A stretch of DNA of 64,000 bases from Brachionus manjavacas (lineage: Eukaryota > Rotifera > Eurotatoria > Ploima > Brachionidae): the NCBI GenBank assembly GCA_019054805.1, contig JAHQIY010000016.1, positions 1,922,001 to 1,986,000 on the forward strand. The letters run 5' to 3'. The notes beneath the pieces are model-generated. The model made no database searches. It had not been told where the DNA came from and saw nothing but the letters and a program-made list of their open reading frames with translations. Within the stretch, counting starts at the first letter, position 1, and the number at the start of each line of letters is the position of its first letter. The position numbers and the translations under genes were made by a program. Below, in pieces: positions 1 to 64,000 of this stretch.

Positions 1-2942
1 AGGGCTTTGGAGAAATTGCTCTGGTTAGTGAAGAAAATCGGACGGCTTCGATTATAGCTGATGAAACAACTGATCTAATGGTGGTCAATAAAGCACTATA
101 CGCTCGGTGTCTTCAGGCACCGACTCTACGCAAGTTAGATGAGAAAAAACAGTTCATAAACAGGTCGCCTTTTTTCGGAAATTGGGCCCCCAAGATGAAA
201 AAATTGCTTAGTCTGTGTCTTGAGAGGGACATAATTCCTTACGATTCCTATCTTGGTATTCAGGATGAGAGCGCAGACAGAATCTATTTTATCATAAGTG
301 GTCAGGCTAAGGTTATAGTCAATTCTTCCAGACATCAAGCTCAATATCCACGCATGTATCCGCTTAAGTTACCCGAAAACAGAAACAAACCTTTGACCGC
401 CAATTTGTTAGAGTAAGTAAAAGAAAGTTAATTTTTTTATTTTTTGCTTTTTTATGCGACACCAAACTGTTTCTTCCAAATTTTAAACAAAAAATGAAAT
501 ATTAACTTTAATATTAATTTAATATTAATTCATTTTAAAACACAAACAATAAACTAAAAAACTATCAAATGATTAGATTTTATTAATAGAGAAATTTTGA
601 ATACTATTATGTTTGATTTTTTTTTTAAAAACAAGTTGTTTTTTCGGCTTTTTTTTCCTTAAGATTTATACAAAAATGTAGAATAGAAAAAATCTTAGCA
701 TTTTCAAAGTTAATTATTCTACACCCAAATTTTAAACCGTAAAATCGGTAATTTAATATTATTTAATTTTAACTCAGTAAAACGCTCTTAAGAATTGAAG
801 AAAATTTTGAATTTTTAGCCGAGTAAAAATTTGAGGAAAAAGTAGAAATGTATATGTTGTTATTAGATTTTTCAAACTAAAATGCTTTTAAAATAAAATA
901 CAGTTGTATTAAAGCTAAAACTCAAAAGAAATATACACGCTTTCTCTTTATTTTAGCTTAGATTTTAGCTTTCATTCATTTTAATTTTTTTAATATCCAA
1001 ATAATTAATTTAAATTTTTTTTTCGAATCTTTTCCTCAAATTTTTACTTTAAAATCTAAACATTAGCCCCCGCACTTAAAACTAGAAAAAGTATTTTTAA
1101 TAAAAAAAAATAATTTTTAATCATTTATGAATTAATTATTTTTTCAATTTTTAACCCGGCATCTAAATTTGAATTTCAAAAATAAGTTAATGACTAATAT
1201 GTATTAATGATGCCGCATCTAAATTCGATTTTCAGGAATTAACGCGGCGTTTTCCACTGAGTTTTGGGTTTACACGCGGCGTTAAACACCAAAAATCTGC
1301 ATTTTAATGCACGCATCAAAAGGGGGGAAAGTTTAACATGGGCGAGATGTAACGTGATGCTTGGGCTAAAACTTTAGTTTTGGTTTTTGGTGCATGCATC
1401 TCTTTGCAAGGGTATACGGTATTTAGCAGTTAACCAAAATTTATATAAAGTATATCCATTATTTTAAAAATAATATATTGAAAAAATATTGGTACCAAAA
1501 TTTTAGTTTTTATTAACTAATAATTTCAACTGTCAATATTGGTACACTACTTACAGAAGAGTCCCTGATGATACACTGCTCAAAAACGAGCAGGAAAACC
1601 CCAATAATTTTTTTTTGCATTAATTCATGAAGCCTCTATTGATGTCTTGATTATAACTCTAAGAAAACCAACTAACTACTCTAAAATCAGTCATGAAGAA
1701 TCACTACAACCCACATGAAAATGAACTGATAGAGATTGTTAACCAGTTTAAGAATTTAAGCTCATTCATGAATTCTATAGACAGGGACACAATTAAAAGC
1801 AGGTCAAACAGTTTGCCCGAGAAATTGCCTAACAAGTTGTGCATCAACTTGGTTCATTTGTTTGGTTCAAAGATGTTGTAACATCTAACCAAACAGACCG
1901 ATAATGATGATGATAATGAGCTTTTCAGCTCTAGCATTGTGAATTTTAAAATAAGAAAATTTATCTAAAATTACTGACTAAAATTTACTGACTAAATTTT
2001 TTAATTTGTTAAAAATTAAAAAATTTAAAAAAAAAAGAGTACAAAATTTTTTCTAAAATTTTTAAAATTAAATTATTAAAATTTAATTTGAATCCGAATA
2101 ACTTTTCTAAATTTTGAGCTTTTTTAGATCTGTTTTAGATCTGTAAAAGCAATAATTCAAGAGAATTTCAAGATCTATCCAAACATAACTTTGGTATCAC
2201 TGAACTCGAAAAATTCATCCAAGAAAATTGTCAAAAATGTGTTAAAAATCTTGTCTTTTTTCTTTTTTGACCCCTGTAAAAAGTATTTCATATGAAAAAA
2301 AATAATTTAAAATTAATTAGTATTTTTTATTATTAAGTTTTAAATATGTTTAATGTCAAAACAGTTTTGTGTTTAAAATGCATTTTTCAAACCTAATTTA
2401 AAAGGAAAATATATATGTTTTTTTTTTAAAGACGATCAAGCCAGAATAGATCAATAGGAATCAAGCGGCGTAATCAGACTTTTGCTGAGGCCGAGTGGCA
2501 GTTGAAGAGCAAAAGTTTCGAAATTGGGATCATAGGTGCTGGCGAGATAAGTGGTCTTTGTGAAATAATTTTCGATATGCCAACCTATATGCAAACCACC
2601 AAGTGTTTAGAAGATTGTGATGTCTATTACATATACAGGCGAAGTTATGAACGATTGATTGCTAAAAGAAATGCGTTTTGTATCAATAAAATGAAAGAAT
2701 ATGTCTATTTGAAGCTTAGTGCTCGAAACATGAGGCTTAAAAATTTGTATCCAATTGATCTATACAGAAGTATTCAGTACATGATTGAATTGTCATATCA
2801 AAAATCATCAAATGAATTAGATATTTACCAATTGATCAAGAAAAAATATCATAAACGAAACAGAGTGGTCACTGCTAAGACACAATCAAACGAACAAATA
2901 AATGACTTGGCAAAAAATACCGAAAACAATAAAAGTATTTAA
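1..2942 (+). CDS. cyclic-nucleotide-binding domain protein, 3' part (5' end outside window)
   Basis: Two exons are visible: 1..412 (reading frame opens at base 3) and 2432..2942, joined by a GT-AG intron with donor GTAAGT at 413 and a T-rich acceptor at 2430-2431. The join keeps frame (GA + A = Glu). The first residues, GFGEIALVSEENRTASI, match the phosphate-binding cassette of a CNB (cAMP/cGMP-binding) domain. A second CNB-like segment follows (YFIISGQAKVIV, then after the intron GEISGLCEIIFDMPTYMQT), but its cassette lacks the usual Arg-Thr-Ala, so it may not bind nucleotide. The C-terminal part is basic and helical. No transmembrane segment or kinase domain is seen, so a CNB-only protein is more likely than a channel or PKG, though the missing N-terminus could change this. 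The frame stops at 2940-2942 with AATAAA shortly after, but a donor at 2935 would instead splice in frame into the exon at 4301. Confidence 0.65.
413..2431 (+). other. intron of the CNB gene, AT-rich
   Basis: About 2 kb without a convincing gene. It holds two similar short blocks near 1155-1180 and 1210-1240 (GCATCTAAATT followed by a run ending in ATTTTCA or similar), a locally less AT-rich stretch at 1215-1420, and an open stretch of 62 codons at 1693-1881 that I do not recognise. That stretch could be a transposon scrap. Confidence 0.5.
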
Positions 2943-3064
2943 TTTTATTTATTAAAAATAAAAGGGCTTAATCATTGATTATTAAATATTGATGCTTAAA
3001 TGTTTTTAAAGCAAGATTGGACAATTGTTTATTATTTATTAGTTTCAGGGCTGTAAAGTGTAAC

Positions 3065-3109
3065 ACTAGGCAGAAGCTGCCCAGCCATTTATACTACTAC
3101 TACTACTAA
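3065..3109 (+). repeat. (TAC)n-type tail, probable LINE 3' end
   Basis: A short G+C-richer stretch (AGGCAGAAGCTGCCCAGCC) is followed by a run of TAC triplets. The same triplet tail, in the other orientation, ends the LINE copy at 41961-42603 and occurs at 25279-25315. I read all three as 3' ends of 5'-truncated CR1/L2-like retrotransposons. Confidence 0.35.
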
Positions 3110-3427
3110 ACTTTTCTTTTTAAAATTAAATTTTAAAAATCTCTTCGAACTCTACGGTTTCTTGAAATTAAATTAAATTAAATGAAATGCATAATAAAAA
3201 ATGATAAAAGATTATTCAGAGTTTAAGTGTTCTTATTTTTTTTTTTTAAATATACATTAAAAAACTAACATATTTTTAAATCTAAGTCCGAAACTGATTG
3301 TTTCAGCTGTCACGAAAAAATTGTCGCACTAATTCACTCTGTGTTCAACAAAATTGTACATCATTAAAATATTAGAAAGATATATTGTAAAATTAAAAAG
3401 TAAATAATTGAGTAATTGATCTGTTAT

Positions 3428-3735
3428 TTTTTTTTTTTTTGATTATTCGCTCTATGTGGAGCATTGGGCCATTGCTTTCAATTTTCACCCAAAACGATCA
3501 GCACCCTGAGCATCTTTCTAATTGTTTGATTTTTTTGTAACTAGTGGAATACTTGAACGATTAGGTAGTTAGCCCCAAACCGTAGCAAAGTAGCCTAAGT
3601 GTTAATGGTCCTTTTAATTCATCAATTCTTGTTTACTTATACCCGTTTTTTTAAGTGAGGTTCGAACCTTATGGTAACTTTGTTTCTGTATAGCGGTTGA
3701 TCGAACCACAGTACTCCATCAGCTCGCTAAAATTT
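3428..3735 (-). mobile_element. SINE-like element with tRNA-related head and poly-A tail
   Basis: On the minus strand a segment starting near 3735 carries AGCTGATGGAG (weak A-box match), then GGTTCGAACCT (B-box-like) about 50 bases further on. It continues about 250 bases and ends in a run of A (plus-strand T run at 3427-3440). This order is that of a tRNA-derived SINE. I could not find a target-site duplication, and the A box is poor, so confidence is limited. It lies between 2943 and 4300, which is either intergenic or an intron. Confidence 0.35.
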
Positions 3736-4300
3736 TCTATTTCCCTCTGAAAATTAGCCCTAATATAAGATAATTCGATTTTTTTCTAACAAATATAACA
3801 TTATATAAAACTATTTATTTTGAAAATTATAATTTTCATAAAATTATTTTTTAATTATTCAATAAAATTGATATTTAAATCTAAATTGATATTTAGAGCT
3901 AAATTCAATGACAAGTTTTGCTTAGCATAAATGAAAATTTCTGCATTCATTTTAACCATGATATTTGTTTTTAAGAAATAAATAAATAATTCTAAAAGTT
4001 CAAAAGGAAAAAATATAAATTTTTTTAAAATTTTATTTACGGGTGTTTTGATATGATTAATTTTTCATTTCATTTTTATCACCTTAAAAATGACATATAA
4101 TATATATACATGATACGATTTGAAAATATTTTTCTAAAATAATACATTTTCACTTTATATCATTTGAATAGATAGAATGCAAAAAATCTCTTTTTTAAAA
4201 ACATGCTAAAAAAAATATTAGAATTTTAAAATTTAGAAGTCCTTAAAATTATTTTTACAAGCCTGTATTGAATTCCAATTTTAATTATTGAATTTTTTAG

Positions 4301-5262
4301 TCATAGAACAAGATAATCAAATTTATGATCAAGACTATTTACAAGACATAGCTCTGAACGATTTGGAAGGTAGAATGAAAGAATGGCACCAAGACCTGGG
4401 ATACGAAAAAGTAGTAGTATCTAAATTGAACAGAATACATTTGGAGGCACATATTTCTAATAGATTTTTTAAAAAAAACTTTTAAATTTTTTTTTATTAA
4501 AGAAAATTGGTCATGATATTAAAGAAGGAGTTAATATACACATAAAGCGATCAAATAATGATCGTGTCGATGGTAAAAGTGCTGATATCAATTCAAGAAG
4601 CAACAGCGAAGTCATGTCGACGAATAGTTCGTCTGAATCATCTACGTCCGACTATTCACAGCCGATTCAAACTCAAATTAGATACCACAAGCCGGAAACT
4701 AGTGAGACAAAATTTTTCAATAGTTTGAGGTAAGTTACAAATAAAATAAGCGCTTTTAAAATGCTTTAAAATTAATGAAAAAAAAGTATTAAATTAATGC
4801 CGCTTCATGCTCATTTTGACGAATCTTTAATTCAATTGAATGATTCTTTGCAAACATCGCAGACTACGTCGTCAAGTGCGATTCAAAAACGCCAAAATTC
4901 GGCTTCTACTAATCACGAAGAGCTTAGCCAAAGTCGCCTAGTAGACGATTCAATTATTGAAAATGATAAATATAAGCGAAAGCAATCAATGCCAAATATA
5001 AAATTTAATCGAACAGGCTCTAACCAAATGACGTCTATGAGCGTCAGTAAGCGTAGATTTTCGCTTGGCCAAATTAAGGTTTTTAATTAGCTATTAAAGC
5101 TTAAAAAATAACTTTATTTGAAAAAAAAATTAATTTTATTTTTATTTAAACAAATAGATTCAAAATGCTGGAAAACAGTACTCCAAAGAAGAATACTTTG
5201 CTCTTAAAGAAGAACTTAAAAAGCAAATGAGAAAATTTAGTCTTTCAAGTGTTCATATTTAG
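4301..5262 (+). CDS. four Ser-rich exons, possible C-terminus of the CNB gene
   Basis: Exons 4301..4410, 4503..4729, 4787..5078 and 5158..5262 splice in frame with GT-AG borders (acceptors TTTTTTAG, ATTAAAG, AAAAAG and CAAATAG). They give about 244 residues ending at TAG 5260-5262. The product is hydrophilic and rich in Ser, Asn, Gln and Lys (for example STNSSSESSTSDYSQP and KRKQSMPNIKFNRTGS), so probably disordered. I recognise no domain. KRKQSMP and KRRFSLG fit the R/K-x-x-S pattern of basophilic kinase targets, which would suit a cAMP/cGMP-linked protein. The first exon needs one base from an upstream exon. A donor at 2935 in the CNB gene supplies exactly that phase, so this is plausibly the same gene, but a separate gene with an unseen first exon is possible. 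Confidence 0.5.
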
Positions 5263-5532
5263 TTGGATTGATAAAATTTTTTAAATTTTATGATTATTTT
5301 TTTCTCTTCTAATAGTAAAGAATAAATTTAAAATAAAATTTTGTTCATTTACGATGAAACGAAACTTAAATTTTGAAGCTATTCAAAAAATAAAAAAAAT
5401 TACAAAATTTTAAATAAAGCCAAAAGAATTCGATTTGCTTAAAGCGTGCATTTATCAATGCCAAAAAGATCTTAAAATTTGTCTAAGCTTTTCTCAAATC
5501 TCATGTTTTTACAAAGTTCATCATCGCTTGAG

Positions 5533-5540
5533 TATAAAAA
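5533..5540 (+). promoter_or_regulatory. TATA-box candidate for the Reeler gene
   Basis: GAGTATAAAAACG lies about 55 bases before the Reeler ATG at 5592. The same GAGTATAAAAA string precedes the three-finger gene at 10141 on the other strand at a similar distance. Position and match only; no experiment. Confidence 0.45.
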
Positions 5541-5591
5541 CGAGAATTTTTTTAAATTTTATTTCAATTAAAAATTTTAGTAGCTTAAAAA

Positions 5592-6910
5592 ATGATTTCC
5601 AAAACTACCATTTTTGCAACTTTTTTCATATTCTCAGCTTTTTTGGAAGCGCTTCCAACTGGCGCTCCATTAAACACCTGCCAAAGCATGCTACCACGTC
5701 ATAATGCAGAACCAATCGACACAGATAATCCACCATATGAAATTGTCTTTTCATCTGTTAACAATTCTACTCTAAAAGTCATTCTTCAATCAAAAGAAGA
5801 AGATAAATCTTTCAGAGGATTTTTGATGCAAGCTAGACGTGAATGGAATGGCGAAGCTATTGGTAAATGGTCAACTAGTGAAGAGAGCACCAAAACCATT
5901 GATTGTTTTGATCGAGAGGACAGCGCAGTAACCCATGATCACAAACAAAATCCAATTAGCAGAAAAGTTGGTTTCAAAAAATTAGCTTTTGAATGGACTT
6001 GTCCAGAAGGAATGAGTCCCAATGGAGTCATTTTAATGTAAAATTTGTTTCTAATTATTTCTAATATTCTTAAACAAATTTAAAAAAATAATTTTTTTTT
6101 CTCTTAAATAGAGCTACTATTGCTGAAACGTCCAAGGTTATTTATGTCAATGTATCCAAAGTGGTTCATGTGGAAACTCCAAAATTTGAATCTATTTCGT
6201 TCGATGACTTTGGTGAGACAACCGAAGAATCTATCAGAGATCCGTTTGATTTTGAAAAAGCTGTCCACAAAAAGCAAGAGGAAAATTTCGTTAGAGAGCC
6301 CGAAATGGACATAGAGAGAGAGAGACCCGTCGAAATAAATGAGATGAAAAATTTTCAAAATGAAGCTATTGATCAACAAATGGGAAGACTTAATAGAATT
6401 CAAGAAGTAGAGTCAAGACCGATTTCTGTTGACAGACTTAAGGAAAAAATATCCCATAGAATAATGGATAATCAAAATATGCTTGGTTTGGAAGAGCCAA
6501 TTCGTACTGTGGATGAGAGACCAAAGTCAATTATGAATGCTAAAGAATCGATTAAATCCCAAAGGATAAATAAATTGAATTCAATGGAAAATAGAATAAA
6601 TGGCGAGAATTTAATTTCACAAGAACCAGCTGAGCCAAAAGAAACCTTGGTCTTGGATGAATCAATGAAACTTAATAAAATAAATAAGGACTCAATGACA
6701 GAGAAAAAAGAAGAATCGAAGACTAAAAATATTATTGATGATAAGAGAAAATTAGTTAAAGCTCATGAGTTATTTAGCAATAATGACAGTGAAGAAAATT
6801 TTAATGGAGATTCTCAAATAGGTGATGAGAAAAAAATGGAAATAAAACGTCTTCAAGCTCAAATAAGAGTTTTAAAATTAAAATTAAAAAAAATTTTAGA
6901 AAATAATTAA
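5592..6910 (+). CDS. secreted Reeler-domain protein with charged coiled-coil tail
   Basis: Exons 5592..6037 and 6112..6910 (donor at 6038, acceptor TTAAATAG) give 414 residues. Residues 1-20 are a clear signal peptide ending near FLEALP. Residues 21 to about 165 are a Reeler domain: LPTGAPLNTCQSMLPRHN at the start, then PPYEI, FRGFLMQAR, DC...SAVTH and FEWTCPEG, all positions conserved in that family. The intron sits inside the last strands and the frame continues ATIAETSKVIYVNVSKV. From about 180 the chain is low-complexity and strongly charged (Glu, Lys, Asn, Arg), ending in a heptad-like stretch, KKMEIKRLQAQIRVLKLK. Reeler domains occur in reelin, spondins, ferric reductase-like proteins and insect defence proteins. 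This architecture fits none of the large forms, so function is open; extracellular export is the firm part. A TATA candidate lies at 5533. Confidence 0.8.
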
Positions 6911-7286
6911 AAATTTTTAGTCAAATAATCGAATTTTTTGTAGCATCGTTTTTTTTCAATCAAATCCAATTAATTTATTTTAACTGAATAAATTTTCAAA
7001 TACATATTTTACTATTTTAATTTTACTAATGATCAGTCTTAGTATAATTTTATCTAACAACAAAAAAATTAGCGTATAATAAAATTATTTTTGATTCTCT
7101 TTTTGATATTCAAATATTTAAAAAGAAATACACAATATTTAAAAATTTTATATTTTTATTAATAGTTTTTTAAAATTTGAAGAAATAAATTATTTAAGAG
7201 AACAAGTCGATATACAAAAATGACGCCTATTTTATGCTCAAATGTCTTTATTAGTATTTAAAATATTATTAAAAAAAAAAAGCAAT
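6911..7286. other. convergent 3' intergenic region
   Basis: The plus-strand Reeler gene and the minus-strand three-finger gene converge here. AATAAA-type signals occur near 6985 and 7185. Otherwise only AT-rich sequence. Confidence 0.5.
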
Positions 7287-10141
7287 TTAATATTTGATTA
7301 AAAAAGACGCTATCATTAAGCCCATAATACAAATCAAAAGCAAAAAATTCGATTGAGGCTTGTTAACATCATTTGGTGGATTTGGTGGAGAATTGCATTC
7401 ATCTTCCGAGCAGCAATCAACTTTGCTAACCGAATTACTTCCTCCCAATTGATCATTAAAAAATGATTCTAATGCATTAGAACTACATAATGTTGATACA
7501 AAGCATCCGGAATATTTTACTTCATTGTCTGATACACTTACAACGATATTCTTAACAAAAATATTTAAATTTTAATTAAATTCAATTGAATAATGATCTA
7601 AAAATATTAAGCAGATATTTGAAGGAAACTTGAAGTTCATAATCAAAACTTAATTGTTTATTATTTAAAAAAAATTTCTTTTTTTTCTTAATTTAACTTT
7701 AATTGATTCTTTATAAACCTTTATTTTAAAACTTTAAAAACAAATTTCACATTAATCTATCCAAATTATTGCTTTAAGCCGTTAAATTTAGTATCGCAAA
7801 ATTTCAGAATATTGACTAAAATTTCATTTTTACTTCAGATAACAATTCATTTAGTTTTCTTGCCCAATTAAACAAATCAAGTCTAACCTTTTTTTTTAAA
7901 CTAAAAATTACGATTTGAAATTTACTTTTGCTCCTAAAATTCAATCTATCATTTTTTCCTATTATTGTAAATTTAATTCAACTAAGTACCTAACATAATT
8001 GGATTATATTTAGCTTGTCAAATAAAGCCGAAAATATTTTAGTAAAAAAATCTAATTTCAGCTTGTAAAAATCTTAAAATTTTTATTAGCCTAGTAAACA
8101 ATGGATTGAATTGTATTTAGATAAAAGTATTTCTGATTTTAATTTTTTTTAAATTTTTCTGGGGGTTGTGAAGTTCATTTCAATTCGATCGTTTCAATTC
8201 AGAAAAACTTGAATAACTTTTTTATTAAAAGAGATAATTTAGTTCTGTAAAATGTTTAATGGTTAAGCAACTTTGCTTAATCCAAAAATATATGTCCGCA
8301 ATTGGAATACTTTTTAATGGTGTGCAAAATACAGAAAATAATGCAGAATATTTTGCAGACTTTTTTAATACATTAAGCAAATTTGCTTATAATTAAGCAT
8401 TTTACAGAACTAAATTATCTCTTTTAGCAAAAAAGTTATTCAAGTTTTTCTGAATTGAAAGGATCGAATTGAAATGAATTTCACAACCCCATTTTTCTGA
8501 ATTATAAAAATAATAATAATAAGCTGCTATAGTATGAGTTAAACTTGTTATAGTATGAGTCAAATGACCATTCTTTATCAGCTATCTTTAAGTATTTGCC
8601 TCTTTAGTGTCCAAAAGATTTTTAAAAGCGTTTGTGTCTTAGCTCTGACTGTTTGACTCGGTAAATTGTTCCAATTCGGTTCTATACCATTCACAAACAA
8701 ATTGTGCCTCTATACATAATTACTCGTTAATTGTCTTTCAATTTTTTGATTGTCACCTCTAACACTTTAAGAAAGTCCAGTTGCGTTTATTGAAAGAGCC
8801 AGTTTGAATGAAGGAAGCCATTTGATCTTATCAATACCATTGTACACTTTTTAAAATTGAATCAAATCTCCTCTTTCTTTTCTTTTTTCTAGTGTTATTA
8901 AATAAACCCATCATCTTCAATCTTGTTTCAAAGTCCAGATTTCTAAATTTAGTGGCCCTCCGTTTTACTTTTTCAACCTTTTTGAGTTCCAGACCGGTAC
9001 GGAATTTTCAAAATGGTGTCTCATATATGTAGTAAGTCATGTTTTAGAAGTAGTAGCGTTCCAATAAGTGAATGTTATTTTAAGCATAGCAAGTATAGAA
9101 TATGCTTTAGAAACAGTTTGACTAACATATCCCTGGGGGACGCTACTTACAACTTGTTTCAATTCAGATTCATACTTTGCTAGAACTTCTCTTTGTTCCC
9201 TATCTAGGATAAATTGTTTTTTTTTAATTGAAAGCTAGAAAATGACCGAGTAAAATTTGGAACAATTTTCTGCCCTAAGAAAAAATTAAATGCGCAGTTA
9301 TGTATCATTACATTTTTCATTACATTATTCAAAATTGAAAACTTTTAAAAAGTTGAACGATACTGCAGATTGATTCTGAGCAAAAACAGTAAATTGTAAA
9401 TTAAGCGAAAATTTTGCTTTGTACTAGTAGTTGTGTGATCGACCGCGAGTTAATTCCATTAAAAGAGCTTCAGCCCTAAATGCAGTCGTGCTTAGCTGGT
9501 CAAGACCGTTTATAAAAGCGCTGACACTCGGCGCTTATACCAAATGTTTCACAGCTGGCTTGGTATTTTTGTTGCACGTCGTTGAACTTTTTCAAGTGTG
9601 TTTACATCGCTCAAGAGGTAGGGTCTCCAAGCTTGAATCGCATATTCAAGATGAGGTCTCACATATGTTTTGAACAGCTTTCTCCAGATAAAAGTGTCTC
9701 TTGAAACGAATGTCCTTTTCATTTCGAGCCCAAGCATGGAATTGACAGAAAAAAATAATAATAATTTGAATTTATTAATTAATATTTTCAATTTTTGTTT
9801 AATTTAGGATTTAAAAAAGCAATCAGATCAATCTCATATTGTATCGCATTTTTTATTTTTTAATTCAAAATAATGGACCTTAAACTTATCTTTATCTCAA
9901 AACTTTAATTAAAAATTTCTTTTCGGCTTTTAAAATACGTTATATTAATACAAAATAAAAATAAATTTACTGCACATCTATCATCACCATCCGTACATAT
10001 ATGTGTATTGATATTCGAATTTTGATCAAAATTAAGCAACTGACTGAATGAAGAACATAATTGGCCTTCACAGTTTAGATAGCATTTCAATGACCATGAC
10101 TGTGCCACCAAAAATAGTAGTAAAGAAAATTGAAATTTCAT
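7287..10141 (-). CDS. Ly6/uPAR-like three-finger protein, gene 1
   Basis: Exon 1 is 9971..10141 and exon 2 is 7287..7550 (minus strand), joined in phase 0 by a 2.4-kb GT-AG intron; 144 residues. I start at the ATG at 10141 because it begins the signal peptide MKFQFSLLLFLVAQSWS; an upstream in-frame ATG adds only a poor leader. Mature cysteines run LKCYLNCEGQLC, then CTDGDDRC, GCFVSTLC and the terminal CC-x4-CN pair (DCCSEDECN). That is the Ly6/uPAR (three-finger) signature. A C-terminal hydrophobic segment (LLLICIMGLMIASFLI) follows a Pro/Asn spacer and fits a GPI-anchor signal or a membrane anchor. The intron is packed with two LINE fragments, a MITE and a dispersed repeat. A paralogue with the same intron position lies at 15306-15732. 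These proteins are usually cell-surface modulators; the ligand cannot be inferred. Confidence 0.75.
7785..7965. repeat. dispersed repeat, copy A (copy B near 12150-12365)
   Basis: The block has a recognisable relative at 12150-12365 in the same orientation. Shared strings include GCAAAATTTCA, TTTTACTTCAGATAA, AAACAAATCA, and TTTGAAATTTAC followed by a TTCAAT end. Copy B is longer and diverged. Possibly an old non-autonomous element. It lies in the intron of the three-finger gene. Confidence 0.45.
8162..8490. mobile_element. MITE with long terminal inverted repeats and 9-bp target duplication (copy 1)
   Basis: The element starts GGGGTTGTGAAGTTCATTTC and ends with the inverse, ...TTCACAACCCC. 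The inverted ends match over roughly 100 bases (both contain AGATAATTTAGTTCTGTAAA or its complement). It is flanked by an identical 9-bp duplication, ATTTTTCTG, at 8153-8161 and 8491-8499. Long inverted ends plus a 9-bp duplication are the hallmark of Mutator-type (MULE) elements. It is 329 bp long and has no coding capacity. A second copy is at 17141-17433. Confidence 0.8.
8575..9240 (-). pseudogene. LINE (CR1/L2-like) reverse transcriptase C-terminal remnant
   Basis: On the minus strand, decayed frames spell typical 3' reverse-transcriptase signatures in the right order: SSVPQG, then SKAYSILAMLKITF, then RGDLIQF, then NGIDKI, then QKIERQLTSN, then NWNNLPSQTVRAKT. Several stops and frameshifts interrupt them. 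The order and motifs match the C-terminal region of CR1/L2-type LINE ORF2. This copy is clearly dead and sits in the intron of the three-finger gene. Confidence 0.7.
9425..9791 (-). pseudogene. second LINE reverse transcriptase fragment
   Basis: The minus strand encodes TYVRPHLEYAIQAWRPYL and LEKVQRRATKIP, the usual LINE C-terminal block. The 3' side decays quickly and ends near CAACTACTAGTAC, similar to the CTA-triplet tails of the other copies. It lies 185 bp from the remnant at 8575-9240 on the same strand, but the motifs overlap rather than continue, so it is a separate insertion. Confidence 0.7.
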
Positions 10142-10176
10142 TTCACCTTTGATAAAAATGAAATAAAATTCTAAGA

Positions 10177-10184
10177 TTTTTATA
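10177..10184 (-). promoter_or_regulatory. TATA-box candidate for three-finger gene 1
   Basis: On the minus strand GAGTATAAAAATC lies about 40 bases before the ATG at 10141. It is nearly identical to the TATA candidate of the Reeler gene. Confidence 0.45.
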
Positions 10185-11109
10185 CTCAATTTTTGTTAAT
10201 CGAAGCAAAGGATTGAATTTACTAAACAATCCACATTTAAATAAATTATTTACATAAGCTGAATTTGTTAATTTTTAATGTAAAAAAAAAGTTATGATGC
10301 CATTTCTATAACAATCATATTTGGTACCAAAATAAACTACATTGGTAACGCTAATAAAGCTTAATTTTTTTTAAATATTAAAAAAATTAAAGAACTTATT
10401 GAATTCATAAAATATTGTCAAGCCCTTTTAATTACGTCAATTGAATAACTATTTTTCAAGGTTACATTTCGAAATCACTTTTAATTCAAAAAATTATAGC
10501 TGCAAACAAAGAAAAAAATCTTGATTCATTTTTTTTATTTGATCTTTAATCTCAATTTAATTTGCATAATTTTGAACATTTCTTTTAGTTTGCTTTTTGC
10601 AATTTTAACTAAAATTCTCGAGAAATTCTCGAGATAGTGCATGAATGAATTGTTTTGTTGCCAAGATATATGTCCAGTTGACAAAAAAATTACTATTTAA
10701 TATTTTAATATTTTAGAAAAATTCACAAAAAGTTCATTATTAATATTTTGCTATTTTACTATTTAAGAAATATGCTTAATCAATTCAATTTTACTTTTTT
10801 ACTATTTTAGAACATTTGCTAAAGTTAATAATAGCTAGTCAGATAATATATTAATTCAAATGTTTTAAGTTGCGTTTTTTAAAATCCTGAGAGAATTCAG
10901 TTTTGAACAAAATTTTTAAAAAACTATTATTTGATTATTTGAATAAACAATTTTTTAAGTTTTTGAAGAATAAAATAAAAATAATCTTAATAGAGAAAAT
11001 TAAGGATTTCCAGTTTTAAAATTATATCATTTAAAGAAAATTAACACTAAAATTGACCATAATTTAACAAAAACACCGCTTTTTTAATAAAAACTCATCT
11101 AAAATAAAA

Positions 11110-11215
11110 GCGGGTTCAACGCGTCGGGGTTCGAGGCAAAGTCCCGGTTCAAAGTAATAGGGGCTTAGGTCAAAGGGGTTCGGGGTGAAGCCCTGATTTA
11201 GGGTTTCGGATGAGC
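11110..11215. other. G-rich island with imperfect internal repeats
   Basis: In very AT-rich surroundings this stretch is much richer in G and carries GGGGTTCGAGGCAAAGTCC and GGGGTTCGGGGTGAAGCCC, an imperfect repeat about 55 bases apart, and then GGGTTTCGG. No reading frame or RNA fold is recognised. Confidence 0.4.
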
Positions 11216-11624
11216 AGAAGTTTGAGTCTTTTTAGTAATTTAGTCTTTATTTTACTTTATTTTTCTAAATTTAATGGATAGATAAAGGTGGGAAACCGGT
11301 TCGATATTGAAAACCAGAAAAGAGGAATAAAAAGAAGATTTTTGAAAGTTAATTTTTTTTACTTTATCAAAATTAAATTTTTCTATAAAGCAGTTATTTA
11401 AAATTAATTTTTTTTTAATATTCTGTTATTTAATTTTGAATCAATTTCATAATCGAACAGGTTCCACAAGCCTTCATTTATAATAAAACAGATTTTAACC
11501 GGTTATCTACACCTGTGAATAAGACTTTTAATCATTGCTTTTGATAATAAATTTAATTTTTTAAAACATGAAATTAATTATTAGATAATTAATTAATTTT
11601 TATCAAATAAATTTTAAATTTTTT

Positions 11625-11850
11625 CAAAGTAAAATTTATGATCAAATTTGAAAATTTTAAACATGCTCAAAATTTATTAAATGCGTAATTGATGCACTGC
11701 AGATTTCAAAATTATTTTAGCTTCAAATGGCATATTTTTAAATTGAAAAAAAGAGGATAGCCGTCTGTAATTTTCAAATGATGAAATTACACTTTTAGAA
11801 TATTTTGAGCATTTACGAAATTTTGAAATTTGATCATAAATTCTACTTTG
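11625..11850. repeat. palindromic element with inverted arms of about 53 bp
   Basis: The left arm (11625-11677, starting CAAAGTAAAATTTATGATCA) is the approximate reverse complement of the right arm (11798-11850), with a few mismatches. Total 226 bp. It looks like a MITE. No clear target duplication is seen. Confidence 0.6.
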
Positions 11851-12149
11851 CTATAATTTTTTTTGATTCTAGTAAAGTATCACTACGTCAACTTGAAGTT
11901 CTTGATCATGATCACATTATCAAAACTTAATAAAAATGATGAAAAAAGCTTTTTTAAAATACCTTTTAATTAAACACAAAATGCTTATTATTTTAATTAA
12001 ATAAAAAAAACTATTTTTTCCAAATGATCTTTAATTAATTTTTATAAAATATTTAATTGAAAATTTTAAATAAAAATTTAAAATCCACATTATGGCTTTA
12101 AATGATTTTTTTATATTAATTGAAATATATTAGAGTGAAAAAAAGTTAA

Positions 12150-12365
12150 ATTTTGTACTGCAAAATTTCAAATTATTGTTTTAGATTTTATTTTACTTCA
12201 GATAAAAGTTCATATAATTTTCTTTATATTTAAAGATTAAACAAATCATGTTTAATAATGTTTAAAAATTTAGTAATTAAAAAATTAATAAAAAATACCT
12301 ATTTTTAAATCAAAAACTAAAAATTTTGATCTGAAATTTACATTTGATCATAAACTTCAATTTGC
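12150..12365. repeat. dispersed repeat, copy B
   Basis: Diverged relative of the block at 7785-7965, same orientation, with extra internal sequence. The shared string TTTTACTTCAGATAA is the easiest anchor. Confidence 0.45.
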
Positions 12366-12871
12366 CTATTACCACCCTAAATTTTTTTCAAAAATATTAA
12401 GAAATTATAATGTAGCCAACTTTTATAGAAGAAGAACAAAAGAAAATAAGTGATTTGTTCTATTTCAAAGAAAGATCACTAAAAGTCATATGTATCTTTG
12501 GCATTAAAATTTTTTTATAATCCCCCATAACTCAAATCTAATGCATTCTTTAGTGGCAGGTTGGTAAAGCCCAGGGGAAAAAAAAGGTCTTTTGAAGCGA
12601 TAGGCAACAAAAAAAGAGATATTTAATTTAAAAGTAAAATTTAAATAAGATAATTTTATTAATTTAATTTAAATAAAAAAGTGATTAAATTATAAGAAGA
12701 ATTCGATTTTAAAATTTAAAAGCCAAAATTTAAAAAAAAAACAATTATTTTTCTTGCTTAACACAAACCCCTAAAAAAAACTCGAAATTCAAATTAAATA
12801 TAACTCTCGAATTAAAAAATTAAACATTTTTCAAAAATTTTAAATTTAAAAAATTAAAATTAAATAAACAT

Positions 12872-14404
12872 TTAAAAAAATAAATTCTCACTCAAGCTCA
12901 ATTGGTTCACTACAAACGTGTCAAACTCGTCAGGAGTCATGTTTTTGTACAACAGTTGATTTAGTTCAAGGAAGAGTTTGGCCAACACTGGTATATCAGT
13001 AATGGACTGAGTAGATGAGGAAGAAGAGGACGAAGCGGATGGTGACAGTCCATTTGCACACAAATTATACTCACTGTAATCATTAGATTCAAATTTAAAC
13101 AAAGCAAACTCAGATCTCATCAAATCGGTGATTCGTTTATCGTACGGATCATCTTTGGTCATTGACAAATTGGTCAGCAAATGATTGATTATTTTAAAGT
13201 AAAGACCAATTTTTAATATCAAAACCAATTGATTTGTCTTGAGAATTTTCTCATCTATCTTTTGCAAAAAATTTCCAAAATCATTGACCATTCTTTGCTG
13301 CTTTTCATCGGCTGAATTAATTTGTATGTCGAACAGCACACAGAAAAGTACAACCAGACAATTTGGTAATTTGGCGCACTGTGTCGACATGGGTTTTGTC
13401 TGGTTTATTAAATAGGACAGCTCGGACAGAGGCGAGTCGACTTGTAGGCTAAATTCCAAATTTGTTATTTGTTCTTCAGCTGAATTGGTCGCAGTGAGAA
13501 GTTTTTTGGTCTTGCGGTAAAAATCAACAATTAAATCATTTAAAATTAGCAGATCGATTTTAGATTTTAAACACATTTGTTTTAAATTTGCCACTAATGA
13601 ACACAGCGACTCGGACACATTGGGTGCATAGTTGGAACTCAATTGACCAGTGTGTCTGCCAAATCGACTTCTACTCATACCCATTCCCACGGCGATACAT
13701 TTTTTGTACCTACACTCAGAACAATTGGCTCTGTTTTCGTAATTTATTTGGCAATTTTTAGTCTTGCATTGATTGAATCCTGTTTTGCGAATTTGCTTCT
13801 CTGTGCGGCGAAAAAAAAGCTTACAAGCCTCACACGTGTGCGAGCCATAGTGAAAGCCTGAGCTTTTGTATCCGCACACATTGCAGCAAATCTTTTCGTC
13901 CTTGCGCTTTATTTTGCATTTGAGCGATCGTTTTTTGGGACTTTGATTTGTGTCCAAAGCGTATTGCTCTATGGAAGAGTTGGATGTGGACGAAAAGGAA
14001 GAATAGCTCGAGGATGAATTTGAGTAATTACTGATGCCAGTATTAGAGGCCGTGTGCAGCACTTGGTTCAGAATTTCCACTTTGGATGTGGATAGATCAC
14101 TAGTTTGATTGTTGTATTGGTACTGGTTTTGATCGGCTAAGGTGACCAAATCATGACTGGAATACACGTAGTGATTGTTGGCTGGATCAAATGAGTCCAG
14201 CTCTTCTAGGGAAGGAAGTGTGGCAACGAATGATTCAACGTCCAGATGCAGCTCGTTGGGATTGAGGCTCAAGTTGTCGTAATTTTGCACTGCAAATGGC
14301 TGATAGGCATTTTGACTAGGTTGATTGTGGAATTGTCTTTGATCATCATAGTATTCGTACTGATAGAACGAGTCGACTTTTTTAGATGCTGGAAAACAGT
14401 TCAT
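12872..14404 (-). CDS. nuclear hormone receptor
   Basis: Intronless frame of 510 residues, a usual receptor size. Residues 1-170 are a low-complexity activation-type region (Tyr/Asn/Gln, then a long Ser run). Residues 173-240 are a C4 zinc-finger DNA-binding domain: first finger Cys174, Cys177, Cys191, Cys194 and second finger Cys213, Cys218, Cys228, Cys231. The P-box region reads CEACKLFFRR instead of the classical CEGCKGFFRR, so half-site choice may differ; such P-boxes are known in invertebrate-expanded receptors. ECRYKKCIAVGM closes the domain. Residues 260-510 are helical and fit a divergent ligand-binding domain, with another Ser run near 455. It acts in the nucleus as a transcription factor; ligand and subfamily cannot be assigned. 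It sits between two three-finger paralogues on the same strand. Confidence 0.88.
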   Translation of the reverse strand: MNCFPASKKVDSFYQYEYYDDQRQFHNQPSQNAYQPFAVQNYDNLSLNPNELHLDVESFVATLPSLEELDSFDPANNHYVYSSHDLVTLADQNQYQYNNQTSDLSTSKVEILNQVLHTASNTGISNYSNSSSSYSSFSSTSNSSIEQYALDTNQSPKKRSLKCKIKRKDEKICCNVCGYKSSGFHYGSHTCEACKLFFRRTEKQIRKTGFNQCKTKNCQINYENRANCSECRYKKCIAVGMGMSRSRFGRHTGQLSSNYAPNVSESLCSLVANLKQMCLKSKIDLLILNDLIVDFYRKTKKLLTATNSAEEQITNLEFSLQVDSPLSELSYLINQTKPMSTQCAKLPNCLVVLFCVLFDIQINSADEKQQRMVNDFGNFLQKIDEKILKTNQLVLILKIGLYFKIINHLLTNLSMTKDDPYDKRITDLMRSEFALFKFESNDYSEYNLCANGLSPSASSSSSSSTQSITDIPVLAKLFLELNQLLYKNMTPDEFDTFVVNQLSLSENLFF

Positions 14405-14880
14405 TGTAGAATCATTTGCAAATACGAAGAGAAAAATGAAAGAATTTAGAAAATAGAATATTTTTTTAATATGAAAATAATGATGTTCCAGTATCTGGAC
14501 ACTGGATCATTCATGTATACAAGAATACCAATTGTTTAGTTTAATACATAGATGCAATGGATTTATCGAGCTAAATGAGAAAAAGCATTTTTTTAATTAG
14601 CAAAATCGATGTTGTTTGATTTTTTTTTGATTTACAGCTTTTTTTAACTTGGTTTTTTTTGTTTATCTAAGAGTGTTAAATTCTTAAAAATTTGATCTAA
14701 TTTAAAAGACTTTTTGATTTCTGTTTTTTTTATTTTTTAAATGCTTGGTTGCTTTAATTTAAACTTTTAGAAGAAAATTGATTTTTATTTTTTAGATTTT
14801 TATCTAATAATTTTAATTTATTGAACAAACTATTCGAAAAAAATTAAATCTTAATATTAATTTCAGGTATATTCAAATTC

Positions 14881-15172
14881 TTAAAGCCCGTTTAGTCTAA
14901 TGGTTTGCGTGTTAGTCATGCAAGCAGAGGATCGAGGGTTCAAAACCCGCTGAGCGTGAAAAAATTTTTAATCTCTTCAATGCGGAGCGAATGTTTAAAC
15001 CTCTTTCATCATAAAAATAGAAGCACCAGTTTCGACTGGGTAATAATTGCGGTGTAGATGATCAACTCGATGCAGTAGCCTCTTTGTCAGATCGGAGCCG
15101 TTGTTCAAAAAGGTACTTGAAAAGGAGATGAGCGCCTCCCCATTATCCACTAGGATAGAAAAGGAACAATTA
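14881..15172 (+). mobile_element. tRNA-derived SINE with 13-bp target duplication
   Basis: The head carries a good A box (TAGTCTAATGG) and a B box-like GGTTCAAAACC, spaced as in a tRNA with CAT in the anticodon position (GTTAGTCATGCAAGC). The acceptor ends do not pair, so it is not a working tRNA. A body of about 220 bases follows. The whole is flanked by exact TATATTCAAATTC copies at 14868-14880 and 15173-15185, which define the insertion. Transcription by RNA polymerase III is expected for such elements. Confidence 0.75.
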
Positions 15173-15305
15173 TATATTCAAATTCAAGGTATATTTTCTT
15201 TTAATAATTTAACAATTATTTTTATTCTAATTAATTAAAAAATATTGAGAAAAATATTTATAACTATTTATTTATTAAAAAGTGAATAGCTTTTTTAAAA
15301 TTTTC

Positions 15306-15732
15306 TCAAAAAAATACTGACATAGTTGAGCCTAAAATAAAAATGATTGATAATTTCATTTGGCTCCCGTTATTGCACAAATCTTTTGAACAACAGTTAA
15401 TTTCATTTATTGAAATGCCATTAAATGCCGTCTGCTTAGTCAAATAATTTTTAGCATCGTTTGTATTACATAATGATTTTTGAAAGCATGAATAATACTT
15501 GACATCTTTATCATTTACCTCACCAACAATTTTCTAATAAAAATTTTGAAATAATTAAAAAAAAATTTAAATAATCTCAATTTACAGCACAAGTATCTAG
15601 TGGACTAATGCATTTCAGTTCCATTCGACTCGAACTTAGACCGCCACAATTTTGTCCTTCACACTTTAGATAGCACTTTAGTGACCATGATCTTGCTACC
15701 AAAATTAAAAGTAAAATAATATGAAATTTCAT
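15306..15732 (-). CDS. Ly6/uPAR-like three-finger protein, gene 2
   Basis: Exon 1 is 15586..15732 and exon 2 is 15306..15533, separated by a 52-bp GT-AG intron in phase 0; 124 residues. The signal peptide MKFHIILLLILVARSWS is followed by LKCYLKCEGQNC, almost the same as gene 1 (LKCYLNCEGQLC). Then come CISPLDTCA at the intron, KYYSCFQKSLC, and the terminal NCCSKDLCN motif. A hydrophobic tail (LSIIFILGSTMSVFF) suggests a GPI signal or membrane anchor. Same intron position and phase as gene 1 show that the two are paralogues. They lie on either side of the nuclear receptor, on the same strand. Surface location is inferred from family knowledge; ligand unknown. Confidence 0.75.
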
Positions 15733-16845
15733 CTTTAAATTTTTAGCTTCTGATATTGATCAAAATTTTTGACTAAATTTATATTCAAAAATAAATTTTT
15801 AAAAAAGTTAACAGCTAGCTTACATTGAGTATATTTTCTTTTGTATAAGAACCTAATTCAATATTTCTTTTCTTTGTGAAAATGTTTAGTCTTAAAATAT
15901 TAACTTTAGAAAAAATTGAATTTGATTTATTCTCCAAATTGGTCTTTAACATGTTCTCATGAAAAAAACAAATATTTAAAAAAAATAAAGAATATTGGCT
16001 CATTTTATGAAGTTAATCATAATAAAGAAAATATTTTCTTTTAAAATATTTTTTCAATGGATCAAATTTAAAGATCTTCTTATGATCGAAATGAAAAATT
16101 ATTCAATTTAATTTATTATTTTCACCAAAAATTCAATTAGGTAAAAATTTATTAAAAATTAAAAAAGAATAATCCGGTTTTTAGTAAAGTGTCTCCAATA
16201 ACTATAGCTTTGAACAAATTAAAATTCGAATGTCTATTCATTAATTCGAATTTAAACTGATAGAGTCTGTCAGCAGCCATCAGACTCGAAAGTAATGAAA
16301 TCTTATTTTTTCATTACTAATTAAAAAAAATCACCTAAAATAATGCTGAAAAATTTATATTCGAATATAATTGAATTTTCATAAGTTGCATTATTTATAA
16401 AAAAGCTTGTTTTTAGTCCAAATTTTTTTTTTTAAATGATCGATTTAGAGATCAACTTTTAACAGACTCAATTATATAGTCAAAAGATGAGCGTGAACTC
16501 AAAAAATATGCTGAAAAAAATTAAAATTAAAATTTCTATAAATATATAAATAATCTATAAATAATCTTTCATTTTTATCGTGTTTATTTAAATTTTATAA
16601 TTTTTCAGTGATTTTAGTGAATCGATTGATTGTAACAAACCGAAAATAAGGCATTGTGAATTTTCATTTATACCTTCCAAAAACTAAAAAAATTCAATCT
16701 TTTTCATTAAATGAATTTGACAATATAGCTTTAACTTTAATAATAAAACAATATGAAGCAAAAAATATTTTAGTAAGTTTAAAAAAATTTGTAAAAAATT
16801 ATGCTTTTTGCGATTTTAAATTTACATTTTACATTTAAAAATTGC

Positions 16846-17504
16846 GCATTCTGAAGTTAATGATCAATTTTGATGCTCAAAATGATCAAACCAAGTTTTA
16901 ATTATGAAATAGATTCTTTTTTCTTAAAAGAATTAGGACTGTCGGTTTTATATAACATACATAAATTAAATTTTTGGATAAAACATACTTTGTTAAATCT
17001 AAAGCTAAACTCTGCAAAATTCTGTAATAAATAACTCACTAATCATTTATGGTGTGCACTCTGCAATGTGCATTTTTATATTGCAGAGTTTACCTTTACC
17101 TTTAGAACAAAGCATTATTCTAAATAATAGCAATTTATTTGGGGTTGTGACGTTCGTTTCAATTCAGAAAAAGTTAAATAAATTTTTTACTAAAAGAGAT
17201 AATTTAGTTCTGTAAAATGATTAATTATAAGCAAATTTGCTTAATATTCTGCATTTTTCACGCTATTAAAAAACATTCTAATCAAGAGTGCAATTACATT
17301 GCAGAGTTTTTGCAGACTTATTTTACTGGATTAAGCAAATTTACTTATAATTAAGCATTTTACAGAACTAAATTATCTCTTTTAATAAAAAAGTTATTCA
17401 AGTTTTCTGAATTGAAACGAACTTCACAATCCCAATTTATTTAATAATTAAAAATTTATTTGATCATTTTGAGCATCAAAAATTGATCCTAAACTTCAAA
17501 ATGC
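16846..17504. repeat. inverted-repeat arms flanking MITE copy 2
   Basis: The arm at 16846-16890 (GCATTCTGAAGTTAATGATC, continuing through TTTTGATGCTCAAAATGATC) is the approximate reverse complement of 17459-17504. Between them lies unrelated sequence and MITE copy 2, so this could be an older palindromic element that received the MITE. Confidence 0.5.
17141..17433. mobile_element. MITE with long terminal inverted repeats and 9-bp target duplication (copy 2)
   Basis: Same family as 8162-8490: starts GGGGTTGTGACGTTCGTTTC, ends with the inverse (TTCACAATCCC), and shares AGATAATTTAGTTCTGTAAA. It is flanked by identical AATTTATTT at 17132-17140 and 17434-17442. 293 bp. Two independent 9-bp duplications support a Mutator-type mover. 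Confidence 0.8.
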
Positions 17505-18349
17505 CAAAAATTGATCAATTTATTGGATATTTTTCATATTTTTTAATTTAAGCTGTACAACACAAAAATCACAATAAAAAAATAATTTCTAGAATTAAAT
17601 AAAGCTTATTTATTTATTTAATAAAATTTTAAGTCCCATGGACAAATTGAAATAAAAAAAAAAAAAAAAAATGGACAGTTAAATATCCATTTTACAATTA
17701 AGTAAAAAATTCAGTTTGTTATATACAAAAAAATGATTAAAATTATTCAATATACAATATTCTATTAAATAAAAATAGTATTAGTAAATAAAGCTTATTA
17801 TTTGTTCATCAAAAAAAAATCTTTTAGGTTTGATTAATTTTTATTTTTGCTGAACAGATTATTGCCTGTGAACAACAGTTTTTTAATTGTGCTCAAAAAA
17901 TCAACTCTAAAATAAAATTCCCTCTTCAAAAAAAAAAAAATCCAAATAAATTTTAGTGTTCTTTAATAAAGTTGACAAAAGAAGTCAATATGACACTTTA
18001 TTCTTCACTAAAAAAATTTCATTGTATTGCTGATCATCTTGTGAACAAAATTCAATTGAGATAAGCCAAAAAATTATAAATATTAGTTTTAAATTTCAAA
18101 GGGACACAAAAGTTAACTTTTTTATGCTAATAAAAAGTATTAAAATTTTTTTTTATTATTTGTGAAAAAAAATGAAGACAAAAAATTGCATCATGTTTAA
18201 AATTTTAAATAAAATTGCAAAATTCTTATTTTAATTTTTTTTCTCTTCCATTGCCATTACCCATTTAACAAACAAGAAAAAAAAAAACTACTTCTCAAAT
18301 ATATAAATAATAAATGTTATAGACAATTGAAAATTAAATTTAAAATCGA

Positions 18350-21300
18350 ATGGAGGACGAAACAAACAGTGATAATCAAACAGAACAGGAAGTTGCTAGT
18401 CTCAATCAATACATCCAAGAGAAAGAAGACCGCTTGCGCTTCAAACAAGATCTGCGCCAAAAAAATCAAAATGTAGAAGGACTACGGTTGGACGATGCGG
18501 TGCTCAAGAGACTGGATTCGTCCATCAAAAAAGTGACATCATTTATCAAGAAGCTGAAGACTGTGACCGAAAGCCAAAAGGACTCGTTGAACAAGGACAT
18601 GAAGCAGTTGAATTTGAGCAAGTATTTGAGCGAAGTGGCAGCGGCGTTTCTCGAGGCCAAGCTCAAAATGAACGATGTGCAATGCGCGCTCATCTTGTGC
18701 TCCCAAATGCACCAGTCCTATGCCGACTTTTCGAACATTTTTTTCGAACAGTGGCAAAAAGTTCTCAACCTTAAAAAAGATGGCAAAATTCAAAACCCAA
18801 GCAAGCTCAGAGTGGACCTGAGATTTTTTGCCGATCTAATCTCAATAGGAGTCCTGCCCGAAAAAGAGTGCTTGTCGTTGCTGGGCAACCAATTGACCAT
18901 ACTGACCACATGCGACAAAGATCACTCGCACATTTCCATTGTGTCCAGCTTTTGCAAGCATTGCGGCGAGGACTTTGCCGACTTGGTGCCGCTCAAGTAC
19001 GAAAAGCTGTCGCAAAAGCACCACATTCAAATACCTCGCAGCACCATCTACTCGAACGACAGACAAAAGGCGGTCAAGTGTCTATTCAAAGAGTACTTTA
19101 TGGCAGTGAGCAAACACTTGGTCACTGAGCACAAAGAAATGCAGCGAATCGAGGCGCAGAACATGCGCATCTATCAGACAAAAGGCGAGCTGCACTCGGA
19201 CAAAAAGGAAAAGTACGAACAAGCGTTTAGTGCTTACAGAAAACTGAGTGAAAATAGTGAGGTGTTGGCGGACTTGTTGGGCGAACAAATGCCCCATTTG
19301 CCCAAAGATCAAAATAGCAAAAAAGAAGACGGCATGCTGAATGTAGACGTGTACACGCCGACCAAAGGCGAAGACTTCGACGCCAACTCGAGTCCTTGGG
19401 AAGACGAAGAGACTCGCCAATTCTACGAGTCTTTGCCGCACATCAAGTCGCTCATACCGGAAATATTGTACAAAGAGACGGCAAGTGCGCTGGCAACAAA
19501 CGCGGCGCCTGGTGCGAGTGCAAAGAGTGTGGCCGAGGCCAAGGCCAAGGCGGACCAGGACGTGTCGGGTGCACACGAATCGACCGGTGGCATGGTGGAC
19601 ATGAGTGTGGAAATAGAAAAAATAGAAAAAGAAATTGAAGAGCTGGAAATTGACGAGAGAGGATTGGCAAGTGGCGAGGAGGAGGCGAGTGGTGGTGAGC
19701 TTGGACAAGATGAGGAACAGGACGAAGCGAACAAAGAAAGCCAAGTGCAAGAGAAGAGTGTGTCGAACGCGAACATGAAAGCTCTAATGGACTCGTTCAT
19801 AAATCAACTGCCCAATTGTGTGAGCCGAGAACTGATTGACAAAGCGGCCAAAGACTACTGCCTCAATTTGAACAGCAAAGTGAACCGCAAACGATTGACT
19901 CGCGCTCTCTTCGAAGTCCAACGAACCAGGCTCGACTTGCTGCCGTTTTATGCGCGCTTCGTCGCCACTCTCAGCCCGGTCATGGCCGAAATAGCCACCG
20001 ACTTGGCCACTCTGCTTCTCAACGACTTTCGCTACCAGGTGAGAAAAAAAGACCAAATAAACATCGAGTCAAAGATCAAGGTGTCGCGATATATTGGCGA
20101 GCTGGTCAAGTTCGACATGCTGCCGAAGAGCGAGGCGCTCAATTGTCTCAAAACGCTGCTCGCCGACTTTCGCCACCACAACATCGAAATGTTCTGCAAT
20201 TTGGTCGAGGTTTGCGGCCGATTTTTGTACCGCAACGCTCAAACCCACATCAAAATGAATTTGTTGCTGGAGATTTTGATGCGCAAGAAACAAGCGGCCA
20301 TGTCCATGGACAGTCGATACACGATCATGATCGAGAACGCCTTCTACTACTGCAATCCGCCCGAGAACAAACAAGTGGAAAAAAAAGCGCCGTGGCCACT
20401 GCACGAGTACGTGAAAAAAATCCTCTACAAAGAATTGAACAAGTTGTGTGTGGAACGGATTTTGCGTCAAATGAGAAAATTGAATTGGCACGACGAACAA
20501 GTGAGCTCGATGGCACTCGAATGCTTGACAAGTGCCTGGAATCTCAGATACAACTCCATACATTGTTTGGCCAATTTAGTCTCTGGCTTGGCGCTCTACT
20601 ACGAAGACATCGGCATTCACATTGTCGACTCTGTCATCGAGGACATTCGTCTCGGCCTCGAGATCAACTTGGCCAAGTTCAATCAGCGCCGCGTCTCAAT
20701 GGTCAAGTACTTGGCCGAGCTCTACAATTATCGCATGGTCGAGTCCTCCATCATATTCAAGACACTGTACACACTGATCACATTCGGTGTCTCCTACGAC
20801 CTCAACGAGCTCATATCGAACGCGGACACTTGTGCCGACCCGCTCGACAACTACTTTCGAATAAGACTTGTGTGCACGCTGCTGGACACATGCGGTCAAT
20901 ACTTTGACCGAGGCTCGACCAAAAAAAAACTCGACTGCTATCTAGTCTACTTTCAGCGCTACTACATGTTCAAAAAAGAGTTCGGCCAGAGTGTGGACAT
21001 AGCGCGACCCTACGACCGATTCGACATCGAGTTTGTCTTCACGGACATCATTAGCTCGCTCAGACCCGAGTTCAAATTCGCCAACAGCTACGAACAAGCG
21101 TGTGAGCAAGTGCACAAAATGGAAGGTGAAATCAGAGACTCGTTGCTCAAAAGCAATCCAAATTTGGTCAATCAATATGAGTTGAATGCGAATCCAAGCG
21201 ATTCGTTGACAACCATAAGCGAAGATGTAGTCGCCGAACAATCTGAAGATGATGGTGATGGTGATGCTAATGCTAATGCTGATGGTGGTGATGCTGATGG

Positions 21301-22075
21301 TGATGGTAATGCTGATGATGATGAAGATGAGCAAGAGTTTAGAAGTGGCGAACGCAATGACAATGTGGACGACGACGGCGAGGACTATGCGGCCGAGAAC
21401 GACGAGCCAAACAGGCATGATAGCTTGACTGGTTCGGCGAGTGATGCAGACGATGCAGCAGGCACGATTAGAATTGTGCCCGCCAAAAAAGAGACCGTGT
21501 GCAAAGAAGACGACGAGTTCATGAAAGCGTTCGAATCGATGGTCACCGAAACGATTGCTCAACGAACCAAAGAAACCATCAAAATGCCCACTGTTGACAT
21601 ATCGGTGCCAATGTGTGCTCGCAAGCCAAAGATTGCACAAGTCCAAGACGTCAACGAGCTGCCCGGTTTGTCCGTGCTCAAAGAAAAACAGCCGAGCAGT
21701 ACCGAGGCAGAGGCAGAGGCGGAGGCGAGAAAAGAAGCGTTCAGTTTTGTTCTCATGCTAAAAAAAGGCAACAAGACTCAGTATCAAAATATGCAGGTGC
21801 CAGTGACCAGTGAGTTTGCCACACAGTTCAAGGCCAAAGAACAACTGGAAAAGGCAGAGAAAGAAAAGCTCAAACAATTGACTTTGAACATAAACGAGCG
21901 GATCGAACAAGAGGAATTTCAAGAATTGGTTCAACAACAAAGCACTCAAAAACAGTCGATGCTTGGCAACACAAATCGAGATCGATTTAAATACAATCAT
22001 CCGAAAGGTGCACCTGATGCCGATCAAATATTCGGAACTAGTAGTCAGCGCACTTATCGCGGCTACACTAAATAG
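18350..22075 (+). CDS. UPF2: UPF2, nonsense-mediated mRNA decay factor
   Basis: Single exon, 1241 residues, close to animal UPF2 length. It holds three MIF4G (HEAT-like) regions: residues about 40-290 (LNKDMKQLNLSKYLSEVAAAF), about 476-660 (SRELIDKAAKDYC, KVNRKRLTRALF) and about 680-900 (LHEYVKKILYKELNK, RQMRKLNWHDE). An acidic stretch of about 958-1040 is partly encoded by a GAT/GGT/GCT repeat and includes a DGDGDANANADGGDADGDG run. The UPF1-binding end is about 1129-1190 (FVLMLKKGNKTQYQNMQVPV, INERIEQEEFQ). UPF2 bridges UPF1 to UPF3 and the exon-junction complex in the cytoplasm, stimulating decay of mRNAs with premature stops. The second acidic stretch at about 425-470 (EIEKIEKEIEELEIDE) precedes MIF4G-2. 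No intron is needed, unlike the neighbouring VPS13. Poly-A signal candidate at 22276-22281. Coding sequence is far richer in G+C than its flanks. Confidence 0.96.
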   Translation: MEDETNSDNQTEQEVASLNQYIQEKEDRLRFKQDLRQKNQNVEGLRLDDAVLKRLDSSIKKVTSFIKKLKTVTESQKDSLNKDMKQLNLSKYLSEVAAAFLEAKLKMNDVQCALILCSQMHQSYADFSNIFFEQWQKVLNLKKDGKIQNPSKLRVDLRFFADLISIGVLPEKECLSLLGNQLTILTTCDKDHSHISIVSSFCKHCGEDFADLVPLKYEKLSQKHHIQIPRSTIYSNDRQKAVKCLFKEYFMAVSKHLVTEHKEMQRIEAQNMRIYQTKGELHSDKKEKYEQAFSAYRKLSENSEVLADLLGEQMPHLPKDQNSKKEDGMLNVDVYTPTKGEDFDANSSPWEDEETRQFYESLPHIKSLIPEILYKETASALATNAAPGASAKSVAEAKAKADQDVSGAHESTGGMVDMSVEIEKIEKEIEELEIDERGLASGEEEASGGELGQDEEQDEANKESQVQEKSVSNANMKALMDSFINQLPNCVSRELIDKAAKDYCLNLNSKVNRKRLTRALFEVQRTRLDLLPFYARFVATLSPVMAEIATDLATLLLNDFRYQVRKKDQINIESKIKVSRYIGELVKFDMLPKSEALNCLKTLLADFRHHNIEMFCNLVEVCGRFLYRNAQTHIKMNLLLEILMRKKQAAMSMDSRYTIMIENAFYYCNPPENKQVEKKAPWPLHEYVKKILYKELNKLCVERILRQMRKLNWHDEQVSSMALECLTSAWNLRYNSIHCLANLVSGLALYYEDIGIHIVDSVIEDIRLGLEINLAKFNQRRVSMVKYLAELYNYRMVESSIIFKTLYTLITFGVSYDLNELISNADTCADPLDNYFRIRLVCTLLDTCGQYFDRGSTKKKLDCYLVYFQRYYMFKKEFGQSVDIARPYDRFDIEFVFTDIISSLRPEFKFANSYEQACEQVHKMEGEIRDSLLKSNPNLVNQYELNANPSDSLTTISEDVVAEQSEDDGDGDANANADGGDADGDGNADDDEDEQEFRSGERNDNVDDDGEDYAAENDEPNRHDSLTGSASDADDAAGTIRIVPAKKETVCKEDDEFMKAFESMVTETIAQRTKETIKMPTVDISVPMCARKPKIAQVQDVNELPGLSVLKEKQPSSTEAEAEAEARKEAFSFVLMLKKGNKTQYQNMQVPVTSEFATQFKAKEQLEKAEKEKLKQLTLNINERIEQEEFQELVQQQSTQKQSMLGNTNRDRFKYNHPKGAPDADQIFGTSSQRTYRGYTK

Positions 22076-22869
22076 ACCGATGCCCTTGATTCAATTGCCA
22101 ATCTGCTACTCAGTGGTCAAAAAGCAAAGTCAAACGAGCTGAGTTTATATTTTATTTTAGGTGGTCACAACACACTTACTTTCATTAACACCGAATATTT
22201 ATTTGTCTAAATTCGGAATTGATTGTCAAAGTATCTATATCTTTATTATATCTTTTTTTTTTCGTTCTATGTTCAAATAAATAAAAAAATTGATTATTGA
22301 ATTTTTTTTTAATTTAAGCTTTTATTTTATTACAATTGTCATCGCGTTGGCCACTTTTAATTTAAGCTTTTAACCTTTAGAAGGGTAGCACAAAAAAATT
22401 TTTTTACTTACATTTTTGTCAATTCTTACATGAGATCGAGAGTAATTTTTAGTAAAATCGTTTAAAATTTTTTTCTAAATATTTAAAAAATTATGATATT
22501 TTTTAAAAATTATCAATTAGATTATTTGAAAAATTAAATTCAATGAAAAACTCTGAAAATGAATTTTTTTTTTTTATTTAAAAAAAAAGCTTTTATAAAA
22601 TTTCTTACTTTTCATTACAAATAAAAATTGTTCGAATTCTAATTCTATTTTAAATTAGATATTCATATCTACTGTTTTGGTAAAGTAAAAATGTCCTGTT
22701 TGTTGGTTTGAAAAAGTCAATTTAGCAAAACATAGTTCGCTGCTAGTTGATTTCTTTTTTAAAATAACTCCGTCTGAAAAATAATCGAATTCATAAACTA
22801 AAAAACATCTAAAAATCATCTATGCTAAAATCATCGCATGTTTCCACTATTTTAACAACAAAATTTGAA
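22076..22869. other. UPF2 3' region and intergenic
   Basis: Contains the UPF2 3' untranslated region with AATAAA at 22276. The rest is AT-rich; no gene seen. Confidence 0.5.
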
Positions 22870-23110
22870 CTAGGAGTAGAAGTCGACAAGATTATTAGCA
22901 TCAATGCTTATTCTTAATTCATCAATAGTTGGATCAACTGAAATATTGAAAATTTCCCCCTCGTTTACATGTTTGAGTTGAAGAACTGGTTCAGAAGAAA
23001 TGTCAGCTTTGGTAACAAGAAAATCAACAGATGATTCAATATTTGTTGATGTTACGTACAATATGTCTCCATTAGAAAAATCTCGTATTAAATCATAATC
23101 TTGTATTGCA
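22870..23110 (-). CDS. orphan ORF or terminal exon, unrecognised
   Basis: The minus strand is open from about 23150 to a stop at 22870 and reads, around the middle, DYDLIRDFSNGDILYV, later KADISSEPVLQLKHVNEGEI and ending NLVDFYS. Composition is less AT-driven than the flanks, with regular alternation of hydrophobic and acidic residues as in beta-rich domains. D-x-I-x-D-F-x-x-G-D resembles the start of C-terminal domains in bacterial RTX-like exported proteins, but that is only a resemblance. No start codon is convincing, and upstream sequence is a small tandem repeat, so it is a fragment, terminal exon or pseudogene. Confidence 0.3.
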
Positions 23111-23157
23111 GATCTGCTATAGTGATGTTGGTTATGAACTGCTTGGTTAATTGTAAA

Positions 23158-23266
23158 TTTTGAGTAACCAATGTCCGGTTAGCCAAAAATTATTTAACCA
23201 AAATTCGGTTAGCCAAAATACTTTAACCAAAAATCGGCTAACCAAAAATCTGGTGAGCCAAAAATT
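23158..23266. repeat. short tandem repeat, GGTTAGCCAAAA / TTAACCAAAA units
   Basis: Alternating CGGTTAGCCAAAA and TTTAACCAAAA units of roughly 30 bases in total repeat about three times with small changes. Confidence 0.6.
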
Positions 23267-23498
23267 AAATTAAAATTTGTATTTGTAAATTTTAGTTTCG
23301 GTTTAAGTTATTAAAATAAATTCTTATTTAATAAAAAAAATAACTCATTAAATGATCAATTGAAAAGGATTCTTCAAGAATAAATTTAAAAAAAAACTAT
23401 AATAAATTGTTTGATTAATTACAAAAAAAATTAAATGAAATTAAAAAAAAAAAATTATTTAATTTGAAAAATAAGAGGAATATGTTCAATTTTATGTG

Positions 23499-24435
23499 CT
23501 AAATAAGTCTATTTTGTCTATTTTGTCTATTTTGTCTATTAAGTTTACTAGTAAACATTATCTTTTCAAAATTTTTTTTTGACAACCGATTTCTTCGGTC
23601 CCAAAGTTGAAAGCCTGCATGTGGGAAAAATCTCTCACTTGGAACACTTGTTGCTGGGATCGCTAAAACAACTGAAGCTAAACTAGATAGTATAGGAAAT
23701 TGGGATTTATTAAACCTCCAGTAATCCAACACATCGATATTACTTCTATCTTTCCTATATTCATTGAGCTCTTTTTTAAAATCAATTGATTCTTCGTCAG
23801 ATGAATTTAATAGTCTTTAAAGTTCAGCTTTTTCTTTAATGAATGGGACTTTATGATTCCCTCTTTTCTAGCACTAGCAATTAGTTCATTAAATCTTTTC
23901 GATTTGAAAAGATCAATAAAAATTTTTTTAGCCTTTTTGATTGTAAAATTACGTTCATTTCGGTTTACGAACTCGAATTCTTTATAAAAAGGGTGTAGGA
24001 AAGTTGATGCTATTAAGAAATCATTTGATTCGAGATCATATATATTACAGTCTATATTCTGGTAAGTGGAAAATTGCGTCAATGTAATTATGAAGTTTTA
24101 AAATACGGTTTAGCATTAAATAAGTAGCTGGGAAGAATGATTAAATGAAGTCACTATAGATCGTGATTTTGACATTATTATGGCCAATTGTTTAAAACTA
24201 AAATTTGGATCATTTTCTTCGAACTCATCTAATTGGCTAGGTTGGAAAGAGTTACAGTTATTCAATACTTTTTTTACAATTAGCTGGAGTACATGTCCCA
24301 TGCAACGGATAGGAAGACAACCAATTTTTTCTTTCATAAGTCTAGATGCTTTAACTACCGTACTATTGTTATCTGTAACAATTCCAAAAACTTTTTCCCT
24401 AATTCCATACTCTCCAAGCTTTTGATTTAAAAAAA
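23499..24435 (-). pseudogene. hAT transposase pseudogene
   Basis: Minus-strand frames read, in order: FGIVTDNNSTVVKA and CLPIRCMGHVLQLIV (catalytic-region motifs of hAT transposases), then NDFLIASTFLHPFYK, then the dimerisation end LDYWR, IPATSVPSERFFPHAG, WDRRNRLSKKNFEKI. The parts lie in different frames, with at least a shift near 23815 and a stop near 24116, so the gene is broken. The N-terminal zinc finger is not seen. The C-terminus runs into three copies of TTTTGTCTA (plus strand), which would encode RQN repeats. No terminal repeats were found. Confidence 0.8.
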
Positions 24436-24822
24436 AATAGAAAAATGCACAGTGGATTTTGAATATACAATTCAGTAAATTTTTTTTTAAATTTTGAACT
24501 GTCTAACAAATAATTAAAAATTTGAAAACTGCTGTTAATTCTGACAAATTTTTAAGCAATCTTCTGGTTATAGCTTTCGCTTCTTTAGTCCATAATAGCT
24601 TCAAATTTTTAACTTTTCTCATTTTTTCTGACGAAAATTTATGATATTTTTGGATTCCTTTTCCTTTACAGAATAATATTGCCAAAAGATTATTAATATC
24701 AGATTAGTAATAAAGGTAAAAAAAGTGCAATTCTATTTTTATTTTGGAAAGTAAAATATGACAAAAATTATTTCTTAACTATTCTAATTGAAGAAAAAAT
24801 GAGTGTTATTTAAAAAAAACTT

Positions 24823-24894
24823 TTCCCACACCGGGAATTGAACCCGGGCCGCCTGCGTGAAAGGCAGGAATCCTAACCACTAGACCATATGGGA
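24823..24894 (-). tRNA. tRNA-Glu (anticodon TTC)
   Basis: The minus strand starts TCCCATATGGTCTAGTGGTT and ends in GGTTCAATTCCCGGTGTGGGA-type T-arm and acceptor sequence. Acceptor TCCCATA pairs with TGTGGGA (one T-G pair). Anticodon loop CTTTCAC gives TTC (plus-strand 24859-24861). A and B boxes are standard. A T run follows on the minus strand (plus-strand A run at 24812-24819), as expected for RNA polymerase III termination. Length is 72 with the discriminator base, no intron. Confidence 0.96.
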
Positions 24895-26019
24895 TTATAT
24901 TAATTTTTCTCTTAATAATAATAATATTTTAATTGAATTGTAATACAAAATAAAACAAAAATATTTTCCAGATTTTAATTTCTGTTTAATTATTTACAGA
25001 GTTGACCAAAAGTCAATAATATTAAAAGTTGTACTTAAATAATGAGATTTTAACGCACGGATTTAAAAAATTCAATAAAAATTAATTTTTAGCATATATT
25101 TAAGTTTTATGACATGTTGTAAATCGAAAAGATGGACTGATCGATATGGCAATTTTCGTTTTCAAATAATTTTTTATCAATCTTTTATCTTATTTAATAA
25201 AAATTTCTACAATTATAATCTTTTATTTAAATTTTATTTTCTTTACAAAATAACAAGCATTTACATTTGCTATTCATCTAGTAGTAGTAGTAGTTTTCTG
25301 CGACAAGTTTAAACCATTGTAGAACAACACAAGTTATATTTTGTTAGCTTGTAGAAGCATTGTTGCTTAAAACAGAGTTTTTTTATAGTCGCTTGTTAAG
25401 TCTTTTGACGCCATTATTTATTGTCTCCTTGAATCACGAGTCCTGACATTTAATAGCAATTTTAATGATGATTTTTAAAATTTAACCATAAACAAGAAAG
25501 TTAAAAAATGTTTAAAAATGAAACATTTTAGAATTCAATTAAGTTAGAATTTTTATTGCTTAGTAATTTTTTTTTTCATAGATACAAGTTTTCAAATCAT
25601 TTGAGTTTAAGAATGGATAAAGTACAGACAAATATAGCTTATATGGACTATAGTTAGCTTCTTTTTTTTTTTTTAAATTTTGTTTTCACATTCAATTTTG
25701 TAACTTCACAAACTGAAACAAAACTCACCAACAGAAAACAGCATCTTGTCCATCTTAAAACATTAACTTTTGCCATATGCTTTTAAGTCTTGTTCCAAGC
25801 TTTTGGTCTGCATCCAGAATAAGTTCAGACACTTTCAATTAAGTTTTTTTTAGAAAATAAAAATTGTAATTTGTCAATTTTCATTTTGATCTGGCGTCTA
25901 AAAAAATATTAGAACTACGAAAGCTCATTTTTTCGATCAAAAACTTCATTTTTCGGATTGTAAAGTGGTCAATTTTTTGGAACGACATTAACTTTAATTT
26001 AAAGAGAAAACATTTGTGG
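24895..26019. other. intergenic, AT-rich
   Basis: No gene recognised. It contains a TAG-triplet run at 25279-25315 and little else of note. Confidence 0.45.
25279..25315 (-). repeat. (CTA)n tail, probable LINE 3' end
   Basis: CTAGTAGTAGTAGTAG followed by TTTTCTGCGACAAG. The LINE at 41961-42603 begins on the plus strand with the same CTAGTAGTAGTAGTAGTT and then CTTGCTGCGA, so this is probably the last bases of a strongly 5'-truncated copy on the minus strand. Confidence 0.4.
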
Positions 26020-27244
26020 AAAAATTGAAATATCAATCAAATACTTCAATAGAATCAAATTACTTACTCTAATATTATTGATCATTTGTACTATAGCCTA
26101 TTTGGTTTTTTCCATTACAAATGCAACCAAGGATGCCAATTGCACATGTGGATGCATCAATGACTTGACTAAAAATAGCACGTTGTGAGCATAAACTTAA
26201 ATGATTTTATAATTATCATTTAAGTTTATGCTTTGATAATGATATTTCAAATAATTAGTGCAAAAAAATTACATTAAATTAAAATAAAATTCTATTTTCT
26301 TTATCTAAATAAAATTTAAAATATTCTAAAAATGAATGATAAAAATTATCTTATCAATCAAAACCAATTTGATTGTTATAATCAAGATTCTAATTTTAGT
26401 TTAGCTCAATTGACTTGTTCTACTGATTATGGCAAAATTTTTAACAGATGTATAACTTACGTAAAATTACTTTGTAACAAAATGTAAATTTACGTAATTT
26501 TATATTTAATTTACGTAATTTACGTAATTTTACGTATATTCTCAAACTATAAATCGTCGGACTTGTTTGGATACTTGTGTAGTTGCTTTAACTCAAATTG
26601 AAGAAAAATATGTTGCAATGGCATTTTCTGGTAAAAGTCATATCCAAATTGATGCCTGGACTAATTATACAACAGAAACAAAAGATCACATATATCAGTT
26701 GTTAGTTGGTCATTCAGAATTTATCAATTGCTTATGAGCTGTAAAAAATGATCATTTAATCAATGGATCCGACGATAAAACGCTGAAATATTGGAAAATT
26801 TCAACACTTGAATGCATTTATACATTCAAAGGTCATACTGGTTCTGTGTCGTGTATAGAAATAATAGCCAAGAAAGAAAAGTTCTTGAGCGGATCATCTG
26901 ACACAACAATAAAAATTTGGAACTTGAAAACAGGAGACTGCTCATAAATTTTCAGTGGACACCGATCTCATATCAATCAAATTCAATTATGTCAAGATGA
27001 AATTTGTTTTCTAAGTTTGTCTTATGATGGGATTTTGAAGCAATGGAGCTTAAAAAGTGGTCAATGTGTGCATACAATGGACGAAAATAAATATGACAGA
27101 ATAAGTGTTTTTACAGTTTTAAAAACTGGAAATTTGGTCACTGGCTCTAGGAATGGTAGAATTAAAATATGGTCAACTAATGAGAACAAAATTGAAAATG
27201 ATGAACAAATCGAAAACAAACTAAAAAAAAAATTTGTAATTTAA
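26020..27244 (+). pseudogene. WD40-repeat protein pseudogene
   Basis: The frame carries at least four WD repeats: LLVGHSEFINCL, LINGSDDKTLKYWKI, FKGHTGSVSCIEI, FLSGSSDTTIKIWNL, FSGHRSHINQI, SYDGILKQWSL and LVTGSRNGRIKIWS. In-frame stops lie at 26735-26737 (TGA) and 26945-26947 (TAA), so it is broken, although the last 75 codons are intact. Upstream, about 26070-26185 is open with a hydrophobic stretch (LLTLILLIICTIAYLVF) and CTCGCIND, and 26340-26450 plus 26555-26640 continue with TCSTDYGKIFNR and TCLDTCVVAL. A roughly 105-bp insert rich in TTACGTAA interrupts these two. The inferred parent was a membrane-anchored or secreted WD protein with a Cys-containing N-terminus. Confidence 0.75.
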
Positions 27245-28247
27245 AAAATTGACTTGAAAAATTGAAACTAAATATCAATTATTTTATTTTTATAAATTTT
27301 CTACAATAAATCTGAATTTTAAAATTTAAAAGAAATCAAATAACATAAAAAATACTAAAATATTTTCAAAATTTTGACTAAACTTTTCAAATTCAAAAAA
27401 TATCAACTTTAAATTCTATTAATTAGTTTTAGTTATAATCGATCTATCTAAAATTTCTAATATCAAAAAGTTTTTCTTTAAAAAAGGACAATTTCTCCTA
27501 TCTAATCGATTTTTGCCCCAGTTTTAGCAACATAATTTCTAAATTTCTAAATCGAAATTAACAAAATTTCATGCTGTTTTTGAATTTTTAGAAATAATTT
27601 TGCTAACAGTTCTTAAAAATTAATTTTAATGCGTATAGTATTTTAGAATAAATAATTATTAATTAAACAAAATAAAATTATTTAGTAAAAATTTAAAAAT
27701 TATGTGTCAAAAAATTTTAGAAAAATTGTTTTTATTAAAAAAATTCTTTATATTTTGAATTTTTTCTAAATTAATTAGATATATATAATTTACTGGCACG
27801 ACTGCTTAGTCATTTTTACAATTATTTTCATAGCTCAACCTTTCACTTGTCATCTATTTTTTCTCATCCCTCACGAACTATTTAGCATCTCTAATATCAT
27901 GTTCGATTTGATCATAAAAAAATAATATCTCTTAAGACAACTTAGCCGTATTTTGCATCCCATGATTTAAAGAAAATAGGTTTTCTTATAAGTGGTTTCT
28001 TTAGTGCATTTAGAAGTATTTGTTTCATATTTTTTCAATTTTTTTTTACATTTATTTTTATTAATTATTTCATTTTTTTAATATTTAAGCAGTTTTTTAG
28101 GTGAGACTTGATGAGCTTTTAGTGTAGTTTTCAAAAAGCAATCCAAAGACAAAATAAAGTTACATTAAGAATTTGATAATTTTTCTTAAAAAATAAAAAC
28201 AAAAAAAAATCATAGGAAAGAATATTGGTTAAACGAAATTGGAGTTT
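27245..28247. other. intergenic, AT-rich
   Basis: Nothing recognised in about 1 kb apart from AT-rich simple sequence. Confidence 0.45.
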
Positions 28248-28903
28248 TTAACTCTTATCCGTCCAAAATTGGGTCAAAAATGACCCAATATTCGGTTATC
28301 GGCCAAAATGGGTCAAAAATGACCCAAGCAAAATTACATTGAATTTTTTCTATAAATTAAAAAACTTTTCATTCAACTTAATTGATTTCGATTGTTAATT
28401 GATTGTCTTTCCCTTTAAAAATAAAAACACCGAAAACTGATATTACTTTAATTGTTTTATTCAGTGTAACTTTTTAAAAAATGAGAAAATACCGATAAAT
28501 TATCTTATTTTTAACTTCGCTAAGTTGATTTAAAACGGCTAGAATAAGCTTATTCCCTGATTAATCAATTAAAATTAACGGTTCATGGCTGGGTCTATAA
28601 AAACTAAGTTATTAATTATATTAGAAGTATTAAAAAAATGAGTTTTTATAATATGAATACATATAACTATTCATCTGAACAGGTAGATGCTGAGGATCAA
28701 GTAAGCGATGACGAGTTTGATTATGTTCAACCTACTCTGCAAGAATTTGTCGACGAGTATGAAAGTGAATCAGAACGTAGTAAAAAATTGGAATTTTTTT
28801 TCGGGTCAAAAATGACCCATTTTGGCCGATAACGTTTTTTTTTCTATTACCCGTTCATCTTTAACTATTACCCGTTCATCTATTTTGAACGGGTAATAGT
28901 TAA
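28248..28903 (+). mobile_element. piggyBac-like non-autonomous element with transposase N-terminus
   Basis: Both borders are TTAA (28248-28251 and 28900-28903), the piggyBac target. Left end CTCTTATCCGTCC and right end GAACGGGTAATAG are imperfect inverted ends. Inside, the palindrome TGGGTCAAAAATGACCCA occurs twice at the left (28270, 28309) and almost once at the right (28803), with CGGTTATCGGCCAAAAT at the left and its near-inverse at the right. A 64-codon frame at 28638-28832 (MSFYNMNTYNYSSEQ..., then DDEFDYVQPTLQEFVDEYES) is acidic, as piggyBac transposase N-termini are, and runs into the right inverted repeat. No catalytic domain is present. Family assignment rests on the TTAA borders and the acidic frame. 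Confidence 0.55.
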
Positions 28904-28905
28904 AG
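28859..28905. repeat. perfect 20-bp inverted repeat, 7-base loop
   Basis: The arm CTTTAACTATTACCCGTTCA at 28859-28878 is repeated exactly in reverse complement at 28886-28905. CTATTACCCGTTCATC also occurs just before the left arm as a direct repeat. This is the right end of the piggyBac-like element and may be two element ends abutting. Confidence 0.85.
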
Positions 28906-29419
28906 AAAAAAACGCGTTTTTTTAACCTTAAATTTTTCAATTAGTTTTACGTAATTTCATTTTTGCATTTTCACTCAATTTTCAATAGGCTCTTCTTGCT
29001 AAAAAAATTGAAACGCGCAATTTGATTGCAATACAGTTTACACAGTTTTTAAGTTTCAAATTTTAATTTAAAAAAATTGCAGTCAAATAGCACATTTAAA
29101 TATTTTAAGAAAAAAGAGCAAATTTAAAATTGATATATTGATAAACCAGCAGGTTCTTTGATGTATTTTGACAAGTCCACTTAACATGAATTTTCATATG
29201 TTTTTACCATCTTTGGTCAAAAATCATGGTAAATTGTTATAAAAAAATATGGTTTATTCGGAACTGTCTCTGAAAGTATGTATATAAATCCTTTATCTTT
29301 ATTATTCCTCTGTTATTCATGTCCAATTTCGAACACTCACTTAAAATTTTGTCTTTAAATTAGTAAAGATGGGCCCTTAACTTCTTAATGGCTAATGGAA
29401 GATCTTAATCTGATTCTTT
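28906..29419. other. intergenic, AT-rich
   Basis: Nothing recognised in this stretch. Confidence 0.4.
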
Positions 29420-30596
29420 TGACTGATCTTTTAATTTTGATGAGTTATAACTAAGTAAATCTATCTTTACTTTTTTGGTAGATATTCTGACTATTGAGCC
29501 AGAATTACCCATATTGTAATTTGATGCATTAAAAACTGTTATTACCTTGCCATCATGTCCGATATCATGTCTTTTTTGTTTGCACTCATGAGATCTAATT
29601 ATTAGGTTTAAGTTGTTTTCTGATTTCTGAAAAGTTTTTTTGTTACATCTGATCCATAGAATTTTCCAATATTTCTTACATTATTAAATTCCAAACCTTT
29701 TTATGTTGATTGCGGATCGCTCCAAAGCATATCAATTACATCTATTAAAAATCGAAATACCAAAGAATCTTTATCTAAAATTGTTTCTCTGCATATGGAA
29801 CCAATTTTAGTCCTGTCGAGTTGTTGAATTTTTTTAAAATTCAATGTGAAATTGATTCCACCATGAACCACAAAGTATCGTTGTTTAGTTATTTTGTTGT
29901 TTACAATTGTGGCAAGTGGAACATTTTTGAAAAGCTTATCAAATTTATTATAAACAACAGAACCATATTTGCCAAAGTATTTAAGAGTGGCAATTTTAAA
30001 ACATGGTTTGTAGTTCATATGGCTGTTTTGAGCTCTGTCTTCATGATTACCTCGGTTAAAAAAAACCCGATTGGGATGCAAAACAAATGAATAAAGCAAT
30101 GCTAAAACAACTTCAATTTGTTTTTCTCCTCTGTCAACCCAGTCACCATTGAAAACAAAATAGTAGTATTTTCATGGAATGTTGAAACGAGTGAGTATGT
30201 TAATCTAGTCGTCAAATGACCATGTAAGTCACCCACCACAATGCATTCATCATTTTCATATAATGAAAACTCACAAATATTTGGCAATTTTTCAAGAAAC
30301 TTGATTGATTCATTGATTATATTCACTGAAATAGGTGCATGTATTAATCTATTGGAACGAAAATCTTAAAGTATTTGTTTGAAATCGCCTTCTTCGAAGT
30401 CTTTTCAAAATTTAAGACCATTATAGTTTGGTTCTATTTCAATTTTTATTTCTTTAGCTTGATTTTCTTCTAAAAAAGTAGCAATAAGTTCAGTTAATTT
30501 TATAGATTCCCGCTCTTCAAGAAATTCCAATTCGTTCAAAATTGTAAAAGCAACGTTCTTATCTTCTTCTATTTTAAAATCATCTTTTTGAGACAT
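29420..30596 (-). pseudogene. PPP-family Ser/Thr phosphatase pseudogene, PPEF/rdgC-like
   Basis: Minus-strand frames carry the PPP metal-site motifs in order: IVVGDLHGH, then (other frame) FNGDWVDRGEKQ, then FFNRGNHEDRAQN, then YFVVHGGI, MLWSDPQ, RNIGKFYGSDVTKK, and in a third frame IIRSHECKQ and VITVFNASNYN. Upstream, 30405-30596 is open and acidic. Disruptions are a TGA near 30405 and a TAA near 30368 in the upstream frame, a shift near 30170, a TAA at 29701, and another shift near 29630. RGNHEDRAQN and RSHECK are closest to the EF-hand phosphatase (PPEF/retinal degeneration C) group. No EF-hands are seen. Introns could explain some shifts but not the in-frame stops, so I call it a pseudogene. 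Confidence 0.75.
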
Positions 30597-30799
30597 TCTT
30601 AAATAACACTAACACAATATAATATTGATATAAAATTTTATTTGAAAATTTGATTTAACTTTATTAGCTTAATTAAATTTTTGTCGTTCATAGAGATTTT
30701 TTATAGAATTAAATTAAAAAGTTTATAATTTGATAATAAAATTTTTATTAATTAAAAGTTGAAAAAACTAGTGTCTTAAAAGAAAACCGAAAAAAGATC

Positions 30800-31351
30800 T
30801 TATGGAATAATGTTTTGGCTTAATCCTAAGAATTTAGCAATGTACTTTAAATTAAGATTCTTCTTGTTCTTCTTATAATCATTTTCATGCTGATAGAACT
30901 TAAACAAATATTCAATTTGAGGAGTAGTAAGCTGACGAAATGATTCAATTGTGTTGGGCAAATCTGGAATTTCGTTATTTTGACCCTTGAAATTTTAAAT
31001 CAGTTTTTAATTTTATAAAAAATAGAAAAATAAAATTACAAATAGCCATTCAAAATTCTGCTGGTTTGTGGTTGAACAAAAACGATTTTCATATCTTATG
31101 ATTGAATTTTTTTCATTAAGCTTTATGTTTTTTTCTAAAGTTGTTTTTAAAGATTCAATTTTTTCCTTAAACTCCTCTTTGGTAACCATGTTATTAATGA
31201 TATGATCAATTTTTTCATTCATTTTGACGGATTCGATCAATATTGGAAATATCTTTTCCATTGAATTTGATGTTTCTTTTAAAGCTTCAGTCAATTTATT
31301 AGTTGAAGCTTTAAAATTTGCGATTTCTAAATTGGGGTCCATCCTTTCCAT
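30800..31351 (-). CDS. small two-exon coiled-coil protein, unrecognised
   Basis: Exon 1 is 31040..31351 and exon 2 is 30800..30985, with a 54-bp GT-AG intron in phase 0 (donor GTAATT, acceptor TTTCAAG); 165 residues. The N-terminal half is helical with heptad-like spacing (TNKLTEALKETSNSMEKIF, KEEFKEKIESLKTTLEKN). The C-terminal half (PDLPNTIESFRQLTTPQIEY, then LFKFYQHENDYKKNKKN and YIAKFLGLS) looks like a compact helical domain. I know no family for it. The clean splice, small intron typical of this genome and intact frame argue for a real gene. It is adjacent to, and on the same strand as, the phosphatase pseudogene. Confidence 0.55.
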
Positions 31352-31571
31352 TTTAAACCTAAATGAAAAAATATTTATAATTTTTGATTTAAAATTAATA
31401 ATAATAAAAATAATGTGATAATAGATCCAAATTTTTGATAGAAAAATTAAATTAAATTTTATTATTTTTCAAAAGAACTTAATTTAAGCTATTTATACAT
31501 TTTCTCATTTGTTGTTGCATTGAGAATTAAAAAAAAATTAAAGCGATTATCACTGGGAGTTTGTGAACAAC

Positions 31572-31620
31572 AACGCATGAAAAGTTGCATTAAAAAAAAT
31601 TAATGCATATTTTCATGCGA
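31572..31620. repeat. imperfect hairpin at the start of the 99-bp array
   Basis: ACGCATGAAAAGTTGCATTA and TTAATGCATATTTTCATGCG face each other around a short A run, with two mismatches. The right arm is also the first part of repeat unit 1. Confidence 0.65.
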
Positions 31621-31955
31621 TGATCACGAGAAGCATGTGAACATTAAGGGTTTTTAAATTTCTAGATTTAAATTTTTTGGCTTAAACTGAAAATTTTTTT
31701 GATGCATCTTTTCATGCGATGATCACGAGGAGCCTGTGAACATTAAGGGTTTTTAAATTTCTAGATTTAAATTTTTTGGCTTAAACTGAAAATTTTTTTG
31801 ATGCATCTTTTCATGCGATGATCACGAGGAGCCTGTGAACATTAAGGGTTTTTAAATTTCTAGATTTAAATTTTTTGGCTTAAACTGAAAATTTTTTTGA
31901 TGCATCTTTTCATGCGGTGATCACGAGGAGCCTGTGAACATCAAGGGTTTTTATT
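31602..31955. repeat. 99-bp tandem repeat, about 3.6 units
   Basis: ATGCATCTTTTCATGCGATG recurs at 31702, 31801 and 31900, with a variant at 31603; spacing is 99 bp. Units 2 and 3 are almost identical and the first and last are diverged. Each unit carries GATCACGAGGAGCCTGTGAA and a TTAAGGGTTTTTAAATTTC stretch. No coding sense seen. Confidence 0.9.
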
Positions 31956-32412
31956 TTTCTTGCCTGAAATTTTTTTGTATCTAAAATTTTCTGTTAAGAA
32001 TTTAGCCACAGATAAAACTATATGAATTCCTTGCAAAAACTTTCCAAAAAAGGATCATTATTTGTTCAATTTTTTTTCAAAATTTTTTTCCAAATAGTTA
32101 TTGATTATTTAGTTAATAAATTTATTTTTAATTGTCTAAAAATTTTAGAATGGTCGTAATTCTATGCTCCTAGAGAATTAACAAAATAAAAAAAAAATAA
32201 ATAAAAATTGAAAAGCAGCAACCGCTTTTCTTGGGATTGAGAAAATTTTCCAACAGTAGAAAGTTTTAAGTCAGAGACTTTAAATTTTTTTTTACTAACA
32301 AGGAGAGCTAAAAATCATGAAGAATCTAAATCCCATATTTATATTTGTAATGAGAAAAAATAGAATAAGATCAACTTTCTTCAATAATAATTTTTACAAT
32401 AAAAAAAATAAA

Positions 32413-33111
32413 CTGTCGAAGACAATATCCAAATGGACAATGTTTTGATATTGATCGACGAGGACAAAACAGTCCAGCAAAAAATCAATCTAGACATCAA
32501 GCTTTCAAAGGAAATAATGGAATACGCCAACCAAACTGGCACCATTAAACACTCAGCACACATTAGATTCGACGAATTCTACTTGTCGCCAATGGTGTTC
32601 AACTTGAGCTTTAGCGTGAATGGAGAAGCGCACACTGACGACAAAATTAGAACAGACTCAAATGCGCCCACCGACTATTTGTTCAATTTTTTTCTCGAAT
32701 CAATCGGAGCCAGCCTCACCGAATTCAAAGATGTCAAATTTAGCTTCAACCAATTTGACATGATCAACGAGACCAAGACTTGGAGTGAAATTTACGACAC
32801 TCTATTTGACCACTACAAAATTCAAGCGTTGCGTCAAGCCTATGTTCTAATTCTGGGTCTTGACGTACTCGGCAATCCGTTTGGCCTAGTAAGCGATTTT
32901 TCCGAAGGTTTTACGAGCATTTTCTACGACCCGTTAGTTGATTATTTGTCCGGCAAGAACAGAGCCGACAAGGTAGATGTGGAATTTACAACTAAATTGA
33001 AATTGGCGCTTAACAAGTCAGTGAGCAGTGCGGCAGGCTCCGGATCGTTAATTACCGGGACTTTGGGCAGAGTTTTGGCCACTTTTTCATTTGACAAAAA
33101 ATACAAACGAG
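32413..33111 (+). pseudogene. partial copy of VPS13 exon (3' end of the 47.9-50.4 kb exon)
   Basis: About 699 bp match 49661-50358 with only three substitutions that I can find (A/G at the codon before MDNVL, and two silent changes), so the encoded protein is the same except Val to Met. The match begins abruptly at 32413 in mid-exon. It ends at the exon donor, with only about 25 bp of similar intron start (TATCTCTCTCT). No acceptor consensus lies just upstream and no VPS13 exon is nearby, so it cannot give a normal VPS13 product. It lies 2.1 kb before the VPS13 start, same strand. An open frame of 234 codons survives. Confidence 0.85.
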
Positions 33112-33135
33112 TATTTTTTTTTCTATCTCTCTCTT

Positions 33136-35232
33136 AATCGCATTGAAACTACAGTACTGATATAATTTTATTTTTATTGTATGTAATTACAATCACTGGA
33201 TGGTATCTGAAAACATTTAGCAAAATTTAAAATGCTTTTTTTTAAAGGGAAAGAATATAAAAAAAAAATTCATAAAAATTTATCATTTTTACCAGAATAA
33301 TAATCTCTCAATTTTCTTAACATCTTCTCTTATTACTAAAGACTAGTTTTTTATAATTTTGAGTTTCTAAGGTTTGCCCAGCTCAAAACTACATCACTAT
33401 CTGAATTTGACTTTTTCGCTTACAAATTCTAAAAGATCTTAATAATTCATTATTATTTTAAAAAAATAGATCGTAATTTTAGATGGAAAATTGTACATCC
33501 TTACCAGCGAATCTATACGTAAGTTTTTTTTAAATGACATAAAATAATGAAATCTTGCATATTCTTTTAGAAAAACTGTATATTCAAATATAAATTGATT
33601 GCCGATGTAGGTACCTGCATCATCTATGGATAAAATGAAAGTTTAAAGTCATCAACTTTTTATATTAATATTAATATTGATAACTAAATCAGAAAAATAA
33701 CTAATTAATATTTCTTGATAAAATAAAATAATTAAAAACAAGAATTTAAATTTATTTTTTTCTAAATGATAATTAGAAAAGCTAAAATGGTGATCATGTT
33801 TTTAAAATTTTGAATATATATTAAATACGATATTAAGTTGTTTTGTAGAATTCAAAATTCAAAAAAAAAAAATTAAAAATTAAAAATTCAAAAAAAAAAA
33901 TTTTTTATTTATTTAAAATTTTGGCTTAAGTCATCTCTCAATGTAAGCAATGATTTGAGATAAACTAAAAAAAAAATAAGTAAAAAGGTTATCAGATTCA
34001 GAAAAAACTGATTATTTCTCAAACCAGGTACACTGCTTCTAAATTTCTTGTTCAATTGGTTTATTTTCGTTAAGCAATTTTATAAATGGTATTAGCATAT
34101 GTGTTCGTTTGTTAGTTTGATAATTTTGCGCTCTATTTACCTTTAGGATCTCTTTCTCTAAATGCGCTTTCTAAAATTTTTAATTTAAAAAGAAACAGAC
34201 AATAATAAAAAAACCTTTTATTTAAAAGCTTAGTGAGATAAAAAAATTAAAGAAATAAATTTGAGAAGTTTATGATATAAAAAATATTCTATTAAACTGA
34301 AAAATTTCTTGTTTTCTTTTTCTATTTAATTTAATAAGCAGATCTTGATCAATTTTGCTCATTTTGAAAAGATAAATATATTTTGATGTCAAAAAAATCC
34401 TAGATTCTTTTTATCAAATTTAAAATAGAAAAAACCAAAATTGGATATAAAATGTAATAAATTATTCAATTGTTCTAAATTTATTTTTTTTCTAAGATAT
34501 TTGCCCAGTTGAGGTTTGTGCAACAATGTAAATCAAATGCAACCACAATGATTAATTTTTTAAAACTTTGGAAAAAAATCTTTTTATCAAAAACATTAAA
34601 GGCATAATTTTTTTGATAGTTATTTTCAATTAGTGTATCAATTGCGTCACCAAAACAATAGCTCCAAATAGTCATGCCTAGAGTACTGAGAATAAATAGA
34701 CATTTCATAAAGCTTAGAGCAAATATTTTTTCTTACATATTTTTTTTATTCTAATTGCTAATCATGATTTTTTTATTTTATCAATTAGTAAAGAAATTTA
34801 ATTAAATGAATTAAACAAAATAGTTTTATTATAACAAAATGGAAGAGAGTGGTAATTTTATCGATGGCTTGCAAATGCGGCAAGGAGTCATTGATTGAGT
34901 CAGTTTCAGATTATTGTAACAATTGAGGCGTTAAGTTTTAATGTTCAGTCAAGAATATCATTTTGGTTACGAAATTAAAACGATACTTAGCTATTTTTTA
35001 TTTTTTATTTCATTCTATTTTTGGTGTAAAAGCAAGATGTTGCTTTGTTGCTCAATTTTATGAAAAAATTATACTTAATTTATTTATAATAAATAATTTC
35101 TTCAACACATACTTTCTTTCAAAAACTTGGCTAGTAATTTGAAATATTATAATTTTGTTATGTTTTCTTAAGTTTAGATTAAAATTTGTTTTTAATAGCG
35201 AATAGTTTAGAGTATGCGACAAAACTGACACA
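33136..35232. other. region between the exon copy and VPS13
   Basis: Mostly AT-rich. A weak match to the intron after the true exon is seen around 33335-33440 (shared CTGAATTTGACTTTTTCG and GTTTCT). Exon-like scraps on the minus strand at 34040-34360 could not be joined. The last few hundred bases are presumably the VPS13 promoter and 5' untranslated region; no clear TATA box. Confidence 0.45.
34481..34708 (-). CDS. possible small secreted protein
   Basis: 75 codons with a plausible signal peptide (MKCLFILSTLGMTIWSYCFG) followed by a short, Lys/Asn-rich chain containing one Cys pair. No family recognised; composition is AT-driven after the leader. It may be a first exon or chance. Confidence 0.25.
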   Translation of the reverse strand: MKCLFILSTLGMTIWSYCFGDAIDTLIENNYQKNYAFNVFDKKIFFQSFKKLIIVVAFDLHCCTNLNWANILEKK

Positions 35233-38200
35233 ATGTTCGAAAGTCTAGTTGCTTCGTTGCTCAATCGATACTTGTCCGATTACATCGACGAGGTCGATTA
35301 TAATAATTTAAAGCTTGGCATTTTCAGTGGCACGCTTGAGTTGCTTAACATCAAAGTAAAGCCGAGTGCCATGTACCAATTCGATCTTCCAGTAGATGTA
35401 AAAGGAGGCACTATCGGCCGACTCAAAATAAACATATCATGGCGCAACATACTGACCAAACCGGCCGTTGCTGTCCTCGAAGACTTGTTTGTGCTCTTGG
35501 GACCTTTCGAGGAGAAAATAAACGACCCAGCACGAATCGAAGAGTTGTGCTTGGCTCACAAGCGCAAACAGCTTCAAGAATTCGAAAATTTGGACAAACG
35601 CGAGATTGTCGAGAGCAGGGAAAGAGGATATGCGGAAAAAGTGCAAGACACTATTATAAACAACATACAAGTGTATGTCCAGAATGTGCATATCAGGTAC
35701 GAGGACAAGCATTCGCTAAAAGACAAGAGTATTTCGTTTGGTGTTTATTTAAAAGAATTCAAAGCAGAAACTGTGGACGAAGACAATAAGCCCAATTTTA
35801 TGAATGCTGAGGCCAAAATTATCTACAAATTGGGCTCTTTGAGCGGATTTAATATGTATTGGAATTGCGATTTTGGCCTGCCAAAAGATCTTTTAATATC
35901 AAGCGGTGACGACTTTGACCCGCTCGATAACAATTGGATTGATCTAATGAAAAATTCAATTGATTCCAATAAAATCCTGCAGAGTCAATTTTGCAATTGT
36001 AATTACTTATTTTCCTTTTTTTTCCTTTTTTTCTCAAGAAGTGAAGTTGGAAATTGGAAGAATTATTTTTTTTTTTAAGTTTAGCTTAATTTTTTGAATT
36101 AAAAAAAAAAGAATTTGAAATACAATTTTTTAAAAATTAAAAAGAAAATTAGCCTTTAATGATTAAGAGCTTTTCAAAAATTCGTACTGTTGTCTAGCCG
36201 ACAAAAATTGAAAATCTTTTAAATTATCTAAGTAAATTAGGTAAAAATTTAGAATAAATTTTAAAAAATAGAAAAAGTAATAAATACAAATTTAAAGCAT
36301 TTTCGGCATTAATTTGATTTTTTTTTAACAAAAGTCGTAACATTACGTAAAATTACACACATTAGGTTTAAAAGACATATCACAAAAAAGCAGATTAAAT
36401 ATTAGGCAGAAATCTAAATTTTTTATATTTAAATAAAATAAAAAAGCGAAAAAAAAAGCTTTTTGATGCTTGTTGAAAAAATCAATTTCAACTACTAAAT
36501 TTTAATTTTTTTTTAGTCTTGGAAAAAAATCTCGATCTTGTTACAAGACTGACAATTAGGCGTTCGTATGAAAAAATCGATTCCACTTTGCCTAGAATTA
36601 CAATACAGTCATCAGTCGAATCAATAGAATTTGTCTTTCATCGTTTACAAGTAATTAATAAAAAAAAAAAAAAAAAAAATTTTTCATTTATTGAATTGAA
36701 TAAAATTTAATTAATTTATTTTTTTTAAAAAAAAGTACAAAAGTATTCTAGAAATCGTTGACCATTACACAATGCTAAATTTGCACAAAAAATACGTCAA
36801 GTACAGACCTGGCTACATAAAGGACAAAAAAGAAAAAGCAAGAGCATGGTGGCATTTTGCTTTTACGGCCTATGCCGAGACCACATGGCGACAATTTCGC
36901 AAAGAGCGAATGCTCGGCCATTTCAAAAACTATAAATTGTATATGAAAAAATACGAAGAAAAGCTAGTGGCTGAACAGGCGGGCAAGGAATTGGAGCAAA
37001 GAAAATTGGACTATTTGGAAAAATTGGAACGAGACCTAGTGCTCGAAAGCATATTTGACATCCGCAATGTGCTAATGAACAAATACAAGCTAAACGAAGA
37101 GACAAATGAGCAAAAAGAAACAGACATTTATGATAGACCGTTGAATTATGTACAATTTCGATTGATACTTAATTTTCCTCTAATTAGTTTTAAACTTAAA
37201 AATGGTCCGAACCAAATACTATGCTTGAATTTGAAGAGCATTATTTCGCGTTTTGAATTAAAACCTGTGCAAAATAGTGTCTATTTTTTGCTAAATACCC
37301 AAGGACTAGAATTGAGCGGCATTCATTACACTGATCGGATTGAATCGGGCAATCTCGTGCCCATTATAAAAAGCTCTCACGAATCTCAAGGCTTAGATTT
37401 GCCAGCTACTTATCTAGCGTCCGAGAATGCCAAGGACATGTTGTTCGTGTTTTGTTTTGAGACAAATCCGCTCAAGCATGAAAATGCCGAGTTTAGCATC
37501 CGAACTAGGATAGCGTCGTTGGAAGTGTATTATGAAAAGACGCCCATAAGTGAATTGATGCGTTTTTTTAAAACAGATCTGGTCGATTTTGGTGAAGTGA
37601 GAAAAATAAAAGAAGTTTGGTCAAAAGCTGGCGTTATTTACGCAGTCGAAAATCATAAACAATTTCACATAATTGCCGAAATGGCGTCGCCCTATTTTAT
37701 AATACCTGCGTCGGGCACTTGTACCCAGCCGAGCGATTCAATTATTTTCTTTTTGGGAAAAACGCTGATTCAAAGTCGCGTACAGCCAAAGTTGACCAAC
37801 TACGCGCCTCAAAGTGTCCAAGATTTGGAGAAAAACTTTTACGACAAATTGAGCATGAATGTAAAAGAAGTACAAGTGCTGCTGGTGCCGGCCAATGTCG
37901 ATTGGAAAACCTACTTTCAAAACTACAAAGATCTAAACTATTGTCACCACTTGCTCTATCCAGTGTCGACCAAAAGCTATCTGTATTTGTCCATCAACCC
38001 GAGCTATAAAAAATTGCCCAAAATGAAACTAGAAGCTGACTGCTCGTCCATTAGACTTAATTTTTCCAATGACAAAGTGATAAGTCTGTACGAGTTTGGC
38101 AAGACTTTTCCTCTGCCTGAAATGCCCACAATCAATGCAACAAATGCTCATGCAGCATCATCGGTGGCGTCGAGTGTCATTCAGCCGAGCAATCACTCGA

Positions 38201-41200
38201 GCAGTCACAAGCGTGCGGTTGAAAATAAAAAATCGGACAAAAAAAGTGCACCTCAAAATTATATGAATTTGGCGGGCGCTGATGAAATTGAGCCCGATGA
38301 CGAATGGGATGGACCGTTCAATTTGCCCAAGTACATAAACGGTGATCCCATTGTGAACTACAGTCAAATAACATGTCGGTTCACCATCACTGACTTTTCG
38401 ATCGATCTCAATCAAGCCCAAACCGAATATCTTCACTTTATATTCAAATCGATTCAGATCGATTTTGTGGTCGCCAAATACGGAATTTTTTTGCGCTCAG
38501 GTCTCGAAGACTTGAAGCTAATCGACAAACTGCACACGTCTCCATCTCCATCTCCATCTCTCAACATCAATCCTCAATTTACCGAAATATTGTCCAGTTC
38601 AAATCAAAATTCGAATCAAATCATAAAATTTTACTTTAGACAAATAGATGCAGAGGCGCCCAACTTTGACACACTCTACGCCAAAATAATCACCAACATT
38701 TTGTTCGACTGTTCGAACATACACGTCAAGTGTCATCGTCAGGCTATAGTCCATTTTGTCACCTTCATCAAATCGACAATCGATCGCGTAGACCAAAGTC
38801 AGGACACTGCTCAATTGGAAACAGTGGTGGACAAGTCGAAGACGGTGACCAAGAATTTGTCCGGACACAGCGAGCTCGCACAAGATGCCTGCGAGTTCAA
38901 TCTAGTGGCCAAAATGAACAAGCTAACATGGAACATGTTTGATTCGCAAGTGAAATTTGGCGACATGATTGTTAAACAATTGAGCGTTGGCTACAACATT
39001 CGCGGCGCCAAGACTGACCTGCAGATTCAGTTGAGCAAAATATTGATCAATTATGGCGACGAACGCGAACAAATGAACAAACTGTATAGGCAAATAATAA
39101 GTTGTACAGGCGATCAAGAGAGTGGCAAATTTTTTGACTTTAGTGTCGTTCTGTACGACAGAGCTAAGCTCAAACAAGAGACGAGTGAGTGTCGCGACGA
39201 GCTGCGTCTGAATGTGGGAAAAATTAAGGTCATTTGTTTGGTCAAGTTTGTCAACGAATTGGTCGAGTTCATCGATCCGATCATAAACCCACTGCCCAAT
39301 GCTTTGACCGAACAAGTAAAGGAACAGGCTTTGGAAGCAGTCAAACAAGCCTATGAGGAAAGCAAATCGAATATGGCGAACAAAATTTATTTGCATGTGT
39401 ACATTACATCGCCCCAAGTGATCATACCGCGCAATTCTAATTCACTGAGCGCTTTTGTCGCCGATTTGGGAACAGTCAAAGTGACAAACAGATTTGTTGA
39501 CGAGACTGCTCCACAACAATCAGCGTCCTCTCAACCAATGTCCACCATTCAGTGCATAAATTTAGATCTGCTCAATTTGGAAATAAAAAGAGTTGTGTAC
39601 AAAAAGCATGAGAGTTCATGTGACATATTGGAACAAGTGATAAAGCCGATTAGTTTGAGCAGTTTGGTCAGAATGGCCATGACAAACTCGCAGCCTGATT
39701 ACTTTGCCGATTTGGACATTTCGGCTAGTTTAAAACAAGTCAAATTTATGGTCAGTTTGGACACGGCTCAACTTTTGTTTGCCATTTTGGCCGAGAATTT
39801 AAACGAAGGCATTAGTAAAAAAGACGACGACATTCAGCATCAAGTGATCAGAAAAGACGATAGGCCAAAGATCATGGACAGTGTGTCAACGACTAGTGAA
39901 CGTGTCACGCTCAAAATGAACATTGATCTAAATGAAATTAAATTGATTATTGTTGATTTTGAGCTTAATCCGGTGGCGAATAGGCGCCGCAATGGCACTC
40001 TGCTATCTCATCATTCATCTGCATCTAGGGAAGAGAGCACTGATTTTCAGTCAGCAGCGTCAAATAGTGAACTTTCCAACGCAGACTCGGACAACTCCTC
40101 TAGATCTAAACCCAAATCGAAAATTTCCTATTTTAGTCATTTTGAAATTCAAACAATTGGCTTCAAGTATTTCAAAAGTGAAAATTCGTCATGGACAGCC
40201 GATTTGAACATGAGATCGTTGGTGCTCAATGACGTCAGACCTGATTCTAATTTGGCTGTCAAAGAGTATGATTTTTCTTCTTTTCTTTTTGTTTTTTTTC
40301 TTTTGTTTATTCATTCTAAGAATTGCCAAGTGCGTATTCTTCAATTGCTTTAGTCATTTAGCTCAACACTATTTGATAGTCAAATAAATTTACAAATAAA
40401 TTTAGTTTATTTGAAAAAAGTTTGAATTTGAATTTAGTGTTTAAGCTTTTGATTCTAATCAAGTATAGATAGGTTAAATCTCTAAGATGATCATTTTCGA
40501 TCTAAGCACTTAGATTTTTTTTCTTTTATTTTTTAGCTTAAAACTGCCACAAAGTTCTATTCTCACCTTTTTGTAAATTATAACATTTAATTTAGTTTAT
40601 TGAATTTTTTGTATTTTACGGAAATTTACGCGAAATTAACAAAGTAAAAAATAGATTATTTAGTGAATTCTACCGAAATTTATATAAAATTCTCGTACCG
40701 ATTTTGAGCCTTGGGTCAGTATTAAAGTTTTTTTGTGATATTTTTGTAAAAAATTCAAAATTATATTTTAGTTTTTTAATTGTTCTTTGTGTTAAGTTCG
40801 TATCTCCGCATCAAATACTTTGTTCAAAATTTTTTTTTTAATTTTTACAAAAATATCAAGCTAAAGTAAAATTAAAGCTGCATTAGAGCTAACTTAAATA
40901 ACTTGATGATTATGGGGATCCAAAGCTTAAACACATCTTTAAAGGATGCTGTATATGAAAAAAATGTTTCTACATGACTAAGATGGTGCTTTTTGAATGC
41001 ACCAAGTTTTTTTTTTCCCTTTATATTTAAGGCTGAAAATCGAGAAGAAGAAAATAAGTAAATCAAAAATTAATAAAAATTATGGAAATTAAACTGATCA
41101 TTAAAAAAAAGATAGAAAAATCTAATTTATATAGTAATATGGGTTAAAGAGGTGACCACTCTTGAACTAAAGCTTTCTACCGACTTTTATTATTAAGGTC

Positions 41201-44200
41201 TAATAATCGAAACGTATCTGCTAGTTAAAGACCCTAGAATTTCATTTCATTTTTTTACTAAAAATTCTCTTATTTTATACCGTTCATCCCTTAACCTCGT
41301 AGATTAACTCCACCAGATATCTCATCTAAAATACTGTATTATAAAATTAAATTTAAAAAATAAAAATTCCTAAATTTATTTATTTTTTTAAAGGACAATA
41401 AAGGTAATTCTATTTTTATAAAATTTTTATAATTTTTGATATAAATTTTTCATCTGTCTAGCACGCGAATTTTTAAGGTTTAATTAAATAGAAAAAACAT
41501 CACAAAATCCAATAATCCAGGGTAAATTGTTTAGGTTGAGTGAAAACTTTGGGGCAAAAGGAGTGATAAAATTTTAAATTTTTGCACCTTATTTAGATTA
41601 AGCTTAAATTTAAAATATCAACAAAAACATGTCACATATTAGACCATCTTACAATATTTAAATGCAGAGCTAAAATACAAGAATTTATCTTTTAATTTAA
41701 AAATTATTCAATAATTATTTTGTACAAATAACAGTAACCTGCGGAACGAAAAACTCCTTAAAAAACGCTGTTTAACGCATGTTTAACAGGCACTTTTTTT
41801 AAAACGTATTTTTGCGTTTTCGGGCGTTATTAGGCGTGAAAACGTGAGCATTATGGCACGCCAACAAAATACCTAAAAAAACAAGCACCATAAAAATTAG
41901 GAAATTTTATAAAAAATTTGATAAGCCTTATTTTAACTAAGCATTTTTTTTTTTTTTTTTCACTAGTAGTAGTAGTAGTTCTTGCTGCGAAATCCTAACA
42001 AGGAGGAAATCTGAGCTCATCACCGCTTAAAGGCGTATGAAGCTTTAGCAGCCAATTCTGTTAAACCTATCTAATGCTACTTTGAAGCCATTAACTGTCT
42101 TAGCTTTAACCAACTCCTCAGGAAGTCTATTCCAGTGCGGAGCTACTCTGTTCGAGAAAAAACGTGTCTAGCACTCACTGCGGCAGAAAAATCATTTCTT
42201 TTTTGTGCTGGAAAACTATCTCTTTGAACTTTTGCGCTGTTTCCTCTTAACCTCGGTATCGGTCCATTCCTGCCAACAGGATCCAGAAGTTCTCTGGTAA
42301 ACGACACTTTTTCATGACCGTTAATCACTTTAAAAACCTCAATCAAATCACCTCTCACCCTTCTCGTACTAAGTTTTGTTAAACCAAATCTGGCAGGCCT
42401 TCCCTCGTATGAAATTTCTCTTAGTGACCAAGGAATTTTCGTTGCACGCTCTTGTACTTTTTCTAACGCTTTTACGTCACCTTTTTTGCTCCGATTCCAA
42501 ACTTGAACTGCATAGTCGAGGTGAGGTCTAACCAAAGACATATAAAGTTTCAACCAAAGAGTTTCTTCTCTACTTAAAAATGTTCTTTTAAGAATTCCGA
42601 GTGCTAAAAAACAAATACCATAAAAATTAGGAAATTTTATAAATAATTTGATAAGCCTAATTTTAACTAAGCATTTTTTTTTTATTTAATATTTTCATTT
42701 TCTAGAATGCATGAAAAAAAAAAAGAAAATTTTATTAAAATTTCTCTTTTAAAAATATAAAATAGCTTGTGTTGAAAAATCTTTAAGTACTGGTCAATCA
42801 TTTAAATAAAAACAAACACGCTTTTTTGCATTTCGTTTTGACTCGCTTAAACGCTCACGTTCAATACGGGCTAGGTTATATACTAAAAATAATTGATTAG
42901 CAAGCATTATGAATAAGATGTTTTAATAATTAAATAATTAATATAATAATAATAATTGATACATTAATAATTAAATAATTTATTAATTATTAATTTTGAT
43001 TGTGAAAATATTAAAAATTAAAAAAAAAATTTCAAGGATGTTTGTTTCGTCCAAACAAGAGGACTTTATCAAAATTTCGTATCGATTCAGACCACCCGGA
43101 AATTCTTGTTTGGATTTTTTTATGGACAATTTAAAAATAAACCTTTGTCTACCATACGTGCTGAGGATATACAAATTTGCCATGGACGCAATTGGTACGA
43201 GCAATGTAAGCGAGCCAAAAATAGACGCATTGTCAAAAAACCGACCAAACTCAAGGCCAGATGGGGCCAAATATGAGTCTGACTCGTCTCTGATGGTTAA
43301 TGGCCGAATTAATTTAAGAGAAGTTGTTCTTTTTGCTCAGCCGGAAAAAGTCAACAGTCAAATTTTGATCATGGAAGCCGAGCTCGTTCTCAAATTCGAT
43401 TCGGTGAACTCGGCGTCCAATTTAGAACTGGACTTGACCAACTTAAGCTTGCGTCTTGGCGAACACAACTTGAGACGTCAAGGAATTCCGTTTTTAAGTC
43501 CGTGTTCGGGCAAAGTTAGCATGCGGCAAATTGATCCGAAAAAACCAGCTCGCTATCTTGCCCAAATAGACTCACTCTATTTCAACATGACACAAACTTT
43601 GTACGAAGTGGTAATGGGCGTAGTGACGTCCATTAATCAAACAGGCACTGAACAAATTCAGAAGATAGCCGACGAAGAACAGCTGCTGGACGACGCCGAA
43701 CCGTTTGTGAAGCGTCCAGTCGAGCCGAGCAACTACGAGTCGCATGCCAAATCGTCTCATCAAATCGAAAGCCAAAGCACCACTGCTGTCCAGTTCAGGC
43801 GCCACAAATGGACTAAAGTGAGCGAAATGCTCGACTTGAAAGTTCGACAAGCATTCATTACTTTTTGCGAAGAGACTTCGATGGACTTGCAGCCGTTGGC
43901 AATTTTTAAGCTTCAACTAGAAGCACACGTGGCCAACTGGAGCCAAAATTTGCACACCAAAGCATCGTTGACTCTGGAGGCGAGCTACTACAACGACATA
44001 CTGAGCAATTGGGAGCCGCTGATCGAACACAACATGCAAAAGGAGGACAAGTACAGGCCGTGGATGTTGAGCATTTGGTTTGCATTGGAGCCGGGCGGCA
44101 CTGTGCAGCCATCGATTGAGATCAAAGGTGTGCCGACCATTGAGTTTCCGGTCAAGGACTTGGACTATTCGGCGGTGGAGGAGAGCGAGGCTGAGCAGCG

Positions 44201-47200
44201 CGGCGTTGACGCCCAACAAATTGGCGATGATGATGGCGTTGGCGATGATGATGAGGACAAAAGCACACACAAAAGGTTGAAAGGTGGATTTTTTCGAAAA
44301 AAGAAAAAAAACAAAAGCTCACATGTTCTTCAGCAACAAAAACAATCTGAGCAATCTGAGCAATTTGAGCAATTTGAACAGATTGAGCAAATTGATCGAG
44401 TTGATCGAGTTGATCGAGTGAAGCAACCAAGTGAAGAGAGAGTGAACAACGCAAGCTATGTGCTGGTCGAATCGAACGATTTGCTGAACATAAACATAAC
44501 GCCAAGTGCGTACAAGGTGTGCATGTATTTGGCGAGCATAACGAGTGGTTCGCAGCGTCAATTCATGGAGGGAAATGTCAAGGCTCCGTTGAAATTTTTG
44601 AATTTTCTCGGCCAACAATGCGATCTAATATTGAACAATAGGCAATCGCTAAAGGCCGAAAATGCCATCGGCTTCAATGTCAAGTATGAGAGCGACAGTA
44701 GAATAAGCTCTTTGTCTGACGATGCGAATAGACGCGTCGAAAAAATAATGACCAATTCGCAGCGCTCTCAAATCGACATGATCTATAACGAAAATTACAA
44801 GTTCATTTTTTGTTTGCCCAGTTTCGAAAAGTGTCGCTTGTCGATGAAAAACGACGGCTCGTTTTTGTTTCCTCTGCGAGCTCAAAGAGAGGACGGCCAC
44901 CAGCCACCCGTGTCCGACTCGTCGCCGCTCAATCAACAAAACATCAAATACAATGTCATGTACAAAGTGAGAACACTGTATGGCAGACAAAAAATAATCT
45001 TCAGCTCACCGCTTCAAATCGAAAATCACACTCAAATCGGCATGTTGGTTTGGATCGAGTTGAATGATTCTGTGTATGAAAACAAGAGCATGGTCGAGTT
45101 CATCGATCAAATGAAACACGACGACAAAACATATGTGGCCTTGTTTAGACTGTTGCCAAACAAAGTCTTCTATGTGCCATTGTATGTAGCCTACAATTGC
45201 AAAGTTTACGTGTCGCCCGATACCAAAACGTTTTTGCCATCGCAAATATTCGATTTGCGCGGCTACAATTTGAGAGTAGAGGACTTTTCGCAGATTGTTT
45301 GCCAAACGCTCACCTATCAGCATCAAAATTTTAATCTATTGAGAAAATTGTCTCTTAACGTGAGATCGCATCGAAATGTGATGCCGGCCATGCATGCCAA
45401 CTACAGAGTCGGCTTGTACACGTCCATTCGTTTGGTCAATTCACTTCCCTTTCAGATCAGACTGGACATCGATCAAAACGAACAGGTTTTGTTCAATCCA
45501 ATATTGGAGCCTGGCGACATACTAAGTCTCAATTTGGACCCGGCCAATGTCGCCTCCATACGCATTCATTTGCTCAATTACTTGAACACCAGTTGGTTCG
45601 GCAAGTTGGTTCTTTCCCAAGTGATTAAATCGAATAGCGAGGTGTGCAAGATTAAAATGAACCTTTCGCCAACCACCGAAATGCTTGTCACTGGCAAACA
45701 CTTGAATGTGTGCGTTACTTACAAGCAACCAAATGAGTTTATTATCTATTCGCCATACTGGCTTATTAACAAGAGTGGACAACCCATCAAAATAAGAGTA
45801 ATTATTTTTTGTTTATCTATTATTTATTTCTTGTTTATTTCTTGTTTATTTCTGATTTCATATTTAAAGCTATTGTGAATTTTCATAAAATAGTTTCAAA
45901 ATACAAAATTTAAAATCTCAATTAAAATATTAAGAGTTGTTTATTATTAGGTAGACTTAATAATAAACACGCAAAAATAGTTTCAGCACTAATATTTAAA
46001 ATCTAACAAACCCACTAAACTTAAAAACATTTTTAACACTGTTCTACACACCGTTTTTTTAGTAGTTTTTAGTAATTTCTAATAATTTTTAGTAATTTTT
46101 AGTATCTTTTCTTTTATATTTTACCAAAAAATTCTAATAATAATTAGGTAGTGGTGAGAGAATTTTAAAATTTAAATAAAATAAATCTACAGATTTCAGC
46201 AAAAACAAAAGACAACCACTTTATCTAAAGCATAGATAGAATTTTATAGTTAAGAATCATTGAACTTAAGACAAATAATTGAGCGCAATCTTCCAAACTC
46301 CAATTAAATTAGTCTGAAATCGTGGCATAAAGCCCTTGCTCAAGGTATTTCAAATCTTGACGGATTGATGCAATATTTGCTTAAAGAAACTTCCCTTGAT
46401 TTTGTTTTTTTTTTCTGAAGGAGCTTTAGTTTGTTACAGATAAACATCTAAAAAATTAAAGATAAAATTAAAAACGCGTATAACATTTTTAAATAACAAT
46501 AATATGCAATTTAAAAGCTAAAATACTCAATTAGGAACAAAATAAAAACATTTTAGTTTTTTTTTGTAATTAATGTCAATTACAATCAAAAAAACTTAAA
46601 TTTTTTATTAATTAATCCTATAATGTTCAAAAAATAGCCACTTTGAAATTTTTTTTATCTTTCTTGTTTTGTTTTTCAAATTAACACTTTTGATTTTACT
46701 TTAATATAAACCAATGTAGCCTTATCTCTAGTTCGATATAGTTAATCGAATAAATAAATAAATCTTTAAAATAACTCAATAAGTAAATAAATAAATACTC
46801 GGGAATTTAAAAAAAAGGCCTGTAATTGAAGAAATTCCTAGTAACATATCTCAAGATCAGGCCTTTGAAGCTAATACTAAAGGAAAAACTAGAGGAAAAG
46901 GTAATTGTTATTTTCCTTCTTAAAGTTTTCACTTTTTGGAGGAAGCAAAAAAATTCCTCGATAGAGAATTTGATTTTTTTGCCTTTAAAAAATTTATTTT
47001 GTTTTTATTTTTAATTTTTTGTTCTTTTTAGATAATTAGTCCTATATATTTCTAAAAAAAAGCAATGAATAAAAAATTTTGTTCCAAATTCAGTATTTTA
47101 GTTTTTTTTTGCATAAAATAAACCCAGGAAATAATTATATGCCAATTAAAAATTTTTATTTTGCACAGTTAAAAGCCGATAGAATGCTCGCTTTTTTTAT

Positions 47201-50200
47201 TTTTTTATTCTAATTGATTTTAAGCCCCATAGACAGAATGGTAATTTTTTTAGAATAAAATAAATAACGAATGCAATGAATTTCACAAAACCATCTGTAT
47301 CGAGCTAAAATGTGTTTATGAATATGTTTATAAATATGTTTATAAAATATAATAAAAATAAAAGAATCAAAAAAAAGTTAGATAAGTTAATGTACCGTAA
47401 ACTCGTGTTAACGCTTTAATTAAGAATAAAGCTCAAATGCAACCTTTTTTCTCTAAGAGTAAATTACAGTTTCTATGTTACTATACAAATTAAAATTGAA
47501 TTAAATAGAAAAAACATTGAATATGGGATATTTACAAAAAATAAAGGCCAAATTTAACTTTAACTCGAACAAAAAACTGTCCTTACTCTCATAAATAAAT
47601 TGAAAGCTAAAAAAATTGCGGACTTAATTTCAAAATAGAAAATGAGTCAACTTTAAACTTTTTTTTTAAATGAGAGTAAAGACAATTTTTTTGTTGTTAG
47701 AGTAAAAGTTAAATTTAGGCTTAATTTTCTTGAAAATATCCCTAGCTAATTTAATTTTAATTGTTGTAACATACAAACTATGCATGGTTGGATTTGGACT
47801 TTACCCTTAGAGTGCTCAACACGAATTTACGGTAATAAAAAGAATAAAAAAAAAATAAAAATAAAATGATGTTATTAACACATTTTTAAAAGTTACGAAT
47901 TTAATTTTAAAAAAAAAATTCTCTATTTAAGACCACAGACGATTTGCGTACATACTTCATTCCAGATGATACCATCCTGCTGTTTGACTTTCTCTATGTT
48001 CGCAAAGACAACAAAGTTCGTCTCACGATCAAAGATGGCAGTTGGTCGAAGCCGTTCAGTTTTGAAACAGTCGGCACCACAGGCATGATTCAATGCAATG
48101 ACATCAACCAAACTTATAACTTTTTGATGCGAATTACAATGAGTAACAGTTCCAGGACTAAGCTGATAACATTCGCTCCATTTTTGACAGTGGCCAATAA
48201 TTTAGATGAGCCTGTATGGATCCGAGAATGGCATGGCAGTGAAAAAAAAAGCTCTAAGCACAACTGGATTAGAGTGGACATAACAAATGAAGCAAACAAG
48301 CCGATAGGACTTTGGCCTAAGCTAGTAGGCGAGAGCAAACAGGTCAAGTTTGTGATAAAGACCACTGACGGTCGGCTAAGTCAACCATTCACACTGGAAA
48401 ATCCGGCCAGGTTTGTTCTAATTCCGTCTGAGAGAAATCAAGAGCAGCAAATGAACCGAAATTCATTCATTGAATCGAGCTCCAAAATTGTGACTGTGAT
48501 AATTAGCGGTGGCAATCAAAATCCGGTCACTATTGTGCTCAGAAAGTACGAATATGGCGACGCGGTTGCTAAATTCTTGAACCTTTGCGACGACCTTCAC
48601 ATATCGATCCTAAACGGCAGTCTCGTATGGGACATAGAGCCGTTCACGAGCATGTTTTTTGTCTGGCCCGACTTGGACTCTCGAGTTCTTCAATGGACCG
48701 TGAATGGCTGTTCGAAGAGTGAGGCTTTGAAGCTAACCAAAAGTGGCACTGAAACACACACATTTAACATTGAGAGAAACCAAAACAACACTAATCTCAA
48801 CTATTCGGACAATGACCACGACGCAGGCGCCAAAAGCAATCTGATCAGATCGAGCCAGGAGTTGAGCAAACAAAAGCAAGTTCAGGTTTGCTGCGTGTCC
48901 TATCTAGAAAATGGCCAGCGAGTTATTGTGTTCACCACTGACAAATCGTTGGCCGAATTCGAGCAAATAAAAGAAGCGTCCAATCTGGAGCTGTACGCGG
49001 CCATACGCGGAATCCAACTAAGCATAGTAAACAATGTTAATCTAGAAATATCAACTGTGTGTGTGCGCGGTAGCAATGCGTCGTGGGAAATACACAACCA
49101 AGAGCAAATACGAGTGTTTAGCAAAGAGTATTCCGAATGGCTGGAGTCGTTGTATGGCGACTATTTGTTCAGTGTTCATTCGGTTGACGCTTTGAAAAAA
49201 AGAGCCCTATTGAACAACGACAGTCTGCAAACGGCTGAATATCAGAGCGAAAAGTTCAATTTGAATTTTAAGAAAATGCTCATCTCTAAGCCAGAGCCAG
49301 GTCGTCTTGTGCGCAACTATCATCCAGGACTTATTTTTCAATACAGAGCCTCGAACAACATGACAAGCATCAAGTGTTGTGTGTACAAGGTACAAGTGGA
49401 CAATCAACTGCCCGACGCCTATTTTCCAATTGTTTTGTACAAAACTCCCATGAGACTGGTCGATGACTCGCAGCTAATGCCTTTTCTCACGCTGAGCATT
49501 TTCAAAGAGCTGCAAAATGTTACCGAAATTTACCGCTACTTCGAGTGCACTCTACAAGAGTTCTATCTGAAAGCGGACAAAGGCTTTCTGCTCTCGCTAA
49601 AAGACTGGTACGAAGCGGCCACTTACTCGTCAACCATAGAGGACATGACATTCAATTTGTCTGTCGAAGACAATATCCAAGTGGACAATGTTTTGATATT
49701 GATCGACGAGGACAAAACAGTCCAGCAAAAAATCAATCTAGACATCAAGCTTTCAAAGGAAATAATGGAATACGCCAACCAAACTGGCACCATTAAACAC
49801 TCAGCACACATTAGATTCGACGAGTTCTACTTGTCGCCAATGGTGTTCAACTTGAGCTTTAGCGTGAATGGAGAAGCGCACACTGACGACAAAATTAGAA
49901 CAGACTCAAATGCGCCCACCGACTATTTGTTCAATTTTTTTCTCGAATCAATTGGAGCCAGCCTCACCGAATTCAAAGATGTCAAATTTAGCTTCAACCA
50001 ATTTGACATGATCAACGAGACCAAGACTTGGAGTGAAATTTACGACACTCTATTTGACCACTACAAAATTCAAGCGTTGCGTCAAGCCTATGTTCTAATT
50101 CTGGGTCTTGACGTACTCGGCAATCCGTTTGGCCTAGTAAGCGATTTTTCCGAAGGTTTTACGAGCATTTTCTACGACCCGTTAGTTGATTATTTGTCCG

Positions 50201-52027
50201 GCAAGAACAGAGCCGACAAGGTAGATGTGGAATTTACAACTAAATTGAAATTGGCGCTTAACAAGTCAGTGAGCAGTGCGGCAGGCTCCGGATCGTTAAT
50301 TACCGGGACTTTGGGCAGAGTTTTGGCCACTTTTTCATTTGACAAAAAATACAAACGAGTAATTTGTTTTTCTATCTCTCTCTCTCTCAAAAAAAATAAA
50401 AAATATATAAAAAAAATACATAAATACTAAAATTTAAAAAATTAAGAAAGAAAAAAATTCAAATGAAATTTAGACAATGTTTAATTTAATATTTTGAGTT
50501 TCTCGAGTAGCTCAAATCTAAATCTCTAACTGAATTTGACTTTTTCGATCATAAATTCTTATTCTGCATTTAAGAATAAGAATTTATGAATATTTTAGAC
50601 TAGACTTTTAGACTTATTTTTTAGACTTGGTAATTAGTTATGCTATATGATTTTACATTAGAATGCGTATAAAATTTGTGCCAAAAAATTGTCAAAATAA
50701 ATTTTAAAGTTCTATTTCTCTAGTTTTCAAATTAATTTTAAGCTTTTCAATCTGTAAGTTTTTTTCTTCATGAATTAACAATTTAATTTTTCTACAAATT
50801 GTGACATTTCATTCAATCGACTGAGATTAAATACAAAAAAATATTTTAAAGCAAATGATAAATCAACTCGGTATAATGGTACAACTAAAAATTGTTTGCA
50901 TTTCATTAAAAAGATGAGTAAAAAATTTTGCAGACTTGTTGCAGATTAAAAATTTTGAGTGTATTGTATTGAGTTGATATATCATTAGTTTTTTTTTTAA
51001 GTTATTCAAGTTTTTTTTAGCAAACACAGTATTATTTTTATTTATATTGTTTAATATTTAAGATTTAATAAAAAACGATAAAAATTAATGTACTTAAATT
51101 AATTAGATTAAATTAATTTTTTTCTTAAAGAAACGTCAATACAAAATTTCAAAGTTATCAACAAGCACATTATCGAACACGGTATCGAATGCAAGCAAAG
51201 GAATTGTGCAAGGCGTCATTTTTGGCATCACCGGTTTAATCAATAATCCATTGAAAGAAAGTAAGCGAGGCACCAAGGGCGTTTTTACCGGTGTGGGCAA
51301 AGGTTTTGCAGGGTTTGTGAGCAAACCGATCGGCTCGGTGCTTGATGGTGTCTCTCTGACTTTGGACGGATTAAAACGCTTTGCTCTTTCGGGATCAGAG
51401 CCTATAACTAACATTCGTTTGCCGAGACATTTGGTGAATGATGTGAGTATTTTGCCCTATTCGGGCTATCAAGCCAAAGGCTATGAGATTTTGCGCGATT
51501 TGCAAATCGATGACATTGCTCTCGATGAATACTACTGGGCACATCTGCTCGTTCAGAATAAACGCAGACGAACCTTACTGTTCATTACCGATGCAAGCAT
51601 TCTCAGACTTCAAAAAACATCTACACAAATTTTAAAAAAATGGAAATTGTTGCAAAATCCGTTACCATTGCACAGAATAACAATTTCACGAATTGTACCT
51701 TTCGAAATGCCTCAAAATCCAACGTCTAAGCACAGAAAAGCTTTGGAGTTGTGCCTTTTGGCCAAGAGCTTCAAAGAGTCAAATCTTCATCAGTACTATG
51801 TAAATGATTTTTTTTTTATCAAGAAAAAAATAAAAAAATTTATTTTAAACAAATTTGTTGTTTAGATTACATTTAAAAAAGATGTTGAAAACTATGACTT
51901 AAATGAGGACACATCGAAAATTCTACTTTTGATTTCTAACGAATCTGTGTGTCAATGGCTGGATGAAAAAATAAACTCTGCTATAAAATATTACAGAGAG
52001 CTAAAAAACTACATCGAAATTGTTTAA
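35233..52027 (+). CDS. VPS13: VPS13, bridge-like lipid transfer protein
   Basis: Exons by frame and GT-AG fit: 35233..35998, 36517..36650, 36736..40265, 43037..45797, about 47932 (or 47939)..50358, 51131..51799, 51866..52027; about 3,480 residues, similar to animal VPS13A/C. The N-terminus is a canonical Chorein domain (MFESLVASLLNRYLSDYI, then GTLELLNIKVKPSA and WRNILTKP). AWWHFAFTAYAETTWRQFR follows near residue 330. The middle is the lipid-groove chain. WSKPFSFETVG and repeated LPFQIRL / YWLINKSGQP segments mark the VAB (adaptor) region from about 2150 to 2700. GKGFAGFVSKPIGSVLDGVS near 3260 is the ATG2_C-like amphipathic region, and a PH-like domain ends the protein. VPS13 proteins move lipids in bulk at organelle contact sites. 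An acidic insert with DDDGVGDDDEDK and Glu-Gln/Asp-Arg repeats lies near residue 1890. Paralogue type (A, C or other) is not decided. Confidence 0.95.
41873..41953. repeat. target duplication of about 80 bp, left copy
   Basis: CTAAAAAAACAAGCACCATA through ...TTTTAACTAAGCATTTTTT matches 42604-42683 with about four substitutions and one indel. The two copies exactly bracket the LINE. Confidence 0.8.
41961..42603 (-). mobile_element. 5'-truncated CR1/L2-like LINE
   Basis: The minus strand encodes the end of a LINE reverse transcriptase: LYMSLVRPHLDYAVQVWN, LEKVQERATKIP, RGDLIEVFKVINGHE and, after a frameshift near 42165, NRVAPHWNRLPEELVKAKT. It ends, on the minus strand, with CTACTACTACTACTAGTG and a run of A. 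It starts abruptly at 42603, as 5'-truncated copies do, and is flanked by near-identical sequence of about 80 bp on both sides. It sits antisense in a VPS13 intron. Confidence 0.85.
42604..42683. repeat. target duplication of about 80 bp, right copy
   Basis: Right partner of 41873-41953, ending in a run of T. Confidence 0.8.
45798..47931 (+). other. VPS13 intron with candidate mini-exon
   Basis: AT-rich intron of about 2.1 kb. A short, less AT-biased segment at 46819-46900 reads PVIEEIPSNISQDQAFEANT, then KGKTRGK, before a GTAATT donor. See the mini-exon entry. Confidence 0.5.
46861..46900 (+). other. candidate VPS13 mini-exon (40 nt)
   Basis: An acceptor ending CAG at 46858-46860 and a donor at 46901 define AFEANTKGKTRGK plus one base. 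It joins in phase with the exon ending at 45797 and with an alternative acceptor (CCACAG) starting the next exon at 47939, giving ...KIR-AFEANTKGKTRGK-DDLRTY. Animal VPS13 proteins have about 10-20 residues at this point, so inclusion is plausible. A longer version from 46818 does not fit the phase of the upstream exon. Confidence 0.4.
50359..51130 (+). other. VPS13 intron
   Basis: Donor GTAATT, acceptor CTTAAAG; AT-rich. Starts with a CT-rich run also seen after the exon copy at 33112. Confidence 0.7.
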
Positions 52028-53146
52028 TTTTTTCATTATTTAAAAACTTTCAAAATTCACAAGCTCAATTTTTTTCTTAAGTAAGACTGATATTATTATT
52101 TTTGAATTTGTTATTTTGCCTAATTTATTCTATTTTGTTTTAAATAAATAAAATATTTAAGTTTTGTTTAATTTAGTGATTATAAAATAATATTTTTCAC
52201 AAATAAATTAATTTTTTTATAAATTTTTTTTTCGTAAACTGTAATCTAAAGCAAATTAATTAAAATCAAAACAATAAGCTTAAAGCAAATAAGGCGGTTG
52301 TAGATTTATATGTTCAGCATTATTAATTTATTTATTTATTTCAAAAAAAGCCACAAAAAAATGAATTGATTGTAAATTAAAATAAAACTTAGAAAGGACA
52401 GTTTATATGTCTATAATGAAAAAGCTTGCATTATTTAATAGGGACACATTAATTTTTTCATTGAAAGAAACTCAACTTAAAAATGAAAGCAAAATTCTTG
52501 AACTAGAACAATCAGTATCAGCTAACAAAGAAATTAATGATAATTTTTATTTTTAGTTTAACAATCAAAAATTAAAAGAAATTTTTAGTATATAACAGAG
52601 TTGTTAAAATGTCACAAATCTCAAGTCAAGTCAAAGACCAAATTTTTTTTCTTCTTTGCAATTATTGCAAAAAATTCACTTCATAATTCTTCTTAAATAT
52701 TCAAAATTTTAAAGCCCGGACTTAATTTTTTGAGTGAAAATTTTAGAAAAAAAATTCCGGACTTGGACTTGACTTGAGACTTGTGACTTGAAAGCATTCT
52801 AAATTTTCTTTTTTTTTTTTTTTAAGTCCGGATTTTGACTTTAATTTAAGTGACTTAAAATTTAACAAAGCCTCAACATTAACTTCCTGGAACGGAGAAA
52901 AATAAATGATGTCCGTTTTTTTTTTATATTTTGTCTATTCACTTTCAAATTAATATATTTTTTTTTTAAAAATTCAAAAATCCGGTCTATGACTTTTAAT
53001 TAAATGACTTGGACCTAATTTTGTGATTCTTAAACAAATCTTGTATTAAATATAGTTAAATTTTATTTAAAATTATTAGAATTTAAAACCAATTAAAAAA
53101 AATTTTTTTTTGACATTGATTTGACAATAATTTTTAAATTCTATAG
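52028..53146. other. VPS13 3' region and following intergenic or intronic DNA
   Basis: AATAAA signals near 52145. An open stretch of about 50 codons from the ATG at 52407 (MSIMKKLALFNRDTLIFSLK..., KILELEQSVSANKE) could be an exon of the next gene, but its donor is out of phase. Around 52620-53000 the sequence repeats GGACTTGGACTTGACTTGAG-like strings. Confidence 0.4.
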
Positions 53147-53683
53147 ACTCAACATTTTTGAGCAATTTGGTTCAGTTGTCTATTCAAGTTCTTAAATTTG
53201 TTGGCTCTGAGACTGACAGAGATGAGGTAAGAAAAATTGGTAAGAATTCACAAGAAATTTTGATCAATAGTAGCTATCCGAATAAATTTATGTCGATTAA
53301 TCTACTGAACAGGGTTAACATAATGATAGACGAAAAATTAAACCCATCTAAGAATTTTCGTACAATGGCTAAAGCACTTATAATTGAACCTGAAATTTGG
53401 GGCTCAAATAATGGTCAATCAATAATCAAAAAATATTCTGAACTAAGTGCATCAAGAGGTAATCTTTTAAGAATTTTAAAATCTTGATTTTTTATTTTAT
53501 TTCTAAGATTTTTTGCGACTCAGAAATGTTGCTCTCACAGATTCAATATTTAAGACAACTTTAAGAAGCTTATGCACAGAGAGCAAGTCAAAACAATTTG
53601 TAAAAATATATTTTTTTTATTTAATAACCTCTTTTTGTATTTTTTTCCATTTATCACGATTTAATAATTTTATTTCAATTTAA
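53147..53683 (+). CDS. probable death-domain protein, last two exons
   Basis: Exons 53147..53458 and 53508..53683 join in frame (G + AT = Asp) through a 49-bp GT-AG intron. The first exon lacks a start and needs one base from upstream, so the 5' part is missing. Residues near the middle, LLNRVNIMIDEKLNPSKNFR then TMAKALIIEPEIW and SIIKKYSELSASRDFL, follow the helix pattern of death domains: the FRTMAKAL block corresponds to the W/F-R-x-L-A core, and the IIKKYSE block to the I/L-L-x-x-W helix, most like the UNC5 type. The conserved Trp is replaced, so this is a structural guess. The C-terminus after about 35 further residues is Phe/Ile-rich. Such domains mediate signalling assembly in the cytoplasm. 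Confidence 0.4.
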
Positions 53684-54560
53684 TAATAATTTTTGTATTT
53701 TTGTATTTTTGTTTATTCTAAATATTTTTGGTTTTACTTTCTATCCTCTTTTAATCGTATATATAGACTTAAAAACTCTTTTTAAACAATTTATATTTTA
53801 TTACCAAATAAATTTGTATATCAGAAATTTAATTTTTTTATTTTATATATAAAATAAAAAAAGTATTAAAAGGAAGGAATTGCTAAAAAAATGGAATATT
53901 AGTTCAAATTTAAACAATGAACTGATTATTTATTTTTCGATTTAAATCGATTTAAATTTTCGTAAAAATTTCGTTTGAATTTTTCACAAATTATTTGATT
54001 TCAATTTTCAAATAAATTTCGTAAGAAATTTTCAAAAATTATTCGATTTTAATTTTCAAATAAATTTCGTTTGAATTTCACGAAAATTATTCGACTTTAA
54101 TTTTCGAAAAATTATCAGAAAATATGTCCATCTTCGGCGGTTTTTTACGCTGTTTTTTTTCGAATGTTTTTGATTTTTTTTTCGGCTTTTAAATTAACTG
54201 GGCTGTTTGATTTTAAATATTTTAAATTGGATTATATAAAGCAAAATGAATATTACACGAAAATTAATTCGTAATTGACGAACTTACCTCCAAGGTACTG
54301 GTCTAGTTCTCCAGATTGTCACTGTCACTCTTCCTAACTTCTAATCTAACTTTCTCATCTTCGCATTTTTTGAAGGTTCAGGAGCATTATGTTTTTCAAA
54401 TCAAATTCTAGTTCTATTAATACGATTTAGCTAGGAGCTCAAGTGTTTTTTTATTTTTTTATCAGTTCATTTTTTTTGGGTTTAAGCCGTATCTTAATGA
54501 TTCAAAAATTCCATCTTTCTTTAATTCCTTTCTCTCTATAAAGATATATTTTACTTTACT
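53684..54560. other. intergenic, AT-rich
   Basis: No gene seen. Contains the repeat at 53937-54120. Confidence 0.4.
53937..54120. repeat. imperfect tandem repeat, units of roughly 50-60 bp
   Basis: AAATTTCGTTTGAATTT, CAAATTATTTGATTT and CAATTTTCAAATAAATTTCG recur about three times with changes. The TTCGAAT-like words resemble those of the hAT subterminal arrays at 55.8 and 58.4 kb. Confidence 0.55.
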
Positions 54561-54561
54561 A

Positions 54562-54960
54562 TCACAAAGTTTGCTTAATTTTTGCCCTGTTGTCAATTTC
54601 ACGTGTAAAGATTCCTTCTAGCTCACTTAAAATTGAATTTTTGATAATTTTTCCTCTATTTCCTTTTGACTCTTCGATTAATCCATTAAATAAGGCACTT
54701 GTATAAAAGTTTGAATTCAATTTGTTTACAAAGTTCAATTTTCTTTTAAGTAACATCTTGTCAGTTGTTTTCATATTTGGTTGTTTGAAGTGTAAAAGAT
54801 TCTTTTGGTGCTATTAATTCTTGATTCTACATGATCATTATTATTGTTTTTGGAGTTGACAATTTTTTTTTTACATAATAAAGCTACTGAGTATCTTTTC
54901 GACAGTAATTCACTCGCTCTTGACTTTCGTGACGATTTGATTTAATTGCGGAGTTTTTTT
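54562..54960 (-). pseudogene. unrecognised degenerate frame, probably retroelement-derived
   Basis: The minus strand reads SSRKSRASELLSKRYSVALL, a stop, and then an open stretch of 70 codons (KMLLKRKLNFVNKLNSNFYT..., KNSILSELEGIFTREI). It directly continues, on the same strand, from the LINE remnant at 54960-55709, so it could be LINE 3' sequence or a second element. I do not recognise the family. Confidence 0.3.
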
Positions 54961-55709
54961 AGTTTGTCCCAAATTACTCTAGTAAAACCATTAGCTATCT
55001 TGAAATATTCGACCAGATGTCCTCTCTCTCTTCTCCTGTCCAGAAAAGTGAGTCCCAACTTATCTAGTCTCGTCTCATGTAATAATTGCTTAACACTAGA
55101 AGCACCAACGAGTCAAAATGACTCCTTTTCGATTTTTGGCCTCTAAAATCTAAGTCAATTTTTGCTATTTGAGCATAATTTTATTTTTTCAGCTTAAAAA
55201 TAAGAATAACTTTCTAAATTAACTAAATTCAAATAAAAAAAATATTTCCTTTTTTCAAAATCAAGAATATACCACCGCGTACTCAATATGAGACTTTACA
55301 AATGCCACGTAAAGCTCCTTGAACATACCAATTGATCATGACTAGAAAGCTTTGGATAATTGTCCTTGTACCTTATTAGCTCTTTTGGCCGTAATCAAAC
55401 GCGCAAACTCTATTTCAGATTTGAACTGATCATTATACCTTAATGTTATCTATATTTTGTCTATTCACTTTCAAATTAATATCGAAGTCCATGTTGTTCA
55501 ATTGCATATGTTTGTATTTATCAACATTAAAACCCATCATCCAGGCATCGGCCCATCTCACCAGACAGTCAATTTCGAATGTTGTTAGATCCAATGGATT
55601 TCTTATATCATCAATAGGCTTTGTATCAGCAGCTAGTTTGCCAAATATTTTGATTGGCTTAGGCATGTATTTTAGAAATATTACGAAAAGCAAAATGTCA
55701 AAGGCCTTG
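54960..55709 (-). pseudogene. LINE reverse transcriptase remnant, 3' part
   Basis: Minus strand, in order: FAKAFDILLFVIF, KLAADTKPIDDI (from the F-A-D-D core, one Asp lost), CLVRWADAWMMGFNVDKYK, KRANKVQGQLSKAF, LYVAFVKSHIEYAVV, then RLDKLGLTFLDRRRERGHLV. These are CR1/L2-type motifs in correct order with several stops and shifts. A hAT transposon interrupts it inside the DFAKAFD motif; the upstream part resumes at 58636. Confidence 0.8.
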
Positions 55710-55784
55710 GCAAAATCTAGTGATGAAATCGAATTTTTTTTTTATAAGAAAATTGAAACTTGAATAAAAAATTATTCTGAATAA

Positions 55785-55940
55785 CTTGTTAGAATGAATT
55801 TTCAATCAAATAACTTATTCGAATGAATTTTCAATCAAATAGCTTATTCGAATGAATTCTCAATCAAATAACTTATTCGAATGAATTTTCAATCAAATAA
55901 CTTATTCGAATGAATTCTCAATCAAATAACTTATTCGAAT
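55785..55940. repeat. hAT subterminal array, left
   Basis: About five units of 29 bp, core CTTATTCGAATGAATTTTCA then ATCAAATAA, with T/C variants. The unit is the reverse complement of the array at the other end, apart from a few base changes. Confidence 0.88.
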
Positions 55941-56069
55941 GAATTTTAATTAAATTTTATTTTACTTAAAAAATTTACAGAAAAATATTTGAAATAAATA
56001 TTCGATTAGAAAAATTGAATAAAAAATAACAATTTGAATTGTTTCGATTTAAATTCAATAAAAAAACAT

Positions 56070-58084
56070 TCATTTTAAATTTTGACAGACAAAAACAACT
56101 TTTCTGACATTTTCTGGGTTAATTTTATTACGACGATCCCAAATGCTGTAACCGGCACTGGAAAATAATTGTTCTGAAGGGACTGATGTTGCTGGCGTGC
56201 AAAAAATCCGTATAAAGGCTTTATAAATAATAGGATAAATATGTTTGTTAATCCTCCAAAATTCCAAAGGCTCAATGTTTTTAGAAGCTTCTAAATTATA
56301 GCGATAGAATTCCTTTTCTAAATTACTTAATTTTGAATAGCTTTTTTTGGTTTCATAATCTGCAGTAAAATCAAAATACTGTAAACGTTTGTCTTCTAGA
56401 GAAGGAGAAATCAAGATATTTGATGAATTATTAGGTTGACTTAGTCTATTCAAATTAGATAATTCGTTAACGTTCAATTTATTTTTCAGTTCCAAAGGAA
56501 AATATTCCACCAGCTTTCTGATGTGTGCTTTAGCTATGTTAATGTATTCTTTTTTCTGTCTTTCAGAACATTTTATAAAATATTTAGTACGCACATCTAA
56601 ATAAGTCGCTGTTATTAATAAACTATCATTTAGAACGTTGTACTTATTTAAATAGCTATCGGTGTAGTAATGAAGATATTTTTTAAAAGTAGTAGAAAAC
56701 AAAGATTCATTGTTAGTTTCGAGTAGTTTGTTGCGAAGACTTAAGAGAATAGGAATAACTATAGAAATTGTAGGATAATTAACCCCAGATAGCTCAGTGG
56801 TCGCGTCACTGAAAGGCTTTAAGATACTGACAGAATCTTTAAGAGTGATGATTTCGTTTTCATTTAATATTAGATATTCATATTTATTATTTAATTTTCT
56901 ATCTCGTAGAGCTTCATTTATAGGACCTTTTTGCTCAGAAATTCTTTTTAACATTAAAAACGTAGAATTCCACCTAGTAGTTATGTCTTGAATGATTTTA
57001 TTTGGCTTAATATTAGATAATTTTTGCTTTTCTTCCAAAACTTCGCAAGCTATAGAGGATTGGTGAAATACTGAGGCTATTTTTCGGCATTTATTTACCA
57101 AATCTGAAAAATTCTGCATTATTGAATTTTCAGTTTCGTTCAAAATTGAAATGCCAGTTATTTCATTTTGTTCTTCAGTCTCATATTCACAAGTTTCAAT
57201 AGACACTGTAGAAAATTTAGTGATTTTTTTTACTATTAAATTTAATAAGTGAGCAAGGCATCCAATGTGATGAATTTAAGAAATTTTCGACTCTGTGGTT
57301 CTAATATTTTCTAATAAAAAACTTTTTATATTTTGCATATTTTTGGCATTGTCCGTGACAAAAGAAACTATTTTGTCGACAATACCCCAATCTCTTAGAA
57401 CATTGAATAAAGCATTTGCTATGTTTTCAGCTGTATGGCTACCTGGTAAATTACTTATTTCTAATGTTCTACTACACAGTAAAGTTAATTCATTAAAGAA
57501 ATGGCAAGTTACTCCAAGGTAGCTATTTTGTTGAATTGACGACCAACCATCCAATGTTACGGAAACAGCTTGAGCTTTTATCAATTCAAGCTTAATACGG
57601 TTCCTTATTTTTGAAAATTCATTAGCAAGTAAATGATTTGTTAGGGTATAGCGGGAAGGAGAACAAATCCAGGATTAAGACACTCAACAAATTTTTTAAA
57701 ATATGAATTTTCAACAATGATAAACGGCAATGCGGCACTTACAATAAATTGCAACAAAAATTCTTCTGCTTTAGTAAAATTTTTCTTTTGCTTCTTGTAC
57801 AATGGCTTGTCTGGCTCATCTAAAGAAGTGTCAATATCGACAGACTCATTATTTGTTTCTAAATTCAGTGATATATTGTGATTATTTTTTAAATGATTAC
57901 GCATTGCCGATGTTGATTTATTTGAATAAGCAGCATCACAATGTTTACATATTCGAGAATCACCAACGACAACCGAGTGTGAATGAACAATTGAAGTTTT
58001 TTTATACTCTTTTCTTTTTCTCCCTTTATGGATTGAAGTTGGAGTCTCTTGAAAACTGGTAATAGATGACTGACTAGCACACAC
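56070..58084 (-). pseudogene. hAT transposase, lightly broken
   Basis: Three minus-strand blocks: 58084-57641 with a BED-type zinc finger (CKHCDAAYSN, then MRNHLKNNH); 57584-57276 with the RNase-H-like start VSVTLDGWSSIQQNSYLGVT and IVSFVTDNAKNMQ; and 57206-56070 with RWNSTFLMLKRI, then EFWRINKHIYPII and the dimerisation motif CTPATSVPSEQLFSSAGYS, WDRRNKINPENV. Two lesions separate them: a frameshift near 57660 (just after LNPGFV) and one in-frame TAA at 57274-57276, after which IHHIGCLAHLLNLIV continues. With so few lesions the copy died recently. The transposase acted by cut-and-paste; whether other copies are active cannot be seen here. Confidence 0.9.
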
Positions 58085-58324
58085 TAATGTTAGAAAATTT
58101 TTAAAATCCTTTTATGAGAATAAGAATTTCTTGAAAAAAATCAGAGTTGTTTAAAAGTCCCAAAAAAAATTTTAAGTCATTATAGTTGTTTAAAAGTCGC
58201 AAGTCTCTGAAAAAAATTATAGCTAAAAGTGAAATTTTAATAGCAAAGAAAAAAAAAGAAGAGATCTTAAAGGAGAAAATTAATGCTTATAATTAATGCT
58301 TATATATGTACGAAGCGAATATTC

Positions 58325-58578
58325 GAATGAATTTTTATTCGAATATGCTATTTGGAAGAAAATTCATTCGAATAAGCTATTTGAATGAAAATTCATTCGA
58401 ATAAGCTATTTGAATGAAAATTCATTCGAATAAGCTATTTGAATGAAAATTCATTCGAATAAGCTATTTGAATGAAAATTCATTCGAATGAGCTATTTGA
58501 AGGAAAATTCATTCGAATAAGCTATTTGAAGGAAAATTCATTCGAATAAGCTATTTGAATGAAAATTCATTCGAAACT
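58325..58578. repeat. hAT subterminal array, right
   Basis: About eight units of 29 bp, core ATTCATTCGAATAAGCTATT then TGAATGAAA, inverted relative to the left array. Some units carry GGAAAATTC or GAGC variants. Confidence 0.9.
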
Positions 58579-58635
58579 TCCTTTATTTGAATATTGCGTC
58601 GAATAACCATATTCGATTTCATCACTAGCAAAATC

Positions 58636-58762
58636 CATGAGTACCATGTTGTTCACAAGTCAAACCTAATTAGATGGTCAATCATCACTTTCATTTCAGA
58701 ATCTAATGCTCAATAACTTTGCTTGGTAACAATGTTAAGGAGACTGAACAAAATCACGTGAC
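58636..58762 (-). pseudogene. LINE reverse transcriptase remnant, 5' part of the interrupted copy
   Basis: The minus strand shows NPVT, a stop, FCSVSLTLLPSKVIEH and later NNMVLMDFAKAFD across the hAT site. These match the N-Y-R-P-x-S-L-T...K-x-x-E block and the first catalytic block of LINE reverse transcriptases. Several stops. Confidence 0.6.
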
Positions 58763-59898
58763 TGGGTTCTATTTACTTTCTGGTAAAATTGAGTTATATT
58801 TGACTCTTTCCAAGCCGTTGGCGCCAGTTAAAAATGAAGCTTTAAAAGAATTCTTTGAAATATTATCGGTTCCAGATACTTTAAATTGATCCAGTTTGGT
58901 TAAGTACTTAAATATATTAGCAGCCGAGAGCACATCTAATCAATGTGACATTCCCCCGTACAAAACTAAAGTAGCTAAGATAAATGTTATCCAATATCTC
59001 TATTAAAAGCTTACAGAAATAAAAAATTCAAGATATTGTAGTCTAAAATCATTAATTTATAAGAAAAAATTAATTAAAATAATAAAATTAAAATAAATTA
59101 TTAATAACATAAAAAATTTAATTTATTCTATCACATATTAGTTATAATGTATTTATTTATTTAATATTTTACACACTTCATTAGTTAAAAAAACAAAAAT
59201 TTTAAAAAAAGTTAATTTTGTTTAAAATAATAAAATTTAAGGAAGCTTTGCTTGTTTAGCCGCCAATTCAATGGGAGTTCGCCTCGATAATTCTTTATTT
59301 ATTCTAATGGTTAAGTGACTTATTCATCTACATGTTCAGTGATATGAAGTTTTGAAAAAAAGACAGTTTGAGTTTGACAGAGAGTTTTTTCATTTTTTGA
59401 CAATTTTTTAGCTTTTTTAGCTTTAGAAAAAAAAACAAATTTTGAATAAATCCTTTAAAAACTAAAAAAATTAATTTTATTTGATTAAAAAAAAAACAAA
59501 AAAACAAAGATTCATTGTATTTTACTAGATTTGATTTAGATCGATTGCAGTCGATTTAATTGAAAGATTCAAAATATCAAAACTTAAAATTAGACTACTT
59601 TCTAAAAACCAAATTTCTTTGGAAAGATAAAAAAAATGATATTGTTTACTTGTAATCCGATTTTTGTAATTAATTTTGTTTTTTTAGGGCACTCTCAATT
59701 AGTCTATTGATTGCAAGTGTATGAAATGATAAATAATTTCGATTTAAATTTTGTTTATTTTAAAATTTGTGTCAACAAAATTTCTCAACAAACAATATCT
59801 AGATATTCCGACAAATAATTCGTTTGTAATCAGCATTCCACAATAACCTATTCTATTTAAAACCATCGATTTCCAAACTACGCAACTAAAAGTTAAAA
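58763..59898. other. intergenic, AT-rich
   Basis: No gene recognised. The first 230 bases may be further decayed LINE; the last part is the upstream region of the EF-hand gene. Confidence 0.4.
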
Positions 59899-61311
59899 AT
59901 GAATTTTGAAATCTACCAAAGCCCTGAACTAAAAACTGTCCTTGATTCTCTTACAGAACGGGCCGTCTTTCTACCGCAACAGCAAAATAAAGATTCTTAT
60001 TCTTATCTTCCAGAATCAACTCACTTTTCCGATTTGTTTTTGGCCTCTTCATCAGTCAATCAGATAGCATCGGATCTATTACAGCTCCAAACTGGTCCAA
60101 CTTCTTTGTCTTCGTCCAAACAAAGCAACAACGAATACCTGAGTCAAATAGAACAAGCTATTTTGCGCTCAAATGAGCCTATATCGATCAATGAGAGCGA
60201 AGAAATATCAGTCAATGGTCATAGGGGGATATGGGCCAACAAGTCCGAAGTTATAAATTGGCAAGGAGATTTGGCTCAATATGACATAAATGAAGACACT
60301 AATCCTGCGATTCTGAACAAAAAAACAAATCAAACTCTTGAATATGTTCAAGAATTGGCAATTAGATACTTAAGACCGCCTACACCTCCTGGCCCAGGCG
60401 AGATAATAATAAACCAATTGCCGAATGAGGTGACACCTCCTGCTCCTCCACTTATCATTCGTCAACAGCCAGCCAGACCATTGACTCCAGAACCGCTCAT
60501 TATTCGAGAAGCACCACCAGCTCCGCCTGCTCAAGTTGGCCGCAAAGTAATAACCATTAGCGGGAAAAAAATTCCACCTCCACCCAGAAAAGTGATAGTA
60601 GAAAGACTGCCGCCTCTACCGGCCAAACCACAATCGGTTCTAATTGAAAGATGGTTGCCGTATGCCGAAGTAAAACGAAAAGTTATATTCAATAAACCTG
60701 CTCAAGCTGATCCGATTGTGGTCAAGCCAAGAAATGTAATTGTACAATGGGATTCTCCTCAAGTCAACATTAGAAAAGAATTCAAATACCTTGGTGTTAT
60801 TAGAGCTAATCCAGTCGAGTATGTTCAACGATATGGATCAACTCTACGACAATCAAATGAACTTCCAAAATTTGCCGCTGACATACAAACACCTGATGGC
60901 CTTGTACTGGCTGCCGATCACAAATACAACTCTTTGTATGAATTGTACGGAGATGTGTCGGCTTTGAATTTGATCGACTTGGACCGTGAAGGTCTTGGCG
61001 ATTACAAAGCCTACCTGTCAAAGAACATCGGCCATGAGCATCGTTCTGAGGCTAATTACAGCTATGCTATACAATTAGATGACAATGTTAATGATTTAAT
61101 TGAGCAAATATTTATATCTGTTGATCGAGATCAAAATGGAAGAATAAGTGTTGAGGAAGCTGAGAAATTGGTTCTAAAACTGAATAGTAAATTAGGAAGG
61201 AGATATGGTGAGGATGATGTGAGAGCTTTTTTTGCCACTTTGGATCAAAATCATGATGGAACTTTAGATTTAGAAGAGTTTAGACGCGCTTTTCTCTCTG
61301 TTGCTAATTAA
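59899..61311 (+). CDS. EF-hand protein with proline-rich repeat region
   Basis: Single exon, 470 residues. No signal peptide or membrane segment. Residues 1-150 are low-complexity and hydrophilic. Residues about 155-280 form a Pro-rich repeat: RPPTPPGPGEIIINQLP, TPPAPPLIIRQQP, LTPEPLIIREAPPAPP, PPPRKVIVERLPPLPAKPQ, then LIERWLPYAEVKRKVIF. The recurring unit is two or three prolines followed by a short strand (IIIN/LIIR/VIVE). Residues 396-470 hold two EF-hands with canonical loops: D409-RDQNGRISVEE and D449-QNHDGTLDLEE, so calcium binding is expected. The Pro-rich part looks like cytoskeletal filament-associated proteins of the articulin/alveolin style, but I cannot name the family. ATG context and frame are clean; AATAAA candidates near 61445. 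Confidence 0.8.
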   Translation: MNFEIYQSPELKTVLDSLTERAVFLPQQQNKDSYSYLPESTHFSDLFLASSSVNQIASDLLQLQTGPTSLSSSKQSNNEYLSQIEQAILRSNEPISINESEEISVNGHRGIWANKSEVINWQGDLAQYDINEDTNPAILNKKTNQTLEYVQELAIRYLRPPTPPGPGEIIINQLPNEVTPPAPPLIIRQQPARPLTPEPLIIREAPPAPPAQVGRKVITISGKKIPPPPRKVIVERLPPLPAKPQSVLIERWLPYAEVKRKVIFNKPAQADPIVVKPRNVIVQWDSPQVNIRKEFKYLGVIRANPVEYVQRYGSTLRQSNELPKFAADIQTPDGLVLAADHKYNSLYELYGDVSALNLIDLDREGLGDYKAYLSKNIGHEHRSEANYSYAIQLDDNVNDLIEQIFISVDRDQNGRISVEEAEKLVLKLNSKLGRRYGEDDVRAFFATLDQNHDGTLDLEEFRRAFLSVAN

Positions 61312-62944
61312 GTTTTATTTTTTCAATTTTCGCAAGATAAGGATAAATTATTCATTCTTTTTTGTTTTCTATATTATTTATTTATTAACATTTATGAATT
61401 TTCAATTAATTTATAAAATTTTTTAGTTTTATATTGATGTAAAATAAAATAGAATAAAATATTCCGAAAATATGTTGTTGTTTTTTTTTGTTGTTGAAAA
61501 TTTCTTATTTTTGAAATATTTTATTACGATCATTTAAAGACTGATATTTTATATGTTAAATTTACCTCCGAAAAAATCTAAATTTAAATAAGATAAAGAG
61601 ATATTTAAATTATACAAAATTATTGAAAAATAATTTTGCTTACTTTTAATTTAATTTTTCATGCTATTTTTTTTATTACAATAAAAATAAATTAGAATTG
61701 AATTTTCAATTTTAATAATTTTTCTTTATTTATATATTATTATTTTTAGTAAAGTTAAATTTTTTAAATAACGATTTATCTAAAATTTAACCGATGCTAT
61801 GATCCATGATACTGTGTGGTAAACTAAATTTTAAACATATTTTAATGAATTTAATTTGGAAAAGTTTAAGTTTAGAGAATTTCTTTTGACTCAACTTTTA
61901 GAATTGAAAGCACAAAATGTCATGACTCTACCAACACAAAATAAATAAATCTGACTTGACTACAATTTTTAGAAAAAACGAAACTCTATAGAAAGGCTCA
62001 TTTTTTTTAATTAATTCACTTGCTATTAAACAAGTGAATTAATTAAATAAAAAATAATAAAACTCTTGAAAAAACAAATAAAAATATTTTTTTAAGGATT
62101 TTATAAATTATTCAAGAAGAGCCGAATTTAATACTTTTATTGCTCCGGTTACACTTTTTTAATTTATTAAAAATTCAAAAAATAAAAACTTTAAAGTCCA
62201 AAAATTTTAATAAAAAGAGCAATGTATTAACTTTTTTTTTCAAATTTTTATCTATTTTAAACATTGAAAATAAATCACCTTAGTTACTGGAAACAAATTT
62301 TCTACATGGATAATCGATCACGATATTTAATTAAATATTTATTAAATATTAAAGAATTTTAGAATTTAATTAGTTTTTTTTAAATTAATATGTATAAATT
62401 ACATATAATGGTAGCTTTTATTTTAAAATAAAAAAAATTGATTTAATTAATTCAAGGCAAATAGTATCGCTGTTCAAAATCAATCACGAAATTGCTTAGG
62501 TCGTATTGCATAACTCAGTCCCTCTTTGAGCTATTCCTAATATTTACCTATGCGCACTGTTGTTAATAAATATTAAAATTTAAAATTTTACAGTGTAGAT
62601 ATATGTTACCAAGCAACATATTTTTTCTTAAATTTTATGCCAACTTTTATCGTTGTTAGCGTAATTGTTGCTCAGTTTTTATTTTAAAGAATAAAACTAT
62701 AACAATCATAAAATTTTAGAATATAAGAAATTTTACAATTTGATAATAGCTAGTACCTATATTCTATAGAAAATTTCACTGATAAAATTAACTCTATTCG
62801 TAGTCAAGTTAAATCTATCCGAAAAATTCTTATTTTTTTTCAAAGTTTTTATTCATTAGATTGAAATATATTTTTGAACAAAAGTTTTAATTTTATCTAA
62901 TTATTTTTATTTCATTATTCTATTAGATAGAATCTAAGGCTCAA
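61312..62944. other. intergenic, AT-rich
   Basis: 1.6 kb without a recognised gene. An AATAAA run near 61440-61460 serves the EF-hand gene. A short inverted repeat with TTAATTAATTCACTTG arms lies near 62010-62045. Confidence 0.45.
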
Positions 62945-64000
62945 ATGACTAAATTGTGTATTTGCCAAATGTGTACTTGTGGTCACCATCGTTGTCCGCA
63001 CCGTCCTTGGGGTATTTTGGGAAAAGGCGAACAACCATGCGCTGTCACTGAATACAAAAACGAGTATCGAGCTCATGAAGCTTCACGAACTCAACCGATC
63101 AGACCAGATAATGAATACAAGGGCTCAAATCTTCCCCTAAACGATGAGACAACCCACAAGTAATTTAATTGCTTTTTTTTTCCTCAATAAAAATTAAAAA
63201 TTTACTCTTTTTTTTATGTCCATAGAACTGATTACATTCGTCATCAAGTCGAAAGGATATCACTGCATCAGCCAGAAAAGTACAAACAACCCGAAGGTGA
63301 AATGGACACAATGACCAGCTATAAACGCGAATATGTCCGTACGTAATCTTGATTGTGGTTGTGAAGCTAAAATTTTTATTTTATTTTTTTTGTTTCTAGA
63401 GAAACAAGGTGAAAAAGCACAACCGATTCGTCACGATGGCGGCCGAAAAGAGCCGGCCAACTTCGAAGGCAATCCAACATACAAAAGCGACTACCGTCCA
63501 TGGGAGCTAAACAGAACGCAGCCGATCCGTCATGATGGCGGATACATTTCCTCATCTGACCCATTCAATGGAGACACCACTTACTACCAGGACTTTAAGC
63601 GTCACAATCAAGCCCCGGTTAAGCCTATCAGACCAGATAATGCTGCTCTGCAATCAACTGATCCGTTCAATGATCGGACCGGATACAGAGAGGATTATGT
63701 TAAGCACGACTTGCCCACCAAGTTCTCTAGAGCCAGGGATGAGTATCAGCCAAATAAAATACCATTGGACAACATGACTACAATGAGACGAGATTTCACG
63801 GCTAAAGACGCTGAAAAGACGCGCTCATTTAAGCCCGAAAATGGAGGCTATAGATCGGAGGCGCCTTTCGATGACGACACAACTCACAAAAATGATTTCA
63901 AAAAATGGGAAGTTAGGCCAAACTTTGCCAAAAAAGACAACGAATGGAAGCCTCCGCTGGGAGAAATGGATCTAAGCACTAATTACAATTCAGAGTTTAC
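62945..64000 (+). CDS. SAXO: SAXO-like stabiliser of axonemal microtubules, 5' part
   Basis: Exons 62945..63159, 63226..63338 and 63400 onward (runs off the window) splice in frame through two short GT-AG introns. The start is the ATG at 62945: the N-terminus MTKLCICQMCTCGHHRCPH is the Cys-rich signature of SAXO/FAM154 proteins. Then come repeated microtubule-binding (Mn-type) modules about 30-40 residues apart, with PIRPDNEY, PIRHDGG, PIRHDGGY, PIRPDN, FSRARDEY, SFKPENGGY and FAKKDNEW, each preceded by a Y-x-x-D/E-Y/F block such as TDYIRH, SDYRPW, QDFKRH and REDYVKH. SAXO proteins bind along ciliary doublets and centrioles. The 3' end is outside. Confidence 0.92.

Follow-up and report, generated by a model that had tools for sequence, protein, structure and literature searches.

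Why is a fragment of a gene almost identical to its source up to the end of an exon, and hardly similar to it in the intron that follows? This question is raised by a short segment of the 64-kb window analysed here (that is, the whole stretch of DNA under study), in which the end of one VPS13 exon is present a second time. The copy lies upstream of VPS13, about 2 kb from its start codon and about 17 kb from the source exon, and has the same orientation. We assign an even chance to the reading that the copy is an old partial duplicate of VPS13 and that gene conversion, with VPS13 itself as the source, later overwrote its exon part. The coordinates of the features discussed are given in Table 1.

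Table 1. Positions of the VPS13 copy, its source and neighbouring features, numbered from the first base of the window.
Feature	Position	Strand	Remarks
Nuclear-receptor zinc finger	12872-14506	-	Domain match
UPF2	18344-22075	+	One uninterrupted frame, 1,243 residues
Copy of the final 698 bases of a VPS13 exon, nearly identical	32413-33110	+	Three substitutions; frame open
Beginning of the VPS13 intron in the copy, with the donor GT	33111-33134	+	One substitution and one indel relative to 50359-50383
Diverged block colinear with the VPS13 intron	33350-33430	+	78%; 75 aligned bases with 12 mismatches, and one 6-base gap
VPS13 span within the window	35206-51865	+	Long open frames; exon ends partly mapped; predicted start codon near 35233
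Source of the copy, final 698 bases of the VPS13 exon	49661-50358	+	Alignment with the copy
VPS13 intron block matching 33350-33430	50485-50559	+	Local alignment

The window has an A+T content of about 70% and an animal-like gene set. Nuclear receptors, of which a zinc finger is found here, are an animal marker. The uninterrupted frame of UPF2 contrasts with the neighbouring VPS13 gene, which is split by introns. The VPS13 frames have Pfam matches to VPS13_N, VPS13_M, VPS13_VAB and VPS13_C, and the frame containing the source exon matches the solved structures of VPS13A (E = 1.2e-59) and VPS13C (E = 1e-57). The copied segment corresponds to the stretch of VPS13 after the VAB region, ending near position 1394 of the VPS13A chain 9yg5_B to which it was aligned; the exon copy itself has no Pfam match.

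Copy and source are identical at 695 of the 698 exon positions, in agreement with a preliminary description of this DNA, which had reported an exon match of about 700 bp with three substitutions, two of them silent. The substitutions (copy/VPS13) are found at 32433 (A/G), 32576 (A/G) and 32705 (C/T); the two silent ones are GAA/GAG and ATC/ATT, and the remaining one gives Met in the copy and Val in VPS13. The open frame at the copy comprises 241 codons. When the adjoining intron bases are included, the alignment spans 723 columns (32413-33134 against 49661-50383), with 718 identities, four mismatches and one gap.

The copy had been described as extending from 32413 to 33111 and as stopping at the splice site. 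The start was placed correctly, but the exon part ends at 33110, after 698 bases, and with the G at 33111 the intron has already begun. In VPS13, the donor (50358/50359) has phase 0 and allows an in-frame join to the exon starting at 51131. Past this donor, the similarity continues for 24 bases in the copy (25 in VPS13), much as the preliminary estimate of about 25 bp had it, and a substitution and an indel are already present there. The two loci first differ at the fourth base of the intron, and the final 17 bases of the shared intron stretch are identical in both; at the rate observed in the exon, two or more events in the first 24 intron bases have a probability of p = 0.005. A stop at the splice site is therefore nearly right for the 3' edge, with its 24 shared intron bases, but does not apply to the 5' edge, which is abrupt and lies in mid-exon, where there is no splice site. 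Upstream of 32413, no similarity above background was found in comparison with shuffles and other non-coding windows: the upstream flanks (300 against 300 bases) score 14.4, under the background median of 15.2 for other non-coding windows, and the 5' flank compared with the intron upstream of the VPS13 exon gives an A-rich match scoring 25.0 (shuffle mean 20.2, maximum 26.4). Just upstream of the exon copy, at 31603-31975, there is a 99-base tandem array of 3.8 copies.

Further downstream, a weak block of similarity to the VPS13 intron had been suspected near 33335-33440. Such a block exists, with the somewhat narrower limits given in Table 1, and it is specific: it scores 61.6 in local alignment, a value reached by none of 100 dinucleotide shuffles (maximum 26.5) and by none of 257 and none of 261 other non-coding windows (maxima 22.3 and 20.4). 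The block pair is colinear with the exon copy and has the same orientation. Eight repeat pairs in the 64-kb window, the block pair included, pass a filter of 60 bits or more, 40-500 bases and a distance of at least 200 bases, and one of the eight lies within the 99-base tandem array. Chance placement of one of these pairs colinearly within 250 bases would be expected about 0.00012 times downstream and about 0.00024 times on either side, or roughly 1 in 4,000, an estimate that assumes uniform placement and has a somewhat higher value in non-coding DNA. Between the exon and the block, an AT-rich match (33250-33276) scores 22.9 against a maximum of 19.7 in 100 shuffles, and is equalled by 2 of 251 and 2 of 263 other non-coding windows, so that it is not distinctive when compared with real sequence. 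Beyond 33430, there is no similarity above the background of shuffles and other non-coding windows. A structured RNA in the block was considered and rejected, as no Rfam match came near its gathering score; the best were U7 (E = 0.12; 18.4 bits versus 34) and MIR5185 (E = 0.71; 17.5 versus 101.7).

Aligning exon and intron at both loci, as had been suggested, shows that the intron is not equally conserved: the exon has 3 differences in 698 positions and the colinear block 12 in 75 (p = 1e-10). The difference persists when only the silent sites of the exon are counted (2 of about 144; Fisher p = 6.6e-5 relative to the block), although the contrast is valid as a signature of conversion only if the block is homologous by duplication. 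Selection at the protein level alone was rejected as the cause of the exon identity because the silent sites are nearly unchanged too. The preliminary argument that a recent duplication should leave intron and exon equally similar is sound, but a duplication ending just past the donor would look alike, the colinear block aside. Because the diverged block is colinear, in the same orientation and specific, it is probable that the duplication is old and originally took in about 200 bases of the intron, and that its exon part is young. If the block is indeed part of the duplication, it follows that the exon part would have been re-copied later.

According to the conversion reading, a segment of VPS13 comprising at least the exon end and about 200 intron bases would have been duplicated long ago to its present place upstream of the start codon, and the intron part of the duplicate would then have decayed until a single block was still recognisable. 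At a later time, the exon part would have been copied anew from the VPS13 exon by ectopic gene conversion. The two introns, having diverged too far to pair, would have halted the tract at the end of the exon. At the other end, the 5' edge may represent the original start of the duplicated exon, or a later cut. Exon-biased gene conversion is a well-known process, of which this would be a clear instance. According to a review of Caenorhabditis paralogs, most reports of conversion between paralogs concern exons and divergent introns may be an obstacle to it; the tracts inferred in C. elegans measure 12-2,958 bases (PMC3966223). Our confidence in this reading is moderate because the same review describes conversion in Caenorhabditis as often taking in introns, with tracts mostly surviving at 50-200 bases, and advises against ruling out a very recent incomplete duplication. 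At about 700 bases, the tract observed here exceeds that typical range. It should also be noted that the older duplicate is suggested by a single block of 81 bases.

The main rival to gene conversion is such a recent duplication, at the DNA level. A fragment of about 722 bases (the exon end plus 24 intron bases) would have been copied upstream during break repair, and the block would be an unrelated dispersed repeat that lies beside both the copy and its source by chance. This would account for a 5' edge that is abrupt inside the exon, with no similarity upstream of it, and for a breakpoint that falls in a CT-rich tract; in addition, the window has several other dispersed repeat pairs of similar size (about 80-94% identity), and this very case is flagged in PMC3966223. 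We nevertheless consider it unlikely: chance placement that is colinear, on the same strand and within 250 bases has a probability of about 0.0001-0.0002 if placement is uniform, and the two differences in the first 24 intron bases ill suit a single age. The colinear blocks could also be explained without an older exon duplicate if they were older repeats that supplied the homology for an ectopic repair event, which recently copied the exon fragment. The sequence between block and exon should then have been carried along, but it is not distinctive in comparison with other non-coding windows. A stretch of 81 bases at 78% is also poor homology for repair, and we regard this possibility as very unlikely.

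Two further explanations were considered. In an assembly or polishing artefact, the upstream copy would be a chimeric join, or an older fragment would have been "corrected" toward VPS13 by mis-mapped exon reads. RNA-derived reads could produce exon-limited polishing; however, a simple chimeric join would not be expected to show three clean substitutions together with a diverged, colinear intron, and we judge an artefact quite unlikely. Alternatively, an old exon fragment may have been converted by spliced VPS13 mRNA or its cDNA, in which case the splice junction would set the limit of the patch. Human cells have been reported to repair breaks with an RNA template (PMC12065846), and a first difference at the fourth intron base would suit such a template. 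The same edge, however, is given by a DNA-level tract limited by intron divergence, the last 17 bases of the shared intron stretch are identical, and intron deletion, the signature described in that report, is not seen here. This explanation is not favoured and appears highly improbable, and to regard the pair as a germline trace of RNA-templated gene conversion, from a gene onto its own upstream fragment, would be a long shot.

Among the origins proposed in the preliminary description, gene conversion is supported by the comparison of the block (12 of 75) with the silent sites (2 of about 144), but a processed template in the form of a retrocopy is not supported. A processed retrocopy was rejected in view of the 24 intron bases past the donor together with the lack of a next exon, of poly-A and of a direct flanking repeat: the next VPS13 exon has no match among the matches listed for 33112-35200, no poly-A was found after 33134, and for three assumed ends, 13%, 22% and 30% of 300 shuffles gave direct flanking repeats as long as the longest observed. 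A DNA transposon carrying a gene fragment would be expected to have terminal inverted repeats at the edges of the copy; the inverted flanking matches, all composed of A/T only, were equalled in 38%, 22% and 4% of 300 shuffles for the three assumed ends. A decayed tandem copy of the whole of VPS13 was likewise rejected, with no other VPS13 exon recognisable upstream; in a tblastn comparison of five VPS13 open frames with 25000-35200, the best match besides the copy, among the 15 best listed, had E = 0.49. A search for relatives in viral contigs gave 0 matches in a pattern scan, and none of the 11 stretches that matched a pattern in a protein scan was confirmed.

The locus shares features with several known systems. 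As in interlocus gene conversion in Caenorhabditis (PMC3966223), near-identical coding sequences with diverged flanks are closely linked in the same orientation, and the tract falls inside the 12-2,958 range; unlike those cases, the acceptor is a fragment of one exon and no gene, the tract is long, and the older duplication is dated by one short intron block alone. In Argiope silk genes, the coding repeats have been homogenised despite divergent introns (PMC9779670). Exon similarity is uncoupled from intron similarity there as well, but the silk genes involve repeat arrays and whole genes, whereas here a single gene and a fragment of it are involved. Double-strand break repair with an RNA template (PMC12065846) would also yield an exon-limited patch, but its reported scar is the deletion of a whole intron, which is not seen here. 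Finally, partial gene duplication likewise places an incomplete gene copy nearby, although here the exon part appears to be of another age than the intron part. The pair is a neat test case and no new kind of system.

If the conversion reading is true, a single duplicate would carry two clocks, the intron being old and the exon young, with the splice site between them. Such pairs would make it possible to probe why tracts stop at exon edges, whether through lost intron homology or through a spliced RNA template, and exon identity would be an unsafe clock for dating duplicates. Otherwise, the copy is no more than a gene fragment of the ordinary kind. As direct repeats 17 kb apart, copy and source lie on either side of the start of VPS13 and could mediate deletions.

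As to a function, the copy most likely has none and is a piece of a pseudogene. The three differences are too few for judging selection. The Met/Val difference at 32433 provides an in-frame ATG near the start of the copy, from which a frame of 234 residues could be read; 11 of the 2,094 possible single substitutions would create such an ATG before the next Met, which corresponds to 1.6% for three changes. The possibility that this candidate frame represents a new gene was not adopted, being post hoc.

The window also contains other repeated sequences and the remains of a hAT transposase. Two 29-base tandem arrays in opposite orientation (55780-55955 and 58320-58575) flank open frames on the minus strand (56070-58111), which have matches to the hAT dimerisation domain and the BED zinc finger, with DUF659 just below the cut-off; the region 55780-58575 is, judging by these matches, a putative hAT element with satellite-like ends. 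In a VPS13 intron, two 82-base direct repeats that are 94% identical (41876-41957 and 42606-42687) flank an open frame on the minus strand (42143-42685), which has no Pfam match and which we take to be the end of a LINE reverse transcriptase. A dispersed repeat pair at 8186-8463 and 17151-17420 is 82% identical, also matches in inverted orientation, and probably belongs to a foldback or small DNA transposon family.
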